Shown piece after piece: positions 1 through 64,000 of a stretch of DNA of 64,000 nt; the first letter of the stretch is position 1, and each line of letters opens with the position of its first letter. The notes beneath the pieces are model-generated. The model was not told the DNA's origin. It saw nothing but the letters and a program-made list of their open reading frames with translations, and did not search any database. This DNA is from Halapricum salinum (GTDB taxonomy: Archaea; Halobacteriota; Halobacteria; Halobacteriales; Haloarculaceae). The stretch covers positions 1,852,887 through 1,916,886 of the forward strand of contig NZ_CP031310.1 of assembly GCF_004799665.1 (NCBI RefSeq). The letters run 5' to 3'. Made by a program: the position numbers and the translations under genes.

Positions 1-184
1 TAATCAAAAACAGCTGTCTGCTCGAAAAGTTGTCCGAAGTCGGTGAAAGTCGTTGATGGCGAAGGAGCTACATCCTAACCCGCTTTCCGCAACCAAGCAA
101 CACCTGTTGAATCCATGTCGATCGAGGTAACCGGTGGCACCACTGTCCGGTTCTCATCTCCACAACCGCTCCAACCCAGTACCA

Positions 185-904
185 CTACTCAACATCCACA
201 GTTGCAACTCTGAACTCAGGAAAATAAATCCGCGGCTCATCCGAAGCAGGGTCAGATGGTGCCGTTCTCAGTGACGCACTTCGAGCAGCGTGGGCAAGCA
301 CCATCGAGTCCAAGATATCATCGCGACGCACCTCTTTGAGCAGGTATCTCTCTCGAGCCTCTTCATACAGCGCGCCCGCATCACGAAGTACCTCTGTCAA
401 GAGATGCATCCGGACCCCGCGACCGAGGTCCGACGACTTGGGATACGCGACCGGTTGCCCGTTCAACGCCGCAAAACACAACTCCGGATGACTCTCCCTG
501 ATCAACCCGTCAAACCGATCGCCGACGACCGATTGGACCTCGATAATCTTCTCACTGATGGCGTATGCTTGCTGGGAAAGCCCGTGCTCCATTTTGTCCC
601 GGTGCTCGTTGTTCGCACTCTCATAATCCGGTTTTGCCGCCGCTGTCTCACACGGTGGAAAAAACACTGACGACCCACGGCAGCCAAGCAACTCGCGCGC
701 CTTCAGGTCACACCGGCGGCGCTCACCCTGGGGAAGACCGATTGGGATATCGACGAATATCTTGTCCGCATCGTCATTCGCTTGCTCTACCTCGCTGAAG
801 GTCTCATAAGTTTTGATGGTAGGGCTGTGCTCATCGATCACGGTCACGACCCAGCCAACTGGACATGCATCAACGCCGACTCCGGTACCCTCGCTCATGC
901 TCAT
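185..904 (-). CDS. DUF429 family protein (predicted RNase H-fold nuclease), copy 1
   Basis: The protein is 239 aa when started at the Met of MSMSEG; the upstream in-frame extension is not like the family and was dropped. It opens with the DUF429 signature GVGVDACPVGWV and carries IFVDIPIGLP, ELLGCRGSSVFFPP, RESHPELCFAALNG and RRDDILDSMVLA, the acidic positions being those expected of an RNase H-like active site. The family is only predicted to be a nuclease; no substrate is known. A paralogue of identical length lies at 4547-5266 in the same orientation, and the two flank a block of PD-(D/E)XK genes. Family call is firm, function is inference. Confidence 0.85.
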   Translation of the reverse strand: MSMSEGTGVGVDACPVGWVVTVIDEHSPTIKTYETFSEVEQANDDADKIFVDIPIGLPQGERRRCDLKARELLGCRGSSVFFPPCETAAAKPDYESANNEHRDKMEHGLSQQAYAISEKIIEVQSVVGDRFDGLIRESHPELCFAALNGQPVAYPKSSDLGRGVRMHLLTEVLRDAGALYEEARERYLLKEVRRDDILDSMVLAHAARSASLRTAPSDPASDEPRIYFPEFRVATVDVE

Positions 905-1127
905 AGGTAGCTCAACTTGGTTGGTGTAGCTATTGATCTCATTCCTTCGTTTGTTCCGGTACAGAGCAACCGGATTGTCCTTGCAGGTACGGTCCGCCCT
1001 GAGAATACTCCGGTCCGGTAGAAGCAAAAGAAATTCTGTAGAAGAGAGTGTCTAATTAGAGTCTACTCACGGATGACGGGTTCAACAGTGAGAGGGATAT
1101 TTACTCATCTATCTGTATTTCCCTCTC

Positions 1128-1811
1128 ATGTCACTCTCTTCAGCTATTACCCAGTTGGATACAGAATTTCAAGCTACACCGCTCAACTTCACTGTTGAGC
1201 AGTCACTGCAAGCCCGCCTCCAGCACCTCCTTCGACAGGAACTCGGCGAGACAATCCTCGCTCGAGGCGGCTTCGACCACGACGACACAACAAACTACAA
1301 AGAGAAATACATCCGTCGGCTTGCAGAACCACACGAAATCAGCTCTGTACAATCAGAAGTGAACTACGGCTCCCCGAACGCCAACAAACGCCTCGATATC
1401 GCCGTTCTGCAACCGGAATCAACCCCGCAGTATAGCGATCTTGACTATGTCCCTTCAGCTGAAACACCGAATCTCACAGTCCGGTTTGTTGACGGAACCA
1501 AGTATTTCCCGGCGGCAGCAATCACTCACGCAATCGAAATCAAATACATCAAGAACGTTGATATCGCTGGGTCTCGCCTCGAACGAGACAGCCTTGACGA
1601 GTGGCCGTACCTCAATAACGATCTGCGAAAACTCGCCGAACTCCCAGACACAGTCTCACGCCACCTCCTCATCTGCACCAACAAGAACCCATTCCAGCGC
1701 GGTGAAGAAGATGTCTACGGGACAACGAAAGCCCAGCGCCGATTTGAACGAGTGCAAACGGAATGTGATGCCCGGGACATCACGCTAACAGAAATCCATC
1801 CTCGAGAATGA
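1128..1811 (+). CDS. orphan protein with PD-(D/E)XK nuclease-like motif
   Basis: This 227-aa protein has RLDIAVL (Asp90) followed by a strand ending HAIEIKYIK (Glu137, Lys139), the D...ExK pattern of restriction-endonuclease-fold enzymes. The N-terminal 70 residues are helical and contain no recognised domain. No methyltransferase lies nearby, so if it is a nuclease it is not a classical type II partner. An AT-rich stretch with a TATA-like GGATATTTA lies about 30 bases upstream of the ATG. I do not recognise a named family; nuclease activity is inferred from the motif only. Confidence 0.6.
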   Translation: MSLSSAITQLDTEFQATPLNFTVEQSLQARLQHLLRQELGETILARGGFDHDDTTNYKEKYIRRLAEPHEISSVQSEVNYGSPNANKRLDIAVLQPESTPQYSDLDYVPSAETPNLTVRFVDGTKYFPAAAITHAIEIKYIKNVDIAGSRLERDSLDEWPYLNNDLRKLAELPDTVSRHLLICTNKNPFQRGEEDVYGTTKAQRRFERVQTECDARDITLTEIHPRE

Positions 1812-2019
1812 ACAGCATACAGCACAATCTACGAATTACAATAAAATCTGGATGCTTGAGCGCTGGCTGGCGCCTCCAACAAATCCCTCAGCACCGAGAT
1901 ACACAGTGATGTCCACGACCAAAGTGGACTGAGCCAGAATATTTCCTGCCCTAAGCGACTCTTCCGATCTTCACAATGTCCGGTCGTTTGATACCGATCG
2001 GCAGTGAACATCTTCAGCA

Positions 2020-3252
2020 ATGGCCGCCACGCTTGCCGAACCCGCGGTGCTCGCTGCCGCAAAAGACACGCTTTACCCGGATAGCGGAAGCGAGACCGCG
2101 CAGTACGCCGTCACGGAAACCCAGTTCACCGCCCCGACCTGGGGCGGCTGGGACATCCCAGACAGGGTCCGGTCCCGGCTCGCACCGTACAACACGTTAC
2201 GGCTTGCCAACGGAGAGCCGGACCTGCTCGGCATCGGCATGCCAGCCTCTGATGTGCTCGACGCTGACGCTGCAACAACCCCAGTTGCAGTCGTCGAAGC
2301 GAAAGGTCACAACACCGACCCCAGTGACGCCGACGTCCGCCGCGGCATCAATCAAGCCCACGCCCACCTTGGCGAAGTCAATCTCGGCTACGTTGCCGCA
2401 CCGATGCCGAGCATCACCGACCACAGCCGCGCTCTTGCACGAGAGCTTAACGTCGGTGTCGTCGGTGTCGAAGGACCGCAGAGTGCGACACTGGTCGAAC
2501 CAGCGCGCGTCACTGGTGCCGGCGACGTCTCGACAACGATCGACGCCGTCCGCTTTCAAGCCGCCACACATCGCCTCACCGAGGGCAGCTTCCCAGTCAA
2601 CCACCCGAAGAACTACCTCGGATACCCGCTTGCGCTAACCGCCGACGCTGATACTCACGAGGTCTACGCCGACCACGTCATCAACACCGTGTCCGGCGGT
2701 CGTCGTGGGGCACGCCTCCTGAATTTAGTTACGAGTCAGCCGGACGGGGATGCGCTCACGCAGCTCGGCGCGGAAGTCGTTCGCTTTGCCCGTGACCAGC
2801 ACGGCAGCGTCCCCGCAGCCCTCGACGAATTCGCCGCCTGGAAAGGACGAACCACTCCGTTTACCGAACTCGCGCCGCGGTGGGCACAACTCGCGCGCTC
2901 AGTCGCGATCCAGTACGACCCAACCCAGCTCATCATCGACGCACTCGAGCAGATCCACCACCGCGGCACCGACACTGCATCAATCGACACTGTCGCCCAC
3001 GAAGCCTGTCGCATCAACCAACCACTCGCCGTCGAAGTCTTCTTCACCCAACACCGCCGCGATGATGTCCTCACCGCTGACGGCGACATTGACGAATCAG
3101 AGCTGGCTGACCCGACCGTGTACAAATCAGGCATCCACTTCCAATTCAAATACCACCTCTACCACATCGGTCTCCTCACAGACGGCGGAACCGACAACAA
3201 AGACGCCGTCCTCACCGACGACTGGGCACTCACCCACCCAGTCCACCCATAG
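2020..3252 (+). CDS. orphan protein with PD-(D/E)XK nuclease-like motif
   Basis: The 410-aa product shows EPDLLGIG (Glu66-Asp68) and, after an inserted loop, VAVVEAKGH (Glu93, Lys95), then GINQAHAHLGEV with a Gln that often completes the PD-(D/E)XK core. The remaining 300 residues are unassigned and could be a target-recognition or sensing domain. It lies among other orphan nuclease-like genes and is not in an obvious operon: the next gene is convergent. Without a search I cannot name the family. Confidence 0.6.
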   Translation: MAATLAEPAVLAAAKDTLYPDSGSETAQYAVTETQFTAPTWGGWDIPDRVRSRLAPYNTLRLANGEPDLLGIGMPASDVLDADAATTPVAVVEAKGHNTDPSDADVRRGINQAHAHLGEVNLGYVAAPMPSITDHSRALARELNVGVVGVEGPQSATLVEPARVTGAGDVSTTIDAVRFQAATHRLTEGSFPVNHPKNYLGYPLALTADADTHEVYADHVINTVSGGRRGARLLNLVTSQPDGDALTQLGAEVVRFARDQHGSVPAALDEFAAWKGRTTPFTELAPRWAQLARSVAIQYDPTQLIIDALEQIHHRGTDTASIDTVAHEACRINQPLAVEVFFTQHRRDDVLTADGDIDESELADPTVYKSGIHFQFKYHLYHIGLLTDGGTDNKDAVLTDDWALTHPVHP

Positions 3253-3379
3253 CACGCCTCATACCCAACCCGCTGTGCTACACGATCTGGTCATTGACAA
3301 AATGCGTCGAAGATCGCAGCCTGATAACGGACTACAATTTCCTGATTCACTCCTCAATCGGTGTTGAATCGTCACGCTC

Positions 3380-4426
3380 TCAGTCATCAGCCGTCTCATC
3401 TGCTTCACGGAGGTTCAGCAGTGTCCGGTCCCCGAACTCGGGATGCGTCCAGTATGCATAGCCGTTGAGTGGCTTATTCTTGTCCCTGCCAACGAGTCGG
3501 TTGAGGATCTCACGCGTCAGGCCGGTAAACGAATACTGCTCACCATTTTCAAGCCACTCGAGGTTGTTTTGCTGCCCCGTCATTCCTGTGACTCGAGCTC
3601 GCCAGTACTCGGCCGATGGATCCCATTCACGTTCGCTCTCGTCCGGAACCTTACTCTCGTCAAAAACAACGATGTCGCCTTGCTCTACGACCCCGCGCTC
3701 TAACAGTGCCGGCAACGTGAAGGTAACCGATGACTGTTTTTGCTTTTCCTGCTTCTCACGCCGTTTCGTCAGGTACTGTTCAGCCTCTGGAATCGGGATC
3801 ACCTGCTGACTATTCAAAATCACTCGATCCCGGTGTTCGTAGGCCTGAATCCGAGTGCACGTGATATCCATATCGTATTCCTCAATCAACCACATCACCG
3901 GCGACGTAATCTCCGGACCGAAACTCCCGGCCACTAACAGGATTCGAGGCGTATCATCAAGCTCGAAATTCGCCCACCCATCATCCATGTACGGCACCTC
4001 ATCGATGACACTCTGATTCAGAAACTCGGCAAACGTCTCACCAACCTCTTCGGGTGTGAACTCGTCTTCATTGCGGTCGTTCCAGAAGTCCCGATAATCC
4101 TTCTGAATTTCCTCAGCGGTAAGCGTCGCACAATAGCTCGCATACTTGATCGCCTGCAAATCCGTCGTCTGATCAGCTTTATCACGTTTCAGCTCTGCAA
4201 CTACCAACTTCCCATTCGGGTCAATCGCCAAAATATCGAGTCGTTCACGTAAATCGGCGAACTTCGCGTACTCAGACGTAATCACCAGCAATTCTTCTCC
4301 CAACACCTGCGGCTCCTCAATCGCCCACTCCTGAAAATCCTCTCGTTCGAGAATATCAAGCTCACTGAACTCCTCCTCGGGGAGCCGTTCGAGTTCATCG
4401 CTGTCTTGATCCACTGAGAAGATCAT
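3380..4426 (-). CDS. NucS/DUF91-like PD-(D/E)XK nuclease with C-terminal RAMA-like domain
   Basis: This 348-aa protein has an N-terminal nuclease core: ERLDILAID (Asp64), LVVAELKRDK (Glu78, Lys80) and DLQAIKYASY, similar to the NucS/DUF91 nuclease fold. Residues about 230-345 (LPALLERGVVEQGDIVVF ... YSFTGLTREIL ... LNGYAYW) have the layout of a RAMA domain, a module often found next to methyltransferases and restriction enzymes and thought to sense DNA or bound effectors. The combination suggests a DNA-recognising single-protein restriction or defence nuclease. Motifs are seen directly; the defence role is inference. Confidence 0.7.
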   Translation of the reverse strand: MIFSVDQDSDELERLPEEEFSELDILEREDFQEWAIEEPQVLGEELLVITSEYAKFADLRERLDILAIDPNGKLVVAELKRDKADQTTDLQAIKYASYCATLTAEEIQKDYRDFWNDRNEDEFTPEEVGETFAEFLNQSVIDEVPYMDDGWANFELDDTPRILLVAGSFGPEITSPVMWLIEEYDMDITCTRIQAYEHRDRVILNSQQVIPIPEAEQYLTKRREKQEKQKQSSVTFTLPALLERGVVEQGDIVVFDESKVPDESEREWDPSAEYWRARVTGMTGQQNNLEWLENGEQYSFTGLTREILNRLVGRDKNKPLNGYAYWTHPEFGDRTLLNLREADETADD

Positions 4427-4546
4427 TCAGCGGAATTACCAACGCAACCACTATATTAGTTCGTTCGAATTGCCGGCGGTTCCTACATATCCCATAGCCA
4501 CCATGAGTTCTCTCATTCAAGACTCACTCTAACCGGTACATCGTCA

Positions 4547-5266
4547 CTACTCCACGGAGATCGATGGAGTTTCGAAACCAGGGTAGTAGATTCTCGGATC
4601 ATCAGATACTGGCTCACTCGGGACCGTGTCCAAGGAGCTTTCACGGGCAGCGACGGCGAGCACCATCGAATCCAAGATATCGTCTCGACGAACCTGCTTG
4701 AGCAGGTACTCTTCGCGGGTGTTTTCATAGAGGTTTACGGCGTTCTCGAGTACTTCACTGAGCAGATGCATTCGTTGCCCACGTCCACGGGGTGACGATT
4801 TCGGGTACGCGATCGGCTGCCCGTTCAGTGCTGCAAAACAGAGTTCCGGATGGCTCTCACGGACCACTCCGTCGTAGTGATCACCAACGACATCACGGAC
4901 CTCCCGAATCTTCGGACTAATGTTATGGGCTTGTTGCGAGAGGCCATGCCCGATGTGTTCTTGCTGAGCGTCATTGGCATCTTCGTAGTCCTTCAGATCG
5001 ACTGCGGCCGTACAAGGTGGAAAGAACACTGATGATTGCCGGCACCCAAGAAGTTCACGTGCCTCCTCGTCGCAGGCCCGCCGCATTTTGTCCGGAAGAC
5101 CGATCGGGACGTCTACGAGAATCTGATGCGCGCCACTGTAGCTTCCTGTTATTTCACTGAACTCCTTATGCGTCTCTATTGTCGTGGATTTCTCTCCGAG
5201 TACCGTCGCGACCCAGCCAGCTGGACACGCATCAACCCCGACAGCAACCACAGTATCTGTACTCAC
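4547..5266 (-). CDS. DUF429 family protein (predicted RNase H-fold nuclease), copy 2
   Basis: This 239-aa paralogue of the gene at 185-904 shares the motifs VGVDACPAGWV, VDVPIGLP, ELLGCRQSSVFFPPC, RESHPELCFAALNG, AYPKSS and RRDDILDSMVLA. The two copies look roughly two-thirds identical by eye and end in a similar tail. Both are on the minus strand and bracket three genes, which suggests duplication or recombination of this segment. A nuclease role is only predicted for the family. Confidence 0.85.
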   Translation of the reverse strand: MSTDTVVAVGVDACPAGWVATVLGEKSTTIETHKEFSEITGSYSGAHQILVDVPIGLPDKMRRACDEEARELLGCRQSSVFFPPCTAAVDLKDYEDANDAQQEHIGHGLSQQAHNISPKIREVRDVVGDHYDGVVRESHPELCFAALNGQPIAYPKSSPRGRGQRMHLLSEVLENAVNLYENTREEYLLKQVRRDDILDSMVLAVAARESSLDTVPSEPVSDDPRIYYPGFETPSISVE

Positions 5267-5584
5267 ACCTACAGTATCGTATGAACGTATCTAAACTCTT
5301 GTCGAGAACCCCAGTAAACACATCCAACGACTCTCGAACACTCCAGTTTATACCGCTTCATTTCCACCGATGTTGCCGACCCACTCGCGGGAGTCGATGC
5401 GTATTCACCGGTCGGGAGCAACCGGAACAAACTAGCTCGCTCCGGTTCTCAGTCGGCATCCGCCGCGGACGGTTCGACGCCCCAGTAGTCACCGAACGCC
5501 GCGAAGTGTTCCTGAAGCTCAGCTCGCCCAGCGGCAAGGTCCGCAGCCGATGCCACTGGCACATACATGATCCCCGGCGCATTG
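5267..5584. other. intergenic stretch with no clear gene
   Basis: About 320 bases separate the DUF429 gene from a degraded gene. On the minus strand an open frame without a start codon ends near 5451 with a tail rich in Ala and Asp. It may be the end of a decayed gene, but I cannot assign it. No repeat or RNA gene is evident. Confidence 0.4.
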
Positions 5585-5820
5585 TTGTACTTGATAGACT
5601 TTCCCTTCAAGGCGCGCTGTACCACTGACGCGAGGAATCCCCGCTGAAAGAAGGCGAAACGGTACGGGTTGTCGGGATGGCGTCAACGGAGCCGACACCC
5701 AGCCAGCAGTATGTGACCGTCGAGTGGATGGACCGCGAACTCGGGGTGCCACTGGAGCAACTGGAACCTCCCGATGTCAACGACGAAACGAAGCAAGCAA
5801 TCGAAGACTGGCACTACTGA
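5585..5820 (+). pseudogene. remnant of a CcbP-type calcium-binding protein, frameshifted
   Basis: The last 60 codons read PLKEGETVRVVGMAS ... VEWMDRELGVPLEQLEP ... ETKQAIEDWHY and stop. This matches the conserved C-terminal half of the small CcbP-like calcium-binding family (PLKxGExVxVxGMA, WxxRxLxVPLxQLEP, EDWHYW). Just upstream, in a different frame, comes YLIDFPFKARC, which resembles the preceding family segment. One frameshift near 5635 would therefore join them. No complete N-terminus is present. I read it as a decayed gene; the short 46-codon frame from the internal ATG at 5679 is unlikely to be functional alone. Confidence 0.55.
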
Positions 5821-5954
5821 CTCGAACGCTGACCTCGATGTAGCCGGTTTCTCGTCCGGCCCATGCAACAAGGGTCCGGGGGTGGAAATCAGTCGAGCCG
5901 ATAATTTGGTCGAAGGGTGCCGTTTTTTCAGGCGGCGATGAGTATCGTGAGAGT

Positions 5955-7235
5955 ATGGCGACCGGTGAAGAGTTGACAGACCGGTTTCGGGAACTCCGGA
6001 CCTCGCTTGAAGCCTTGCCAGAGGTGACGGAACCACCGAAACCGATGCTCCGGATTCTCGGCTCCGCACGGGCCGAACAGAAGTGGAATACCTTGCTGGC
6101 CTACTTTCTCGACCCGTCCCAGCCGCACGGCTTCGGTGCCGACCTGCTCAAAGCCTTTCTCGACAAGGCGGGCCAGGTGACGAATGAGGAGATCGACTAC
6201 TACCACCGCGACATCGAGCAAGTCTCGGTCGAAACGGAGGTCACATCGCAACAGAACAACCGGCTCGATATTCTGATTCGCGCCCCTGACGAGTGGTTCA
6301 TCTGTATCGAATCGAAGGTTGACGCTTCCGAGGGGAACCGACAGACAACGCGGTACGTCGAAGACCCTCACATCGGCAACGAAGAGAAAAACGAGTATCC
6401 CGAAGACGGGCGATACTACTTGTTCCTCTCAAAAGAACACGCCCCCGACTCATCGGCCTCCGGATTCGAGGACATCTCGTGGCGAGATGTGGTCGAGGCG
6501 TTCCAGACAGAACTGAACCTTTCACACGGCCAGTATCCCGAACGGAGCGTCAGTCAACTCGAAGATTTCCTGTCCACGATAATCACGGTGACCAACATGG
6601 AAGAAAACGATTTCGAGCAGATACAGAAAGAGAAGGTCCAGCTTCTCAGCGAGTACCGAAACGACATAGACGAACTGTTTGAGGCGGCAGAGTCACTGCG
6701 GAAGCGTGCTGTCGAAGAGTGGGCCGAGCTATTCCGGAGTCAGGTTGAAGACGAACTCTGGACAGATGAGTGGACAACTCGTAGTGAACCCAGAGAATGG
6801 GGATGCATTTTCCGACATGGATGGTATCTGGACAACGCAAATCTTGAGCCGACAACCATACACGATGAAACGACTGGCAACCGAGGGTTTAGACTCCATT
6901 TCAATCACTTGATTAGAAAACAGGAGTCCTTCAGCAAGGGGCAACTAACCTACAGATTGCGCTCTCCGACAAGGGTGGCCCTGCGTGACGAGTTCCACCG
7001 GCTCTACAACAGTGACCGATGGCAAGACGAACTTGAGCCGTTACTGAATGAGCGTGGCATCACAAACAAGGGGAACAAGCAGGACTACATGCTCAAGACA
7101 TACGATGTGGACCAATCAGGCCTTCCCGAGAGCTATTTCGAGACGCTTGCTGTCGCGTTCGAGGAACATATCCCGGTCGCGGAAGTCATAGACCGGATAG
7201 TCGAGGAGGCCGTTGCGAACGTCAAGGACAACTGA
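5955..7235 (+). CDS. PD-(D/E)XK nuclease superfamily protein (PDDEXK_4-like)
   Basis: The 426-aa protein fits the PF14281-like nuclease pattern: an N-terminal AEQKWNTLLAYFLDP helix, then NNRLDILI (Asp105), WFICIESKVDA (Glu119, Lys121) and NRQTTRYV (Gln130, Tyr134), followed by a strand YYLFLS and a helical half of about 270 residues. Members are common next to defence genes but are poorly characterised. It stands alone between a decayed gene and a small zinc-ribbon gene. Nuclease family is well supported by motifs; its biological target is unknown. Confidence 0.8.
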   Translation: MATGEELTDRFRELRTSLEALPEVTEPPKPMLRILGSARAEQKWNTLLAYFLDPSQPHGFGADLLKAFLDKAGQVTNEEIDYYHRDIEQVSVETEVTSQQNNRLDILIRAPDEWFICIESKVDASEGNRQTTRYVEDPHIGNEEKNEYPEDGRYYLFLSKEHAPDSSASGFEDISWRDVVEAFQTELNLSHGQYPERSVSQLEDFLSTIITVTNMEENDFEQIQKEKVQLLSEYRNDIDELFEAAESLRKRAVEEWAELFRSQVEDELWTDEWTTRSEPREWGCIFRHGWYLDNANLEPTTIHDETTGNRGFRLHFNHLIRKQESFSKGQLTYRLRSPTRVALRDEFHRLYNSDRWQDELEPLLNERGITNKGNKQDYMLKTYDVDQSGLPESYFETLAVAFEEHIPVAEVIDRIVEEAVANVKDN

Positions 7236-7349
7236 ACAGCACGGTCTGTTTGGAAAGCATTGTGTACCTGAGACGCTCTCACTACCCACAGGCCGGTCTG
7301 ACGCGCTGGTGTCCCGACGTTGAAGTACCGGGCAAGACTATTCATCAGC

Positions 7350-7493
7350 ATGACGCGCCGCTCCGAAACATGCCCCAACTGCGGTCACAATTTCAGCTAC
7401 AACGAAGCAACCGGAACCGGTCCGTCAGAGTTCATGAGTGAAGGCCAATGTCCGAACTGCGGCCATCACATCAGGACACCGCCCGGAACATAG
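7350..7493 (+). CDS. 47-aa double CPxCG zinc-ribbon microprotein
   Basis: The ATG at 7350 opens a 47-codon frame with two copies of CPNCGH, spaced to form one zinc ribbon. Such two-knuckle microproteins are abundant and often conserved in haloarchaea, with roles in regulation or stress where studied. It is downstream of the nuclease gene by 115 bases. The Cys pattern supports a real gene despite its size; function is unknown. Confidence 0.6.
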   Translation: MTRRSETCPNCGHNFSYNEATGTGPSEFMSEGQCPNCGHHIRTPPGT

Positions 7494-7691
7494 GCCAGTC
7501 AGTCTGTCGTCCTGATGTGTATACCCTGTGTCTGAGTATACCTATTTCTCCGTCCCATCAGCCGCCGACATCCACACCGCCCACCAAACACTGCTCAACC
7601 ACTTCTCAACCTTCGGCGATCAGTACGGGACAGAGATCAACACCACAGACAGTAGATCACAGTAGATAACTCTCCTCACCCACGGTGCGAA

Positions 7692-9113
7692 TCAAGCCTG
7701 TTCTTCGTCAGTGTCGTGCTGGAGTTCGCTGACGGCGTCGTCATCAACGACATCCTCAATATCACCATCGAGGTCTGTGTATCCATACGCGGCCCCTGCT
7801 GCCCCACCGAGTATGCTCGCCCGACTAGGGTCGTGTAGCTCGCCAGTCTGTTCTGCATAGCGAGCAGCCACTCTATGCCCCTCCATGACGGATTCGATGT
7901 CGAGTTCCGACAGCCATTTCGCATATGCCTCATCTACACTGTCATGATCCTGCCGGCTCAAGTATTCGAGTGTGCCCAGCGCAGCACCGGTTCCGTGACC
8001 ACCAGCTCCGGGAGTTGAATCAAGCTTCGACCCTCTTCTCTTGGCGTCCATAGCAAGGGAAAGTGGATCAATCTTCGCTGGCAGTGAGTTCGGATTGGTA
8101 CTCGCATAAGCACCGGTAGCTGCACCTCCGGCTAACAGAGCAGCGACCCCAACTGTTGTGGATATTGGAGCCGATACCGCTGCCGTTCCGAATCCAAGTA
8201 CTGCCCCTAACGAATACTTCCCCACGTCTTTCGGATCAGCACCACGAGCAGTTTGAGTGACTCGCTGTCGAAGTCCGGTCACATCGACTTCCGGAGTAGC
8301 TACCAAGGACCTCGATTGCGACTCCGACACTTTGGTGGTCGATTTCTCAATGCCTGGTATCGCAGCCATCTGTTGTTGCAACTCGTCAAGAGAGTCGGCC
8401 TCGGCGACTGCTTGGTCGAAGCGTGTCGTCTCAGACCGGTCAGCAAATAACTCCGCAATGGCGTACAGAGCTGATTCAGCATCATCTGCTGCGGCAACTT
8501 CGGCATCTATCTGATCAAGGAATTTTACTGCGCTGGAAGCTTCAGAGTCTATCGAGTCACTGAGGTTGTGAGTGATATCAGTAACTGCATCGAACGTATC
8601 TTGTTCAGTACTCAAGACGAACTCGTATCGGTATCCTTGTACATCTTCAATTCTGAGTTCGTCGGAGCGCCAGTTTGAGGACTCGCTAACTGATGTGCTA
8701 TCGGTAAAAGAGATATCGATAAGCTGCGGCTGTTCATCTCTGGGAAAGATCGCAACGACGCGCTCATCAGTGACAACAAGATGCCCCGAGTCGAACATTC
8801 CAGCAGAAATTTTCCATGACGTCCCGTCCACGCCTTCGATAATGCACTTCTTTACGTCACAAATGATCTCGGGTTTCTCATCCGGTTTCAAATAACTCCC
8901 CAGCGGCCTATCGTAGGACTCGTGTTTCGAGCGAAGCGTGTCGAAAGAGACAGTGTCGTGCTGAGCATCAAGCGCGATATCAGAGAATTTTTGACTCATC
9001 ACATGATCGTTGACATTCGCTGTTGAGACGGCTCCTAACGGTGAGCCACAATCTGGACAGTATCGTGACCGTGGCACAGTCTTTTCACACTCCTCACAAC
9101 GAGACCCAGGCAT
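7692..9113 (-). CDS. zinc-ribbon protein with PH-like domain and glycine-rich membrane segment
   Basis: The 473-aa product starts with a zinc ribbon (CEECEKTVPRSRYCPDCG). Residues about 75-190 contain LVVTDERVVAIFPRDE and alternating strands typical of bacterial PH-like domains. A hydrophobic Gly/Ala segment near residues 300-340 (GAVLGFGTAAVSAP, GVAALLAGGAATGAY) is probably membrane-embedded, and a second Gly/Ala patch lies near the acidic C-terminus. The architecture suggests a membrane-associated protein with a cytoplasmic sensing module. I do not recognise a named family, and no operon partner is visible. Confidence 0.65.
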   Translation of the reverse strand: MPGSRCEECEKTVPRSRYCPDCGSPLGAVSTANVNDHVMSQKFSDIALDAQHDTVSFDTLRSKHESYDRPLGSYLKPDEKPEIICDVKKCIIEGVDGTSWKISAGMFDSGHLVVTDERVVAIFPRDEQPQLIDISFTDSTSVSESSNWRSDELRIEDVQGYRYEFVLSTEQDTFDAVTDITHNLSDSIDSEASSAVKFLDQIDAEVAAADDAESALYAIAELFADRSETTRFDQAVAEADSLDELQQQMAAIPGIEKSTTKVSESQSRSLVATPEVDVTGLRQRVTQTARGADPKDVGKYSLGAVLGFGTAAVSAPISTTVGVAALLAGGAATGAYASTNPNSLPAKIDPLSLAMDAKRRGSKLDSTPGAGGHGTGAALGTLEYLSRQDHDSVDEAYAKWLSELDIESVMEGHRVAARYAEQTGELHDPSRASILGGAAGAAYGYTDLDGDIEDVVDDDAVSELQHDTDEEQA

Positions 9114-9512
9114 AGTAGGCCATTATCGGCGTACTACTTGTAATTTCAGTAGAACACACCGTGAGTCGTTACCCCACTCAGCTACAAGCATCTCAATCGA
9201 TGTCTGTTGAGGGCCCACATGTCTGGGTGACGTATCCTGCTGTGACACCACCGAGGATCTGACCGTGCTCATCGTGGCACTGATTGAGTTCTGATGTGCA
9301 CTCAGCTAGGGTCACTGCATTGTGTCTGGTGTGGGCTTTCCCACGATTTAAGGAAGACGCTTGGTCGTGAAATCTTGAGGATAGTGGCTCTACAGGGCGT
9401 CTTCGATCCCTGTTGTTTTATGCCGGCCACTCCCAGCTCCGACAGACAAAATATATTAGATATTTGCCACTTGCCCTTTTAACGCCTCGGATAAGAACAT
9501 ACCCTTGCTTCC
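9114..9512. other. divergent intergenic region
   Basis: About 400 bases lie between two divergently transcribed genes. It has a small GTGGG-CTTT-CCCAC hairpin near 9330 and AT-rich promoter-like stretches (AAATATATTAGATATT near 9450 and CTTTTAAC near 9475, the latter about 35 bases before the next ATG). No open frame stands out. Confidence 0.45.
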
Positions 9513-10154
9513 ATGACAGTAGCAGAAACGGACACCGATACAGCAGCACAGACCGCGTGCCACGTAGCCGTGGCCGTCGAGAAAGACGGATCGTACGAAC
9601 TGGAGACGACCGAAGCTGAACACCTCGGCGTAACCGGAGACCCAGTCATCCGCAGCGACGCAAAAGCCCGCCCCGTCAAATACGAACTCCATCGCCAACG
9701 AATCAACGGGGACACGATCTACATCCTAGTCAAAATCGCCCGATATCGAGAGGATGGACCAGTACGGATCATCATGGGCATCGGCGACCTCGAAATCACG
9801 GGGTGCGGAGTTCGCAAGCGCAAGCTCGAAGACCGCCCTGAGCTCACGGATGACGACATCGACCGAATCAACACCTGGGTGGCAGAATACGAAGAAGACT
9901 TAGCGGCCTCCCTTGACGAAGCACCGATCGCCGTCGAACCACGGCGCCTCACCATGTGGGAAGAGTACCCGCCCGCCAGCAAATGGCGCGAACTCCGAAG
10001 CGAAATCGAGGCCAACCTGACCGATGAGGACTGGGACTACCTCCGCTCCGAAATCAGATCCGCAATCACAGTCTACGACCCCAGCGTCCACATTCCGTAC
10101 CAGGAATACCAGGCCAAAATCGAGTTCAATCCTGACCTCTTGCTAACCGCCTGA
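9513..10154 (+). CDS. hypothetical protein, 213 aa
   Basis: An acidic soluble protein with no motif I recognise. The first half is predicted to be beta-rich (YELHRQRINGDTIYILVKIARY) and the second half helical with conserved-looking Trp residues (MWEEYPPASKW, DEDWDYLRSEI). Codon use and acidity match the neighbourhood, the ATG follows a TATA-like stretch at a plausible distance, and the frame is uninterrupted, so it is very likely expressed. Function unknown. Confidence 0.6.
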   Translation: MTVAETDTDTAAQTACHVAVAVEKDGSYELETTEAEHLGVTGDPVIRSDAKARPVKYELHRQRINGDTIYILVKIARYREDGPVRIIMGIGDLEITGCGVRKRKLEDRPELTDDDIDRINTWVAEYEEDLAASLDEAPIAVEPRRLTMWEEYPPASKWRELRSEIEANLTDEDWDYLRSEIRSAITVYDPSVHIPYQEYQAKIEFNPDLLLTA

Positions 10155-10301
10155 AGCGCCGTGAACGAACACTCCGTACCGAGGTCGCCACCTCTTACTG
10201 CACTTTCTCGTCGGAAATACGGCGGAGAGCCACAGCAAACGCCATCGTGTCACGGGTTGAAAAGTCGATACAGATTTGATATCACCGGATAGAATAGGGG
10301 T

Positions 10302-10679
10302 ATGTCACGTGTGAGAACCCCTGCGGAAATTCGACACGGACTTCCAGAAGTACCCGGCGAAGTGGCTGGTGTTCCTACAACATACAGAGATACATACAAG
10401 CAATTACGAGAGTTAGGAACCCGCGCCTACGATACTCGAGAGATCATCTATTACCGGAAGACCCTGACACAGGCAGAGCTGAAAAACGAACTTCGGAAGT
10501 ACGGATATCAAATACAGCAAGGCCAAACACACGGCCTCGGAGACATCCTAAAGGTACTTGAAGACATCACGAACGAAATCGAACGAACCGGAGCAAAAAA
10601 CCAGACGCAGATTACATGGATCGGCGATCGCACTTCGTCGAAATCACCTTCCATCCCCACACCGCCTGGGCACACATAG
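10302..10679 (+). CDS. hypothetical protein, 125 aa
   Basis: The product contains a basic helical segment (TLTQAELKNELRKYGYQIQQGQ) that could be a winged-helix-like DNA-binding element, then DILKVLEDITNEIER and a Thr/Pro-rich tail. An A/T-rich GATAGAATAGGGG lies just before the ATG. It is 147 bases after the preceding gene, so co-transcription is uncertain. I do not recognise the family. Confidence 0.5.
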   Translation: MSRVRTPAEIRHGLPEVPGEVAGVPTTYRDTYKQLRELGTRAYDTREIIYYRKTLTQAELKNELRKYGYQIQQGQTHGLGDILKVLEDITNEIERTGAKNQTQITWIGDRTSSKSPSIPTPPGHT

Positions 10680-10765
10680 CCACCCACGTTCAATATTCCG
10701 CGCACCCCAGAGTCATTACGACGTGTTCCCGACAAATCGGTCTACTACACTATTGAGCCGATTAC

Positions 10766-11563
10766 TTACTCAGTCGGTTCGACCTCGTGAATCCGGACCG
10801 AGTACTGCTCGGGCAACGCCTCGATAAGCACCCGGATCTTCAGCACCCGTTCGTCTGCTGCTAACGCTCGCATGCCGTCAGCCTGCGATCGCTGGAACGA
10901 CGCCTCCCCCGCCTTGATTTCACAGTAATACCGTTCAAGCACCTCACCGCCCCACCCATCCTTAGCTTCGACAACACAATCCGGAACCCATCCCCCAGTT
11001 TCTGGCGCCTCCGCAGCTGACCCCTTCCCGCCCCGATACACATCCACATTCAACCCCCAGTCCAGCTCAGCTTCGTCAATCTCCAAATCCTGCCGCACGA
11101 AATACGTAAGTGCAAACGGCTTCGGCCCGGCTAATAGGACAGCCTCTCCGAGCGCCCCGTACAGATTCGCGCCCACATCGAACGTCCACGTCTCCCCGTC
11201 CACCGCCGCCGGCTCCTGAACCGACGGATTATGATCCGCCAGCAAGTACGCATCGACATCTCTGGGCTCGTTCGCCGGCGCCGCCTGCACCCTGAGCGCC
11301 CCACCCGACGCCGACAGCTCCCGCGCATACGCCTCCGCTTCTTCCCGCGACCCGAACTCAAGCAGTCGCCCCCGCCTTTCGACGACATCACGCACCTCGC
11401 GATTCACCTCCAACGCCCCGTCTTTAACCTCAAGACCAAACCCCGTTCGCTCCCCTGGCTCGACTGGCACACGGTCTGACTCCTCATCCGCATTCTCCGA
11501 CGCAACGACATCGCCATCCACAAACCGCAACTGAAACGACTCCGCATTTCCATCACTCATCAC
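10766..11563 (-). CDS. orphan protein with PD-(D/E)XK nuclease-like motif
   Basis: This 265-aa acidic protein ends with a plausible nuclease core: GGWVPDCVVEAKD (Pro194-Asp195), then ERYYCEIKAGE (Glu215, Lys217) and SFQRSQADGM with Gln residues in the usual downstream helix. The N-terminal 110 residues contain a segment EEAEAYARELSASGG and look like a separate small domain. It is the fifth nuclease-like orphan of this block. The motif is directly visible; activity and partner are unknown. Confidence 0.6.
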   Translation of the reverse strand: MMSDGNAESFQLRFVDGDVVASENADEESDRVPVEPGERTGFGLEVKDGALEVNREVRDVVERRGRLLEFGSREEAEAYARELSASGGALRVQAAPANEPRDVDAYLLADHNPSVQEPAAVDGETWTFDVGANLYGALGEAVLLAGPKPFALTYFVRQDLEIDEAELDWGLNVDVYRGGKGSAAEAPETGGWVPDCVVEAKDGWGGEVLERYYCEIKAGEASFQRSQADGMRALAADERVLKIRVLIEALPEQYSVRIHEVEPTE

Positions 11564-12060
11564 TCAATCACTCACCTATCCTTCTTCACCTGCAATCTTC
11601 ATGACATTGTCCATCCTCATAGCCGATCACTTTGCTAGCCCCCCACTGGCTTCACCTCCCATTCACGGCACCGTGATTTCCGGGATCGAAGGCCACTCCT
11701 GAGCGGTTTAGCAGTTGGCGCCAGATACGGGTGGGCACCCACTCGAATGACCGACACAGCGTCGAGGGAGCTAGGAACGTACTTCAGGCAAACTGCAAAA
11801 CGGCACGAACCCGGTCCATCTCACTCGCCCAATAGACGATTTCGTGGCACGCGCGTCCATGTGAACACGGAGAAAATGTAGCATCAGGTTCTTTCAGCCG
11901 GGTCGCTCACCACCGTGGGGTGGCAGCACGGCGCTTTTGACCGAGCGATACCACTTGCTTAACGAAGCGGAAGAGTGGCATAAATACATACACTCTTCCG
12001 CTTCGTTACCACCTTCAGAGCGACGCTATCCTACCGAAGTCACCGGATTCAACAGAGCAG
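11564..12060. other. 500-base non-coding stretch ending in a long perfect hairpin
   Basis: No convincing gene is present. On the minus strand around 11,810-11,900 a short frame without a start, reading SHGRACHEIVYWASEMDRV, may be the tail of a decayed gene. The right end holds the 18-base inverted repeat annotated separately, which lies about 50 bases past the end of the phosphorothioation/restriction gene block. Confidence 0.45.
11960..12008. repeat. perfect 18-bp inverted repeat with 13-base AT-rich loop
   Basis: The arms are TAACGAAGCGGAAGAGTG at 11960-11977 and its exact complement at 11991-12008. The loop reads GCATAAATACATA. A perfect stem of this length is rare. It could fold as a terminator for the minus-strand operon that ends at 12061, be an operator around a TATA-like ATAAATA, or be the remains of a small mobile element. 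The sequence is certain; the role is open. Confidence 0.75.
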
Positions 12061-12828
12061 TCATATCTTATCCTCCTCGATAGCCTTCCGAAGCCGATAA
12101 GCCACGGAAGAGGAAACCTGACCCAACTCATCAGAGCTACCACTTTTCGCGTCGTTGTCCGATTCAGACGGAGTACCGCTACCGGAAGCAGTCGGATCAA
12201 TTGAACTTGTGTTGTTTGCTTTAGAGACCTCCTCCTTAGCCTCACTCCAACTACCGAAGAATTGAGCATACATCGTTGCACTGTATGCTCCCAAGTCGTT
12301 CATTTCCGACTGTGTTGGGAGTTCTCCGAGTTCGTCTTTGACTCGTTGAAGCTCAGTAAGTAGCTCTGTCCGCTTATTAATTCCAGCCGCAGCTAACGCC
12401 TCATTCCATGTTCCAAATTCGTCTTGATAATCAGCATGAGTGAATCGTGATCCGTGTCGCAGATCAGAGGGATACGGTAGTTTACCTTTGTCCGCGAAGA
12501 TCTGATTAAGTTCTGCAATCATCTCATCACGAGTCGTCTCTTCTTCATTACCATGTGCCGAACCTACGGTCGTATTCTCATCCCCCTTTGTTGGAGAACC
12601 AGTTTGAAGTAACTCTGGTAGGTCCCTCCTCGTCGCCTCCTCCGGAAGAATCCCCGCGCTCTGGTATGCTTGAAAAAGATCTCCAAAGGCATCTCGGTAG
12701 TCCTGATGAGAGTATTCAGCATGTTCATTGATTTCGGCGGCGGTCAAAAGCCGATCAAATTGTTGGACAAGAGCTACTAATTCGATAACGAGATCCCGCT
12801 TTTGTGCATCGAAATCTGGCGAAGTCAT
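12061..12828 (-). CDS. protein with three HNH/homing-endonuclease-associated repeats
   Basis: Three copies of a helical repeat are visible at about residues 13-60, 100-147 and 152-198. Each ends in a variant of Y(S/T)xxxYxxxFGxWxxAxxxAG, and the last two contain LPYPSDL or LPTQSEM. This is the HNH_repeat type found beside HNH domains in haloarchaea, but no HNH catalytic motif is present here. The C-terminus is Ser/Asp-rich with a final basic helix. It follows the preceding gene of the phosphorothioation block by 59 bases on the same strand, so it may be an accessory DNA-binding component. Confidence 0.7.
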   Translation of the reverse strand: MTSPDFDAQKRDLVIELVALVQQFDRLLTAAEINEHAEYSHQDYRDAFGDLFQAYQSAGILPEEATRRDLPELLQTGSPTKGDENTTVGSAHGNEEETTRDEMIAELNQIFADKGKLPYPSDLRHGSRFTHADYQDEFGTWNEALAAAGINKRTELLTELQRVKDELGELPTQSEMNDLGAYSATMYAQFFGSWSEAKEEVSKANNTSSIDPTASGSGTPSESDNDAKSGSSDELGQVSSSVAYRLRKAIEEDKI

Positions 12829-12887
12829 ATAATCAATCCAGATTGATGATTATCGTATCACTGTGCCTATCTGAGTACACTATTCGA

Positions 12888-13361
12888 TCAGTATCCTTGA
12901 TCAACTTCTAATAATAGATCATAGTACTGCTCGAGAAATTCACCGAGTTGTGGAGGAGCAGGAATCTCACTCCGGATGATTTTGAAACCACGCTCAGCAT
13001 AACAATTCAGCACTGTAGCGCCGCGGTCTGAAAGACGGGTAACTGAGGTAGAATCAAGCATCTCAAGCATAAGGCCTTGAACCTCCTGTTCGTTTTCCCA
13101 AGGGATCCCTTCTCGCTCAATTTCAGCTACAATTAGCGCCCCGTAGATCTCATATTTCTGGTTATCGTAGTCTTGGATCACCTCAGTCATGAAGGGGTCC
13201 TCATCAGGTTCCTCACTTTCAGGAACCCTGCTTCGAGCCTTAATACCTACAAGGGCAGATAGATAGTATTGGTCCCAGAGTGTGTCGAAGGTTCCGCGGG
13301 TGCTATTTTTTTGTATTTGTCCGAAATACCGTCGAGCATCGGAGCTAAGTTTGAAAGGCAT
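12888..13361 (-). CDS. fourth gene of Pbe-like restriction module (157 aa)
   Basis: A 157-aa helical, acidic protein with no motif I recognise. It starts 2 bases after the stop of the SMC-like ATPase gene, so the two are surely co-transcribed and translationally coupled. Its position as the last of four genes after dndA fits the PbeD slot in the archaeal DndCDEA-PbeABCD antiviral system. The assignment rests on gene order, not on sequence comparison. Confidence 0.6.
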   Translation of the reverse strand: MPFKLSSDARRYFGQIQKNSTRGTFDTLWDQYYLSALVGIKARSRVPESEEPDEDPFMTEVIQDYDNQKYEIYGALIVAEIEREGIPWENEQEVQGLMLEMLDSTSVTRLSDRGATVLNCYAERGFKIIRSEIPAPPQLGEFLEQYYDLLLEVDQGY

Positions 13362-13363
13362 TG

Positions 13364-15286
13364 TTAGGCTTCAATTTCCTCCTCTTCCTCGGATTGGAAT
13401 TCCATGAAAGTGTCTTCTGATGTGTGTTTTACAACTTCGCCGGGAGTATCGGTCTTGTGGACTGTCAGGTATTGGATATCATCTGAATCCAACTCGCTAA
13501 CAAACCGTTCTCGTTCGGGTGAGATTACGAAGATCACCAGTTGATCAAATAAGTTCGATATTATATGTGCCACCTCTTCCCGTTTATCGTAGTCGATGCT
13601 CACGGCGGGACTGTCAATCACAAACGGAACATCAAGCTTTGAGTCCTCGAACAACGTAGAGAGGTATGCGTATGCGATTGATAGGCTCTGGCCTTCGGAT
13701 GTTCCATCACGTCCTTCGACAATGATCGAATTGTCGATATCCTCCACTTGAACTCGTGAATATCCGAGAATTCGCTCAAGTTTGTGGTTGGTTTCCTCAA
13801 TCTGTTTATTCTTTAAGGATTCAAGACAACGATCAATAAATTCATCGAATATCTCTTCAAGCAAGTCAGCCTTTTTGCCGAAATGGACTGTTCCGCTGGC
13901 CTGGCGAATCTGCTTTTCGTACTTATTTCGTGTATGCTTGCATAGTGGGATATTATCTTTCCAATCAAGGCCTAATTGCTCTTGTAACGCCTTATCATTC
14001 GTAGTCAACGCTTCCAGAACCTCTTCTTTCTCCTCCATTTCCTTCTGTTGCTTTTGTATTTTATTAGACAAATCTTCCAATTTCTCGTTTAGATCTTTAT
14101 CATCAACATCTAGAGATCCACGTTCGTGCTGATAGCCAGCTAACTCAGAACGTTTTCCTTCTAATTTGTCAAATTCCTCCTCAAAATCTTTCGTATCGGG
14201 GATTGACCGGAGATGGTCTTTCAATGAATTTAGCACACCAATATCGTCTTCAGAGAGATATTGATCAGCATTCTCTCGGATTGCTTCACGCTCTTCCTCT
14301 CCAATCGGTCGGTTACAGATACATTGCGTACTTTCTGCTAGCTCAGTAAAAAATTCCTCAGATGTAGATTTGGGGAGTTGCATGATATTCATGTTCTCTA
14401 AAAGTTCCTCTAAATCATCGTTAATGTCTGGGTCCAACTGACTTGGATATCGCATCTCATCTAACAAGGTTTCAGTCCTCACCTCGAGTTCAGACTTGAG
14501 TTCGGTGATGTCTTCACCAAGCTCATTATATCGGTCAAGTTGCTCTTGATTCTCCGCTAAGATTTCTTTTCGTGTGGTTTCAAGTTCCTCTATATTTGAA
14601 CCGTGTTCCTCAATCTCACTCTCTAACTTACGCTTTTGTCTCAGTAGTGCTTCCAATCTCTTCTCAGCATTCTCTAACCGAGTCTTGATATTTTTGAATC
14701 CTTTCTCTGTAGTGACGTTCTCGTCATCTTGTTGCTCCTTGACGACCTCTCGAATCTGGTCGCGTTGATCTTCGAGTCGATTGAGAAAGTTCACTATCTT
14801 AAGAGCGTTTTCAGCTTCATCACTACCATGCTGAATAAATTCCTCGGTGAGTTCACCATTGAATACGAATAAATCGACAAATGACTCAGTTATAGTATTC
14901 TCAAGTCCCGTGGGGAGGTAATGACCGGGGGTGTCACCACCACCAACTTCTTCCGGTTTGATATGTCGATAATCGAACTCGCCCATTTCATAGTCGAGTT
15001 CCAACCGTAGCGTAAACAGCTCGTCCTCAAACTCCAGATCGATTTCAAATGCACCCTCAATCGCTTCAAATTCGGGGGGTCGATAAGACCGAACTTCATC
15101 TGAAGAGAGATCAGCACCCAACAAGGTGGTTCGGATAAGCTTCATCGTCGTCGTTTTTCCGGTCCCATTAGGCATCTGAACCAACGAAATATGATGTGGT
15201 TCATCCCCCTCTGGCGAAAAATCTAATTCCAAATTTTCGAATTCTCGAATATTCTCGTATCGAATCCCCCTGATTTTAAGATTCAT
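13364..15286 (-). CDS. SMC/Rad50-like AAA ATPase of Pbe-like restriction module
   Basis: This 640-aa protein has an N-terminal Walker A (MPNGTGKTT, residues 38-46), long coiled coils at about 175-290 and 370-460, a Cys pair (CICNRP) near 335 that may form a zinc-hook-like turn, an ABC signature EGQSLSIAYAYL near residue 545 and a Walker B VPFVIDSPAVS near 570. It resembles DndD in layout but is a distinct second ATPase in the cluster. It overlaps the preceding 62-aa gene by 11 bases. It probably belongs to the restriction half (Pbe-like) of the phosphorothioation system. Confidence 0.8.
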   Translation of the reverse strand: MNLKIRGIRYENIREFENLELDFSPEGDEPHHISLVQMPNGTGKTTTMKLIRTTLLGADLSSDEVRSYRPPEFEAIEGAFEIDLEFEDELFTLRLELDYEMGEFDYRHIKPEEVGGGDTPGHYLPTGLENTITESFVDLFVFNGELTEEFIQHGSDEAENALKIVNFLNRLEDQRDQIREVVKEQQDDENVTTEKGFKNIKTRLENAEKRLEALLRQKRKLESEIEEHGSNIEELETTRKEILAENQEQLDRYNELGEDITELKSELEVRTETLLDEMRYPSQLDPDINDDLEELLENMNIMQLPKSTSEEFFTELAESTQCICNRPIGEEEREAIRENADQYLSEDDIGVLNSLKDHLRSIPDTKDFEEEFDKLEGKRSELAGYQHERGSLDVDDKDLNEKLEDLSNKIQKQQKEMEEKEEVLEALTTNDKALQEQLGLDWKDNIPLCKHTRNKYEKQIRQASGTVHFGKKADLLEEIFDEFIDRCLESLKNKQIEETNHKLERILGYSRVQVEDIDNSIIVEGRDGTSEGQSLSIAYAYLSTLFEDSKLDVPFVIDSPAVSIDYDKREEVAHIISNLFDQLVIFVISPERERFVSELDSDDIQYLTVHKTDTPGEVVKHTSEDTFMEFQSEEEEEIEA

Positions 15287-15464
15287 CGATTTTGTCCTCC
15301 TCGGGTAGTTCTACGTTATTGATGAGCCGTTTCAGTGATGTCTCGCCAATGTTGTTCTCAACAGTGTTCATATAGAAAGTCATGAACCGGTCTTTGAATT
15401 GCGCAGGTTGGTCGTATTCATCCATTACCTCGCCGGCAATTTGTCGGAGTTCGGTTTCATCCAT
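15276..15464 (-). CDS. 62-aa protein of Pbe-like restriction module
   Basis: This small acidic helical protein (begins MDETELRQIAGEVMDEYDQ) lies between the helicase gene (stop 9 bases upstream) and the SMC-like gene (11-base overlap). Tight coupling on both sides supports translation. It has no recognisable domain and corresponds by order to the second of four genes following dndA. Its role may be structural or as an adaptor between helicase and ATPase; that is inference. Confidence 0.65.
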   Translation of the reverse strand: MDETELRQIAGEVMDEYDQPAQFKDRFMTFYMNTVENNIGETSLKRLINNVELPEEDKIDES

Positions 15465-15473
15465 GCTAGTATA

Positions 15474-17420
15474 CTACTCCCTTGTTTTCACCTCACTTAA
15501 ATCTGTCAGCCATTCGTATCGTCCTTTATCAGGTGGTTCGTGATCACTGTCGCTATCATCCTCGAGGTCACTCCCAACGACAAAATCAACAATTGTTGCC
15601 GTCTTGTTAGGGTTGTCAGGATCTGTCCTTAGAGCACGACCAATGCGCTGAATTGTTGTCCGTCGCGATCGGTCAGAGGTGAACAAGATTATGTTCTCGA
15701 CTGACTTTATATCGATCCCCTCCGATATAGCACGACTTGAGACAAGCGTGCTGATTCGGCCATTTGAGAAGTCCTCCAGATTTTGCTCGTCATCAACCCC
15801 GTAATAGGTTCGGTAATCCCGAGTGTAGTTGTGAATGATTTCTTGAACTTCTTTTCCATATTCCATAGTCTCTACAAAAATCAGACAGTTTTCGAGGACC
15901 TCAGAATTCTTTTGGAGATATTCTCGGAAAACTGGGAGTTTTTCTCGCGATTGCTTGCGAACTCTGGCAAGCATCATGTAGAGGCGAGATTTTGGCGTTG
16001 CCGGATTTTCTTCTTTCAACGCTTTATATCGACCGAATGCATCTTTCTGCTTTTGTTTGTCCTCTTCAGAAAGTTCATACAAAAGAGGGTCGTACTCTAG
16101 TTCACACAGGATGCCACGTTGAATAGCATCATCCAACCCGAATTCGTAAACGACTGGTCCTACTTCTTCAAGCAAGAATTCATTTCGGGCCTCATCGTAC
16201 GGATCTAGTGGTGTAGCACTGAGGCCGAGCCGATGGGGAAATACATCAAGCTCCCCCTCCAGAGCCTCCCGGCGAGTCTCTGATCCCATGTTATGGACTT
16301 CGTCGGCTATTAGAAGCGTGGAGCCAAGTTTCCCTTTTCGGTCACTTGCGATGCAATCACTGAGTTCGTCATATGAGATGATTAGCGCCTCTACTTTATT
16401 CTGATTAGGTGTTAGAAACGACCCCATCTGTTTTTCACCACCATACTGCTTGTAGATCCGCATTTCACTGGGCGAAAATCGGCTTAAGAGTGTTTCATAC
16501 CACTGGTCAAGCAGATCGTTTCCATAGGTCGCAATAACCACGTTAGAAACGTTATCCTCGCGGAGCAATCGGTCGAGGATTTTTAAAGATGTTCGCGTCT
16601 TCCCGGTCCCTGTTGCCATATCAAGAATGCCGCGTCCTTCTTCCATGAAGCGGTCTACAGCGACTTCTTGGTGTCGCCAGCGGTAGGCACTTTGAAGTTT
16701 TGTTGATTCAGAAGGTTCTTGATATGGGCGATTCCTATCCCGGAGATCTGCGATTTCCAATGCAATGCTGTCCGGGAGTGAAAGACTATATACACCGCTC
16801 TTTTTGTTTTCCCATATTTTGTCAAATCGGTTCTCATGGAGAGTTACCCGCTCATCATCAACTTCTGCTGTCCAATCTTTGAAAATAGTGTACGATTCAT
16901 AGTTTGCAAACGCCTGGCTGCTGTCATTCTGTGAGCCGTGGAATGCGATCCTATCACCGTGTTTGTCAACGATGATTCCCCACTTGTCATGAAAATCCCC
17001 CTGAGGATTCTCGCTTGGAAGAGCGATTCGTAATTCCAATAGCCCATCGGCGATCATCCATGCAATCGTGTTCTTTGTATCTTTCTCAAGCCCTTGTTCG
17101 ATATCAGTGACCAGATGTGCAAGGCGGTCATATAATTCTTGATCCCGTTTCGCTTTCTCCCCCTTGTTCAGTGCTTCCCAATCTTCCTCCTCCAGATGGG
17201 GGCTAATAAGCCACTTCGCAGAGCCGCCGTTCTCTGCCAATCCTCGGAGACCTTCAGCAGCATATTTGAACCAATTGCTGGTAAAATACCCAACTCCTCG
17301 TTTATATTCGGTTGCGACACTCAAAACCGGATTATAGAATTCGTTTGCGAAGTCCACTTCAGAGGTTTCAATTATGTGCGGTAGATCAATATTTTGTAAC
17401 CGCTGATATTCGTTTGACAT
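15474..17420 (-). CDS. PLD-domain superfamily II helicase of Pbe-like restriction module
   Basis: The 648-aa protein begins with a phospholipase-D-like nuclease module: FHDKWGIIVD (His144, Lys146, Asp152) and HGSQNDS (162-167). A superfamily II helicase follows: Walker A ATGTGKT (269-275), DEVH box (373-376), SATP (401-404) and motif VI QRIGRALR near residue 600. A nuclease-helicase fusion directly after dndA is the expected restriction effector that would act on DNA lacking phosphorothioate marks. It is 83 bases downstream of dndA. Domain calls are firm; the cleavage specificity is not known. Confidence 0.85.
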   Translation of the reverse strand: MSNEYQRLQNIDLPHIIETSEVDFANEFYNPVLSVATEYKRGVGYFTSNWFKYAAEGLRGLAENGGSAKWLISPHLEEEDWEALNKGEKAKRDQELYDRLAHLVTDIEQGLEKDTKNTIAWMIADGLLELRIALPSENPQGDFHDKWGIIVDKHGDRIAFHGSQNDSSQAFANYESYTIFKDWTAEVDDERVTLHENRFDKIWENKKSGVYSLSLPDSIALEIADLRDRNRPYQEPSESTKLQSAYRWRHQEVAVDRFMEEGRGILDMATGTGKTRTSLKILDRLLREDNVSNVVIATYGNDLLDQWYETLLSRFSPSEMRIYKQYGGEKQMGSFLTPNQNKVEALIISYDELSDCIASDRKGKLGSTLLIADEVHNMGSETRREALEGELDVFPHRLGLSATPLDPYDEARNEFLLEEVGPVVYEFGLDDAIQRGILCELEYDPLLYELSEEDKQKQKDAFGRYKALKEENPATPKSRLYMMLARVRKQSREKLPVFREYLQKNSEVLENCLIFVETMEYGKEVQEIIHNYTRDYRTYYGVDDEQNLEDFSNGRISTLVSSRAISEGIDIKSVENIILFTSDRSRRTTIQRIGRALRTDPDNPNKTATIVDFVVGSDLEDDSDSDHEPPDKGRYEWLTDLSEVKTRE

Positions 17421-17503
17421 TCACCAATAAGTCTCTGCCGTAGTTATTCAAGCTTTCCCACAAGAGTACTGGACAGCACTGGACGGGTCACTGGAGAAAC
17501 CGA

Positions 17504-18703
17504 TTAAAACAGAGATTCGGTTAAGTTCACTTCCTCTACAACAGTATCAGCCACATAATCAATGTCATCCGTTGTGAGATCCTTACCTAAGCCAAATCGT
17601 ACAGCTCCCTCAATCCGATCCTTGTCGTCGCTGATCGCCTCTAAAACATGTGAGGTATCTTCTCCACTGGAGCACGCAGATCCAAGTGCTGCCATTACTC
17701 CATGGTCAGTTAATGACATCCTCACTAGTTCTCTTACATTTACTGTGGGGAAACTTACGTTCAAATTGTTCGGAAGGCGTTCCTCTGGATGACCATTCAA
17801 TTCAATATTGTCTATTTCAGCTAACAGCTGCTCCCAAAGCCGATCACGAAGCATTTCAATGTGGGTAACACGTTCCTCACGATTCTCTACTGCGAGCTCA
17901 ATCGCTTTTCCAAGCCCGACAATTCCGGGTACATTGGGAGTGCCTGAACGCTTACCGCTTTCATGGCCACCTCCAACAAGAAGCGGCTCGAGTTTGCCCT
18001 TCGTCTTCAGGTTTACGTATAGAGCACCGATTCCCTTTGGTCCATAGATCTTATGGCCGGATATTGACATTAGATCGATCCCCATCCCCTGAACATCGAT
18101 ATTAACGGCGCCGATCGCCTGCACAGCATCTGTGTGAAACCACAGATCTTCGTAATCCGATGCAATCTTTCCAATCTCTTTGATTGGATTGATCGTTCCG
18201 ATCTCGTTGTTTGCAGCCATAATTGAGATCAAGAACGTCTCGTCACGAATGGCAGCCGCAACGTCTTCAGGATCCACCTGCCCATATTCATCGACAGGTA
18301 GGTATGTTACCTCAAATCCTTTATCTTCGAGAATTTTGCATGGTTCAAGGATAGCCTCGTGTTCGATCTCAGATGTAATGATATGTGTACCAATATCAGT
18401 CTTTTTTGCATGTTGAGCCAGTCCGCGTATCGCAAGGTTGTCGGATTCAGTGGCGCCACTCGTGAAGATGATCGACTTAGCTACAGGTTCTCCGCCGGCT
18501 CGTGCTCCAATCGCGTCTGCTACCGTCTCACGGGCCTGTTCCATCCGATTATTAGCTCTATGCCCGTAGGAGTGATTGGCCTTGCTCGCTGGATTGCCAT
18601 AGTGTTCAGTAAAGAATGGCTTCATCTCTTGAAGGACTCGATCATCGACCGGCGTAGTAGCATGATGATCGAGATATACTTCTCGAGGTGGGTCCGAACT
18701 CAT
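17504..18703 (-). CDS. dndA: cysteine desulfurase of the phosphorothioation system
   Basis: This 399-aa NifS/IscS-family aminotransferase-fold enzyme removes sulfur from L-cysteine. It shows the PLP-binding lysine in SISGHKIYGPKG (Lys218), HTDAVQ and SIIFTSGATESDN motifs, and the persulfide-carrying cysteine in LGSACSSGEDTSHV (Cys344). Its start overlaps the end of dndE by 4 bases (ATGA), tying it to the dnd operon. In this context it supplies sulfur to DndC for insertion into the DNA backbone. A general iron-sulfur role in addition is possible. Confidence 0.92.
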   Translation of the reverse strand: MSSDPPREVYLDHHATTPVDDRVLQEMKPFFTEHYGNPASKANHSYGHRANNRMEQARETVADAIGARAGGEPVAKSIIFTSGATESDNLAIRGLAQHAKKTDIGTHIITSEIEHEAILEPCKILEDKGFEVTYLPVDEYGQVDPEDVAAAIRDETFLISIMAANNEIGTINPIKEIGKIASDYEDLWFHTDAVQAIGAVNIDVQGMGIDLMSISGHKIYGPKGIGALYVNLKTKGKLEPLLVGGGHESGKRSGTPNVPGIVGLGKAIELAVENREERVTHIEMLRDRLWEQLLAEIDNIELNGHPEERLPNNLNVSFPTVNVRELVRMSLTDHGVMAALGSACSSGEDTSHVLEAISDDKDRIEGAVRFGLGKDLTTDDIDYVADTVVEEVNLTESLF

Positions 18704-19104
18704 GCTTCTGTAGTAGCCTCGCTTTCTACTTTTAACTCCGAGGGCATAATATCGTAGAGGTCGGTGAGGTCACTAATTCGACCAGAGAGAGTCTCGATAC
18801 CGCGATTGAGGTGTGCTAGGAAATAATCTTCTAACTGCGTTTCCGGATCATAGCCTTCGTTAATCATCCTTTTTTTAACGAGGGCAATATAGAGCGCGTC
18901 GTGCTCACCTAACAATGTATACCGGTTGAATTCTTTTCCGCCTGTATCATATTCCTCCATGCTCGGGGGTTGTTGTTCACCGAGAGAATATGTGAGTCCG
19001 ATTCGTGCAATATAGTTAGGCGTCATGCCAGTCGCTTTTCCCAAGTTCCGCAGCTTGTAGCTAACACTTTCATCGATCCGGACACGGTTGATTTCGTTAG
19101 TCAT
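18700..19104 (-). CDS. dndE: DNA phosphorothioation protein DndE
   Basis: This 134-aa protein has the DndE hallmarks: a ribbon-helix-helix-like N-terminus (NRVRIDESVSYKLRNLGKATG), IARIGLTYSLGE, and KEFNRYTLLGEHDALYIALVK. DndE binds DNA and is needed for sulfur incorporation with DndC and DndD. It overlaps dndD by 8 bases and dndA by 4 bases. Confidence 0.9.
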   Translation of the reverse strand: MTNEINRVRIDESVSYKLRNLGKATGMTPNYIARIGLTYSLGEQQPPSMEEYDTGGKEFNRYTLLGEHDALYIALVKKRMINEGYDPETQLEDYFLAHLNRGIETLSGRISDLTDLYDIMPSELKVESEATTEA

Positions 19105-21160
19105 TGTTGAACGGGAGTTCTGCCTGTTGTTCGACGGCGGTCTCTACCTCGTTGTCACCGGTATCTCTCTCGTCGGTCGTCCAGAAATAGCCTGGCGTGA
19201 TTTCTGTTCGCCCAGTTTCCTCTTGCTGCTGGAGATGGTACTCATTTGCAATATCATTCTCAAGAATATTATAGTACTCCTCTGTAATCTCGGTGTCAGT
19301 GGAAAAGAGAAGAACTTGATGAGCCGCCTCTGGGAAGAATCCTTCGACAAGGTTCTGACGATGCTCCTGATCCAGCCGCCCGAGTGGAGTGTCGATGATG
19401 AAAGGAAGTGGACGATCCGAGATTTCTGCTAAGGCCCATAGAAGCGCAGTCGCGAAGATCTGGCGCTCACCTGCCGACAGCTGAGACTGTTCTTTCCGTT
19501 CTCCATTTATGGTCTCGATCTCAATCGTAATTTCTTCTGGATTAATTATGACGTTGTCGTAGAACCCGCTCTTGTTCGTAAGTCGGAGATAGCGTTCGGT
19601 AAGCGCATCTTCCAGCCGATCCAATTTCTCTCTGACCAGTTCATCGTGATATTCTTGAACCGCTTTCCTTGTGCGGCTCGCAAGTTCGGCCCGTTCGGAA
19701 ACATCTTCCAAATCTTCTTGTTTCCCATACTTTTTCTCCAGTTCACTTTCCAAACGGCCAATTTTCGTCTCTAGTGTTTCCAGTCGCTCGACGTGATCTT
19801 CGATCTCACTCTTGAGTTTTCCCTGTTTCTCGTTTAGTTCATTGATTTCATCTAATATTGGGGATAGGACAGACTGTTCCGGGGCGCGTTTCAGCTGCTT
19901 GGTGACATCCTGGCGCTCCCGAGTCTTATCTTCCAGTTCTTCTGTTAGCTCACTAAGTCTCGGCGGTACTCTATGGAGTGCATCTTCAACCACACTGAAC
20001 ATCTGTTCTTGCTCTCGTTGTGAGAAGTCTTTTGAGAGACTTGGTTCCGGCACGTGCGTCTGAAGACTCTCAGAGAGCTTAACTTGCAACCGCTCAATGA
20101 CCTCTTCGCTCGCGTCATCCGGAATATTAAGATCGCTCCAGACAGTTTCATCGTCGGTTAGTTCGTCAAGCTCAGAAACCACCCGGGCCTGTGCTGCGGC
20201 TTCTGTCTCGGCTTCTTGTTCCTCTTTCAGTTGCTCCACAACCTCTCGACAGAGTCCTGGAACGAGAGCAAAAGGATAGCTTTCACTGGCTAATTTCCGA
20301 ATCTCTTCTCGCACTTCCTCAATCTCTTGGTCGAGGTCTCTTTTCCGCTCTTTTAGTGAGTCGCGTTCGCGAGCGAATCCGCCGCCTTCCTGTGCTAACT
20401 CAGTCTCTTTCTTATCTATCTCTTCGGATATTTTATCCACTCGTTGACGCTTCTTCTCGATTTTACTTTCCAACTTATCATATTCTACTTCGAGATCAGC
20501 CTTTTCATGGCGGAGCGACTCGATTTCTTCTGCCAGCTGTTCATGTCCACTCTCGTCGAGCTTGCTGGAGAGGTAAACGGAAAGATCAGCGTCAAGTCGC
20601 TCTACGAGATCTAGACCCAGCAATGAAAGTAACGATTGTTCGAATTCTTCACCTTTTTCAATTGCGCTCGCGAGCTTCTGGACTTTCTCACCATCGAAAA
20701 AGAATAACTGTGATATGCCTGGCGGGATAAGCTCCTTGAGAAAGTCCTGCCACTTATCTTCCTGAAGGTCTGAGAGCTTGCTCCCATTGCGCATGAGCAT
20801 CAGTGTCTCTTCAATTGATTTCCCTCTATCTCTCCACTGGCGCTCGACGACATATTCCTCAGTATCACCCAGGTTCCCGTACTCAAACTCTAATCGGATC
20901 GACGCCTCCGTAGCTTTCTCGCCGTTGGACTCGTGAAGCTTGGATCTAATTCGGTTATGATACTCGCGCTCACTCACGCGCTCATCAAATGCACTCCGAC
21001 CGTGCAGACAGAGCGGAATTGCATTGAATAGTGTTGTCTTTCCAGCACCGTTCGCTCCTCCAAAGAGCACAATCGGCTCTTCATGCGTAGTATTCAGATT
21101 GAATGCATTCTGACCTTTATACGGCCCGTAATTAGTGACGACTAGGCGATTTAATTTCAT
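19097..21160 (-). CDS. dndD: DNA phosphorothioation ATPase DndD
   Basis: The 687-aa SMC-like ATPase has Walker A GGANGAGKTT (34-43), long central coiled coils, the ABC signature QLSAGERQIFA near 570 and Walker B PFIIDTPLGRLD near 595. DndD is thought to open or nick DNA to give DndC access to the backbone. It starts 7 bases after dndC ends. Length and motifs are typical of the family. Confidence 0.92.
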   Translation of the reverse strand: MKLNRLVVTNYGPYKGQNAFNLNTTHEEPIVLFGGANGAGKTTLFNAIPLCLHGRSAFDERVSEREYHNRIRSKLHESNGEKATEASIRLEFEYGNLGDTEEYVVERQWRDRGKSIEETLMLMRNGSKLSDLQEDKWQDFLKELIPPGISQLFFFDGEKVQKLASAIEKGEEFEQSLLSLLGLDLVERLDADLSVYLSSKLDESGHEQLAEEIESLRHEKADLEVEYDKLESKIEKKRQRVDKISEEIDKKETELAQEGGGFARERDSLKERKRDLDQEIEEVREEIRKLASESYPFALVPGLCREVVEQLKEEQEAETEAAAQARVVSELDELTDDETVWSDLNIPDDASEEVIERLQVKLSESLQTHVPEPSLSKDFSQREQEQMFSVVEDALHRVPPRLSELTEELEDKTRERQDVTKQLKRAPEQSVLSPILDEINELNEKQGKLKSEIEDHVERLETLETKIGRLESELEKKYGKQEDLEDVSERAELASRTRKAVQEYHDELVREKLDRLEDALTERYLRLTNKSGFYDNVIINPEEITIEIETINGERKEQSQLSAGERQIFATALLWALAEISDRPLPFIIDTPLGRLDQEHRQNLVEGFFPEAAHQVLLFSTDTEITEEYYNILENDIANEYHLQQQEETGRTEITPGYFWTTDERDTGDNEVETAVEQQAELPFNND

Positions 21161-21167
21161 GAGTGAT

Positions 21168-22661
21168 CTACTGCATCATCTCTTCGTATTTTACGTCGTA
21201 TTCCCAACGTTCGGGATTTTCACCCTCGATATCGGCGGTGATCTCTTCGATCGAGCGCCAGTCTTCTCGGAATATTTTGTCGATCTCGTTGTAAATCGAT
21301 GCACGACGTTTCATCCCGTGGTGTTGCAACTCAGTATCAAGTAGACGCTTGACTAGTTTGTCTGGCACATCGTGCTTCTCACAGACCCGCTCCAAGACTT
21401 TCGCTTCCTCAGTGCTGAACGACCCCAAATCATCACGAACCCAGTCTAGCTCATCGTCCATGACCTCATTGTAGATCTTCGGAACCGAATCCTCCCAGTC
21501 CGCCTCTTCTGTTCGCCAAAGACGGCGAATCTCTTTCAGCTCTTCATCTCGAATGAGGTCAAGATATTCGGCATCATCATCTCGGAGCTCGTTTACTTCT
21601 TTTTCAGTCTCAAGCAGTTTCCGGAGCAGATCTTTCCTGAACTCAAGCTTATATGCTCGCGGAATGATACCATCGCCGCCGTTGTTCTTTTCTTTTACAC
21701 GGCCGTGTTGGCGCCCCTTCGGTTCCCTGTACTTAGGTTTGAGTTCAGGATCCTGAGTTGATTTGAGGAAATTCCTGAACTCCAGGAGTGGTTCCATCCA
21801 CAAATCACCGCCGTCAACCATATTTTCCATGGCTTTGTCATCTTCAACGACTGTACAGGTCCAACAACCGAAGCGGCTGTTTCCACATGATGGCGTGCTC
21901 GTGTCTATCACCATCGGACACTCGTCATCGGCTTCATTATATAAGGCCGCCAGCTCATCATGATCTTTGCCCCATGGACAGTCAACATTCATAAGGTACT
22001 TCCAGACGTCCTTTGTGAGCCAGTCCTCAATTGGTGTGTAAACGAAGGCGTTCGCGAACTTGGAATGTCGGGCGAGATTGGTTCCGTCAATGCTGTGCAG
22101 GTTCATCACCTGTTCACGTGTCGCACTCTCGGCTTTCCGAGCACCCAGAATGACGACAACCTCACCGTGCTCGGAAACTTTGTCCATAATGAAGTTGTCA
22201 GCGGGATCTATCTTCAGGCGCTCTGTGCACCATCGGAATGTTTGATTCGGTGCAGGATATCCCCTGCCGAGAAGATTCACCCAGAAAGAATCACTGACGT
22301 CAGGATATACCTTCCTAGCATCAAATGGAAGATTCTCCTTTTCAGCGTATTCATTGACCTTCGCGAGAGATGAGGTAATGTGGTTTACAATTTTAGGAGT
22401 CTCAACTAAGGTATCACTTGAGATAACGTAGATCGGTTTATTTTGTTGTTCTTTAGGTAAATCACTAATAGCTACCCAAATGAGTTGAAGAACAGTGGTT
22501 GAGTCTTTCCCTCCGCTATAGCCGATGACCCAAGGACGATCATCTGATAGGTATGTCTGTCGGATTTCCTCGTAAATATCGTCTAGGTCTCGATACTCCC
22601 AGACAGATGTTTCGTGGGGATTCGACAATTCCTCTGTATCCCCGTCACTTCGAGTACCCAT
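21168..22661 (-). CDS. dndC: DNA phosphorothioation sulfurtransferase DndC
   Basis: This 497-aa PAPS-reductase-family protein has the ATP-binding SGGKDS loop (residues 49-54), a Cys in TFRWCTERLK (about 145), and a Cys cluster SCGNSRFGCWTC (about 258-270) for a 4Fe-4S cluster. I chose the ATG of MGTRSDGD because a TATA element sits 26-32 bases upstream; the track frame extends 15 codons further, past the TATA-predicted transcription start. It is the first gene of the dndC-D-E-A operon. It activates the DNA backbone phosphate and transfers sulfur from DndA. Confidence 0.93.
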   Translation of the reverse strand: MGTRSDGDTEELSNPHETSVWEYRDLDDIYEEIRQTYLSDDRPWVIGYSGGKDSTTVLQLIWVAISDLPKEQQNKPIYVISSDTLVETPKIVNHITSSLAKVNEYAEKENLPFDARKVYPDVSDSFWVNLLGRGYPAPNQTFRWCTERLKIDPADNFIMDKVSEHGEVVVILGARKAESATREQVMNLHSIDGTNLARHSKFANAFVYTPIEDWLTKDVWKYLMNVDCPWGKDHDELAALYNEADDECPMVIDTSTPSCGNSRFGCWTCTVVEDDKAMENMVDGGDLWMEPLLEFRNFLKSTQDPELKPKYREPKGRQHGRVKEKNNGGDGIIPRAYKLEFRKDLLRKLLETEKEVNELRDDDAEYLDLIRDEELKEIRRLWRTEEADWEDSVPKIYNEVMDDELDWVRDDLGSFSTEEAKVLERVCEKHDVPDKLVKRLLDTELQHHGMKRRASIYNEIDKIFREDWRSIEEITADIEGENPERWEYDVKYEEMMQ

Positions 22662-22686
22662 TGTCAAACCCCATGCTCCCCACCGT

Positions 22687-22693
22687 CTATAAG
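22687..22693 (-). promoter_or_regulatory. dndC: TATA box of the dnd operon
   Basis: The minus strand reads CTTATAG at a distance of 26-32 bases from the dndC ATG at 22661. This matches a leaderless haloarchaeal promoter and supports the shorter dndC start. Confidence 0.6.
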
Positions 22694-22819
22694 ATTGGGG
22701 AAGCACGGTGAAAGTGTAACTAAAAAATCGGTTCCTATACTACATAACTATCAACGAGCACACGTATTTCCTGAAGACTCGACCCTGTTCGGGAGATTCA
22801 AGCATCGACACAGAATCGG

Positions 22820-23170
22820 ATCTCTTGCTAAAGGTGGATGTGTTCAGCCGCCGTGGGATTGACCCCGCGGCGGCGTTCCTGCATCGGCTCACCGAGAAAC
22901 ACGATGTTGCCAAGACAGAGTTTCTCGTCGATGTTGACGGCTATCTGACTGTCCTTGCTCGGCACGGTCTGAGCGGTCACCTCGACTACTAAGATCGGAA
23001 ACACATCGAAAAATGATTCCAGACAGTTTCGATGCAGATCGGCAACTTTCACTCCTTTTGGCGGAGTGGTCACTCCAGCGCAAAACGATGTCTGAGATGC
23101 TTCAGATACTACAACAACCGCCACCTAGAGACCCAAACGGGCCCATCTCCAGCTGAGGAGGTGCTGAACT
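22820..23170 (+). pseudogene. decayed haloarchaeal DDE transposase (ISH, IS6-like), C-terminal part
   Basis: Reading one frame on the plus strand gives VDVFSRRGIDPAAAFLHRL, then VDGYLTVLARHGLSGHLDY, a stop, DRKHIEK, a second stop, FQTVSMQIGNFHSFW and finally SPAEEVLN. This is the C-terminal DDE domain of the IS6-like ISH transposases with two in-frame stops (near 22,997 and 23,015) and no N-terminus. It is a dead insertion relic between the dnd operon and the next block. Confidence 0.75.
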
Positions 23171-23214
23171 ATACAGTGCTATTTTCCCTGATCTCTATTC
23201 ACCACTATATTCTC

Positions 23215-23457
23215 TTACTCAGGAATAGTCCAAACCAAGGAATTCCCGACCTTTCGGCTATTAACCCGGTCTTTGTTTTCAAGAGATTTGAGTCGTGTAT
23301 ATGCTGTTCGACGGGTGCATCCGATTTCATCAGCAATATCCGAAGTGCCAGCCATACCCCCTAATTGCTGAATAGCATCAATGAATGCAGAATCCGGATA
23401 AGTCGTGGTGTATTTCCCAGACTCCTCTTCTCGATCTTTCCCCGGCACAATAGGCAT
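23215..23457 (-). CDS. small winged-helix transcriptional regulator
   Basis: The 80-aa protein contains FIDAIQQLGGMAGTSDIADEIGCTRRTAYTRLKSLENKDRV, a winged helix-turn-helix with the recognition helix in GCTRRTAYTRLKSLE (described in two parts here: helix 2 TSDIADEIG, helix 3 RRTAYTRLK). It is divergent from the RAMP cluster and a palindromic site lies in the shared intergenic region, so it probably represses itself and/or that cluster. The family is common in haloarchaea; the target assignment is inferred from position. Confidence 0.8.
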   Translation of the reverse strand: MPIVPGKDREEESGKYTTTYPDSAFIDAIQQLGGMAGTSDIADEIGCTRRTAYTRLKSLENKDRVNSRKVGNSLVWTIPE

Positions 23458-23476
23458 TTCGTGAACATGGTGTATG

Positions 23477-23532
23477 TAGGTGATGGGTTGGTCGATACTC
23501 CATCACCTATGTGGGTGATGGAAAGTTTTATG
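23477..23532. promoter_or_regulatory. palindromic operator and TATA element between regulator and RAMP cluster
   Basis: TAGGTGATGG at 23477-23486 is repeated as its exact complement CCATCACCTA at 23500-23509. A third half site GGGTGATGG follows at 23513-23521. A TATA-like TTTTATG lies at 23526-23532, pointing toward the RAMP genes. The arrangement suits binding by the divergent winged-helix protein. The symmetry is seen directly; the binding partner is inference. Confidence 0.65.
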
Positions 23533-23600
23533 CCATTACACAGAATAGGAGATGGTGAAGAAGTCCGGCTCATCTGGGCATCTCAGTGTGAGAAGACGCC

Positions 23601-23642
23601 CGGGTGCTAGGGACACCCGAGCCGGGTTTCCCACGAAACGTG
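23601..23642 (+). promoter_or_regulatory. two hairpins in the leader of the RAMP cluster
   Basis: CGGGTG-CTAGGGA-CACCCG (23601-23619) and CACG-AAA-CGTG (23632-23642) form adjacent stem-loops. The second can be extended by pairing GGTTT with AGACC. They end 7 bases before the first ATG, so they could control translation or be processed. No CRISPR-type repeat is recognisable. Confidence 0.5.
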
Positions 23643-23649
23643 AGACCCC

Positions 23650-24150
23650 ATGAAAGACTCAAAACTAGCGGTCCAAGAGAGTATCGATCGCGGTCTAATT
23701 GAAGACATACCACAAATATTGCAAATTGCGCTCGGGGAAGGGGCCGGGGTTTGCCAGGTGTGCGGCACCTTGCTTCGGGAAGGCAGGCGTGTTGCGGTGT
23801 ATGCCTTCCGGGCGTGCAGACACACCCCGTGGCAAACGGGGCAGCTGCGCTGTGTTGACCACCCACCCTCGTTGCACTCGTTGGCGACGGTGGGTGTGCG
23901 TGAGGTTGTCGCCGAGGGTCGCGTGGGTCGGTGCGTGGATCAGGCGCTTCAGACGGAGTGGCCGGTGTTGCTTGAGCCCGAGATCCGAGAGGTGTCGCCG
24001 TGGCGGTCTGATGCGGTACTGGACGTGTCGGAGTTCGATGTCGCGCCACGGACGCGACCGACGACGTCGTCGCCATCTACGATGCGGGCGCGGTGCCGGT
24101 GGTGCGGGCCGGACGAGGCGATGACTACCAGCGGGGGTGAGTGGCGGTGA
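23650..24150 (+). CDS. zinc-finger protein at head of RAMP cluster, probably frameshifted near its end
   Basis: The 166-aa frame has a four-ligand Cys/His site (CQVCGTLLREGRR ... ACRH ... LRCVDH) followed by LATVGVREVVAEGRVGRC. This type of small haloarchaeal zinc protein is unnamed. The last 35 residues in this frame are Arg/Thr/Ser-rich and unlike haloarchaeal protein. The next frame reads ATDDVVAIYDAGAVPVVR and stops at 24138-24140, exactly abutting the next GTG start. A one-base shift near 24045 is therefore likely, either a real mutation or a sequencing error. Function unknown. Confidence 0.6.
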   Translation: MKDSKLAVQESIDRGLIEDIPQILQIALGEGAGVCQVCGTLLREGRRVAVYAFRACRHTPWQTGQLRCVDHPPSLHSLATVGVREVVAEGRVGRCVDQALQTEWPVLLEPEIREVSPWRSDAVLDVSEFDVAPRTRPTTSSPSTMRARCRWCGPDEAMTTSGGEWR

Positions 24151-25097
24151 CGGTGTTCGAGACGGGCGACATCGAGGTGGAATTTGAGTGCCCAGTGGAT
24201 CCAGACGACCTCCTGTTCCCGAATGTCTATGTCGGGCTCGAGATCGATTTGCTGTCACCAGGTGACGGCGTCGTCACGGATCGCCACCATGCTTCCGCAG
24301 ACCGGTACGAGGCAGACGACCCGATGAACCAAATTGGCGGGCAGATTTCGCCGTTCACATTGTCGGGGTGGCTCCGCCATGGGTGTGAAGCAGTCCTTCA
24401 GGAGGCGGGCGCGACAGCGTGCCACCCAGGTGAACCGAACGCCGACTACATGCGCGCGGAGACGTACGAACGCGACCTGGAGAGCGGGTATCACGAGAAA
24501 GGCGCGTGCACGGATGCGCACGATGCGGGCTGTGTCGTCTATGACCTGTTCGGCGGGTTCGGTGATCAGCCCGGCAAACTCCTGCGGCGGCCGGTGTCGT
24601 TTTCGCCGATCCGGCGGCAGGTGGATGTTCTCGACGGCGAGGCGGAAGCCCATTACCGGCAGCTGAGTTCACAGGTCAGGTCGCGGAACGACGAGGATGG
24701 CGGGCAGCCGCTGCGGCAGGCTGACCGGGATGTGCTTGGGAACGTCGAGGGGACGTGGAAGTTGACGCTGCGCGAGGTGAAGCCGGAGTTCGTCGGGTTG
24801 CTTGTCGAAGCCGTTTCGTTTCTTGACCAGCACAGTCACGAGTTCGCGTTCCAGGTCGGTGGGGCGCGGAATTTCGGGGCTGGGATGGCGGATGCCTGGG
24901 TCGTGAATCCGTTGTACAGTGAAGACGAGGTCCGGCGCGTGTTCAACCGGGCGCAGGATGCGACGCAGGCGATGGAGCGGAAGGATGAGATATGGCGGTC
25001 GGAGTGCCGGAACGCGTTCGTCCGCGCACTGCAAGCGCGGACGGCGGCGCGTGACGGTGACCTGCCGATGCCGGCCCAGGGCGGTGATGGGTCGTGA
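24141..25097 (+). CDS. Cas7-like RAMP protein of an HRAMP-type cluster
   Basis: The 318-aa protein has RAMP features: an N-terminal strand VYVGLEIDLLSPGDG, a helix following ISPFTLSGWLRHGCEAVL, LFGGFGD, RPVSFSPIRRQ and a Gly-rich loop QVGGARNFGAGMADAWV. It begins with GTG at 24141 and overlaps the next gene by 4 bases (GTGA). Cas7 homologues form the guide-binding backbone of class 1 CRISPR effectors. A derived class 1 system in Halobacteria with diverged Cas5 and Cas7 but no array (HRAMP) has been described, and this cluster fits it. Which RAMP is Cas7 and which Cas5 is my judgement. Confidence 0.65.
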   Translation: MAVTVFETGDIEVEFECPVDPDDLLFPNVYVGLEIDLLSPGDGVVTDRHHASADRYEADDPMNQIGGQISPFTLSGWLRHGCEAVLQEAGATACHPGEPNADYMRAETYERDLESGYHEKGACTDAHDAGCVVYDLFGGFGDQPGKLLRRPVSFSPIRRQVDVLDGEAEAHYRQLSSQVRSRNDEDGGQPLRQADRDVLGNVEGTWKLTLREVKPEFVGLLVEAVSFLDQHSHEFAFQVGGARNFGAGMADAWVVNPLYSEDEVRRVFNRAQDATQAMERKDEIWRSECRNAFVRALQARTAARDGDLPMPAQGGDGS

Positions 25098-25984
25098 GTC
25101 AGGGCAGCGAGAGTGACGCGACGCGGCGAAGCGGCGTCAGTGACGGTGCCATCAGCAGCGGTGGCGATGGCGACAGTGGCAGTGACGGTGATACCTCCGA
25201 GGTAGCGCCGCTGCTGGCGGTGTACCGGCATGATACGCATAAGCTGCGGAAGCGGTCGCATGACGCGGCGGCTGACGAATTTGCCGGTGTCAGGGTGAAC
25301 GAGGATGTGCCGCGCGGGGCGGACGCGGATGCGGCGTTGTTGAGTCGGCCGCGCGGGGAGCCTGAGCAGACGGTGGCGAACCATGCGTCGCCGTATCGGT
25401 TGTCGTTGCGCACCGGTGACACGGTTGTCGAGGACCGGGTCGGCGCAGGTGAGATGGATGCGGCGGTCCGTGAGTTGGTGTCGATCGCGGACGCGGAGGT
25501 GGCGCATCGGGCGTGGCTTCAGTGTGACGTGGCGGCGTGTTTCAACGAGTCGGTGTACTATCCGTACACGTCGGTGAAGTACCACGTGTTGCTGGCGGCC
25601 GCGTTGCTGTCGAATTACCGCGCCGGCGCGGGCTTCGACGAGCTGTCCTTCGTCGTTGACGACCCGGACGCGGCGGTGACGCCGCATCGGACGGTGTTTC
25701 ACTCGGACCGGGTGTCGCTCAGGGTGACGTGTGAGCCCGGGGACAGGCCGGCGGCTGCATTGGGACAGGCGCCGGCGCGGTCGTTTGCGGATACGTGGTC
25801 GCGGGTGCCGCGGCGGCCGGCCGGTGTTGATCCGGACGAGCACCGGCAGTGGCGAATCCTGGATGCGCAGTTGCGCCGGATCCGGGCGTGGTCTACGGCG
25901 CTGCAATTCCTCGAGGACTCCCTCGCCGCGGTCGAGGCTGCCGGGTCGATGGGCGGTGTTGGAGGTGCTGGGGATGCGGAGTGA
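25094..25984 (+). CDS. conserved unknown protein of HRAMP-type cluster
   Basis: The 296-aa product starts with a 40-residue Ser/Gly/Asp-rich tail, then a folded region with YRHDTHKLRKRSHD, ASPYRLSLRTGD, a Cys-containing QCDVAACFNESVYYPYTSVKYH and a C-terminal helical segment. HRAMP clusters carry one uncharacterised conserved protein between or beside the RAMPs; this gene is in that position. It overlaps the Cas7-like gene by 4 bases, so the two are co-translated. No catalytic motif is visible. Confidence 0.6.
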   Translation: MSQGSESDATRRSGVSDGAISSGGDGDSGSDGDTSEVAPLLAVYRHDTHKLRKRSHDAAADEFAGVRVNEDVPRGADADAALLSRPRGEPEQTVANHASPYRLSLRTGDTVVEDRVGAGEMDAAVRELVSIADAEVAHRAWLQCDVAACFNESVYYPYTSVKYHVLLAAALLSNYRAGAGFDELSFVVDDPDAAVTPHRTVFHSDRVSLRVTCEPGDRPAAALGQAPARSFADTWSRVPRRPAGVDPDEHRQWRILDAQLRRIRAWSTALQFLEDSLAAVEAAGSMGGVGGAGDAE

Positions 25985-26074
25985 TGATGCGTGCGGCGTC
26001 GGTGGTCGGCGACCCGAGCAAAGTATAATGATTAAACATGTCAATTGGTGCAGCCGAAATAAGGGGGTGTCGGC

Positions 26075-27010
26075 GTGACGCGGATCCAGCAAGTGTTGTT
26101 CGAGGTCGAGACACCGTACTGCGGGCATCCGTACTTCGTCTCCGGGCACGCGTTGTTCAACGCGGTTGCGCGTCGCGTGGACGACGCCGTGGCCCGGGAG
26201 CTGTGTGTCAGCACCGGTGTGTTCGTCCCGGGTGAGTACGGGTCGCTGCCAGAGTCGTGCTCAAACTCGGGGTTTGCGGGGAAGGTCGGGACGTCGCTGC
26301 CGGCCGTCGAGACCTACAGTGATCTGTTCCTGTTCCGGGACGCGGCGCAGCGCTGGCTGCTGGACTCGCGGCCCCGGGACGCCCACAACGTGCTGGACGT
26401 CCAGACGCATGGCGGCCGGCAGGTGTTCGCAGACAAGTGCTGGTTCGGGAAACCGGCTGCGCACCGGAACAATCGGCGGTCGGTGCAATGGTACGTCCAT
26501 GCGTATCTGCACACGGGCCGCGGTGCCGAGGACGTGCTCCCGGTGTCCGAAGATGTGTTGGACGGGGTTCGGGTTGGCGGCGCGCGGAACTACGGGTTCG
26601 GCGCGTTGTCGGTGGCGGACACGCAGGTCGTTGAACTCGACGACCTGTCGTATGCGCAGCTGACGGACTGTGACGCGGTCCTGCTCGACGTGGTGTCGCC
26701 GTACGTCCTCGGAAGCGAGTACCCGGGTGCTGATGACCAGTCAGTGCCGTGGTGGTGGGACGTGCCGGACCACGGGGTGCGGCGCCGGCGTTCGCGGCTC
26801 GTGGTCGGCGACGAGACCTACGAGCTGACGGCCGTGGATCACGGGCAAGTCGTCAGGTACGCTGGCAAAGACGCGATGAAGACGGCGAAAAACGGGGTGC
26901 TGCGCGTCGGGACCCACGCGAAGTACGGGTTCGGCGAACTCCGAGTCCGACCGGCCGACACCGATCGTGTGCCGGAGCGCGCGGACGCAGTGACGGGAGG
27001 TGACGCGTAA
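26075..27010 (+). CDS. Cas5-like RAMP protein of HRAMP-type cluster
   Basis: This 311-aa protein begins FEVETPYCGHPYFVSGHALFNAVARR and later has VRVGGARNYGFGALSV, the Gly-rich loop of RAMP proteins, plus a second small Gly patch THAKYGFGELRV at the end. Start is GTG at 26075 with a GGGGGTG purine run ahead of it. Unlike the others it is separated from its upstream neighbour by 90 bases, and AAAGTATAATG near 26021-26031 could be an internal promoter. Cas5-like is preferred over Cas7-like, with moderate confidence. Confidence 0.6.
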   Translation: MTRIQQVLFEVETPYCGHPYFVSGHALFNAVARRVDDAVARELCVSTGVFVPGEYGSLPESCSNSGFAGKVGTSLPAVETYSDLFLFRDAAQRWLLDSRPRDAHNVLDVQTHGGRQVFADKCWFGKPAAHRNNRRSVQWYVHAYLHTGRGAEDVLPVSEDVLDGVRVGGARNYGFGALSVADTQVVELDDLSYAQLTDCDAVLLDVVSPYVLGSEYPGADDQSVPWWWDVPDHGVRRRRSRLVVGDETYELTAVDHGQVVRYAGKDAMKTAKNGVLRVGTHAKYGFGELRVRPADTDRVPERADAVTGGDA

Positions 27011-27669
27011 TGCTGGAGTTGGTGGCGTTCGACATTGAGACGACCGGGTTTGACGTCGGTGATGAAGTGACGGTGATCGGGTTTGCGGTGCCGATGGGGG
27101 TGCGGGTGTTCGCGCAGACCGGCGGCCGAGACGTCGGTGATGTTGCGGGCGAGGTGGGGGCGGCGACCGACACAGCGGTGCAGGTTTCGACGCACCGCTG
27201 TGAGCGCGAGGTATTGACGGCGGTCGCCGGGTTCGCGGCGGACCGGTTCCGCGACGAGGACGTGTTGTTGGCAGCGTACAACGGGGAGCGATTCCGCGGC
27301 GGATTCGACCTGCCGTTTCTCCGGACGCGGTACGCGACCCACGATGTGGCGTGGCCGTTCACGGACGTCGCGTACGCAGACGTGCTGCCGCTCGTCGCGA
27401 ACCGGTTCAACACGACGGTAGACGGCGACGAGAGCAGCGATCTCGAAGCGGCGTACGACCTACTGTGTGACGGCGCGCACGGGGCCCTGGATCCGTTCGC
27501 AGACAGCGCAGAAGCCGTCGCCGCGTTCACCGAAGCGCGGCTCACGGATCTCGTGCTGCACAATGTGGCGGACGTGCTGCGGACGCGGGCGCTCGCCAGG
27601 GTCGCCCAGCGGTACTGTAGCAAGTCTGATTTCGGGGTGAAATCGTTGACACCGGTGGTGAGCGACTGA
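27010..27669 (+). CDS. DEDD-type 3'-5' exonuclease (RNase H fold) of HRAMP-type cluster
   Basis: The 219-aa protein has the DnaQ-like exonuclease motifs: FDIETTG (Asp8, Glu10), AYNGERFRGGFDLPFL (Asp100), and later NVADVLRTRAL (Asp188). It overlaps the Cas5-like gene by one base (TAATG). HRAMP loci carry various nucleases in place of a standard CRISPR effector nuclease, and this is the natural candidate for the cutting or trimming activity here, on RNA or DNA. The fold is well supported; substrate is unknown. Confidence 0.8.
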   Translation: MLELVAFDIETTGFDVGDEVTVIGFAVPMGVRVFAQTGGRDVGDVAGEVGAATDTAVQVSTHRCEREVLTAVAGFAADRFRDEDVLLAAYNGERFRGGFDLPFLRTRYATHDVAWPFTDVAYADVLPLVANRFNTTVDGDESSDLEAAYDLLCDGAHGALDPFADSAEAVAAFTEARLTDLVLHNVADVLRTRALARVAQRYCSKSDFGVKSLTPVVSD

Positions 27670-27923
27670 ACCAGGCGGAGACGAGCGGGCTGTGCGACGG
27701 GCGCGTGCGGTATGCGGCTTGAAGCGATACACCACGGAGACACCGCATCGCGTCGGGCGAGAAATCACCGCGTTGCAGTCAGAGATCACAACGATGCAGC
27801 AACACAGTTCCAAGACGACGCACACGCACGGACCGGCGCAGTGCCGGAATGCAAGTACCCAGCAGCGGCGGGGCCGATGCGGAGTCGGCCAGCCGGGTGC
27901 AGCTGCCACCGGAGGTGGTGGCG

Positions 27924-28553
27924 ATGTCTGAGTGCTGTAAGTGCGGTGCGGTCGCAGAGACGTACGGGCTCGAAGAGTACCTCGAGCGGGTTGAGCGGCG
28001 GTGGCCGCGGCGCAATGGGCCGTCGGTGCGCGACATCGAACGCGGCATCGCGAAGCGGGTGCTGCGCGACGAGCTCGCGGACGCGGGATCGATCCGGGTG
28101 GACGGCGCCGTGACGGCGCTGGTCGAGGTGTTGACCGGTGACCAAGACGGCGCTTCGGCCTTCGAATGGGAGCAGGCGCGGCACGACCTTCGACACCACG
28201 GCGTAGACCCGGACACAGTGATCGGTAACCTGCCGAGTTATCGGACGGTGCACCGGCATCTCACGGAGTGCTGCGGGCAGGAAGCCCCGGCGCCGACAGA
28301 GATCACGGCCGACCGCGGCGTCGTCGCCGCTGAAGACCGCATCAAGAAACTCGTGACGCGCCTCGAGCACGTCACGGACAAGACGCTGACGGAGTTGACG
28401 ACTGCTGGCCACATCCCCGAACCCGGTGCCGTGTCGGTGACGGTGCAGGCCGAGTGCGGCGTCTGCGGCGAGGACCACGCCGTCGAAACCGTGATCTGCG
28501 GAGTATGCCCAACCCAAACCTCGACGACACCGCCGACGCAGCCACGGCAATGA
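27924..28553 (+). CDS. RdfA-family protein with extra C-terminal zinc finger
   Basis: The 209-aa protein has the RdfA layout: MSECCKCGAVAETYGLEEYL, LERVERRW, SVRDIERGIAKRVLRD, VLTGDQDGASAFEWEQARHDL and SYRTVHRHL. RdfA is required for rod shape in Haloferax volcanii, but many paralogues of unknown role occur on accessory DNA. The ATG at 27924 is preferred because GGAGGTG sits 7 bases before it. The tail has CGVCGEDH ... VICGVC, a zinc-finger pair, and this tail is found again twice as orphan fragments further right. A shape role here is uncertain. Confidence 0.7.
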   Translation: MSECCKCGAVAETYGLEEYLERVERRWPRRNGPSVRDIERGIAKRVLRDELADAGSIRVDGAVTALVEVLTGDQDGASAFEWEQARHDLRHHGVDPDTVIGNLPSYRTVHRHLTECCGQEAPAPTEITADRGVVAAEDRIKKLVTRLEHVTDKTLTELTTAGHIPEPGAVSVTVQAECGVCGEDHAVETVICGVCPTQTSTTPPTQPRQ

Positions 28554-28605
28554 TGTGGCAGCGCTGACGAGGCGGTGACAGCGGAGCAACCACTCCGTTT
28601 CGGGG
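28443..28605 (+). repeat. RdfA-tail repeat, copy 1 (within intact gene)
   Basis: The segment from GGTGCAGGCCGAGTGCGG through CGGAGCAACCACTCCGTTTCGGGG is shared in large part with 35166-35325, and its first 80 bases also with 33013-33090. It covers the zinc-finger tail of the RdfA-family gene and about 50 bases beyond the stop. All three copies are in the same orientation. Confidence 0.75.
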
Positions 28606-28657
28606 AGAGCGATAGACGGTGTAGTTGTGACGGTGTATTCAATGGAGCAGGTATAAT

Positions 28658-31600
28658 TTAAGTATCTTCTATTAGTGACGCTGCATTATTTTTAATTTGC
28701 ACAGCAGAATTGGCACCGATTCCTTTCACTTCTTGTAATTGTTTGGGAGTAAGGTGTTGTAAATCCTTGACTGACTGTACGCCAGCAGTTCGTAACCGGA
28801 AACCGATCTCTCGGCCGATTCCGTCAACTTGATACAGAGTGCAGATCGCGTCTGAGTCCGGCCGTTCCTCCAATGGTGACTCTGGGTCTGACTCGAAGGG
28901 AGAATCCTCCTGTGATTTCATTAACTCCTCAACAACGGTTGCAGATGCCAGTTGTTCAAGCGTTAGGAGCGGGGTCGATTTGAGGTCGTCAGGTGTCGGA
29001 ACGAAATCTATATTTCGGGACGTTGATTCAGCGTGGTATCTGAGATCGCCAGGCCGGTAATCAACGTTGCCTTCCTGGAGATACTTCAGCCCCTGATATG
29101 GTTCATCAGAGGGGTCATGTGATTGCTTGGCAATCCAATCGAGAAGTTCTTCAGAATCGATCGTCGAGAACCCTAAGCGAGCAAGACAGACGATGTGGAC
29201 TGCACCATCAACGATGTTCTGCCAAAGGTCATGGGACGAATCGAGTTGGGTTCGGTACTCAACGAGTGATTCTAGGAGATAGGCGCCGGTTTCGTACCGA
29301 CGATTAATGAGCGAGCGATATGCCAGCATCTGGAGCAATAATGGTTTGGCATCCGCACTGATAACCAATTCCCCGTACGTTTTGAGGGCATGACCCTGTA
29401 GGGTTGGCTTATCCTTGGGGATCTTTCTAAGTAAATCGTTTGTCGCTTGGTGTGGTCCGTTCATCCAAGGCTCAGACAAGGGCGCTTGTATATACCAGCT
29501 GATGACTTCGCGCACATTCTGACGCATCCCCTCTTCGTCGAATTCGAAGTCAGGAAATTCAGTTGTGAAGTGGTCAAGGAGAAACTCGAGATGATTTTTC
29601 TTCAGATTCTGATCAACGGATGGAATGGCCCAGGTTTCACCTTCTAGGTGATCAGAATCGACTGGAATACCTTCAAACAGAATGCGAAGTTGAGTCATTC
29701 GGAGTTCGATATCCTCTGGCCGCCGAGTGATTGCTTTTTCATAGGCATCGACTGCGCCATTTGGGTTGTCGTCTTCTATTTCAAGACTCGCGAGACGGAT
29801 GAATGGAGCTGCTTCGTCAGTGGTTTTTCCGGCAGTGATGTAGCTCTCTCTGGCTCTACTTAAGTTCCCCTTCTTCCTGTATAAATTCCCTAATTGTAAC
29901 GCTGCGTAGCTATTGTCTTCGGAGTACTCAAGGGCCTGCTGGAACTGGCGGATGGCGTCCTCTATCTCACCCTTGGATTGTGCGAGCCTCCCCAACTCCA
30001 CGTAGGCTCGTACATGCTCGGGATCGCGCTCGAGCGCCCTTTTGAACTTCTCTTGTGCGGTTTCTTGATCACCCGTTTTCAGAAGTGCTTCTCCCCAATA
30101 AACGAAGTCTTTCGCTGTAAGGGCGTGATCCAAACCAGCCCACCTATCGATATATTCGAATTTATCCAGAGCAGGTTCCCATCTTTTACTACGGGCTAAC
30201 AATACAGCGTACTCAATGACAACATCTTCGTCGAGCCCCCACTCCGGATCGGGATTGAATGGTGTGTCTGGATCGATCGGGCTATGATAGCTTCCGATAA
30301 CCTCGGCTAAATGCTGAGAAGCAATTTCAAGATTATTTTGAAGAAGATGAATAACACCAAGGTACGCCTGAGAGACAGTTGGCGGAGTCTCTGCTGACTC
30401 AATAACACTCTCCAGTTTTAGTTTTGCATCTTTGACTTCTCCTAATTGCATGAGATAGCGTGCTGCTATGGTCTGGGCTATCTGAGTTGTATCTGCCTGC
30501 TCGACAAACGCATCCAGACAGTCCCGAATCAGTTCCAATTCCTCTTGTGAATGATCCGATATCGGCGTAACATAACTTTCGAGTCGTTTGTCATTTGGAT
30601 CGAATCGATAGTGCTTCCTTGGTTTCTGGGCGTTACTTTCCGATAAATAGTCTGACATCCTGTGATGTGAACTAATACGTTTCTGTGGAGGCCCCCCCAC
30701 AAGATATTCGAGGAACTTGATCCTGACCGCAGATAGATACGATATTTGTGCTTTCCACCGCCATCGAGCGTCAACTTCTGTTTTTCGTAGCTCAGTGCTG
30801 CTGACATAGTTTCCAAGCGATTCAATTGCAAATGCGGCGAGCGGTTCATATATCGAATTAACTGGTTCCGGGATGGCCGCAAGTACGGCAGACGAAATAT
30901 GGAACTTTTCTATATTCTCTGGGGGCGGAACTTCCCACTGCACAAGTGGTTCCCCACGCTGTATCCAACCCGCCTGTTCTAGTGCTTCAAGATGAGGTTC
31001 GAGACGATCGCCCGGATTGTCATAGCAAAACACTTCTCGATAGATACCTTCGATGAGGGGTACCGTAGGTGCAATTCCCAAGTCAGAGAGGATTCGAATC
31101 GCATCGAGGACGGCCGTTTGTTGTGGATCTCGGTCTCGGAGGTTCTGGTAGTGATAGGACCAGATATCGATATCTGCGGCGGTTACACCGTCATCATCGT
31201 CCGACTGAAGTTCTTGAAACTTTCTGACAATTGATAACGGTGTTGCGGAAGTATACCCGATAGACTGACTAGAGTCAACTTCTATGTCCAGTGATTCCTT
31301 GACGTGCATCCTGAACTCGCCGAGAGCGGCGTTATCTTGGAATTGCTGGAGTTGTATCTGCTCAAACTCTCTCCAGAACCCTTCCGGATCATTGACGTCA
31401 CCGGGCATTTTTCGAAGTTGCTCCGATCTGGCGGTTATGAAAATACTGAGTGATGTTTTGGTATCCTTTAGTTGGTCATCGAGTTTTAGTACTGCATCCC
31501 TGACAACCCGATTATTTGTTGTTGGGTCTACGCCGTGAACATCATCCCAAACAAACATGATATGTCCTTCGAACGATTCGTCAACGAGCACATCTAGCTC

Positions 31601-32374
31601 GCTCGTATCGGTCAATGATGGTCGAGGAATGACAATCTGATCAACATCAGAGGACTGACGAATGAATTCGATGAGTGTCCTGGTTTTTCCGACTCCTTTC
31701 GGCCCAGTTATCAGTACCCGGTCACTCGGCGCTATCGGAGGGACGCCCTCACGGTCAAAATAGTCGATCTCCGGGAGCCCATCGGCCAGTACCCGAACCG
31801 CCCGCTCCTTGCCTCTCCTGTCACCGTCGAAAAGATGATAATATTTTGTTCGCTCGAGACGAGCCTGGATTCTCTCAATTTCAGCATCGACCTCTGAAAC
31901 CTGGTCACGAAGGTTATCCATGGAACGATAACCGAGCAGGGTTGCTCTATCTGTCCCAGCGATACGGTTCTGAAACGTGTGAATCGCCTGAGCGTACGAT
32001 TCAGAAACTGCCTGCATCAATTGACGGTGCAGGTCGGGGTGTTGCGCTGGGTCGATCCGATGCGCGCGCTCTATAGCGCCGACTATTTCCTCAACAGCGT
32101 CTGCTTCGTCCTCGAACATCACCTCATCAATATCATCTAGTTCCTCTGCGACGGGGGTCCAATCATCTGTAATTACCTCTAGTTCAGGGAATTGACTGTA
32201 GTCAATCTCTCTCTGTATCGACTTTTGTAGCGTTTGATTGAATTCAGTTCCAAGAGCTTCGATATCTCCAGAAAATTTCTCTTCTACAAGTTTCTCACGA
32301 TACTTTTTGACACCCTTTTCTGCCCCCCGTTCCAATCCCGCTGAGGCGAGAGCGACAGCAAGTGATCCCAGCAT
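28658..32374 (-). CDS. STAND-like P-loop ATPase with TPR repeats and C-terminal helix-hairpin-helix
   Basis: The 1238-aa protein has an N-terminal helical region, Walker A GPKGVGKT (224-231), Walker B IMFVWDDVHG (about 272-281), a sensor-like ITARSEQLRK, then helical repeats including several clear TPRs between about 690 and 900 (EPALDKFEYIDRWA, AQEKFKRALERDPEHVRAY, IEDAIRQFQQALEYSEDNSY). The last 60 residues form a helix-hairpin-helix domain (DGIGREIGFRLRTAGV, TPKQLQEVKGIGANSA). NTPase plus repeats plus a terminal module is the plan of STAND immune sensors. The terminal HhH would bind DNA. No nuclease domain is seen, so an Avs-like role is only a hypothesis. Confidence 0.7.
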   Translation of the reverse strand: MLGSLAVALASAGLERGAEKGVKKYREKLVEEKFSGDIEALGTEFNQTLQKSIQREIDYSQFPELEVITDDWTPVAEELDDIDEVMFEDEADAVEEIVGAIERAHRIDPAQHPDLHRQLMQAVSESYAQAIHTFQNRIAGTDRATLLGYRSMDNLRDQVSEVDAEIERIQARLERTKYYHLFDGDRRGKERAVRVLADGLPEIDYFDREGVPPIAPSDRVLITGPKGVGKTRTLIEFIRQSSDVDQIVIPRPSLTDTSELDVLVDESFEGHIMFVWDDVHGVDPTTNNRVVRDAVLKLDDQLKDTKTSLSIFITARSEQLRKMPGDVNDPEGFWREFEQIQLQQFQDNAALGEFRMHVKESLDIEVDSSQSIGYTSATPLSIVRKFQELQSDDDDGVTAADIDIWSYHYQNLRDRDPQQTAVLDAIRILSDLGIAPTVPLIEGIYREVFCYDNPGDRLEPHLEALEQAGWIQRGEPLVQWEVPPPENIEKFHISSAVLAAIPEPVNSIYEPLAAFAIESLGNYVSSTELRKTEVDARWRWKAQISYLSAVRIKFLEYLVGGPPQKRISSHHRMSDYLSESNAQKPRKHYRFDPNDKRLESYVTPISDHSQEELELIRDCLDAFVEQADTTQIAQTIAARYLMQLGEVKDAKLKLESVIESAETPPTVSQAYLGVIHLLQNNLEIASQHLAEVIGSYHSPIDPDTPFNPDPEWGLDEDVVIEYAVLLARSKRWEPALDKFEYIDRWAGLDHALTAKDFVYWGEALLKTGDQETAQEKFKRALERDPEHVRAYVELGRLAQSKGEIEDAIRQFQQALEYSEDNSYAALQLGNLYRKKGNLSRARESYITAGKTTDEAAPFIRLASLEIEDDNPNGAVDAYEKAITRRPEDIELRMTQLRILFEGIPVDSDHLEGETWAIPSVDQNLKKNHLEFLLDHFTTEFPDFEFDEEGMRQNVREVISWYIQAPLSEPWMNGPHQATNDLLRKIPKDKPTLQGHALKTYGELVISADAKPLLLQMLAYRSLINRRYETGAYLLESLVEYRTQLDSSHDLWQNIVDGAVHIVCLARLGFSTIDSEELLDWIAKQSHDPSDEPYQGLKYLQEGNVDYRPGDLRYHAESTSRNIDFVPTPDDLKSTPLLTLEQLASATVVEELMKSQEDSPFESDPESPLEERPDSDAICTLYQVDGIGREIGFRLRTAGVQSVKDLQHLTPKQLQEVKGIGANSAVQIKNNAASLIEDT

Positions 32375-32430
32375 GGTAATCTAACGGATATCCTCATATA
32401 AAAAACTCCACTCCATTGAAATGGTAGTGT

Positions 32431-32720
32431 TCAGATTAGCTGATTCCATGCGACGGCGAACGATCGAAACCAATCATCGGCTATCTCTGCTTCGCCGTTG
32501 CTGAACCAGTGTGAGAACGAAAAAGTACGTCGTTTTCACTCACGAAAGACACGTTCGACACTATTCCGATTTCCATGGCGTTCGTATCTGAAATCGAGGC
32601 CGTGTCGTGAGCAGGCGTCTTTCAGTGAGAGCGACCCGTCGATGAGAAACAGGGCGTCATTGACGTCGCGGAACGTAGCGGCGGTGAAATCTACGGCGAC
32701 GAATTTCTGGTAGCCAATGG
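32431..32720 (-). pseudogene. C-terminal remnant of an ISH DDE transposase
   Basis: The minus-strand frame reads FRDVNDALFLIDGS, ACSRHGLDFRYERHGNRNSVERVFRE, a stop at 32536-32538, then KRRTFSFSHWFSNGEAE and SFAVAWNQLI before the terminal stop. This matches the end of haloarchaeal DDE transposases, including the catalytic-Glu region ERVFRE. The internal stop and missing 5' part show it is dead. It is joined in frame to a pentapeptide-repeat fragment upstream. Confidence 0.7.
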
Positions 32721-33010
32721 CGGCGTCGGTCAGGTCGGCGTTACGGAAGGAGACTTTAGAGAGGGTGTTTCCGGTACCGGTGAGGGTTGCGTGGATGAGC
32801 GCTGTGTCGTCGAAGGTGGCGCCGGTGAGCAGGGTGGATTCGAAGCCAGCCCAGTGGAGATCGGCGTCCTCGAAGACGGCGTTCTGTAGTGCTGTGTCTT
32901 GGAACTAGGCGTGGCGGCCGTCGATATCGGTGAGGCCGGCAGCTTCGAGTTCATAGTCGTGCAGCGTAGCGTGGAAGAGTGACTGCTTGGTGAGGTCGGC
33001 ACCGTCATTG
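32721..33010 (-). pseudogene. pentapeptide-repeat protein fragment
   Basis: The same minus-strand frame upstream of the transposase remnant has A(D/N)LxxA(x)F repeats: GADLTKQSLFHATL, LQNAVFEDADLHWAGF, LLTGATFDDTALIHATL, SFRNADLTDAA. There is a TAG stop at 32905-32907 within it and no start codon before it meets an RdfA-tail fragment at 33010. It is the broken remainder of a pentapeptide-repeat gene. Confidence 0.75.
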
Positions 33011-33012
33011 TG

Positions 33013-33117
33013 TCGGTGCAGGCCGAGTGCGGTGTCTGCGGGGAGGACCACGCCGTCGAAGCCGTGATCTACGGGGTGCGCCCGGCCCAGACGAATGCGG
33101 CGACGCTGGAGTCCTGA
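33013..33117 (+). repeat. RdfA-tail repeat, copy 2 (orphan fragment)
   Basis: The plus strand encodes VSVQAECGVCGEDHAVEAV followed by a degenerated finger (YGVR in place of CGVC) and a stop. It has no gene body. The first 80 bases match the end of the RdfA-family gene at 28443. Confidence 0.75.
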
Positions 33118-33315
33118 ACGTCGTTGAGTGGGCTTTCTTTCGTTTTTTTGCAGCCGGTGACTGCCAGGAGGGGTTGTGGGTGGCTGTGTTTCGGTGGTGT
33201 TGGGTTGTGGTCGGTTGGTGGGTTGTTGTCGCGGGGGATGGTGCCCACCGGGAGTCAGGTGATAGTTGTCGTGAGCAGTATTTTGAAGTCAGTGACATGT
33301 GTGGTGTTGTCGTGT

Positions 33316-35025
33316 ATGCCGGAGTCGATTGCGCAGTATATTGAACAGGTGGCGGGGACGCATCGGCCACGCGGGCACACCGTGTTGCCTGACGGGACAG
33401 TCGTGGTTGCAGTGTATCGGGACGGTGCGTACGAACTCTGGACGCCTGATGGGTGTCTCACAGACACTGATGAGGACGTTGTGTCACCGCGCTGGGATTC
33501 GAGTCGAGAGGTTTTGCTTGCGTTACGCGATGAGGAGGGTGCTGAACGATACGACTTGGTGGAAGTAGATCCGGAAACCGGCGCTGTCACGCCGATTTTG
33601 GCCGACGAATTTCTCGTGACGAATCCGCAGTCACAGCCAGCGAAAGGTGAGAAAATCGCGTTTGTGTCGAACCGAGATCAATCACTTGACCTGTACACGG
33701 TCGATCGCGACGCTGGAGGTGTCGTGAAACACTCCGAAACGGCCGAATCTGTCCGTGGATACGCGTGGGCGCCGGACGGCAAGCAGCTGGTGTATCAAGC
33801 TGGCCTGATCGACGGGGCGGCCTTGCGTCTCGTGGACCTGCGTGCAGGCACTGACGAGGTGTTGTTCGATGAACCAGAGTCAGAGCAGTCACTCGCGTAT
33901 ATTGACGGTGGCCGCGGTGCGTGGTCGGACACCGGGATTGTATTCACCACAAACCACGCGACTGGGTACCGGGAAATCGCGGTCGGTGACACTGACGGTA
34001 GCTACGATGTCGCGTTTACGAACGAACGGGATAAATACGACCCACGGTGGACCGCGACGGGGGACATCGCGTTTGTCGAAAGCCGGGGTGGGAATCGAGT
34101 ACTGCGTCGGTTCAACGGCAGCGATGTCACGACACTTGAAGACCACGGGATGAATATAGATCTGACTGCCACCGCGGACGGCGTGTCGTATGTGCATCTC
34201 TGTACGGCGACAGCGGGAGATATTCGTCGGAACGGTGCTGTCCTGCGTGAAGATGAGCAGGTGACATTCCCGACAGCAACTCCGCAAGAGGTTACCTACG
34301 ACACACGGGATGGTGTCGAGATTGCCGCACGGTTGTACACGCCAGCTGAACAAGCGGATGCGGCCATTGTCTTCCCGCACGGTGGGCCGCCTGCCCAGCA
34401 CTACAATTGGCTGAATCCCGTGCCGCAAGCGCTGGTATACGCTGGGTTCGAGGTCTTGGCACCAGATTACCGCGGCAGTATCGGGTACGGACGTGCGTTC
34501 CGGAAAGCCAGCGACGGCGATCTCGGTGGCTGTGATCTTGACGATGTTGTGGCTGGCGCCGAGTTTCTGCGTGCCCGGGGTCACGACAGCGTCGGGATCG
34601 CTGGGATGTCCTATGGTGGCTACCTGACGCTGATGGGGGTTGGCGCGACCGACGCGTTCGATGCCGGGGCGAGTATCTGCGGCGTCGTCAACTGGGAAAC
34701 CGCTGCTGAAAACGCTCGCCAATTTCTCGGTGACTACTTAATCCGGAAACTCGGCGGGACGCCTGCGGAGAACCCGGACCTGTACCGCGAGCGCTCACCG
34801 ATCCACTACGTTGCCGAGATCCAGGATCCGTTGTTCATCGTGCAAGGACGCAACGATCCACGGGTCCCTGAAGGGCAGGCTGAAGAACTGGTGTCATCGC
34901 TCCGCGATCGCGATATTCCGCACGAGTACCTGCTATTCGAAGACGAGGGCCACGAAATCACGTGCACAGAGAACCGCGTCAAGATGGGTAATCAACTCGT
35001 CTCCTTCTTCGACGCACACCTCTGA
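33316..35025 (+). CDS. S9 family peptidase (acylaminoacyl-/dipeptidyl-peptidase type)
   Basis: The 569-aa protein has an N-terminal beta-propeller (WDSSREVLLALRDEEG, AWAPDGKQLVYQAG, DKYDPRWTATGDIAFV) and an alpha/beta-hydrolase domain with catalytic Ser432 (GMSYGG), Asp514 (GRNDPRVP) and His546 (EGHEI). Oxyanion-type HGGPPAQ is present at the usual place. I start at the ATG at 33316 because the upstream in-frame extension from a TTG at 33124 is hydrophobic, GT-rich and unlike the family. No signal peptide, so it acts in the cytoplasm on short peptides. It lies between two RdfA-tail repeats. Confidence 0.88.
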   Translation: MPESIAQYIEQVAGTHRPRGHTVLPDGTVVVAVYRDGAYELWTPDGCLTDTDEDVVSPRWDSSREVLLALRDEEGAERYDLVEVDPETGAVTPILADEFLVTNPQSQPAKGEKIAFVSNRDQSLDLYTVDRDAGGVVKHSETAESVRGYAWAPDGKQLVYQAGLIDGAALRLVDLRAGTDEVLFDEPESEQSLAYIDGGRGAWSDTGIVFTTNHATGYREIAVGDTDGSYDVAFTNERDKYDPRWTATGDIAFVESRGGNRVLRRFNGSDVTTLEDHGMNIDLTATADGVSYVHLCTATAGDIRRNGAVLREDEQVTFPTATPQEVTYDTRDGVEIAARLYTPAEQADAAIVFPHGGPPAQHYNWLNPVPQALVYAGFEVLAPDYRGSIGYGRAFRKASDGDLGGCDLDDVVAGAEFLRARGHDSVGIAGMSYGGYLTLMGVGATDAFDAGASICGVVNWETAAENARQFLGDYLIRKLGGTPAENPDLYRERSPIHYVAEIQDPLFIVQGRNDPRVPEGQAEELVSSLRDRDIPHEYLLFEDEGHEITCTENRVKMGNQLVSFFDAHL

Positions 35026-35165
35026 CACCAGTATCCAGCGTCACAGCCAGAGCAGACCGGATTTCCGCACGGTATTATAACCCCTGAACAAGCCTCAATC
35101 CCTCCTTCAGATTCGATCCCGGTCACCGCTGGAAGCCGGCCTTGTGAACCAGACGCAGTCACCGG

Positions 35166-35325
35166 TCGGTGCAGGCCGAGTGCGGGGTCTGCGGCGAGGA
35201 CCACGCCGTCGAAACCGTGATCTGTGGAACGTGCCCGGTCCAAACCACGGCGGCGACGCCGACGCAGTCACGGCAGTGACGTAACCGCGCGGACACGGGG
35301 CTGACAACGGAGCAATCACTCCGTT
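35166..35325 (+). repeat. RdfA-tail repeat, copy 3 (orphan fragment)
   Basis: The plus strand encodes VQAECGVCGEDHAVETVICGTC, a stop, then the same post-stop block (ACGGAGCAATCACTCCGTTT) found after the intact gene at about 28580. The gene body is absent. It is the closest match to copy 1. Confidence 0.8.
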
Positions 35326-35699
35326 TCGGGCGAGTATATCGAAGTTTGGCGATGTCGCCATGTGGATCTGCATCCGCGACATCCAAGATTTGTGTTGTTA
35401 TTTTTTCATTATGTGGTCCGGATTCAGAGCTGTATCTGGTATGGAGTGCTCAATCATGGCCTAATCGGCGGCAGAAAGTTAGCTGTTCAAGTCTCTTATC
35501 CATATTGGTAGAGGAACTAATATTCTCGGAAAGGGGTCGAGATTAGTCTGTGAGAATCTTTCGTCGTGTCACTCGAAGGATGTGAATGTGTGCGACGGAG
35601 GTGGATTCAGGAATTCTAGTTGATGACACTGGGAGTCAAGAGATTCAGTGATTGCCCTGATGAGAGTTCCGATAGTACAGGGAGCAGGAAGGAAGGTAG
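35326..35699. other. non-coding stretch downstream of PCNA-like gene
   Basis: About 370 AT-richer bases. There is an 8-base inverted repeat, GATGTCGC near 35351 and GCGACATC near 35376. No open frame or recognisable terminal inverted repeat matching the right side of the transposase module was found. Confidence 0.4.
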
Positions 35700-36449
35700 C
35701 TATTTACTGCGCTGGTAGTGGTGTAGACTCCCGACATTGTTGCTGAAGCTATATCGGAATCCGATCAAATTCTCGTTGATAAGCAGTTCTATCTCGCCCA
35801 CTGATGGGAATTTGCAAATCACTTCTGTGAGTGGATAGAGATTGTATACCTGCTCGGTTTCGGCACGATCTGGGGAGGAGGTTAGATACTTTGTAAGGTC
35901 AAATATCGCCTTTGTGGTTACTCCCTTTGTAACGAATTTCACCGTATGCTCACTGATTTTCAGTGTGAGTGGCCCCGACGGTGCTAGTTGGAAGTATTTC
36001 CGCAAGGTATCTGAGGGGATGGACGCTTTAAGTTTGATATCGTTCATCGGCAGGTACTGTTGTTTAAGAACGATATCTGGCGCCCCTATACTCTTCGACA
36101 TATGATAACGAAGAGTGTCACTTTGGATTGTTATATGGTCTTTCTCTGGGTTGATTTTGATTCTGACGTCACGTCCATCGGTGCTAGCACCAAAGCCTCT
36201 AGTCTTGGGTACCTCAGTTAAGATATCAGGATGATTGCCACCGGTAGCTACGTTGGCATTCAACCGGACAACAGACAGCCTGGTCGGAATGGCTGGCGAA
36301 TCTTGTCCATATAGCCGGATTTCTTCACCGATCTCCCATTTGATGTGGCCAGCGATACCCTCAGCTCGGCTCATCTCGGAGTAGACTGACAATGGCCGGA
36401 TCATTCGTCGGTACGATGTCAGATCAAGTTTGGTGGTCATTGGGTTCAT
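35700..36449 (-). CDS. PCNA-like sliding clamp homologue paired with a transposase
   Basis: The protein is 249 aa, the usual size of archaeal PCNA, and follows its order of elements. There is an N-terminal helix LDLTSYRRMIRPLS, strand RLSVVRLNANV, RDVRIKINPEKDHITIQSD, an interdomain connector near VLKQQYLPMNDIKLKASI, then SDTLRKYFQLA, LTLKISEHTVKFVT, and a C-terminal half with YNLYPLTEVICKFPSVGEIELLI and IGFRYSFSNNVGSLHHY, which parallels the FSLDYLKDMNKAIP and IAEGNGTVTYML regions of real PCNA. Sequence is highly diverged. It overlaps the transposase gene by 4 bases (ATGA), so the two are translated together. A clamp function is inference from layout. Confidence 0.55.
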   Translation of the reverse strand: MNPMTTKLDLTSYRRMIRPLSVYSEMSRAEGIAGHIKWEIGEEIRLYGQDSPAIPTRLSVVRLNANVATGGNHPDILTEVPKTRGFGASTDGRDVRIKINPEKDHITIQSDTLRYHMSKSIGAPDIVLKQQYLPMNDIKLKASIPSDTLRKYFQLAPSGPLTLKISEHTVKFVTKGVTTKAIFDLTKYLTSSPDRAETEQVYNLYPLTEVICKFPSVGEIELLINENLIGFRYSFSNNVGSLHHYQRSK

Positions 36450-38311
36450 ATGTGGGGCTGAGGGCGACGAGCAAACGTTGATTCAATGATGCCTGTTAAC
36501 ACGTCGTAGTGTTTTGGTTGAAGTGGCAGTCCAAGGTTTGGGGATACAGATTGGCTAATTATTTTATGTATATTATAAAATGCGGATGCTATATTGAGAA
36601 TGAATGTCTGTTCCAGGCCGGACAGATGCGCCATCTCAGGTGAATGATCATGTTTTAATTGTCTGATGTGTGTTTCAGCTGACCATCGGTCAGGGTATTT
36701 TGCGGCAAGCTGAGAGATCGTTGTTTTATCCATCGGCATGCCGCTGATGAGCATAAATTCATCATCCTCTTCTTGTAACACATGTCTTTGACTATCTCTG
36801 TCAATCTCTTTCCAAAATGCGTTTACCTCGGATTTGTCGATCGAGATTACTGCTTGCCCGTCTTTTTGTAACTCGTGATATTCCTCTTTCTCGACGATGT
36901 CGCGGTGGTTTTTTAACCGAATAATCCATGTCTCTTCAGCAGCGGTGCGGAACAAATCGATGATTTCAGCGCCATTAAATTCCCTGTCAGCGAGAACCCA
37001 CCCGATCTCCGAAACATCCTCTATGAGAGCTATCATCTCCCAAATAGACTTCGGTAGTGCCGACTTCTCGGTTAATAAATCCACCCCGAAGGATAGTCTC
37101 GACATCGGGGTGAAACTAACTCCTGTGGAGATGTAGAAGCCACCATTCTCCTCGACTTTGACAGTCCCCATCGCTCCTGGGACATCTTCCGGTTCAGCAC
37201 CTTCATCGATTGGAATCCAAGTCGGATCGAAAGTAAGATCCAGCGGGGTCGAAAAGAAATCCAATTCTTCGTCAGCAAATTGGATCAGATTCTGGCATAG
37301 CTTTGTGCCGATACGATTAATTCTTTGTTTTGATTGATAGAAATCCCCTTTCGCAATATTGTCGCGGATTACCTGCCGGAAGCGACTATATGTTATGAGG
37401 TCATCTTGGAATTGTAATTGCGCGCGACGCTCACCTTTGTTGAAAGTCCCGTCTACAGCCCACTTTGCAAGTGCAGCAATAATCTCTCGAATTGAATACT
37501 TCGCATTTTCTGCCCTATTAAACGAGATATCCTCTGTCAGATGAGCTAATAGTAAGTCACAATAATTCACAAGTGCGCGGTATCGGAGATCATCGGGTAG
37601 GCTCTCTCCCAGAGGTATCGCTTGATTGACCGTGTACTCAGCGCCTGACAGGGTCTCTGTTAATAACCCGTTACGGTATAGAGCATGTTTGAGGCGGCGG
37701 ATCGCGTTTTGTACTGATGGTTTATTTAGTCCGTATTGTGTGCGAGCCTTCGAGAGGGTGCTTTCACTGAGACCGTGATTGATATCGAGTCCATATGCTT
37801 GGCGTGAGCTGGGGTTATCTCTGAAATATTTGAGTAAATTCTTAGTCGATCCAAGTTCTCGTGTCTGCCCGAAGATCAACGCAGACACACGGGCAGCAAG
37901 GATCGGGTCTTCTGGCAGTGTTTCTTCCTCCTGCTCAAGATAGACCGGTATCACGTCTTTGATGGCTTCGTCTATCAACTCTCTGTCAATATCATCAACT
38001 GCATTGTGCGCAGCAAATTGTGACTCGATCAACCTAATGTCATCAAGTGAATTAATTGACTTCACTGGATACTCGATCTCGATGCAGTCACCGTACACGC
38101 GATTAATTTGACGGATATCTACTCTATCTCCTATCTCGTACAGCAAGTCAATCGATTGCTGTTGATCGATATCTACTGGGAGCTGAGAGACGATGGGATC
38201 GTGCTTGGTCGCAGGTACGCCAGTAGTCTGAGTCATCCGGAGTCGGTTATGTGATACATAGGGTTCGTAATCCATAATATTAATGTATTTAAAGAAGTTA
38301 TGCCTCAGCAT
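36446..38311 (-). CDS. DDE transposase with IS4-type YREK signature
   Basis: The 621-aa protein has catalytic acids at Asp362 (TFDPTW), Asp442 (VLADREFNG) and Glu546 in the complete Y(2)R(3)E(6)K signature (Tyr539, Arg542, Glu546, Lys553), which identifies the IS4 superfamily. It is longer than usual because of about 300 N-terminal residues with a helical, possibly DNA-binding region (GLSESTLSKARTQYGL). The annotated start lies only 5 bases from the divergent gene; MDYEPY at residue 13 or MTQTTG at residue 26 may be the true start. No terminal inverted repeats were found. It is co-translated with the PCNA-like gene. Confidence 0.8.
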   Translation of the reverse strand: MLRHNFFKYINIMDYEPYVSHNRLRMTQTTGVPATKHDPIVSQLPVDIDQQQSIDLLYEIGDRVDIRQINRVYGDCIEIEYPVKSINSLDDIRLIESQFAAHNAVDDIDRELIDEAIKDVIPVYLEQEEETLPEDPILAARVSALIFGQTRELGSTKNLLKYFRDNPSSRQAYGLDINHGLSESTLSKARTQYGLNKPSVQNAIRRLKHALYRNGLLTETLSGAEYTVNQAIPLGESLPDDLRYRALVNYCDLLLAHLTEDISFNRAENAKYSIREIIAALAKWAVDGTFNKGERRAQLQFQDDLITYSRFRQVIRDNIAKGDFYQSKQRINRIGTKLCQNLIQFADEELDFFSTPLDLTFDPTWIPIDEGAEPEDVPGAMGTVKVEENGGFYISTGVSFTPMSRLSFGVDLLTEKSALPKSIWEMIALIEDVSEIGWVLADREFNGAEIIDLFRTAAEETWIIRLKNHRDIVEKEEYHELQKDGQAVISIDKSEVNAFWKEIDRDSQRHVLQEEDDEFMLISGMPMDKTTISQLAAKYPDRWSAETHIRQLKHDHSPEMAHLSGLEQTFILNIASAFYNIHKIISQSVSPNLGLPLQPKHYDVLTGIIESTFARRPQPHI

Positions 38312-38314
38312 AAC
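38286..38314. promoter_or_regulatory. shared promoter with palindrome between transposase and divergent gene
   Basis: TATTTAAA at about 38285-38292 is a TATA box about 27 bases before the plus-strand ATG at 38317. The perfect palindrome GTTATGC-CTCA-GCATAAC (38297-38314) covers the expected transcription start and contains the minus-strand ATG. A protein bound there would block both directions. Confidence 0.6.
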
Positions 38315-38316
38315 GC

Positions 38317-39006
38317 ATGACCTTGCTCAATGCGACGGATCGTCCGAAAGGTGTCCTGACCACTGAGGACCGGCAGTACTTGTTCGGAGACCTCGATATG
38401 AGTTCGTACAGTGACCCCGAAAATGCAGTCAAACAACGACGCCATCGGATTCGGCGGCGACTCGAACACGCGCTCCTTGATTTAGTTGTAGTGAATAACC
38501 TGCTCTCAGGTCGCGACCAAGCCCAGATCTTCAACTCGATCCAAGAGTCAACGGAGCGAGAGCAGTTTGAACATATTATGAGTGAACTCTTCGACTTCTT
38601 ATACGCAAACTTGCCGGTAGGCCACCGAGAGGCATGCGCATCACTTGGACTCGCTAAAGCGTATCACCGCGGGACTTTGATCGGGACTGGCGGCAATTTC
38701 AACATCCGTCCCACAGTCAACATCGAAATATCTGATCAGATGTCACCTGCTGAATTTGACCACGAAGCAAATATCGCCCGCTACCACGCTGACATAGAGC
38801 GGGTCTCGGAAGCCACCCCCAACGCTGTAGAGGCATCATCTGAGACACCTGAAAATGAAGAGGAACGTCAGAATTCTGCTGATCTATTTCGTTCACCAAT
38901 GAAGAACCATGGGTATGACCCCGAAGAAGTACGCCATGACAATCGCGCGACGGTCTACCAACAGCGAATCGAATTCCTCGACGTCCTCGACAAGTGGCAG
39001 GTCTAA
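38317..39006 (+). CDS. haloarchaeal conserved hypothetical protein, 229 aa
   Basis: The N-terminus ATDRPKGVLTTEDRQYLFG and the following basic helix ENAVKQRRHRIRRRLEHALLD are typical of a haloarchaeal family of unknown function that often occurs on plasmids and islands. The rest is helical and acidic with NNLLSGRDQAQIF, ASLGLAKAYHRGTLI and a Glu-rich C-terminal part. It is divergent from the transposase/PCNA-like pair across a palindrome, which makes it a candidate regulator of that module. Leaderless start supported by the TATA box. Confidence 0.65.
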   Translation: MTLLNATDRPKGVLTTEDRQYLFGDLDMSSYSDPENAVKQRRHRIRRRLEHALLDLVVVNNLLSGRDQAQIFNSIQESTEREQFEHIMSELFDFLYANLPVGHREACASLGLAKAYHRGTLIGTGGNFNIRPTVNIEISDQMSPAEFDHEANIARYHADIERVSEATPNAVEASSETPENEEERQNSADLFRSPMKNHGYDPEEVRHDNRATVYQQRIEFLDVLDKWQV

Positions 39007-39061
39007 AATAACACCCAGATTCCGACTCCCTGTCTATTCGACTAAGTGAATCGATAGAACG

Positions 39062-40105
39062 TTACAGCCACGAAAGGCCAGTGTTGAGGTCCTCGAGGAA
39101 TGATGCCCGGATCTGGGCGTCAGGGGGGAACGAGAGTTGGTCGCCGTCCCGGTCGAGGATGGTTTCGCGGAGGAAGGGATGTGCTGGGTCGAAAGAGGGG
39201 CTGGTCTGTATTCGGTAGTTGCTGTCGATAGTGAACAGGGCGGCGTCGAACGCGCGGTGATGCAGCGCGTTCAACACGAGGACGTTCTCAGGGTGTTCGG
39301 CTAACTCGGGGCGTTGACTCCGGGGAAGGACGTGCGCGAGATCCAGCAGGTCCGCTTCTTCGATCCCGGTCATGGTGCATGCGTGACCGTAGCGGTCGAA
39401 GGTGTCCGCTCTGAAGGCGTCACTCACGCCGGTCTCAGTAGTCTCGTAGCGGCGAACCCGACCGCTTTGCTCGAGGATCTCTCCGGTCGGCCACTGGGCG
39501 ACGTCGCCTGTTTCGACCCAGCGCTGCCAGACAGCCGGGGCGCGATCATTGTCGTTCATTTGGGCGCGGTCATGCAGCCACGCGACCGGGACCGACTGGG
39601 TGTTTAGAACCGAGAAATGGAAGAGGTAGTTCGGAATCTGTGTGCCGGTGTCGTCCTGGTAGGAGCAGACCTCGAAGCGATCCGGGACGCACAGCCCGCA
39701 GAATTCGACGACGCCTGATTCCGGTTTCCGGAAGACCAGGACTGGCGGGACCTCCTCACGCTGACCGGCAGCGGCCCGGTCGAACGCGGACTTGATTTTC
39801 TGGTTGTTCGGGGAATCATCGTACGGGTTGTCAGCTTTGGCGTCGCCCCAATAGCTGATGTAGCCGGCGTTGACGGCCAAGGTATCCTCCCAGGGATCGT
39901 CGTGCTGGGAGATACCGCTGTCGTTCGAGATGAGCACGAGCGCCGCAGGGATCTCAGACCGATCCGCACCGAGGTCACGGATCCCGCCCGTGTTTTTGAT
40001 GCCGCTGTCGAGTGAACCGCGAATCCATCGGAGGAATTGGTCATCAGGGTTCCGGTAGCTCCCGGTGTCGCGGTATTGCTGCCCCACTCGAAAGGCATGC
40101 TGCAT
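39062..40105 (-). CDS. HNH restriction endonuclease-like protein
   Basis: The 347-aa product has a C-terminal HNH_2-type nuclease domain: ACTMTGIEEADLLDLAHVLPRSQ, then HPENVLVLNALHHRAFDAALF (about residues 255-310). The N-terminal 220 residues (begins AFRVGQQYRDTGSYRNPDDQF, RSEIPAALVLISND) look like a recognition domain of the kind fused to HNH in modification-dependent enzymes. It stands alone without a methyltransferase. A type IV-like restriction role is likely but the recognised base is unknown. Confidence 0.75.
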   Translation of the reverse strand: MQHAFRVGQQYRDTGSYRNPDDQFLRWIRGSLDSGIKNTGGIRDLGADRSEIPAALVLISNDSGISQHDDPWEDTLAVNAGYISYWGDAKADNPYDDSPNNQKIKSAFDRAAAGQREEVPPVLVFRKPESGVVEFCGLCVPDRFEVCSYQDDTGTQIPNYLFHFSVLNTQSVPVAWLHDRAQMNDNDRAPAVWQRWVETGDVAQWPTGEILEQSGRVRRYETTETGVSDAFRADTFDRYGHACTMTGIEEADLLDLAHVLPRSQRPELAEHPENVLVLNALHHRAFDAALFTIDSNYRIQTSPSFDPAHPFLRETILDRDGDQLSFPPDAQIRASFLEDLNTGLSWL

Positions 40106-40150
40106 GATACCACGTTATTTCGTCCGGCAGTAACTAATAGGTCGGCCCAG

Positions 40151-41407
40151 TTAGCACGTCCACGAGTCACGCAGGTTCCGTCGCCACGTCTCACCGAGGT
40201 CAGGTGCCATCGCATCGTAGCCTTTCTGGCGCAACTCCGCAGCGAACTCGTTGCAGCGGTCGCCGTGATTGACGAGGATCTCGGCGCTGCGGTAGTCATC
40301 CAGAAAACTCCGGAGCCCTCCGCGGTCAGCGTGCGCGGAGAAATCGTAGGATTCGACCTGCGCAGCGACAGGCATGTGGTGCCCATCAATCTCAGCAGAC
40401 CCTGTATCGAGGAGTTCCCGGCCGGGCGTGCCTTCGACCTGATAGCCGGTGAGCGTGATTTTGTTCGTTGGTCGGTCAGCGATCTCCGGAATATAGCTCA
40501 TGGCCGGACCACCGGATAGCATGCCGCTGGTCGTCACGATTGCTGTGTTCTCCTCGGCGATCCGCCGTCGCTGCCCATCCCGGCCGGAGACGAACCTGGC
40601 ATGTGACTTTGCGCGTTGCAGCGCATCGGCGTCACGGACGAAACCCGGATACTGGCGCAACATCTGGGTCACCTGTTGTCCCATACCGTCAACGTAGCAC
40701 GGGATATCGTAGCGATCGCAAATCAACAGCATCTCCTGCGTACGCCCAATCGCGAACGCCGGGATAACGACGGTCCCGCCTTCCCACAGCGTCGTCTTCG
40801 CACTTTCCGCGAATCGCTCTTCAACCACGCCTCTAGCATCGTGGTCAACGTCAGAATACGTGCTTTCACAGATCACGACGTCCGCGTCCGGACGGGCTGT
40901 CGTCCCTGTGACGAGCCGTTGGTCATCAGTGTGGAAGTCTCCGGTGTAGAGGAGTCGTGTTTCACCGTCATCGACGAGAACGTGTGCGCTTCCGGGGATG
41001 TGTCCGGCGTTGAAGAAGGTGATTTCGTGGCCAGCGGCCTCAAAGGAGTCGCCGTAGCCGTGGGGATGCGAAACTTCGCCGATTCGGTGGACATCTTCCT
41101 CAGTGAACGGGCACTGCATTGTCCCACCATGTAACTTCAAAGTGTCCCGAGCAAGCGTGCGCGTAAGATCACGCGTCGGTGGTGTCCAGTGAATCTCTGG
41201 CCGGTCGTCCCCCGAGAGCAATGTAGGGACCGCTCCGGCGTGGTCGAGATGCCCGTGGGAGACGACAACGGCGTCGGGAGCAACGTCGCCGACAGGATAC
41301 TGGGTGGGCGTCTCGGTTTTCAGACCGTAATCCAGTAACAGCGAGTCGTTGACGAGAACGGCGCTCCGCCCGACCTCGCCGGCACCACCAAGGAACTGGA
41401 TCTCCAT
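40151..41407 (-). CDS. MBL-fold beta-CASP RNA nuclease (mRNA 3'-end processing/RNase J-like), intact copy
   Basis: The 418-aa protein has the metallo-beta-lactamase motif SHGHLDHAG (His51, His53, Asp55, His56), HIPGSAHVLV and LLYTGDFH, and a beta-CASP domain with VVIPAFAIGRTQEML, ATSGMLSGGPAMSY-like segment, FSAHADRGG and VNHGD. Such enzymes process or degrade RNA. The last 125 residues are closely similar to a truncated copy at 44105-44476. This intact gene lies within the accessory region on the opposite strand and probably compensates for the broken one. Confidence 0.88.
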   Translation of the reverse strand: MEIQFLGGAGEVGRSAVLVNDSLLLDYGLKTETPTQYPVGDVAPDAVVVSHGHLDHAGAVPTLLSGDDRPEIHWTPPTRDLTRTLARDTLKLHGGTMQCPFTEEDVHRIGEVSHPHGYGDSFEAAGHEITFFNAGHIPGSAHVLVDDGETRLLYTGDFHTDDQRLVTGTTARPDADVVICESTYSDVDHDARGVVEERFAESAKTTLWEGGTVVIPAFAIGRTQEMLLICDRYDIPCYVDGMGQQVTQMLRQYPGFVRDADALQRAKSHARFVSGRDGQRRRIAEENTAIVTTSGMLSGGPAMSYIPEIADRPTNKITLTGYQVEGTPGRELLDTGSAEIDGHHMPVAAQVESYDFSAHADRGGLRSFLDDYRSAEILVNHGDRCNEFAAELRQKGYDAMAPDLGETWRRNLRDSWTC

Positions 41408-41592
41408 CTGTGGTCACTAGCAGGCTGAAACGTTTGGCTTCGTCGGTACGATTCGACTCTCGAACCGACCCACTGCTGTGAGGAGCGAATTATTGCCTGT
41501 TACAGTTAGGTGGCTTTCCGTAACAGCATTTGAGTGGCCGATATAGTACTTATTGTAGCGCAACTATTAGTGCTAACTAGTGAGGACGACTC

Positions 41593-41784
41593 GTGCCCCG
41601 AACAAAGATCACCAAGACGGTCACAGAGCGTGACGATCGTGATGACATCGAACAGTATCGGACAACAGTCCCCAAGCAAGTCGTAGAACTACTCGATTTG
41701 GAGGGCGCCAGTCTCGACTGGGAGGCAAAATCTCGAAACCGGATCGAGCTCACGATCACTCGCAACGAGGACGATGAGCAGTGA
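41593..41784 (+). CDS. AbrB/SpoVT-like antitoxin-type DNA-binding protein
   Basis: A 63-aa frame from GTG with DDIEQYRTTVPKQVVELLDLEG followed by two strands (LDWEAKSRNRIELTITR) matches the swapped-hairpin AbrB fold. It overlaps the recombinase gene by 11 bases. In haloarchaea an AbrB-like protein often precedes a small serine recombinase and probably regulates or assists it. Confidence 0.65.
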   Translation: MPRTKITKTVTERDDRDDIEQYRTTVPKQVVELLDLEGASLDWEAKSRNRIELTITRNEDDEQ

Positions 41785-42472
41785 CAAACCAGTCGCCGCG
41801 GGATACGTTCGCCTCTCACAAGATGGCGAGAGCCTTCCGGACCAGCGCGCGGCCGTCAACGAATATGCAGAGGCTGAGGGGTTCCAGCTGGAGCTGTACG
41901 ATGAAGGCCGGTGGGAAAGCGGATTTGATTCGGAGCGTGACGAATATCAGGAGCTTCTCGACGATGTGCGCAGCGGACGGATTGCGGCGATCATCGTTCC
42001 GAAGCTTGACCGACTGTCCCGCGATCGGAAAGACCGACTGCGGGTGCTCCTGGAAATGGATTCACTCGACGTTCCAGTACACTCGGTACGCTTAGGGCGC
42101 GCAGTAGATCTTGACGACGACCATGCGCTGATTGTCGAAGCTGCGCGAGCTACTGGTGATGACGTACAGAAGCGAGCCGAAATCGAAGCAGCGACAGCAA
42201 AAACCCAACAGCGCGTGGCACGGGGTGCTTGGCATGGACGGCCCCCGCACGGCTGCCGCGTCACTGCGAACGGGGAGAGCATCACTCACGGTGACGCTTG
42301 GAGCGAGACTGAAGAGATTCTCGCACTGCGCGAAGCCGGCCTTTCATACCGGGAAATCGAGGGAATCACAGGAGTGAATTACCAAACAGCACGACGAGTT
42401 TGTAGTCGATGGGGGATCCTATCGCTCCTGCGAGGACCACTTGAGGAGTATCGACCGGCGGTTGTGAAATAA
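41774..42472 (+). CDS. small serine recombinase (resolvase family)
   Basis: The 232-aa protein has the resolvase catalytic domain: AAGYVRLSQDGESLPDQRAAV with nucleophile Ser15, IIVPKLDRLSRDRKD with the conserved Arg residues, and LDVPVHSVR. After the long E-helix a C-terminal helix-turn-helix (LREAGLSYREIEGITGVNYQ) binds DNA. It could invert, resolve or integrate DNA. It sits near the right edge of the accessory region and is the only recombinase of this class in the window. Confidence 0.85.
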   Translation: MSSDKPVAAGYVRLSQDGESLPDQRAAVNEYAEAEGFQLELYDEGRWESGFDSERDEYQELLDDVRSGRIAAIIVPKLDRLSRDRKDRLRVLLEMDSLDVPVHSVRLGRAVDLDDDHALIVEAARATGDDVQKRAEIEAATAKTQQRVARGAWHGRPPHGCRVTANGESITHGDAWSETEEILALREAGLSYREIEGITGVNYQTARRVCSRWGILSLLRGPLEEYRPAVVK

Positions 42473-42513
42473 GACCTACTGTCTGATGGTATCATAATAT
42501 TGGTAATAATATT

Positions 42514-43293
42514 TCAGTTCCAGTACGCAAAGGAGTCGATATCTGCCACATTTATCTCGCGGGTTCCCTCGTCGGAATGAGGGAGTCGTAGAAGATTCTG
42601 TGCAAGCTCACGCTCTGCATCGCGGCGCTTAGTCCGAGCGTCGGTGACACACTCTTCTACAGCGGAAAGGCTGTAGTCGTCCGCTAGTTCAGCTGCTTCT
42701 TCAAGAGTGACTATTGTGCGCGAGTTCTGAATGCATTCTCGGAGCTCACGCAACTCTGTAGCTTTGGTATTTAACTTGGCTTCAGTTCCGACACCCATTG
42801 AGGCGGCAAGCTCCCGGGCAGATTCTCGAGAGTCGATGTCGTCAGCGAGAGCTTCGACTATCCTTTCTTTAAGATTCTGTGGATATTGCTGTCTGATTGC
42901 TACCTTTTGGACTGTAGCCTCGGCCGTGAGGTTAGATCCCGTCCCAGATTGATGTTCGTTTAGACGAGAGTTGAAAGCCTCTGTACGTCCGACGTAGTAA
43001 ACAGTGTTCGCGGCGTCAGCGAATACCTTCCATGAGGGAATGTGCTCCCGTTTCTCTCTCGGTACGGCTGCGTCGTATACCGTCGCCTGGTGATAATATC
43101 GATGGCGAAATGCGTATTTCGGAACCTCAGTGAGGGGGTAATCTCTAGACTTCAACGAGAGACGGGGTTCGTACAGCAGGGGGAGTTGCCACTCAGGTTC
43201 GCACTTGAGCGCGTATACCTCGTAGATACAGTCGTCGAGCGTGTGCCGAAAGGTCGATCGAATGGACTCGACATTCATAGAAGCAGAAGCCAC
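42514..43293 (-). CDS. GIY-YIG-like nuclease domain protein
   Basis: The 259-aa protein has a variant GIY-YIG motif: NTVYYVGRTEAFNSRLNEHQSG (described as VYYVGRT, Arg and His of RLNEH) at about residues 95-118, and a later acidic NLKERIVEAL that could supply the metal-binding Glu. N-terminal 90 residues are unassigned; the C-terminal 100 are helical. It is 6 bases after the upstream gene and thus in one operon with it. Probably a nuclease of a mobile or defence unit. Confidence 0.65.
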   Translation of the reverse strand: MASASMNVESIRSTFRHTLDDCIYEVYALKCEPEWQLPLLYEPRLSLKSRDYPLTEVPKYAFRHRYYHQATVYDAAVPREKREHIPSWKVFADAANTVYYVGRTEAFNSRLNEHQSGTGSNLTAEATVQKVAIRQQYPQNLKERIVEALADDIDSRESARELAASMGVGTEAKLNTKATELRELRECIQNSRTIVTLEEAAELADDYSLSAVEECVTDARTKRRDAERELAQNLLRLPHSDEGTREINVADIDSFAYWN

Positions 43294-43299
43294 GAAAAT

Positions 43300-43875
43300 T
43301 CACCCCTGGTTTTCGAATCCATGTTGGACTGATTCGACGAAATCGACGGTTTGTTTTGCCTGCTGGATTTTCGGCCGTACTTCGTTACTCATCTTCCCAC
43401 CGTAGGTTCCCCGAGCAATCCGCATTCGGTCGGAAGCATCGTCCCACGTGTATCGGGGGTTTTCGGACAATACGAACGCGACGAATTCCCGAGGTGAAAG
43501 AACGGTTTCCTGTTGTAATCGACGAATCTCACCTCGGATGGCGCGGAGGTAAGCGTCTGCCCAATCGGAGAGGGCGTTCTCGTAGAACTCTTCTCGTGGA
43601 TAATCCCCCGTGAGCCCGACCTCAAGATTCCCTGTCAATTGAGGTGGTTCGTCGCCGAAATCACGTAATGGATCAAGCTCGCGCATTTTGACGTATTCTT
43701 CTCCGAAATGTGAACCGTACGACGCTAGGTCGTCTTGGAGATTCTCGACGATGGGTTCGCCGTTCCAGAGCATGACGAGTTCCTCGTCTGCTTCCTTACG
43801 AGCATCTTCTTCGATGTCGCTCTTGACGTTCTTTGGGAGTGCTGCGAAGACGAGGTCCGCATCATAATTGCTCAT
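43300..43875 (-). CDS. hypothetical protein, 191 aa, operon partner of GIY-YIG gene
   Basis: Starting at the ATG of MSNYDADLVF gives an acidic helical protein; the longer frame upstream runs through two palindromes and is unlikely to be translated. Segments include ALPKNVKSDIEEDARKEADE, DWADAYLRAIRGEIRRLQQE and RIARGTYGGKMSNEVRPKI. I recognise no family. Its promoter region carries two tandem palindromes. The two-gene operon with a nuclease partner could be a toxin-antitoxin or defence pair, which is speculation. Confidence 0.6.
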   Translation of the reverse strand: MSNYDADLVFAALPKNVKSDIEEDARKEADEELVMLWNGEPIVENLQDDLASYGSHFGEEYVKMRELDPLRDFGDEPPQLTGNLEVGLTGDYPREEFYENALSDWADAYLRAIRGEIRRLQQETVLSPREFVAFVLSENPRYTWDDASDRMRIARGTYGGKMSNEVRPKIQQAKQTVDFVESVQHGFENQG

Positions 43876-43917
43876 ATTGGTCGCCTCGTCCGCGTTGCCA
43901 GTCTCGATCATAGCACA

Positions 43918-43964
43918 GGTTTGGCTATGAACCAAACCAACTTTAGTTTTGCCCTGAGCAAAAC
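43918..43964. promoter_or_regulatory. two tandem palindromic operator candidates
   Basis: GGTTTGG-CTATGAA-CCAAACC (43918-43938) and GTTTTGC-CCTGA-GCAAAAC (43946-43964) are perfect inverted repeats of related sequence, centred about 27 bases apart, upstream of the 191-aa gene. Their similarity and spacing suggest cooperative binding of one dimeric regulator. Confidence 0.65.
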
Positions 43965-44104
43965 CGCGTGGATTAGTGACCGTATCTAGATACCCGATCT
44001 CCAAACGCCCCCTTCGGGCTATGAGAGTGGCGCTTTCGGCCTAGAGAATAAAAAAGAAATCATATGAGAGGAAATAGCGATGTACTAGCAGATCTTCATT
44101 AGTG

Positions 44105-44476
44105 ATGCTCTCGGGCGGCCCGGCGATGACCTACGTCCCCGAGATCGCGGACCGACCCGTGAACAAGATCGCCTTCACGGGCTACCAGGTCGAAGGCACG
44201 CCCGGCCGGGAGTTGCTCGATACGGGCAGCGCCGAGATCGACGGCCGTCGGATGCCGGTCGCGGCCCAGGTAGAATCGTACGACTTCTCGGCGCACGCCG
44301 ATCGCGACGGACTGCTCGACTTTCTCGACGCCTATCGAAACGCAGAGATCCTCGTCAATCACGGGGATCGCTGCGGGGACTTCGCGGCCGAGTTACGTCA
44401 GAAGGGCTACGACGCGACGGCTCCGGAACTGGGCGAGACGTGGCGGCGGCGTTTCCGGGATTCCTGGACGTGCTGA
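44105..44476 (+). pseudogene. 3' fragment of chromosomal beta-CASP RNA nuclease gene
   Basis: The frame MLSGGPAMTYVPEIADRP ... FSAHADRDGLLDF ... VNHGDRC ... FRDSWTC corresponds to the last 124 residues of the intact enzyme at 40151-41407. The N-terminal metal-binding half is absent. Upstream sequence becomes AT-rich at once, so the gene was cut at about 44,100 by insertion or deletion at the edge of the accessory region. Confidence 0.85.
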
Positions 44477-45178
44477 TCACTCGTTCACGACTGCTCGGCC
44501 CGGGTGAACCTGCTCGACGAACGCCAGGAAGTTGTCGAACAACTGTTTGGTCTCACAGGCTGCCCGGTAGTTTTCCCCGGTGATCCCCTCGAGGACAGCG
44601 TCGATTCGTTCGTCGTCGAGGTCTTTGCCTTCGGTGACAGTTCGTGCCATCTCCCTGTCGTACTCGGGATGGAACTGTACGGCGAAGACACGACCTTTCC
44701 GGAATCCGTGGATGCCGTAGTCGTTGCGTGCGAACACCGTCGCACCCGGCGGTGCTCGACGGACGTGGTCGGAGTGCGTCGTGAACGCGGTGAAGTCCTC
44801 GTCGATACCCGCAAGCAGCCGACTCTCGTCGGTCCGGTGGATCGTCCGGTAGCCAATCTCGTATTCGCCCATCGCCTCGACCTGCCCGCCGAGGACGTTC
44901 GCCAGTAGCTGGTGACCGTAGCAGATCCCGAGGAAGGGCAGGCCGGCCTCGACGGCCTCGCCGACCCACTCCTTCAGCCGTCCGATCCAGGGTTTATCCC
45001 AGTAGACGGAGGCACTCGACCCCGTGACGACGCAGCCGTCGAACGCGAACGACGAGGGAAGCTCTCCGCTGGGCGCGTGAAACTCGACGAGTTCGGCGTC
45101 GACCTCCCGCTCGAAGTTGCGCCGGGTGTCGGCTGCCGCGTGCGCGGCGTTCAGTAGAGCGATCCGCGGCTCGTCCAT
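44477..45178 (-). CDS. class I glutamine amidotransferase (GMP-synthase-like)
   Basis: This 233-aa stand-alone GATase has the nucleophile motif FLGICYGHQLLA and the catalytic His/Glu pair in VQFHPEYD. It hydrolyses glutamine to supply ammonia or acts as a gamma-glutamyl hydrolase-type enzyme. It is convergent with, and abuts, the broken beta-CASP gene. Substrate is not evident from sequence. Confidence 0.85.
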   Translation of the reverse strand: MDEPRIALLNAAHAAADTRRNFEREVDAELVEFHAPSGELPSSFAFDGCVVTGSSASVYWDKPWIGRLKEWVGEAVEAGLPFLGICYGHQLLANVLGGQVEAMGEYEIGYRTIHRTDESRLLAGIDEDFTAFTTHSDHVRRAPPGATVFARNDYGIHGFRKGRVFAVQFHPEYDREMARTVTEGKDLDDERIDAVLEGITGENYRAACETKQLFDNFLAFVEQVHPGRAVVNE

Positions 45179-45382
45179 TGTTGGATGAATTTGGGGCTTC
45201 TGACTAATAACTTCGCAATCGTTCCGTTTCAGACACTTTCAGTTCGGCTTTGAACTGGAAAACGGTGCAATTTTTGCGCATCTCCCTATCTTCTTGTACC
45301 GCCTATCGAGATATCTGTGTGTAGTGATACCACACTTTCCCTGCCGACTGGGGGTGTGGTCGAACAACCGAGGTCGGTGTCA

Positions 45383-46489
45383 ATGACCGAATCAGGACAG
45401 ATCAGGCGGAGTGTCGAAGTCGAGTACTGGGTCGTCGACGACGACGGGCATCTCGTCGAACCGGGAGCACTCGTCGCCGCCACGGCCGGCGCCGAGCGTG
45501 AGTTCGTCGAGCCGATGCTGGAGATCAAGACCACACCGTGTGCCTCGACACGGGACCTCCGCGCCGAACTGCTGGATCGGCTCTCGGCCGTTCTCGACCG
45601 CGCCGAGGACCTCGGCAAGCACCTGGTCCCGCTGGCGACACCCATCCACGCCGACGAGATCGCCGAGATCCCCAGCGAGCGGACGCGGATCCAGAACGAG
45701 GTCGTCGGTGACGACTTTCGATGCGTCCGTCACTGTGCGGGCACACACATTCACGTCGAACAGCAACGGGGCCGAGCGATCGACCAGCTCAACACCCTGA
45801 TCGCGCTCGATCCGGCACTCGCGCTCGTCAACTCCTCGCCGTACTTCGAGGGCCGACGACTGGCCGCCGGCGCCCGCTCGAAGCTCTATCGGTGGATGGC
45901 CTACGACACCGTCCCACATCAGGGGCGGCTGTGGCGTTATGCCCAGGATAGGGACGACTGGACGCGCCGGCTCGAACGCCGGTACGAGGATTTTCACACG
46001 GCGGCCAGTGAGGCCGGTGTCGACCGCCGAGCGTTTCACGCGGACTTCGACCCCGAGAGTACGGTCTGGACACCCGTCCAACTCAGAGCGGCCTTCGGGA
46101 CCGTCGAGTGGCGCTCGCCCGACACTGCCCTCCCGAGTCAGATCCTTCGCCTGGCCGACGACATTGCCGGCGTCGTGGCCGGACTCGACGGCACCGAGGT
46201 CCGCATCGAGGGCGACCGCGGCTACCGGAGTGACACCGAGATCGTTCTCCCGGAGTTCGACGCCCTCGTCGAGTACGTCAACGCGGCGATCCGCGACGGC
46301 CTCGACTCGGTGGCGGTCCGGGCGTACCTCGACCGCATGGGTCTGGATATCAGTGCGTACGACCCGACCACGGCCGAGTTCGCTGGACGGGACGTCGTCT
46401 CCCCGGCGGCGGCTCGACAGCTTCGCCTGGAACACGCCCGCCGCCTCGAAGCCGACGTCCGCCAGCAGACGACCATCAGTGCGGATTGA
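45383..46489 (+). CDS. glutamate-cysteine ligase family protein (GCS2/YbdK-like)
   Basis: Starting at MTESGQ gives 368 aa. Motifs include the N-terminal VEVEYWVVD metal site, MLEIKTTP, HCAGTHIHVE, NSSPYFEGRR, and FGTVEWRSPDTALP, which are family hallmarks. Haloarchaea use gamma-glutamylcysteine as their main low-molecular-weight thiol, so synthesis of it from glutamate and cysteine is the likely reaction. The 22 extra codons upstream in the open frame do not look conserved. Confidence 0.85.
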   Translation: MTESGQIRRSVEVEYWVVDDDGHLVEPGALVAATAGAEREFVEPMLEIKTTPCASTRDLRAELLDRLSAVLDRAEDLGKHLVPLATPIHADEIAEIPSERTRIQNEVVGDDFRCVRHCAGTHIHVEQQRGRAIDQLNTLIALDPALALVNSSPYFEGRRLAAGARSKLYRWMAYDTVPHQGRLWRYAQDRDDWTRRLERRYEDFHTAASEAGVDRRAFHADFDPESTVWTPVQLRAAFGTVEWRSPDTALPSQILRLADDIAGVVAGLDGTEVRIEGDRGYRSDTEIVLPEFDALVEYVNAAIRDGLDSVAVRAYLDRMGLDISAYDPTTAEFAGRDVVSPAAARQLRLEHARRLEADVRQQTTISAD

Positions 46490-46601
46490 CGCTGTCATCG
46501 CCGGCTTCTGCGAACCTTATATTCCTTGTTCGGTCCCGGATGCCTATCGACCCTCTTAGGGGCAGATATAAATACAACAATCTGGAACGTATAGGTGTAA
46601 T

Positions 46602-46703
46602 ATGAGTTCGAAAGCAAAACCCAATGCCGATATCGAAACCGAATCGTCCGAAAAAGTCCTGTGTTTCTGGTCGAAGACGGATCCGGAATGGGCACACGAG
46701 TAA
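46602..46703 (+). CDS. possible 33-aa microprotein
   Basis: The ATG at 46602 is 27-37 bases after a good TATA stretch (AGATATAAATAC, 46565-46576) and opens a 33-codon frame rich in acidic residues ending LCFWSKTDPEWAHE. The promoter geometry is right for a leaderless gene. No homologue is known to me, so it may also be a leader for the next gene. Confidence 0.45.
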   Translation: MSSKAKPNADIETESSEKVLCFWSKTDPEWAHE

Positions 46704-46764
46704 CACATCTGTTTCTGCGCTTCGAATCGGACGCGTTATCCTCGCTGACGCCTGACAGCGGCGT

Positions 46765-47487
46765 GTGACTGACTGGCCGCCGCGTGACCCCACGGACGCC
46801 ACCGAAATCGCCGAGCAGCGCGACGATCTCGTCGCGGCAGTTCGAGACCACGCCGGACAGATCGCCTACCAGCTCGCTCGGCTCAAAGGTGGCGACTACG
46901 GACAGGCCACGATCGAGACCGACCGCGGCGAGTGGACTGTCAAGTACGAGGGCGGGGATCTGGAGTATCTGCGGTTCGACCCGAAGCGGGGGTCCGAAAT
47001 ATACGTCGTCTCGACCAAGCAGCCGCCGGAACCCGATGCCCTGGCCGACGCGATGGTCGATTACGACGCGTTCGTCGCCGGGTTCGCTGACTACGTCGCC
47101 TCACTCTCGGGCGTGCTCGATGACGTCTCGACTGACTTTCCCGAGGTCGCGAGCACCGACACGGTCGTCGCCGAGCGCGACCGGGTGCTCGATCGAATCC
47201 GCGAGGTCTGTGATCGGATCGCTGGCGAACTCCACCGCTACGAGGGCGGCGACTACGGCACCTACACCACGCGAGTCGAGGGCACGCGCTGGGAACTGAA
47301 GTGGGACCGCGACGGCGTCTCCTATCTCCGTGTCGGCGGCACTGGTGGCGTCTACCTCCTCTCGCAGTACCAGCCACCACCGGCGGCCGAGATCCGCGAA
47401 TACGCACCCCAGTTCCGTGAGTTCGTCGCCGCCTACAACGACCACGTGGCCGACCTCGAATCTGATCTCGCGACGATCGAGTTCTGA
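46765..47487 (+). CDS. haloarchaeal hypothetical protein with an internal duplication
   Basis: The 240-aa protein (GTG start) contains two related units of about 100 residues. Each has a helix ending QLARLKGGDYGQ or ELHRYEGGDYGT, then WTVKYEGGDLEYLRF or WELKWDRDGVSYLRV, a turn, IYVVSTKQPP or VYLLSQYQPP, and a closing helix. The fold is unknown; the duplication suggests a pseudo-symmetric domain. Soluble and acidic. Confidence 0.7.
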   Translation: MTDWPPRDPTDATEIAEQRDDLVAAVRDHAGQIAYQLARLKGGDYGQATIETDRGEWTVKYEGGDLEYLRFDPKRGSEIYVVSTKQPPEPDALADAMVDYDAFVAGFADYVASLSGVLDDVSTDFPEVASTDTVVAERDRVLDRIREVCDRIAGELHRYEGGDYGTYTTRVEGTRWELKWDRDGVSYLRVGGTGGVYLLSQYQPPPAAEIREYAPQFREFVAAYNDHVADLESDLATIEF

Positions 47488-47516
47488 TGGGGCCGGCTGA
47501 CGGGTTCGCCGCCGAC

Positions 47517-48080
47517 TCACCCGCCCCGCCTCGTCCTGATCACGCCGATCAGGAGTCTGTCGAGTGCGTACGCCGCCACGCCAGCGCCGACGAAGAAGCC
47601 GACCATCCAGAGAGCCTCTCCGACGGCGAACTCGCTGGTATCCTGGGTCGCGACGAGACGAATCGTCGACGCGAGCGCCGTCATCGCGCGTTCGAACGTC
47701 CAGGCCGCCAACAGGCCGCTGACGAGACTCACGGCGAGATACTGGATGGCGAGCCGATCCGAGAGCGTGGCCGGTCCGCTGGTGAACTGCCACCCTGGGT
47801 CGGCGTCCACGATTCCGAGCGCGGCCAGTTGTCGCCGGGTCTGGTCGATGATGGTCACCGCGAGGACGAACCACAGGAACGACGCCAGACCGAATCCGAC
47901 GGCCGACGCCGATAGATCGGAGACGGCGTCGGTGAGCACGTCGACGACAGTCGGCGTCACGCGATCGAAGACTGCGTAGAAGACGACGAATCCGACGGCT
48001 GCCTCGATCGGCCCGTAGGCCGGCACGGCCGAACGGCGCTCGCGCACTCGGTACGTGCTGTCACTGGTCGGGATGCTCAT
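47517..48080 (-). CDS. four-helix membrane protein of unknown function
   Basis: The 187-aa product has four hydrophobic segments: AAVGFVVFYAVFD, VGFGLASFLWFVLAVTII, LAIQYLAVSLVSGLLAAW and LWMVGFFVGAGVAAYALD. I use the ATG of MSIPTSD rather than the upstream TTG. No family recognised. It is convergent with the duplicated-domain gene. Confidence 0.65.
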   Translation of the reverse strand: MSIPTSDSTYRVRERRSAVPAYGPIEAAVGFVVFYAVFDRVTPTVVDVLTDAVSDLSASAVGFGLASFLWFVLAVTIIDQTRRQLAALGIVDADPGWQFTSGPATLSDRLAIQYLAVSLVSGLLAAWTFERAMTALASTIRLVATQDTSEFAVGEALWMVGFFVGAGVAAYALDRLLIGVIRTRRGG

Positions 48081-48174
48081 GCTCACCAATACGTCGGCTC
48101 GGCGCTTGAACTAGCACCCCCGTTTTCAGACTCTGAGACTTTCTACTGTGTAGTCTGATGGGTGCTTCGCTCCC

Positions 48175-48960
48175 TCATGCGACTCCGAGGCCACCGACGA
48201 CGAGTCGCACGCCGATCACCGTCAGGAGTCCGAGCACGACCGCACGTCTGTGGCGCTCGGTCACGCGCGAGCGGAGGCGGGAGCCGATTGCGACGCCGAG
48301 GACAGCGGGAATCGCCGCGGCGACGGACGCGAGCAACAGCGTCGCCGAGGGATACAGCCCGAGCGCGCCGGCCGCCAGCAGTCGGACGCCGTTGAGTCCG
48401 AGGAATATCATCGCGAGGATGCCGACGAACAGGCCGTCCGGGAGGTCCCGGCTCCGGACGTACGCGACGAACTGGACGCCGACGTTCGTCCCGCCGAACA
48501 GCGCGCCCGAGACGCCGCCGATAGCGACCATCGCCGGCGTCGTCTCGACGAAACAGGTCCGCTTGAGACGGTCGAAGCCGGGCAGGGCGACCGTCTGCTG
48601 GGCGGTGAGGACGAACGCCAGCGAGAGGAGACCGAGGCCGACTTTCAGCGGTGCCTGCGGTAAGCGATCGATCACGGCCAGTCCGAAGACGGTGCCCACG
48701 AGTGCGGCGCCCACGAGCGGCCCGAACCGCTTGCCACACGATTGCAGCTGCGAGAGCGAGAGTTCACGGACGAGCGAGACGTTCACCGCCAGAATCGGCG
48801 CGATCATGAACACGACCGCAGTCGGGGGATCGATCACCGTCGCCAGCGCCATCGTCCCGACCAGTGCGAATCCGAAGCCGGCGAGGCCGTTGACGGCCCC
48901 CGCGAGGAGGACGACCGCGACGAGGCCGACGAGCATGACGGGAGACGACGCGACGACCAC
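48175..48960 (-). CDS. TauE/SafE family sulfite/anion exporter-like permease
   Basis: The 261-aa membrane protein (GTG start at 48960; ATG 24 bases later also possible) has about eight hydrophobic helices and the family repeats LLAGAVNGLAGFGFALVGTM (first half) and IGGVSGALFGGTNVGVQFVAY (second half). TauE/SafE proteins move sulfite, sulfonates or other organic anions. It starts 2 bases after the HAD gene stop, so the two form an operon. The longer open frame upstream overlaps the HAD gene and is an artefact. Confidence 0.85.
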   Translation of the reverse strand: MVVASSPVMLVGLVAVVLLAGAVNGLAGFGFALVGTMALATVIDPPTAVVFMIAPILAVNVSLVRELSLSQLQSCGKRFGPLVGAALVGTVFGLAVIDRLPQAPLKVGLGLLSLAFVLTAQQTVALPGFDRLKRTCFVETTPAMVAIGGVSGALFGGTNVGVQFVAYVRSRDLPDGLFVGILAMIFLGLNGVRLLAAGALGLYPSATLLLASVAAAIPAVLGVAIGSRLRSRVTERHRRAVVLGLLTVIGVRLVVGGLGVA

Positions 48961-48962
48961 GG

Positions 48963-49622
48963 TCAGTCGTCCAGCAACGCCGGCAACTCCGCGAGCGATT
49001 CGATGTGGAATCGCGGTTCTTCCTCGCCCGGTGTCGGGTCGCCGCTTCGCGTCAGGAGTGCGGCGTCGATTCCGGCACGGTGGGCGGCCTCGACGTCGGT
49101 TCGGCGGTCGCCGACGAACAGCGCGTCCTCGGCGCCGAGACGGTCGAGTTCGCCCAGCAGCAATCGGGGGTGCGGTTTGAGGTGGGCGAACTCCTCCAGC
49201 GTCGGGAAGCGACCGCGGACAGCGTCGACGGGCCACTCGAAGTGTGCGGCGACGAATCGAACTGTTCCGTGGCGATTGTTCGAGACGACGCCGATCGTGC
49301 AGTCTTCGGCGAGCGTTTCGAGGACGTCGGCGTCCGGAAACGCGGCGCGGTCGCCGGCGACGATGGATTCGTTTTCGATCGTCGTCGCCGCACGCTCGCG
49401 GTAGGCCCAGGCGGGCGCAGTCGGGAGGTCGAGGTCGTCACAGGTCGCCCGGATGTCCGCGACGGTGTCAGGCGCGACCAGATCCGGCGGCGGGTCACCG
49501 CCGTGGTCGATGCCGAAGTCCGCCAGCGTCGCCGCGGCGGCCTGTCGATACACGGCCCGGTCGGTGTGGTACCCTTCCAGCAGGACGCCGTCCATGTCGA
49601 ACAGGATCGTCTCGTAGTCCAC
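48963..49622 (-). CDS. HAD-superfamily phosphatase (phosphoglycolate-phosphatase-like)
   Basis: The 219-aa protein has motif I FDMDGVLLEG (two catalytic Asp), motif II GVVSNN, motif III Lys in HLKPHPRLLL and motif IV FVGDRRTDVEAA. The helical cap lies between motifs I and II. It removes phosphate from a small metabolite; substrate not predictable. First gene of a two-gene operon with the TauE-like permease. Confidence 0.88.
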   Translation of the reverse strand: MDYETILFDMDGVLLEGYHTDRAVYRQAAAATLADFGIDHGGDPPPDLVAPDTVADIRATCDDLDLPTAPAWAYRERAATTIENESIVAGDRAAFPDADVLETLAEDCTIGVVSNNRHGTVRFVAAHFEWPVDAVRGRFPTLEEFAHLKPHPRLLLGELDRLGAEDALFVGDRRTDVEAAHRAGIDAALLTRSGDPTPGEEEPRFHIESLAELPALLDD

Positions 49623-49701
49623 GGTCGCACTGCGGCCTCCAGCGCCGAGTAGTTATCGCCGGCCAGGGGAGAGCGCGACGTCAGCGGGAAAATCAGAACC
49701 G

Positions 49702-50547
49702 TCAGGCGCGCAGGGAGATTCCGCCCGAGGACTCGCCGTCGCCCTCGACCGAGATACCGTCCTCCTCGTCAGTGTTGGCACTCGACTCGGTGTCGGCGTC
49801 AGCGCCGGCGTCCGTGTCGGTTTCGGCAGTGGAAGCCGCCTCGGCGTCGCTGTCGGATTCGGCGTCCGCGTCACCGTCAGCGTCGGCGTCCGACTCGCCC
49901 TCACCGTCGGCGCTCGCTCCCCCGTCACCGTCCAACTCGGCCTCGGCGGTCGCGTCGGCGTCGCCATCCGACTCTGCGTCAGCGTCGAAGGCGAAGCCGA
50001 GGTCGAGCCCGAACAGGCCGTCACTGTCTTCGTCCGACTCGCCGTCTCCCTCGGCGCTGGCCGAGCCGTCCTCGGCGTCGGCTTCGAAGCCGAGGTCGAT
50101 CGGTAGCCAGGCCTCGAACTGGGCTACGATACCGGCTTCGGCCTGCGTCTCGATCGTGACGGTCGTCTCGTACTCGCCCGTTTCGGGCGCCGTCAGCGTC
50201 ACGACCCCTTCGCCCTCGACAGACTGGCTTTCGAGATCGACCTCGACAGTCGCCCCACCGTCGGGGACGGGCAGGCGAACTTCACCGTCGGCGTCGAGTT
50301 CGTACTGGCCGCTGCCCTCGTAGGTGGCATTCCCGACCGACTCGACGACGACCGAGCCGTTCGAGACGGCCTCACCGTCGCTCTCGACGGCGAGGACGGT
50401 CGCGTTCTCGGTCACTTCGACGTGGACTGTCGCCGAGGCGGCGGCCGATCTATCGGCCTCGCCGCCGGCGGCAGCGGTTGCTGGGACGACACTCCCGATC
50501 AGTAGCAGCACCGCCAGCGCGGCGGTGAGTCCCTTCTTTGCGAACAT
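49702..50547 (-). CDS. secreted protein with acidic Ser/Asp/Ala-rich tail
   Basis: Starting at MFAKKGL gives a clear Sec signal peptide (ALAVLLLIGSVVPATAAA). A beta-rich domain follows (residues about 30-130, ATVHVEVTENATVLAVESDG, VRLPVPDGGATVEVDLESQ), then about 130 residues of low-complexity Asp/Ala/Ser/Glu repeats. There is no C-terminal membrane anchor. Likely an exported haloarchaeal surface or secreted protein of unknown role. The repeat region also creates false frames on the other strand. Confidence 0.75.
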   Translation of the reverse strand: MFAKKGLTAALAVLLLIGSVVPATAAAGGEADRSAAASATVHVEVTENATVLAVESDGEAVSNGSVVVESVGNATYEGSGQYELDADGEVRLPVPDGGATVEVDLESQSVEGEGVVTLTAPETGEYETTVTIETQAEAGIVAQFEAWLPIDLGFEADAEDGSASAEGDGESDEDSDGLFGLDLGFAFDADAESDGDADATAEAELDGDGGASADGEGESDADADGDADAESDSDAEAASTAETDTDAGADADTESSANTDEEDGISVEGDGESSGGISLRA

Positions 50548-50651
50548 CGCACCTGCATGTGGCCGGGACTCTTCAAAGGGGATTCTGGCAAACTCGTCCA
50601 AACCTTTCGCTCGGGCTGGCGCTTATCCCGCTGGATCCCCGATAGACACTG

Positions 50652-51983
50652 ATGGCTCCGAGTCCCCCTCGTCCGAAAGGTGACCCGCTGTTCGGGAACG
50701 CCCGCCAGTACGCCACCGACCCGTTTCGCTTTCTGACGGCCTGTGAGCGCGCCTACGGCGACGTGGTCCGTCTCGATCTGGGGCCGCTGGATACCTACAT
50801 GCTGAGCGATCCCGACGACATCCAGCAGGTGCTGGTCGCCGACGCCGACAGCTACGTCAAACCCGATTTCCAGGACGACGCCATCGGCGACCTCCTCGGC
50901 GAGGGACTGCTGTTGAGCGAGGGCGACACCTGGCGCCGGCAACGTGACCTCGCGAACCCGGCGTTCGCGATGACCCGCCTCGGCGAGTTCACCGACACCA
51001 TCGCCGGCCACGCCGAGGCGATGGTCGACGACTGGGCAGATGGCCAGCGCCGGGACGTCGAACTCGACATGACCCAGGTGACGCTTGACGTCATCTGTGA
51101 CCTGATGCTCGACGTCGAACTGACCGACCGCCAGCGCGAGATTATCCGCGAGAACCTCGAACCGATCGGCGCGCGCTTCGAACCCGACCCGATCCGATTC
51201 ATCACGCCCGACTGGGTCCCAACGCCCGAAAACCGGGAGTATCGGGCCGCTCTGGAGCAACTCGACGACGTGGTCGAACAGCTGATCGCGAGCCGCCGCG
51301 GGACCGAGGGCGACGAAGACGACCCCGAGAAACCGATGGACGTCCTCTCCATCCTCTTGCGCGCACGCGACCGCGGCGAACAGTCGTACCGCCAGCTCCG
51401 CGACGAGGTGGTGACGATGCTGCTTGCCGGACACGACACGACGGCGCTCACCCTGACCTACAGCTGGTACTTGCTGGCGAACCATCCCGAGGTCGAGCAG
51501 GCGGTGCAGGCCGAGGCCGACGCTGTCGAGGGACCCGTTACGTTCGAAACCGTCCGGGAGTTCGACCTGATCGAGCGCGTGATCCAGGAGGCGATGCGGC
51601 TGTATCCGCCGGTGTACGTCATCTTCCGGCAGCCGACCCGGGACGTCGAACTCGGCGGCTACGACATCCCGGAGGGGTCGGCAGTCATGCTCCCACAGTG
51701 GGCCGTCCATCGCTCGCCCGAGTGGTGGGACGACCCCGACAAGTTCGACCCCGATCGGTGGCTCGATCAGGGCGATCGGCCACGGTTCGCGTACTTCCCG
51801 TTCGGTGGCGGGCCGCGCCACTGCATCGGCAAACACCTCGCGATGCTCGAAGCACAGGTTATCCTGGCGACGGTCGCCCGCGAGTACAGCCTCGACACCG
51901 ACCGTTCGGGGCGACTGCAGTTGCGTCCGTCGCTGACTGCCCACCCCCGTGACGGCATGCCGATGACACTCGCCGAACGATGA
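50652..51983 (+). CDS. cytochrome P450
   Basis: The 443-aa enzyme has the I-helix oxygen-activation motif LLAGHDTTALTL, the ExxR motif in QEAMRLYPP, and the heme loop FPFGGGPRHCIGKHLAM with the thiolate Cys at about residue 391. It is soluble, as usual for haloarchaeal P450s (CYP174-like). Substrate unknown; redox partners are not adjacent. It abuts the next gene convergently with no gap. Confidence 0.93.
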   Translation: MAPSPPRPKGDPLFGNARQYATDPFRFLTACERAYGDVVRLDLGPLDTYMLSDPDDIQQVLVADADSYVKPDFQDDAIGDLLGEGLLLSEGDTWRRQRDLANPAFAMTRLGEFTDTIAGHAEAMVDDWADGQRRDVELDMTQVTLDVICDLMLDVELTDRQREIIRENLEPIGARFEPDPIRFITPDWVPTPENREYRAALEQLDDVVEQLIASRRGTEGDEDDPEKPMDVLSILLRARDRGEQSYRQLRDEVVTMLLAGHDTTALTLTYSWYLLANHPEVEQAVQAEADAVEGPVTFETVREFDLIERVIQEAMRLYPPVYVIFRQPTRDVELGGYDIPEGSAVMLPQWAVHRSPEWWDDPDKFDPDRWLDQGDRPRFAYFPFGGGPRHCIGKHLAMLEAQVILATVAREYSLDTDRSGRLQLRPSLTAHPRDGMPMTLAER

Positions 51984-52559
51984 TCAGCGGACTGAGACGT
52001 CCGAGCCGTCGGGACTGAGATCTATCACGCGGTCGGTGACCGTTCCGAGCAGCTCCACCGTCTCCTCGTCCTGGCTCGCGTCGAGGTGATAGTGGGCGTG
52101 TGCGTCGGCCGATTTGACTTCCTCGGCGAGCGTGTGGAGCAATTCGAGGGCGCGCTCGCGTTCGACGAAATCCAGGATGTCCGTCACCGAATGAAAACAC
52201 ATCGACGTCCGACCGTCGGCCGCTGTCAGCCGTTCGCCGACGGTCCGACCGAGCGTCGACAGGTCCGTCGGGTCCGCGACAGTCGTGATCTGTCGTGTCG
52301 GCTGTGTGTGTTCAGCGGCGCTCGCTGCCCGGGTGTCGGTATCGACGTCGACGAACTCGACGTCGAACTCCTCGAGCGAGCCGTGGTCGGTCCAGCGACG
52401 GCGGCGGTCCGACGGCGATTGGACGACCGACACGCCGAGGATCGAATCTGCCGGCTGGACGTCCGTCAACAGTCGCGTGCAGAGTTCGTCGGTGACGTCG
52501 CCCACGGCGGGCCCGACCACGAGTACGTTCTGGGCAGTTTCACTCACGGTAGCCCCCAC
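51984..52559 (-). CDS. haloarchaeal RecA/KaiC-fold-like protein (DUF7504 type)
   Basis: The 191-aa protein (GTG start; a second GTG four codons later is equally possible) has NVLVVGPAVGDVTDELC at a P-loop-like position without a canonical Walker A, SILGVSVVQSP, SMCFHSVTDILDF and a C-terminal YHLDASQDEETVELL. This resembles the haloarchaeal DUF7504 group of inactive RecA-like proteins linked to signalling. Function unknown. Confidence 0.6.
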   Translation of the reverse strand: MGATVSETAQNVLVVGPAVGDVTDELCTRLLTDVQPADSILGVSVVQSPSDRRRRWTDHGSLEEFDVEFVDVDTDTRAASAAEHTQPTRQITTVADPTDLSTLGRTVGERLTAADGRTSMCFHSVTDILDFVERERALELLHTLAEEVKSADAHAHYHLDASQDEETVELLGTVTDRVIDLSPDGSDVSVR

Positions 52560-52651
52560 CGTGGAACTCGCCGGTGCGTCTTCTCATCACTGTGCCTGCT
52601 CGGAAATACACACCGGCCGTAAAATGTCTTTCCGCTCGTGTAGTTCTGGGA

Positions 52652-53473
52652 TCATCCACCTGCGGGGTCGACCGCCCGTGCGACCAGCGGCTGCATCATC
52701 TTCACGAGCGGTGCGCGCTCGCTGTCGGTCCAGACGGCTCGATGTTTGTTCACGCCCGGCAGCGAGGTCGCCGCGTCGGCGCTGACGAGCATCGACTGCC
52801 CGTCGACCAGCAACACCGCGCTGATCGCGCCCGGCCGGACGGGGTACTCCTCCCACCACGTCCAGGTCTCGACGACGCGGGCGGTCGCGGCCGTCTCGCC
52901 GACGCGCTCGCGGATCGGTTTCCCCGGCGAACCCACGACGACGTCCACACCACGGGCGGCCGCCGAATCCAGTGCGTCCAGTAGCGACTCGGTGAGCAGA
53001 TCCTCGCTCGCCAGCGCCAGCAGCACCGCCTCGTCGGCCGCCGCGACCAGCTCCCTGAGGCGCTCGCTGACCTCCGTCGACCCTTCCATCACCCACACGT
53101 CCGCACCATCGCCCTCTCGAGTCGGCGATTCGAGCCGCGGGAACAGCTCACGGAGCCTGTCGAGTCGCCCCTGACAGCGCCGCTCCAGTGCCCCGACGGC
53201 TGCCTCCGTGTCGGCGGCGCGAAATCGACGCGGTTTGGACTGCTGGATCGAGACGATTCCCCTGTCGCTGAGCGTCTCCATGCAGTCGTAGACGCGGGCC
53301 TGGGGTATCCCGGCGACCTCGGCGACCTCTTTTGCCGTCCCACTCCCCAGCCGTGACAGCCCCACGAAACTCTTGGCCTCGTACTCGGTGAGTTCGAACG
53401 ACTGTAACACCTCGACGCATTCTTCGACGATCGCGTCGATTCCGGCCTCGTTCGGCTGTATCCCTCTTGTCAT
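52652..53473 (-). CDS. TrmB family transcriptional regulator
   Basis: The 273-aa protein has an N-terminal winged helix (LTEYEAKSFVGLSRLG, TAKEVAEVAGIPQARVYDCME) followed by a coiled linker and a PLD-like sensor domain (TEVSERLRELVAAADEAVLLAL, GVDVVVGSPGKP, LLVDGQSMLVSAD). TrmB regulators control sugar and central metabolism in archaea. No target gene is adjacent; it is divergent from the TFB gene. Confidence 0.88.
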   Translation of the reverse strand: MTRGIQPNEAGIDAIVEECVEVLQSFELTEYEAKSFVGLSRLGSGTAKEVAEVAGIPQARVYDCMETLSDRGIVSIQQSKPRRFRAADTEAAVGALERRCQGRLDRLRELFPRLESPTREGDGADVWVMEGSTEVSERLRELVAAADEAVLLALASEDLLTESLLDALDSAAARGVDVVVGSPGKPIRERVGETAATARVVETWTWWEEYPVRPGAISAVLLVDGQSMLVSADAATSLPGVNKHRAVWTDSERAPLVKMMQPLVARAVDPAGG

Positions 53474-53707
53474 TGCTATCTTCGGAACGGCTCCCGTTGA
53501 TCTGCACGCCCTTTCGGAATTGATACCTAAAGTCGTTCGCCTTTTCGATCATTATCAAACGTATTCTATTCGGCGGGTTGCTCTCGCTCTTCCCTCGGCC
53601 CCAATCAGTTTGGTATGCAATTCTTGTAGTAGCACGTCTTTTTCTACGATAGTAAAAACACAACACCACCCGGGGCCCCGGCCCTGTGGTCCAGCGGCAC
53701 TAACACA

Positions 53708-54685
53708 ATGTCCGAAACCAACACGCGGTTCAGAACCCACGATCGCAGCCGAACAGCACCGACCGAGCCAGTCGCGGAAGAGACCGACGAGCTCACGTGC
53801 CCCGAGTGCGGTGCGGACGGCGTCACCGTCGAGAAGCGGGGTGAGACCGTCTGTGAGGCCTGTGGCGTCGTCATCGAAGACGACATGATCGATCACGGGC
53901 CGGAGTGGCGGGCGTTCGACTCCCGTGAGCGCGACCAGAAGTCCCGCGTGGGTGCGCCCTCGACGAACACCCTCCACGACAAAGGGCTCTCGACGAAGAT
54001 CGACTGGCAGGACAGCGACGCCAAAGGGTCGGCGCTCTCGGCACGGAAACGCTCCCAGATGGTCCGCCTGCGGACCTGGGACGAGCGCTTCCGTGCCCAG
54101 AGTGCCCGCGAGCGCAACCTCAAGCAGGCACTCGGCGAGATCGATCGGATGGCCTCTGCCCTGGGGCTGCCCGAGAACGTACGCGAGACTGCCAGCGTCA
54201 TCTACCGCAAAGCGCTGTACGACGACCTGCTTCCTGGGCGCTCGATCGAGGCGATGGCGACGGGGTCGCTGTACGCCGCCGCCCGGCAGGCCAACACCCC
54301 GCGGAGCCTCGACGAGTTCCAGCCCATCTCCCGGGTCGACCGCCAGGAGTACGCCCGTGCCTACCGCTATCTCGCCCGGGAGCTCGGCCTCGCTGTCGAG
54401 CCGGCCGACCCCGCGTCGTACCTGCCGCGGTTCGCCTCCGCACTCGACGTTCCTGAAGAGGTCGAACGCCGCGCTCGCGAACTGCTGAACGTTTCCAAGC
54501 CCAAGGGCGTCCACTCCGGAAAGTCGCCCGTCGGGCTCGCGGCCGGCGCGCTGTACGCCGCCGCGTTGCTCACCAACGAACAGATCACCCAGCAGACCAT
54601 CGCCGAGGAGACCGAGGTCAGCGAGGTGACGATCAGAAACCGCTACCAGGAACTGCTGGAAGCCTACGACCAGGACGCAGCCTGA
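53708..54685 (+). CDS. tfb: transcription initiation factor TFB
   Basis: The 325-aa protein has a zinc ribbon (Cys31, Cys34, Cys49, Cys52: CPECGADG ... CEACG), a B-reader segment with EWRAFDSRERD, and two cyclin repeats (ALGLPENVRETASVIYRKAL; ALDVPEEVERRARELLN) ending with a helix-turn-helix for BRE recognition (TIAEETEVSEVTIRNRYQEL). Haloarchaea encode several TFBs; which paralogue this is cannot be said. Confidence 0.95.
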   Translation: MSETNTRFRTHDRSRTAPTEPVAEETDELTCPECGADGVTVEKRGETVCEACGVVIEDDMIDHGPEWRAFDSRERDQKSRVGAPSTNTLHDKGLSTKIDWQDSDAKGSALSARKRSQMVRLRTWDERFRAQSARERNLKQALGEIDRMASALGLPENVRETASVIYRKALYDDLLPGRSIEAMATGSLYAAARQANTPRSLDEFQPISRVDRQEYARAYRYLARELGLAVEPADPASYLPRFASALDVPEEVERRARELLNVSKPKGVHSGKSPVGLAAGALYAAALLTNEQITQQTIAEETEVSEVTIRNRYQELLEAYDQDAA

Positions 54686-54880
54686 CTACCGCATCTCCGC
54701 CAGATCACGGAAATCCGCGACGTCGGCGGTGAGCCAGTGCGTCGAGCGCGCGTCGTCGCTCATCCCCGGCGCGTCCAGAAAGAGCGTCGCCCGACCGCCG
54801 TCCCGTACCACCCGCACCGCGCCAGCCGACTGCTCGCTCTCGAACGACCCCTCCTGCGGTGCGTGGTGGATCTCGCTCAT
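54686..54880 (-). CDS. small haloarchaeal conserved protein, 64 aa
   Basis: A short acidic protein (VRVVRDGGRATLFLDAPG, STHWLTADVADFRDL) of the kind widely conserved in haloarchaea beside transcription factors. It ends exactly where tfb ends, on the opposite strand. Function unknown. Confidence 0.6.
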   Translation of the reverse strand: MSEIHHAPQEGSFESEQSAGAVRVVRDGGRATLFLDAPGMSDDARSTHWLTADVADFRDLAEMR

Positions 54881-54945
54881 ACTCGACTATCCTTCAGGAA
54901 CTATGATAATAGTGTCGAAGTGCGTTCGCTCCAGTCCGACCGATG

Positions 54946-55629
54946 TCAAGCGAATTCGTCCAGCCCCGTCTGGGTATCGGGGTCGATCTCCTCGACGATA
55001 CTTGGATCGTCGTTGCTCGGGTCGTTCACCCGGGCCGAGACCGGATAGGAGCGCCACTCCTCGGCGGGAGCAGGATCGAGCAACTCACGGTGGGTCTCTG
55101 AATCAGCATCCGACAGCCACGTCGCCGCTTCGTCTCGGTCGAGGACGACCGCCATCCGGTGGTGCAGTGGTTCGACGACGGCGTTCGGTTCGGTCGTGAC
55201 AACCGTGACGGTCTCCGCTGTCTCACCGTCTCCCTCCCAGCGCTCGAACAGCCCTGCCATCGCGAACGGCGCCCCATCCGTACGCTCGACGCGGTAGGGC
55301 TGTTTGCCCCCGCGCGTCTCTTTCCACTCGTAGAAGCCGTCGGCGAGGACGAGACACCGCCGCTGCTCGAAGGCCTCTGCGAACGACCGTTTCGCCGTGA
55401 CTGTCTCCGCGCGGGCGTTGATCGGCCGGGGCGCGTCGGCGGGATCGGCCCACGACGGGAGCAGCCCCCACTCTAGCAGGTCGATCTGTTCGGGTGAGTC
55501 GTTACGGATCACTGCGAGATCCTCCCGCGGTGCGATGTTGTACCGCGGCTCCAGCGGTTCGACTGCCGTCGCGTCGAAGCGCTCCTCGACGACCGACTGG
55601 GGCGCAAATAGCGATGTCCGTCCACACAT
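54946..55629 (-). CDS. SRAP domain protein (HMCES/YedK-type abasic-site shield)
   Basis: The 227-aa protein begins MCGR, placing the catalytic Cys2 at the N-terminus after Met removal, and has RYNIAPREDLAV, INARAETV, DGFYEWKE and PLHHRMAVVL. The family forms a covalent link with abasic sites in single-stranded DNA and protects them from error-prone repair. All key residues are present. Confidence 0.9.
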   Translation of the reverse strand: MCGRTSLFAPQSVVEERFDATAVEPLEPRYNIAPREDLAVIRNDSPEQIDLLEWGLLPSWADPADAPRPINARAETVTAKRSFAEAFEQRRCLVLADGFYEWKETRGGKQPYRVERTDGAPFAMAGLFERWEGDGETAETVTVVTTEPNAVVEPLHHRMAVVLDRDEAATWLSDADSETHRELLDPAPAEEWRSYPVSARVNDPSNDDPSIVEEIDPDTQTGLDEFA

Positions 55630-55751
55630 GCGAACGCGTTGGCGGTCCGTCCCAATAGGGACACCGCCACTCAGGTTGTCAATTGTTCACACAGCATGGG
55701 TAATATATAGATTCTTGCGTGTCTCGATAGCCACTCCGAGTGAGGCCGCCC

Positions 55752-56507
55752 ATGTCACGATCAACGCCGGTCGCCCCGTCCGAACTGGAGGTCTATCCGA
55801 CAAGGGAGTCCCTCCCCCAGAATCCACCGGCGGGGACGTACGTGGTCGTGGACGTGATGTACTTCTCGACGACGGTCGTCGAGTTGCTCGCTGGCGGCGC
55901 GAGTTGCGTCCACGTCCCGCTGGCCGGAAGTGACCCGACGGCGTTCAAGCGGGTCAATCCCGAGGCACACGTCGGGGGCGAGGGGACTGGCGACGGTCGT
56001 CCGCTGGCGCGATACGACTTTTTCAATTCTCCCAGTGACACGCGTCGACTGGACCTCGCCGGCAGGCCAGTCAGCATGACCTCCGACAACGGGGGACGAA
56101 CGGTCGCAGATCTTCGGACCGCCGACGGCTGTACCGTCCTGGTCGGATCGACCACCAACGCCGCGGCGGTCGGGAGCGCGCTCCGCCGTGCCGACGGCCC
56201 GCTCGCGCTCGTCTGTGCGGGCAGCGGCGGCGCGCACGCACCGGAAGACCACCTCGGCGCGCGCTTGATCGCCCACCACGCGACCGGCCACGGTGTCGAC
56301 TCGGCCACGCGCGAGGCGTTTCGCGATCGTCTCACGGAGTTGCGTGGTCCGCTCGATTCACTTCCACGTGTCCGTCAGCGCGACATCCTCGAATACGTCG
56401 CCGCGATCGACAGCCGGTCGATCGTCCCCGAACTCGACGGCGACCGACTCGTCGACACCTCCGACCGCTTCGAGCGCGTCTGTCACTCGCCAGCGATACC
56501 TTCCTGA
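55752..56507 (+). CDS. comB: 2-phosphosulfolactate phosphatase (ComB family)
   Basis: The 251-aa product has the ComB pattern: YVVVDVMYFSTTVVELLAGGA, GGEGTGDGRPL, FFNSPSDTRRLDLAG, SMTSDNGGRTVADLR and VLVGSTTNAAAVG. The enzyme dephosphorylates 2-phosphosulfolactate in the coenzyme M pathway of methanogens. In haloarchaea, which lack methanogenesis, its real substrate is uncertain. Its end overlaps the end of the next, convergent gene by 25 bases. Confidence 0.8.
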   Translation: MSRSTPVAPSELEVYPTRESLPQNPPAGTYVVVDVMYFSTTVVELLAGGASCVHVPLAGSDPTAFKRVNPEAHVGGEGTGDGRPLARYDFFNSPSDTRRLDLAGRPVSMTSDNGGRTVADLRTADGCTVLVGSTTNAAAVGSALRRADGPLALVCAGSGGAHAPEDHLGARLIAHHATGHGVDSATREAFRDRLTELRGPLDSLPRVRQRDILEYVAAIDSRSIVPELDGDRLVDTSDRFERVCHSPAIPS

Positions 56508-57388
56508 TCGTCGAGTCGTGCCGTCACGACGTAGTGTCGCAGATCCGCGAGCGCGGGCCGTGTCGCTTCGACTTGCTCGGTCACGGCCGCGAGATCGACC
56601 CCGGCACGACCCAGCACGCGGTCGGCGACGGCTCCCAGTGGCGTCCGCGAAAGCGCGAGAAACAGCTCCGCCCAGAATCCGAACCGCCCGACGCTGTGGG
56701 CCGTCACGTCCTCGTATCGCCGGGCGACGAACCCACACTCGGGGACGACTTCGCGGTAGTGTTCGAGCGTCGTGAGCGGGGCCATATCCCACGTCTCCGT
56801 GAATCGCTCGACGGCCGTCGCGTCGGCGTCCTCGATCTGGAGGAGATCCGACATGGCGAGGACGCCGCCCGGTTCGAGCACGCGCGCGACTTCCGAAAGC
56901 AGCGCCTCTTTGTCACTGATATAGGGCGCGGCGTCGACGAGGACACAGACTTGCACGCTGTCGGTCGCGACCGGAAGCCGGGTTGCACTCCCGACGAGAA
57001 ATCCGGCGTCCACCCTTTCGGTCGCGGCGGTCCGTCGTGCGAGTTCGACGTTGTGGCCGACGAGATCGACACCGGTCACATCGAAGCCGAAGGTCCGGAG
57101 GAGGTCGACGCTCGGCCCGCCGCGGCCACAGCCGACGTCGAGCAATTCGACTCCGGCGGTGTAGCCCAGGCGGTGGCCGAGACGGCGACCGAGCTGGAGG
57201 GCCATTCGACGCTGGCTCGACCCGACGGCGTGAGGGAGATACCACGGCGAGTATCCGAGATTCAGAAACCGCTCGGTGTCGAGCAGGAGGTCGAAGGCCT
57301 CCCAGATGGCTGCGGCGTTGCTCTCCCCGCTGGCAGTCCCCTCGCCGAACTGCGCCCGCAAGCGGTCGGCGCGCTCGCGATCAGTCAT
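56483..57388 (-). CDS. class I SAM-dependent methyltransferase
   Basis: The 301-aa enzyme has motif I LLDVGCGRGGPSVDLL, motif II VTGVDL, VCVLVDAAPYI and GGVLAMSDLLQ, and resembles ubiquinone/sterol-type small-molecule methyltransferases. N-terminal FLNLGYSPWYLPHA is a substrate-side motif common in this subgroup. It is followed by a small Cys-rich gene 19 bases before... upstream on the same strand, so they may be co-expressed. Substrate unknown. Confidence 0.8.
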   Translation of the reverse strand: MTDRERADRLRAQFGEGTASGESNAAAIWEAFDLLLDTERFLNLGYSPWYLPHAVGSSQRRMALQLGRRLGHRLGYTAGVELLDVGCGRGGPSVDLLRTFGFDVTGVDLVGHNVELARRTAATERVDAGFLVGSATRLPVATDSVQVCVLVDAAPYISDKEALLSEVARVLEPGGVLAMSDLLQIEDADATAVERFTETWDMAPLTTLEHYREVVPECGFVARRYEDVTAHSVGRFGFWAELFLALSRTPLGAVADRVLGRAGVDLAAVTEQVEATRPALADLRHYVVTARLDDQEGIAGE

Positions 57389-57406
57389 AATGGTCGCTGT
57401 ACCGAT

Positions 57407-57862
57407 TTACCGCTCCGACCGCCCGGCTCCGGGCGGTCGATCCGGAACAGACGTACAGCGACCACTATCATCCATCGTCGTCACCGCGGAGTAGCAGGAC
57501 TCGCTCTCACAGAATCCCGCGGCGTCACAGTCCCGCGGCCGCTGATAGTCGATGTTTCGGTGACGTGCGAGGTAGGTCACGTAGCCGTCGTCGACCCGGT
57601 CCAGCTTCTCGTGACAGAGCCACTTCGCGCCGAAGCGATCCGCGCCGAGCCGTCGATAGGGACATCGAAAGACGGTGAGCTCGCGCTCGTCGACGGTCGT
57701 CGTGTCGGTGATCGTCACGCCCACGACCTGGTAGGCCCAGCGAAGCCGACTCACGACCTCTTCAGGGGTCTGTGCGCCGAAAAAGAGGACGTGAGCGGCG
57801 ACGTAGCCGAAGGCGTGGAGGGCGCGTTCGACGATGCCGGTCGGCGGGTCTTCGGGAGCCAT
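57407..57862 (-). CDS. Cys-rich hypothetical protein, 151 aa
   Basis: Starting at MAPEDPPTG. The central part has FRCPYRRLG, WLCHEKLDRVDDGYV, and the C-terminal DCDAAGFCESESCYSAV. With five or more conserved-looking Cys it may bind a metal or iron-sulfur cluster. It ends 18 bases before the methyltransferase start on the same strand. I do not recognise the family. Confidence 0.6.
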   Translation of the reverse strand: MAPEDPPTGIVERALHAFGYVAAHVLFFGAQTPEEVVSRLRWAYQVVGVTITDTTTVDERELTVFRCPYRRLGADRFGAKWLCHEKLDRVDDGYVTYLARHRNIDYQRPRDCDAAGFCESESCYSAVTTMDDSGRCTSVPDRPPGAGRSER

Positions 57863-57916
57863 ACCCGAGTGCTCGGCCGCCGGGGGCATAACGTTCGGGC
57901 CCTGTTGAGGTGCGCG

Positions 57917-58660
57917 CTACTCTTCGTTCTCGTCGCCGAGGCCGTGTTCCGCGATGTGTTCGGCGATCGCGTCCTCGGGGACCTGGCTGACGCGGCCGGA
58001 CTCGACGTCGATCGTCGTCATCTCGATGCCGCTGGCTTCGAGGCCGTCCTCTGCGGGCTGGGCGAGTCCTTCCAGTGCGAGGCCGATGCCACCGTCGAGG
58101 TCCATCTCCGCCTCGTAGTTGTCTTCGAGGTAGCTCTGGATCTCGTCGCGGCCGCCGCCGATGGCCGTCGCCTTCCACTCGTAGGGCGTGCCCGAGGGGT
58201 CGGTCTCGAACAGTCGGGGCTCGCCGTCGTCGACGCCGCCGACGAGGAGCGCGACGCCGAACGGGCGGGCGCCGCCGGTCTGGGTGTACTCCTGAATGTG
58301 GTCGGTGACGGACTTTGTCAGTGCTTCGACGTCGATCGCCTCGTCGTAGCGGACGTGATCGACCTGCCCGCGGCGACGGGCGAAGTCGATCAACTGGCGG
58401 GCGTCGGCGACGTGGCCCGCGCTGGCGATGGCGACGTGATCGTCGATGCTGTGGATCTTCTCGATACTCTCGCGCTCGATCAACGTCGACCGGGCGCGTC
58501 GGTCGGCTGCCAGCACGACGCCGTCTGCGGTCCGGACGCCGACGCTTGCGCTGCCGCGTTTGACCGCTTCACGTGCGTACTCGACCTGATAGAGCCGGCC
58601 GTCCGGCGAGAAGATGGTGATCCCGCGATCGTAAGCCTGCTGTTCGTGATCTCCCTGCAT
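57917..58660 (-). CDS. psmA: proteasome alpha subunit
   Basis: The 247-aa protein has the alpha-subunit signature YDRGITIFSPDGRLYQVEYA, VLAADRRARS, ASAGHVADARQLIDFAR, GGARPFGVALLVGG and ETDPSGTPYEWKA. It forms the outer gated rings of the archaeal 20S proteasome. Haloarchaea often have two alpha subunits; the sequence (GRDEIQSYLEDNY rather than the common GDIRDYLEENY) may be the second type. Confidence 0.93.
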   Translation of the reverse strand: MQGDHEQQAYDRGITIFSPDGRLYQVEYAREAVKRGSASVGVRTADGVVLAADRRARSTLIERESIEKIHSIDDHVAIASAGHVADARQLIDFARRRGQVDHVRYDEAIDVEALTKSVTDHIQEYTQTGGARPFGVALLVGGVDDGEPRLFETDPSGTPYEWKATAIGGGRDEIQSYLEDNYEAEMDLDGGIGLALEGLAQPAEDGLEASGIEMTTIDVESGRVSQVPEDAIAEHIAEHGLGDENEE

Positions 58661-58846
58661 TCTGTGTTCACTCCGGGTTAGGGGTCAGCGTATTTAAGCA
58701 TTTTAGCAAGGCATAAGTATTTGGTTGGGTTGCGGTGCGGGCCGACGCGGAGAGTCGACGGTAACACACCACAACAGTGACAGGGGTTGCCCCGAGAGTA
58801 GTTGTCGACAGATGTCTCACGAAACCGCGAGCCGACGGAGGAACCG

Positions 58847-58975
58847 ATGAGCTTCGACATCCCCGACGCCTGCCCGGAGTGTGGCGGCGACGTCGAATTG
58901 GCACAGGGCTTCGGCGGGACGAGCCCCTATGCGTGCGTCGACTGTGGACACAATTTCAGCAAGAGCGACACGTAG
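58847..58975 (+). CDS. 42-aa CPxCG zinc-ribbon microprotein
   Basis: The ATG at 58847 starts MSFDIPDACPECGG and continues to ACVDCGHNFS, two zinc knuckles in 42 residues. This is a typical haloarchaeal zinc-finger microprotein. It is convergent with pth2. Function unknown. Confidence 0.65.
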   Translation: MSFDIPDACPECGGDVELAQGFGGTSPYACVDCGHNFSKSDT

Positions 58976-59000
58976 TGTCAGCCTGCGGTATCGTCGGCGT

Positions 59001-59339
59001 TCAGTACAGCGAGAGGTCGCCAGTGACGGCGTCGACGCGGTCGTCTGCCGCGGGACCGACCGCCAGCGCGGTCACGGTCCCGGGATCGAGCTGGGTGTGG
59101 CCGGCGTCCCTGACGATGGCGTGGGGGATTCCCTCGGTCTTGGCTTTCTCGGCGAGTGCGAACAGTTCGGACTCGCTGTTGGCCTCGAGGACGATCTTCT
59201 TCTGGCCGCTGCCCTGCCACTCCTTGCGGGCGCTGGTGCTCGCGTCCTGGAAGGCTTTGAGCGAGGCGTGGGCGACCTGGGCCGCCAGTTTCCCCTCGCC
59301 CATGCCGATGTCCGCGCGGGCGACGATGGCCTGTTTCAT
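59001..59339 (-). CDS. pth2: peptidyl-tRNA hydrolase Pth2
   Basis: The 112-aa protein fits the archaeal/eukaryal Pth2 family: [41 protein letters not shown] and [20 protein letters not shown]-type C-terminal motif. It recycles peptidyl-tRNA released from ribosomes. Full length for the family. Confidence 0.95.
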
Positions 59340-59428
59340 ATCCCTGTCGAGGGTAGCGGGGCCTATATCGCTGGCTACTCGTGACCGGTTTCGGGACTCT
59401 TTAGACCACCGGGGTTCCGAATTGAGGT

Positions 59429-60016
59429 ATGATCCTCTCGGACGCCGACATTCTCCGCCGCCTCGAGGAGGGCGATCTCGTCGTCGAGCCCCTGGATGAC
59501 CCGGATATCCAGATCCAGCCAGCGAGTATCGACCTCCGTCTCGGGCGAGAATTTCTGGAGTTCCAGCGCACGAACATCCCCTGTATCCACCCGAATAGCG
59601 AGCAGGAAGTCGACGAGTACGTCGATTCGACTCACGTCGAGGAGGGCGAGGAGTTCATTCTCCACCCCGGGGATTTCGTGCTCGGGACGACCCACGAGCG
59701 CGTCGAGATTCCGCCGGACCTGATCGCCCACGTCGAGGGCCGCTCCTCGCTGGGTCGGCTCGCGATCGTGGTGCACGCCACTGCGGGGCTGTGCGATCCC
59801 GGATTCGAGGGGAAGATCACCCTGGAACTCTCGAACCTCGGGACTGCACCGGTCGCGCTCACGCCTGGGATGCGGATCTCGCAGTTGACCTTCACCGAAC
59901 TCAAATCGCCGGCAGACCGCCCCTACGGGAAAGAGCGCGGCTCGAAGTATCAGGACCAGAAAGGGCCCCAGGCGTCGAAGATTCAGGGCGATCGGGAGTT
60001 CGGAGGCGACCAATGA
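59429..60016 (+). CDS. dcd: dCTP deaminase
   Basis: The 195-aa enzyme has [40 protein letters not shown] and [14 protein letters not shown], the nucleotide-binding and catalytic (Glu in ITLELSN) motifs of the Dcd/dUTPase fold. It deaminates dCTP to dUTP for dTTP synthesis. Its stop overlaps a tiny frame (ATGA) and it is followed by the ThiR gene. Confidence 0.94.
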
Positions 60017-60078
60017 GCGAGTCTCGTCTCGCGGGGATTTCGCCGAGAAACGACGTGGAATTTGGTGGTGACCAGTAG
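60013..60078 (+). CDS. 21-codon frame repeating the Dcd C-terminus
   Basis: ATGA overlaps the dcd stop. The frame reads [20 protein letters not shown] and ends with the same EFGGDQ and stop as Dcd itself. It is probably a partial tandem duplication of the dcd tail, translated by coupling if at all. Confidence 0.3.
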
Positions 60079-60090
60079 GAGGACAGTGTC

Positions 60091-60987
60091 ATGCGCTTCA
60101 TCGAAGAAGTCGTCGTCGACGAGTTTCTCCCCACGTTTCGATCACTACTTGCGGAAGCACTGCGCGAGCGCGGCCTGACTCAGAGCGAGGTCGCCGATCT
60201 GCTGGGGATCTCCCAGAGCGCCGTCTCGAAGTACGTTCACGGCGAGGTCGACCGCAACGCAACGCTGCTCGACGACGAGCGCCTGCACGAACTGGTCGAA
60301 GACCTCGCCGACGGCCTGGCCTCCGGGGACATGACGCCCGTGCAGGCACTGGTCGAAGTCGAGGTGTTCGTCCGGCGTCTCGAACGCGGAGACGTCCTCG
60401 CCAGTCTCCACGAAGCGGCCTTTCCGCCGCTCGCCGAGTACGAGGACGACTTCGACATTCACGACCCGGAGAGTCACCTCAGGCAGTCCGAACGCGTCCG
60501 TTCCTCGCTCCGACGTGGGCTTCGCGTCCTCGAAAATACGAGTGGATTCGCCGGCCTGATTCCGGCCGTGGGGTCGAACCTCGTCGAGTGTCTGCCCGAC
60601 GCCGAGGGGATCGACGACGTCGCGGCGGTTCCAGGGCGAATTCTCGATCTGAAGGGGCGGGCACACGTCCCCGGCGAGCCGGAGTTCGGCGTCAGCGAAC
60701 ACGTCGCGGGGATGCTGCTGGCCGCTCGCGAGGCCGGTAGCGACGCCCGCGCCGCACTCGACGTCAGTTACACGCCCGAGACCATCGAGCAACTCGAAGC
60801 GCAGGGACTCACCACTGTCGAATTCGACGCCGAGGCCGACCCCGACGCAGCCGTCGCCGACGCACTCGCTGGCGGTTCCGACGTCGACGTGCTCTTTCAA
60901 ACTGGGGGATTCGGCGTCGAACCGATCGTCTACGTCTTCGGCCCGGACGCCCCGACGGTCGCGGGCGTGATCCGGGACCTCCTCTAG
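60091..60987 (+). CDS. thiR: HTH-ThiN domain regulator (ThiR type)
   Basis: The 298-aa protein has an N-terminal helix-turn-helix (LRERGLTQSEVADLLG, ISQSAVSKYVHGEVDR) and a C-terminal ThiN domain (GLIPAVGSNLVECLPDAEG, VPGRILDLKGRAH, VDVLFQTGGFGVEPIVYVFG). In archaea this architecture represses thiamine biosynthesis and uptake genes in response to thiamine phosphates. Whether its ThiN part is also catalytic is not clear. Possibly co-transcribed with dcd (74-base gap). Confidence 0.85.
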   Translation: MRFIEEVVVDEFLPTFRSLLAEALRERGLTQSEVADLLGISQSAVSKYVHGEVDRNATLLDDERLHELVEDLADGLASGDMTPVQALVEVEVFVRRLERGDVLASLHEAAFPPLAEYEDDFDIHDPESHLRQSERVRSSLRRGLRVLENTSGFAGLIPAVGSNLVECLPDAEGIDDVAAVPGRILDLKGRAHVPGEPEFGVSEHVAGMLLAAREAGSDARAALDVSYTPETIEQLEAQGLTTVEFDAEADPDAAVADALAGGSDVDVLFQTGGFGVEPIVYVFGPDAPTVAGVIRDLL

Positions 60988-60989
60988 GT

Positions 60990-61679
60990 ATGCCCGCCGA
61001 CGACTCCAGCGCAGTCACCGACTTCTACGACCGACTGGCCGCCCGCTACGATCTGCTCGCCACTGCGCCCGTGGTTCGAGGCTGGCGCGAACTGGCTGCC
61101 GACGCCCTCGAACTCGAATCCGGCGACACGGTCGTCGAAATGGGCTGTGGCACGGGCGCGAATCTCCCGTATCTTCGCGAACGCGTGGGCAGCGAGGGCC
61201 GGGTGGTGGGGATCGATCTCACTTCGGGGATGCTCGCGCAGGCGCGCCACCGCGTCGAGCGCGCGGGCTGGACGAACGTCGACCTCGTTCGTGGTGACGC
61301 CACCCGACCACCTATCGAGCGCGCCGACGCCGTGCTGGGCTCGTTCGTGGTCGGCCTGCTCGACGATCCGGGAGCGGCCGTCGATCGCTGGCTCGACCGT
61401 CTGACTCCAGGGGGTCGCGTGGCGATTCTGGAAGCGGGCCGGAGCGACCGTCTCGTGGCCGCACCGCTCAATCTCGCCTTCCGGGTGTTCGTCCGATTCT
61501 CTTCACCCGGCGGCTGGACGCGCGTCGACTCGCCCGCGAAGGAACTCGATCGCCGGATCGCGGCTGCACGGGCCGCGCTGAACGACCGGACGGTCGATCG
61601 GCGAGACGAGACGGCTGCACTGGGGCTGGTGCAGGTCGTCTCCGGGACGTATCCGCCCGATAATCCCTCGACTGCCTGA
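60990..61679 (+). CDS. class I SAM-dependent methyltransferase
   Basis: The 229-aa enzyme has motif I VVEMGCGTGANLPYL, VVGIDLTSGMLAQA, DLVRGDATRPPI and GGRVAILEAGRS, of the UbiE-like methyltransferase_11 group. It begins 2 bases after the ThiR stop and its own stop overlaps the next ATG, so it is in a run of coupled genes. Substrate unknown. Confidence 0.82.
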   Translation: MPADDSSAVTDFYDRLAARYDLLATAPVVRGWRELAADALELESGDTVVEMGCGTGANLPYLRERVGSEGRVVGIDLTSGMLAQARHRVERAGWTNVDLVRGDATRPPIERADAVLGSFVVGLLDDPGAAVDRWLDRLTPGGRVAILEAGRSDRLVAAPLNLAFRVFVRFSSPGGWTRVDSPAKELDRRIAAARAALNDRTVDRRDETAALGLVQVVSGTYPPDNPSTA

Positions 61680-62314
61680 TGGTCTCGACAATTCTGATGG
61701 TTTCTTACCGCAACAAGTCTGGATTCTCCCAGTACGCCACTGCACTGTACCACTACGGATTACTCTACTTCGAGAACCGGGTCGACGAGACGCAGTCGCT
61801 CCCGGACGTCTTCGACCGCGCGCCGCTGACCACCGAACAGCTGCTCCACAACGAGACGCCGGCGAGCGAGCCACGCACGCCCCTCTCGGTCTCGGTCGCG
61901 GGCGAGGAGTCGCTCTCGCGGTACGGGACCTACACGAATCGAGGGACCGTCGGCGAACTGTTCACCCGGATCGCGCTCGATCAGGAACTCGGCCGCGAGC
62001 GGGCGATCGAGGCCGCCGCCGGCTGGGGTAACGACACGCTCACCACCGTCGCAACGGACGACGGCCCCGGGTTCGTCTGGGTCACCCGCTGGGACGCTGC
62101 CGAGGACGCCGACCAGTTCGAGGCGGCCATCGAGGACTTCGGTGACCGTCGCCCGGAGACGGTGACGTCTGGTGATCGGTCGCTTTCCACGACGTTCGAG
62201 GTCGATCGCCCGTCTGCGGACGTCGTCGTGGTCTATATCGGTTCGGAATCGCTGTCCGAGACGCTGTCTGCCGACGCCGACGGGGAGCACGTAACGATCG
62301 ACCCGCGCGACTGA
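61679..62314 (+). CDS. Hvo_1808-like protein fragment or short member
   Basis: The 211-aa product has FENRVDETQSLPDVFDRAPLTTEQLLHNE (key part RAPLTTEQLLHNE), TVGELFTRIALDQELGRERAIEAAAGWGNDTL and PGFVWVTRWDAAEDADQFEAAI, which match the central and C-terminal part of haloarchaeal Hvo_1808-family surface proteins. It lacks the signal peptide and N-terminal lobe of that family. It overlaps the methyltransferase stop (TGATG). It may be truncated. Confidence 0.5.
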   Translation: MVSTILMVSYRNKSGFSQYATALYHYGLLYFENRVDETQSLPDVFDRAPLTTEQLLHNETPASEPRTPLSVSVAGEESLSRYGTYTNRGTVGELFTRIALDQELGRERAIEAAAGWGNDTLTTVATDDGPGFVWVTRWDAAEDADQFEAAIEDFGDRRPETVTSGDRSLSTTFEVDRPSADVVVVYIGSESLSETLSADADGEHVTIDPRD

Positions 62315-62339
62315 CCTCGACTCCCGAATTGCTCGTCCC

Positions 62340-63101
62340 CTACCGATACCGTTCGGCGTGTTCAGGACAGAACTCTGGCTCGGTCAGTTGGGCTTCGACG
62401 ACCCCGGGCTGGCGGTGGGGGTTCGAGAGGCGGCAGCGATCGTCGTCACAGAAGTCTTCGCCCGTTTCGAGGTAGTGGTACGCTTGCAGGACGTACCCCT
62501 TCAGTGCGTCGGTGGTCCGGGGGTCGTTCTCGACGAGGAACTGCCCGTCGACCTGATTCTCCAGGACTTCGCGCGGTGGCGCGCCACCGCTGAGGAGGGC
62601 GTGTTTCTGCTGTTCTTTGTAGTACTGTTCGGGTTTGGCTGGGGCTTCGTACAATCCCGGAACAGACAGAAGGGCGGGTTGGCCCAGCACGTTCACGCGC
62701 TTGTGCCAGCGCCCGTCGTGCTCGCCCCAGGTCCCGACGACCCGGTCGAGCAGGGGAATGTGCAGGTGGTCCAGCCCGCGTTCCTCATCGGGAATTCGTC
62801 GGCTGAGGGCTTGCTGGACGGCGAGACCGTCGTAGATGACGCCACCGGCCCGCTCGGGATTTACCAGTGCCCGCTCCTCGTAGCGGACGATCCCCAACAT
62901 GGCGTTGCCAGTCTCGCGGTCGTAGGGGTCGAGGACGCGCGCGGCGGCCAGTTCTTCGGGCAGGTCGTCGTCGGCATAGAGCGACAGAAAGCGGTCGCGA
63001 ACCGTGACCGTCGCGTCGACCCGCTCGTCGAGCCACGCCGCGGTCTCCTCGGCGTCGGCCTCCGTCGTCGGCGCGCGGTAGAGCGTGACCTGGTCGACCA
63101 T
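62340..63101 (-). CDS. DUF6775-like putative metallopeptidase
   Basis: Starting at MVDQVTLYRAP gives 253 aa; the frame upstream is not protein-like. DHLHIPLLDRVVGTWGEHDGRWHKRVNVLG and VPGLYEAPAKPEQYY are typical of this haloarchaeal family, and a C-terminal Cys/His set (FCDDDRCRLSNPHRQ ... FCPEHAERY) may bind zinc. Peptidase activity is only predicted. Confidence 0.6.
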   Translation of the reverse strand: MVDQVTLYRAPTTEADAEETAAWLDERVDATVTVRDRFLSLYADDDLPEELAAARVLDPYDRETGNAMLGIVRYEERALVNPERAGGVIYDGLAVQQALSRRIPDEERGLDHLHIPLLDRVVGTWGEHDGRWHKRVNVLGQPALLSVPGLYEAPAKPEQYYKEQQKHALLSGGAPPREVLENQVDGQFLVENDPRTTDALKGYVLQAYHYLETGEDFCDDDRCRLSNPHRQPGVVEAQLTEPEFCPEHAERYR

Positions 63102-63147
63102 ATTCGTCGGTTGTACTACGGGATAAAACGACTTGCGATCAGCGGGA

Positions 63148-64000
63148 TCACTCCCAGACGCGCACGCCACCACCGGTGTGTTCGAACAGCGCGCCGTCGG
63201 CGACGCCGAACACACGGGCCTGATCGATTTCGGCGTCGGCTCCGAACGAGCCGCGGATCGCACCGTCGGCTTTCTCGATCACGTACCACCGGGTCTGTGC
63301 CCCTTCCGCCTCGTCTCCCAGCCCGAATTTGGCGTAGAGGTTGGTGTCGTCGACGACGAGATAGGGCCACACCTGGGCAGCAGTGCCGATCTGGGCGTCC
63401 CACTTCAGTGATCCGTCGGCGCGGTCCAGCGCGAGAAGATTCCGGCCGGTGTAGACGCTGTCTTCGAGACGGTCGCGGTCGGCCGACGACGCGTCCGGAC
63501 CCAGAATCTGTGACGCTGTGGGATAGAACAATCCGGCGTAGACGGTGTCACTGTCGACCGCGACCGACGTCGTACCGCCGGCCATCGTCGGATCCTCGCT
63601 GGCGTCGACGTAGGTGTACGACCACTGTTCGCTGCCATCGCTGCCGTCGAGAGCGCGAATCCGACGCGCCGGAATCTCGCCCCGTATTCCGCCGAGCAGA
63701 CTGATTCCGAATCCTTCGGCGACGAATATTGTTCCGTCGGCGACGCTCGGCAGCATTGCTGCCCCCCGGGTATCGGGCGTGGGAACCGACCATCGCTCAC
63801 TGCCGTCCGAACGGTCGAACGCCGTCAGTTGCATCGTCACGTCTTCGTCACTTTCCCCGAATCCCTGGTTGTAGACGGCGACCACGTTCCGGCCGACGCT
63901 TGGGGCGCGCTGGTAGTACCTGAACCTCTCACTAGTCCAGCGGTCGCTCCCGTCTGCGGTCGCGAACGCTCGGAGGGCCCCGTCCATGAGCACGAACAGC
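63148..64000 (-). CDS. PQQ-type beta-propeller repeat protein, partial
   Basis: The frame is open to the window edge, so the N-terminus lies beyond 64000. Repeats of ALDxxDGSxxW type are clear: FATADGSDRWTSER, FDRSDGSERWSVP, ALDGSDGSEQWSY, ALDRADGSLKWDAQ. These are propeller blades of PQQ-like or PilC-type extracellular or periplasm-facing proteins in haloarchaea. The C-terminus is complete. Confidence 0.8.
   Translation of the reverse strand, partial: LFVLMDGALRAFATADGSDRWTSERFRYYQRAPSVGRNVVAVYNQGFGESDEDVTMQLTAFDRSDGSERWSVPTPDTRGAAMLPSVADGTIFVAEGFGISLLGGIRGEIPARRIRALDGSDGSEQWSYTYVDASEDPTMAGGTTSVAVDSDTVYAGLFYPTASQILGPDASSADRDRLEDSVYTGRNLLALDRADGSLKWDAQIGTAAQVWPYLVVDDTNLYAKFGLGDEAEGAQTRWYVIEKADGAIRGSFGADAEIDQARVFGVADGALFEHTGGGVRVWE

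Follow-up and report, generated by a model that had tools for sequence, protein, structure and literature searches.

An integrative element of haloarchaea that interrupts a beta-CASP nuclease gene and carries an intact copy of it

We analysed a window of 64,000 nucleotides from the genome of Halapricum salinum (G000; 3.45 Mb in one contig, of which the window covers positions 1852887-1916886). The main features of the locus are collected in Table 1. An open reading frame of 124 codons (44102-44476, plus strand) corresponds to residues ~295-418 of a 418-residue protein, which is encoded in full, on the opposite strand, 2.7-3.9 kb inside the right edge of an island. The first-pass annotation had described an island meeting the last 124 codons of a chromosomal gene near position 44,100, with the N-terminal part of that gene missing, and a full-length homologue 3-4 kb inside on the other strand, near a serine recombinase gene. 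Both descriptions are borne out. The fragment aligns without gaps with the 3' end of the complete gene (76% DNA identity over 370 bp), and the homology stops at the 7-bp sequence GATGCTC.

Table 1. Features of the window at the right end of the element (positions are those of the window unless 'contig' is specified)
Feature	Position	Strand	Basis or remark
Right 44.1 kb of the 82.7-kb element	1..44103	.	Junctions, arms
AspBHI-like restriction endonuclease gene with HNH domain	39062..40105	-	45 bp downstream of the carried beta-CASP gene, same strand
Complete beta-CASP gene carried by the element	40151..41407	-	Core altered to CATGCTA (GGC ATG CTA)
Small serine recombinase gene (resolvase domain), probably cargo	41774..42472	+	Not shared with the G077 element
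22-bp inverted arm, right end (GTACTAGCAGATCTTCATTAGT)	44082..44103	.	21/22 identical to the left arm, contig 1814241-1814262
3' fragment (codons ~295-418) of the chromosomal beta-CASP nuclease gene	44104..44476	+	Alignment, synteny with relatives
7-bp core GATGCTC, right copy	44104..44110	+	Left copy at contig 1814234-1814240, outside the window
Core GATase gene next to the element; downstream of beta-CASP in relatives	44477..45178	-	Synteny

The 418-residue protein harbours metallo-beta-lactamase, beta-CASP and RMMBL domains, as does aCPSF1/FttA, and this domain set places it among the archaeal beta-CASP ribonucleases. Its best relatives of solved structure are aCPSF1-type proteins (e.g. 3af5 and 2ycb). 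Unlike aCPSF1/FttA, however, it has only 418 residues, aligns only past the first ~175 aCPSF1 residues (profile positions 176-629 of 631) and scores 247 bits, below the aCPSF1 cut-off of 580. As judged from these profile matches, it is related to aCPSF1 but shorter, devoid of the KH region and outside the aCPSF1 family itself. The haloarchaeal metallo-beta-lactamase of PMC3296008 is a different protein, and that paper was discarded as a source on the present nuclease.

In other members of the genus, the beta-CASP gene is uncut and is followed by a homologue of the GATase gene and by further core genes. The 3' fragment thus sits at the ancestral locus. The opposite half-junction lies 82.7 kb away, outside the window, where codons ~240-297 are present at contig 1814060-1814240; this piece and the 3' fragment are the two sides of a single insertion. 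At the left junction, ACTGCGGG and GATGCTC precede the boundary of the element, and ACTAATGAAGATCTACTAGTAC follows it. At the right junction, the element ends with GTACTAGCAGATCTTCATTAGT, and GATGCTC and TCGGGCGG come next. The element between the two GATGCTC copies measures 82,749 bp (contig 1814241-1896989), and the core that was cut encodes Gly-Met-Leu, at codons ~295-297 of the gene.

The 5' half, which the first-pass annotation proposed to look for at the far end of the island, is therefore present in part only: native codons 1-239 are absent from the whole H. salinum genome. The flank on that side is rearranged. The chromosome to the left of the island does not correspond to the region that adjoins the beta-CASP gene in relatives, where the left-flank genes are located elsewhere, and H. 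salinum has no clear homologue of the gene that precedes the nuclease gene in G003 and G005. Both junctions leave truncated beta-CASP genes, and neither restores a full-length open target gene. This upholds the initial view that the arrangement is not a simple target reconstitution, but the argument then drawn from orientation applies to H. salinum alone: in two other genomes (G077 and G044, see below), carried copy and target point the same way.

The serine recombinase gene pointed out in the first-pass annotation probably does not encode the integrase. The recombinase of the element is very probably a tyrosine integrase encoded near the far end (g16, contig 1816866-1818011) and accompanied by two small open reading frames, g17 and g18. 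The three genes are conserved at the left end of the elements in G077, G044 and G182, and g16 and g17 also in G015; more distant relatives of the integrase are located at other sites. Alignment of five g16 homologues revealed invariant R195, K246, H317 and R320 (the Arg, Lys and His-x-x-Arg positions) and a C-terminal Tyr, and the Pfam Phage_integrase domain was found in four of the five, but not in the H. salinum protein taken by itself. The serine recombinase is a less likely integrase, since it is missing from the sister element of G077. A second tyrosine recombinase (contig 1820676-1821950) was rejected, as no similarity between it and the G015 integrase was detected and its gene lies outside the shared module.

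The organization of the module is reminiscent of the SNJ2-type haloarchaeal tyrosine integrases, whose integrase operon also codes for two small proteins (PMC8371274). Both types have an integrase gene and two small-protein genes at one end, a short shared core and a distribution restricted to haloarchaea; the elements described here target a protein-coding gene, in contrast with the tRNA genes used by the SNJ2 type. The G077 integrase had no match at 1e-20 in a phage collection, and closeness to SNJ2 thus remains a resemblance of layout. Similarly, searches of plasmids, phages and viral contigs gave nothing close to the integrase or the carried gene.

We surveyed 392 genomes of the order, inspected candidates more closely and searched for the arm pattern, which brought the genomes with the GATGCTC cut to nine, in four families (G000, G077, G044, G182, G189, G015, G260, G378 and G452), always at GGGATGCTC. 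Seven of the eight genomes other than H. salinum have elements whose arms are related to those of the H. salinum element. Thus, in G077 (Halorussus litoreus), G044, G189 and G182 (Halobacterium bonnevillei), GATGCTC is followed by GGAAACGAAGATYCGCTAGCAG, related to the H. salinum left arm, and the search with the arm pattern yielded G260, G378 and G452, in each of which the native 5' remnant is decayed and runs up to GATGCTC, with the arm next to it. In G015 (Halomarina rubra), the same core is cut by an element with different arms. The H. salinum arm sequence, searched in 146 genomes of the family, gave its own two ends and one match with three mismatches, nothing more. Left ends with the same type of arm also occur outside the nuclease gene, in G228, G459, G266, G360 and G135, where they adjoin GATGCTC or GATACTC; a possible reading is that they are secondary sites or relics.

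A few other candidates were set aside, as the seemingly split genes of G137, G211 and G192 are compatible with small insertions and that of G219 looks like an internally deleted gene. G327 has an apparently frameshifted beta-CASP gene (3705-4921) and, 6 kb downstream, a diverged extra 3' fragment (10896-11258), possibly an older event at the same gene.

Inverted ends and a 7-bp direct repeat are also what a DDE transposon, or the nearby serine recombinase, might have left, the repeat then being a target-site duplication, and genes for a DDE transposase and for the serine recombinase do lie near the right end of the H. salinum element. We regard this origin as highly improbable. The same 7 bp of the same gene are cut in nine genomes of four families, while ends elsewhere are few and mostly beside GATGCTC; five of the nine cut genomes share the tyrosine integrase near the left end of the element; and the transposase and the resolvase are both missing from the G077 element.

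The elements of G077 and G044 are ~95% identical over ~33 kb, and their hosts belong to different families; on sequence grounds, this shows that one such element has moved between families. In contrast, the 42-kb element of G077 and the 82.7-kb element of H. salinum were found to have in common only the integrase, the two small open reading frames, an HTH protein gene and an intact beta-CASP gene. The last is found 2.4-3.9 kb from the right end in H. salinum, G077 and G044, and its orientation is opposite to that of the target in H. salinum only. In G077 and G044, it is the sole intact beta-CASP copy.

The intact gene might instead be incidental cargo that matches the broken target by coincidence; it could, for instance, belong to a defence cassette together with the AspBHI-like endonuclease gene. 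The endonuclease gene begins shortly downstream of the carried gene on the same strand, so close that the two (39062-41407) could be co-transcribed, and the H. salinum element has several other defence-type genes. We nevertheless consider such a coincidence unlikely. In G077 and G044, the carried gene has other neighbours than in H. salinum and yet stays near the same end. It is moreover a 70-85% identical orthologue of the host genes, nested among them in the tree, and no close orthologue was found on viral contigs or on plasmids, where the best matches are about 32% identical.

The whole-genome search of H. salinum also detected a distant aCPSF1-like paralogue and a second complete copy, copy2 (contig 1802846-1804102), outside the window and 90 kb away from the carried copy, with which it shares 82% protein identity. 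According to the first-pass annotation, a second complete core copy elsewhere in the genome would refute its interpretation. A second complete copy does exist, but it is off the ancestral locus, and no other intact copy accompanies the carried one in G077 and G044. Nor do we take copy2 for the native gene in its former place: it is the 3' fragment that the ancestral neighbours adjoin, and the left-flank genes are elsewhere in relatives. Copy2, with the core GGA ATG CTG, is located between GC-rich chromosome and a 10-kb stretch of lower GC content with a TnpB-like gene (contig 1802846-1814060), and it may be a relic of another element. With copy2 present, H. salinum has no strict need of rescue by the carried copy.

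Phylogenetic comparison of intact and broken genes, another of the checks proposed at the outset, proved informative. In the tree, the native 5' part of G044 falls with its own genus (G028, support 100/99), but the carried copies of G044 and G077 form a group. Over codons 1-237, these two carried copies are 97.9% identical and the native pieces 75.1%. The carried gene has the look of a functional one: between these carried copies, dN is 0.040 and dS 0.44, values that indicate purifying selection. In contrast, the carried copy, copy2 and the broken gene of H. salinum all group within the genus; given this difference from G077 and G044, the gene was probably captured at least twice.

The three related copies of H. 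salinum, together with the rearranged left flank of its island, would also fit a host duplication that came first, with the element landing in a redundant copy and another copy swept into the island later by rearrangement. This sequence of events is quite improbable in our view, because in G077 and G044 the sole intact copy is inside the element and foreign to the host lineage, and because uncut relatives have a single beta-CASP copy each. Among the genomes inspected, extra complete copies are present only where the native gene is cut (Fisher <1e-6, with relatedness ignored).

The idea that the element disrupts a useful gene and brings a replacement, already raised by the first-pass annotation, is our best reading and gains from the cut at the identical 7 bp in eight further genomes, the majority of which have an additional or hybrid intact copy. 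Against it, H. salinum keeps copy2, and in G189 and G015 the native gene is cut and no intact orthologue was found. Thus, the beta-CASP gene is dispensable at least in these two.

The intact genes downstream of the element's left end in G452, G378 and G260 are hybrids, with a carried-like 5' part and a native-like 3' part. The 5' part of G452 is 76% identical to the carried type and 67-69% to natives of its genus; its 3' part shows 71-76% and 84-89%, respectively. In G260, the 5' part is 95-96% identical to the carried type and the 3' part 95% to G266 of the same genus. The switch point is at the core or just past it in all three, and the intact genes of G452 and G378 again have GATGCTC. These hybrids likely arose by recombination between a carried copy and the native 3' fragment, which would have removed the right part of the element.

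All cut genes have the core GATGCTC. In contrast, carried-type intact copies have CATGCTA (H. salinum), AATGCTG (copy2, G077, G044 and G182) or GATGCTG (G260). GGAATGCTG and GGCATGCTA, altered versions of the target stretch GGGATGCTC, would mark candidate immune copies. GATGCTC is present in 20/28 uncut relatives and in none of five carried copies (Fisher p 0.005), but the codon usage of the carried genes themselves predicts only 0.56 in five with this core, their GC3 is lower and most come from one lineage. For these reasons, selection of the altered core for resistance to the integrase is only suggested, and the stronger claim of recoding is weakened, as the alteration is within what the codon usage of the carried genes predicts. 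Among uncut genes, the codons GGG-ATG-CTC (about 294-296) occur in 20 of 28, where codon usage predicts about four.

Both junctions, the direct repeat, the inverted arms, the integrase module, the intact carried open reading frame, the eight further cuts, the passage of one such element between families and the purifying selection on carried copies are the observed parts of the picture. The mechanism that we consider probable is that a tyrosine-recombinase element enters the beta-CASP gene at GATGCTC, disrupts it and carries a whole replacement. The 82.7-kb element would have entered by site-specific recombination, the integrase of its module making the cut and splitting the gene at codons ~295-297. 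The 7-bp core is too short for the gene to be rebuilt at either junction, and the element instead has a whole beta-CASP gene near its other end. In the circular form, the predicted order is beta-CASP, attP and integrase module. The carried copy would be expressed and supply the lost function. As its core differs from that of the target, it should not be a substrate of the integrase, and the altered core would thereby protect it.

The common view of elements that enter protein-coding genes is that they either restore the end of the gene or choose a target that the host can spare. Integrative elements and prophages of the icd type rebuild the end of the gene that they enter. The present elements share with them the site-specific entry of a tyrosine-integrase element into a conserved gene and the apparent preservation of the host function. 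They differ in that neither junction restores the full gene and that a complete, separate gene lies 2.4-3.9 kb from one end of the element. Engineered home-and-rescue gene drives destroy their target at a fixed site and supply an altered, enzyme-resistant copy. The likeness to these, which is one of analogy only, lies in the loss of the target at a fixed site and in an altered copy that the enzyme should not recognize; unlike the drives, the elements have no homing nuclease and no known bias of inheritance, and the alteration of the core may be drift that was inherited.

The integration module and the complete target gene are all that two element bodies, unrelated in other respects, have kept in common. 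This is as expected if losing the target has a cost for which the element compensates. If so, it would account for the stable use of a conserved coding motif as an integrase target, and also for the foreign and mosaic versions of the nuclease gene in haloarchaea. More tentatively, and with rather less confidence than for the mechanism itself, the elements might form a natural disrupt-and-rescue system, in which entry inactivates one conserved gene, a resistant whole copy with an altered core is supplied, and the host gene is replaced across haloarchaea by the element's allele, either whole or with its 5' part joined to a native 3' part.

Other genes of these elements deserve mention. A low-GC stretch of the window (13364-22706) codes for Dnd-type DNA sulphur modification proteins (DndE, a cysteine desulphurase, a DndC-like protein, an SMC-like ATPase and a helicase). 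The element shared by Halorussus and G044 (G077 contig 4, 89343-106232) has an operon coding for very large proteins (1025, 278, 1842, 1816 and 658 residues), possibly a defence system.
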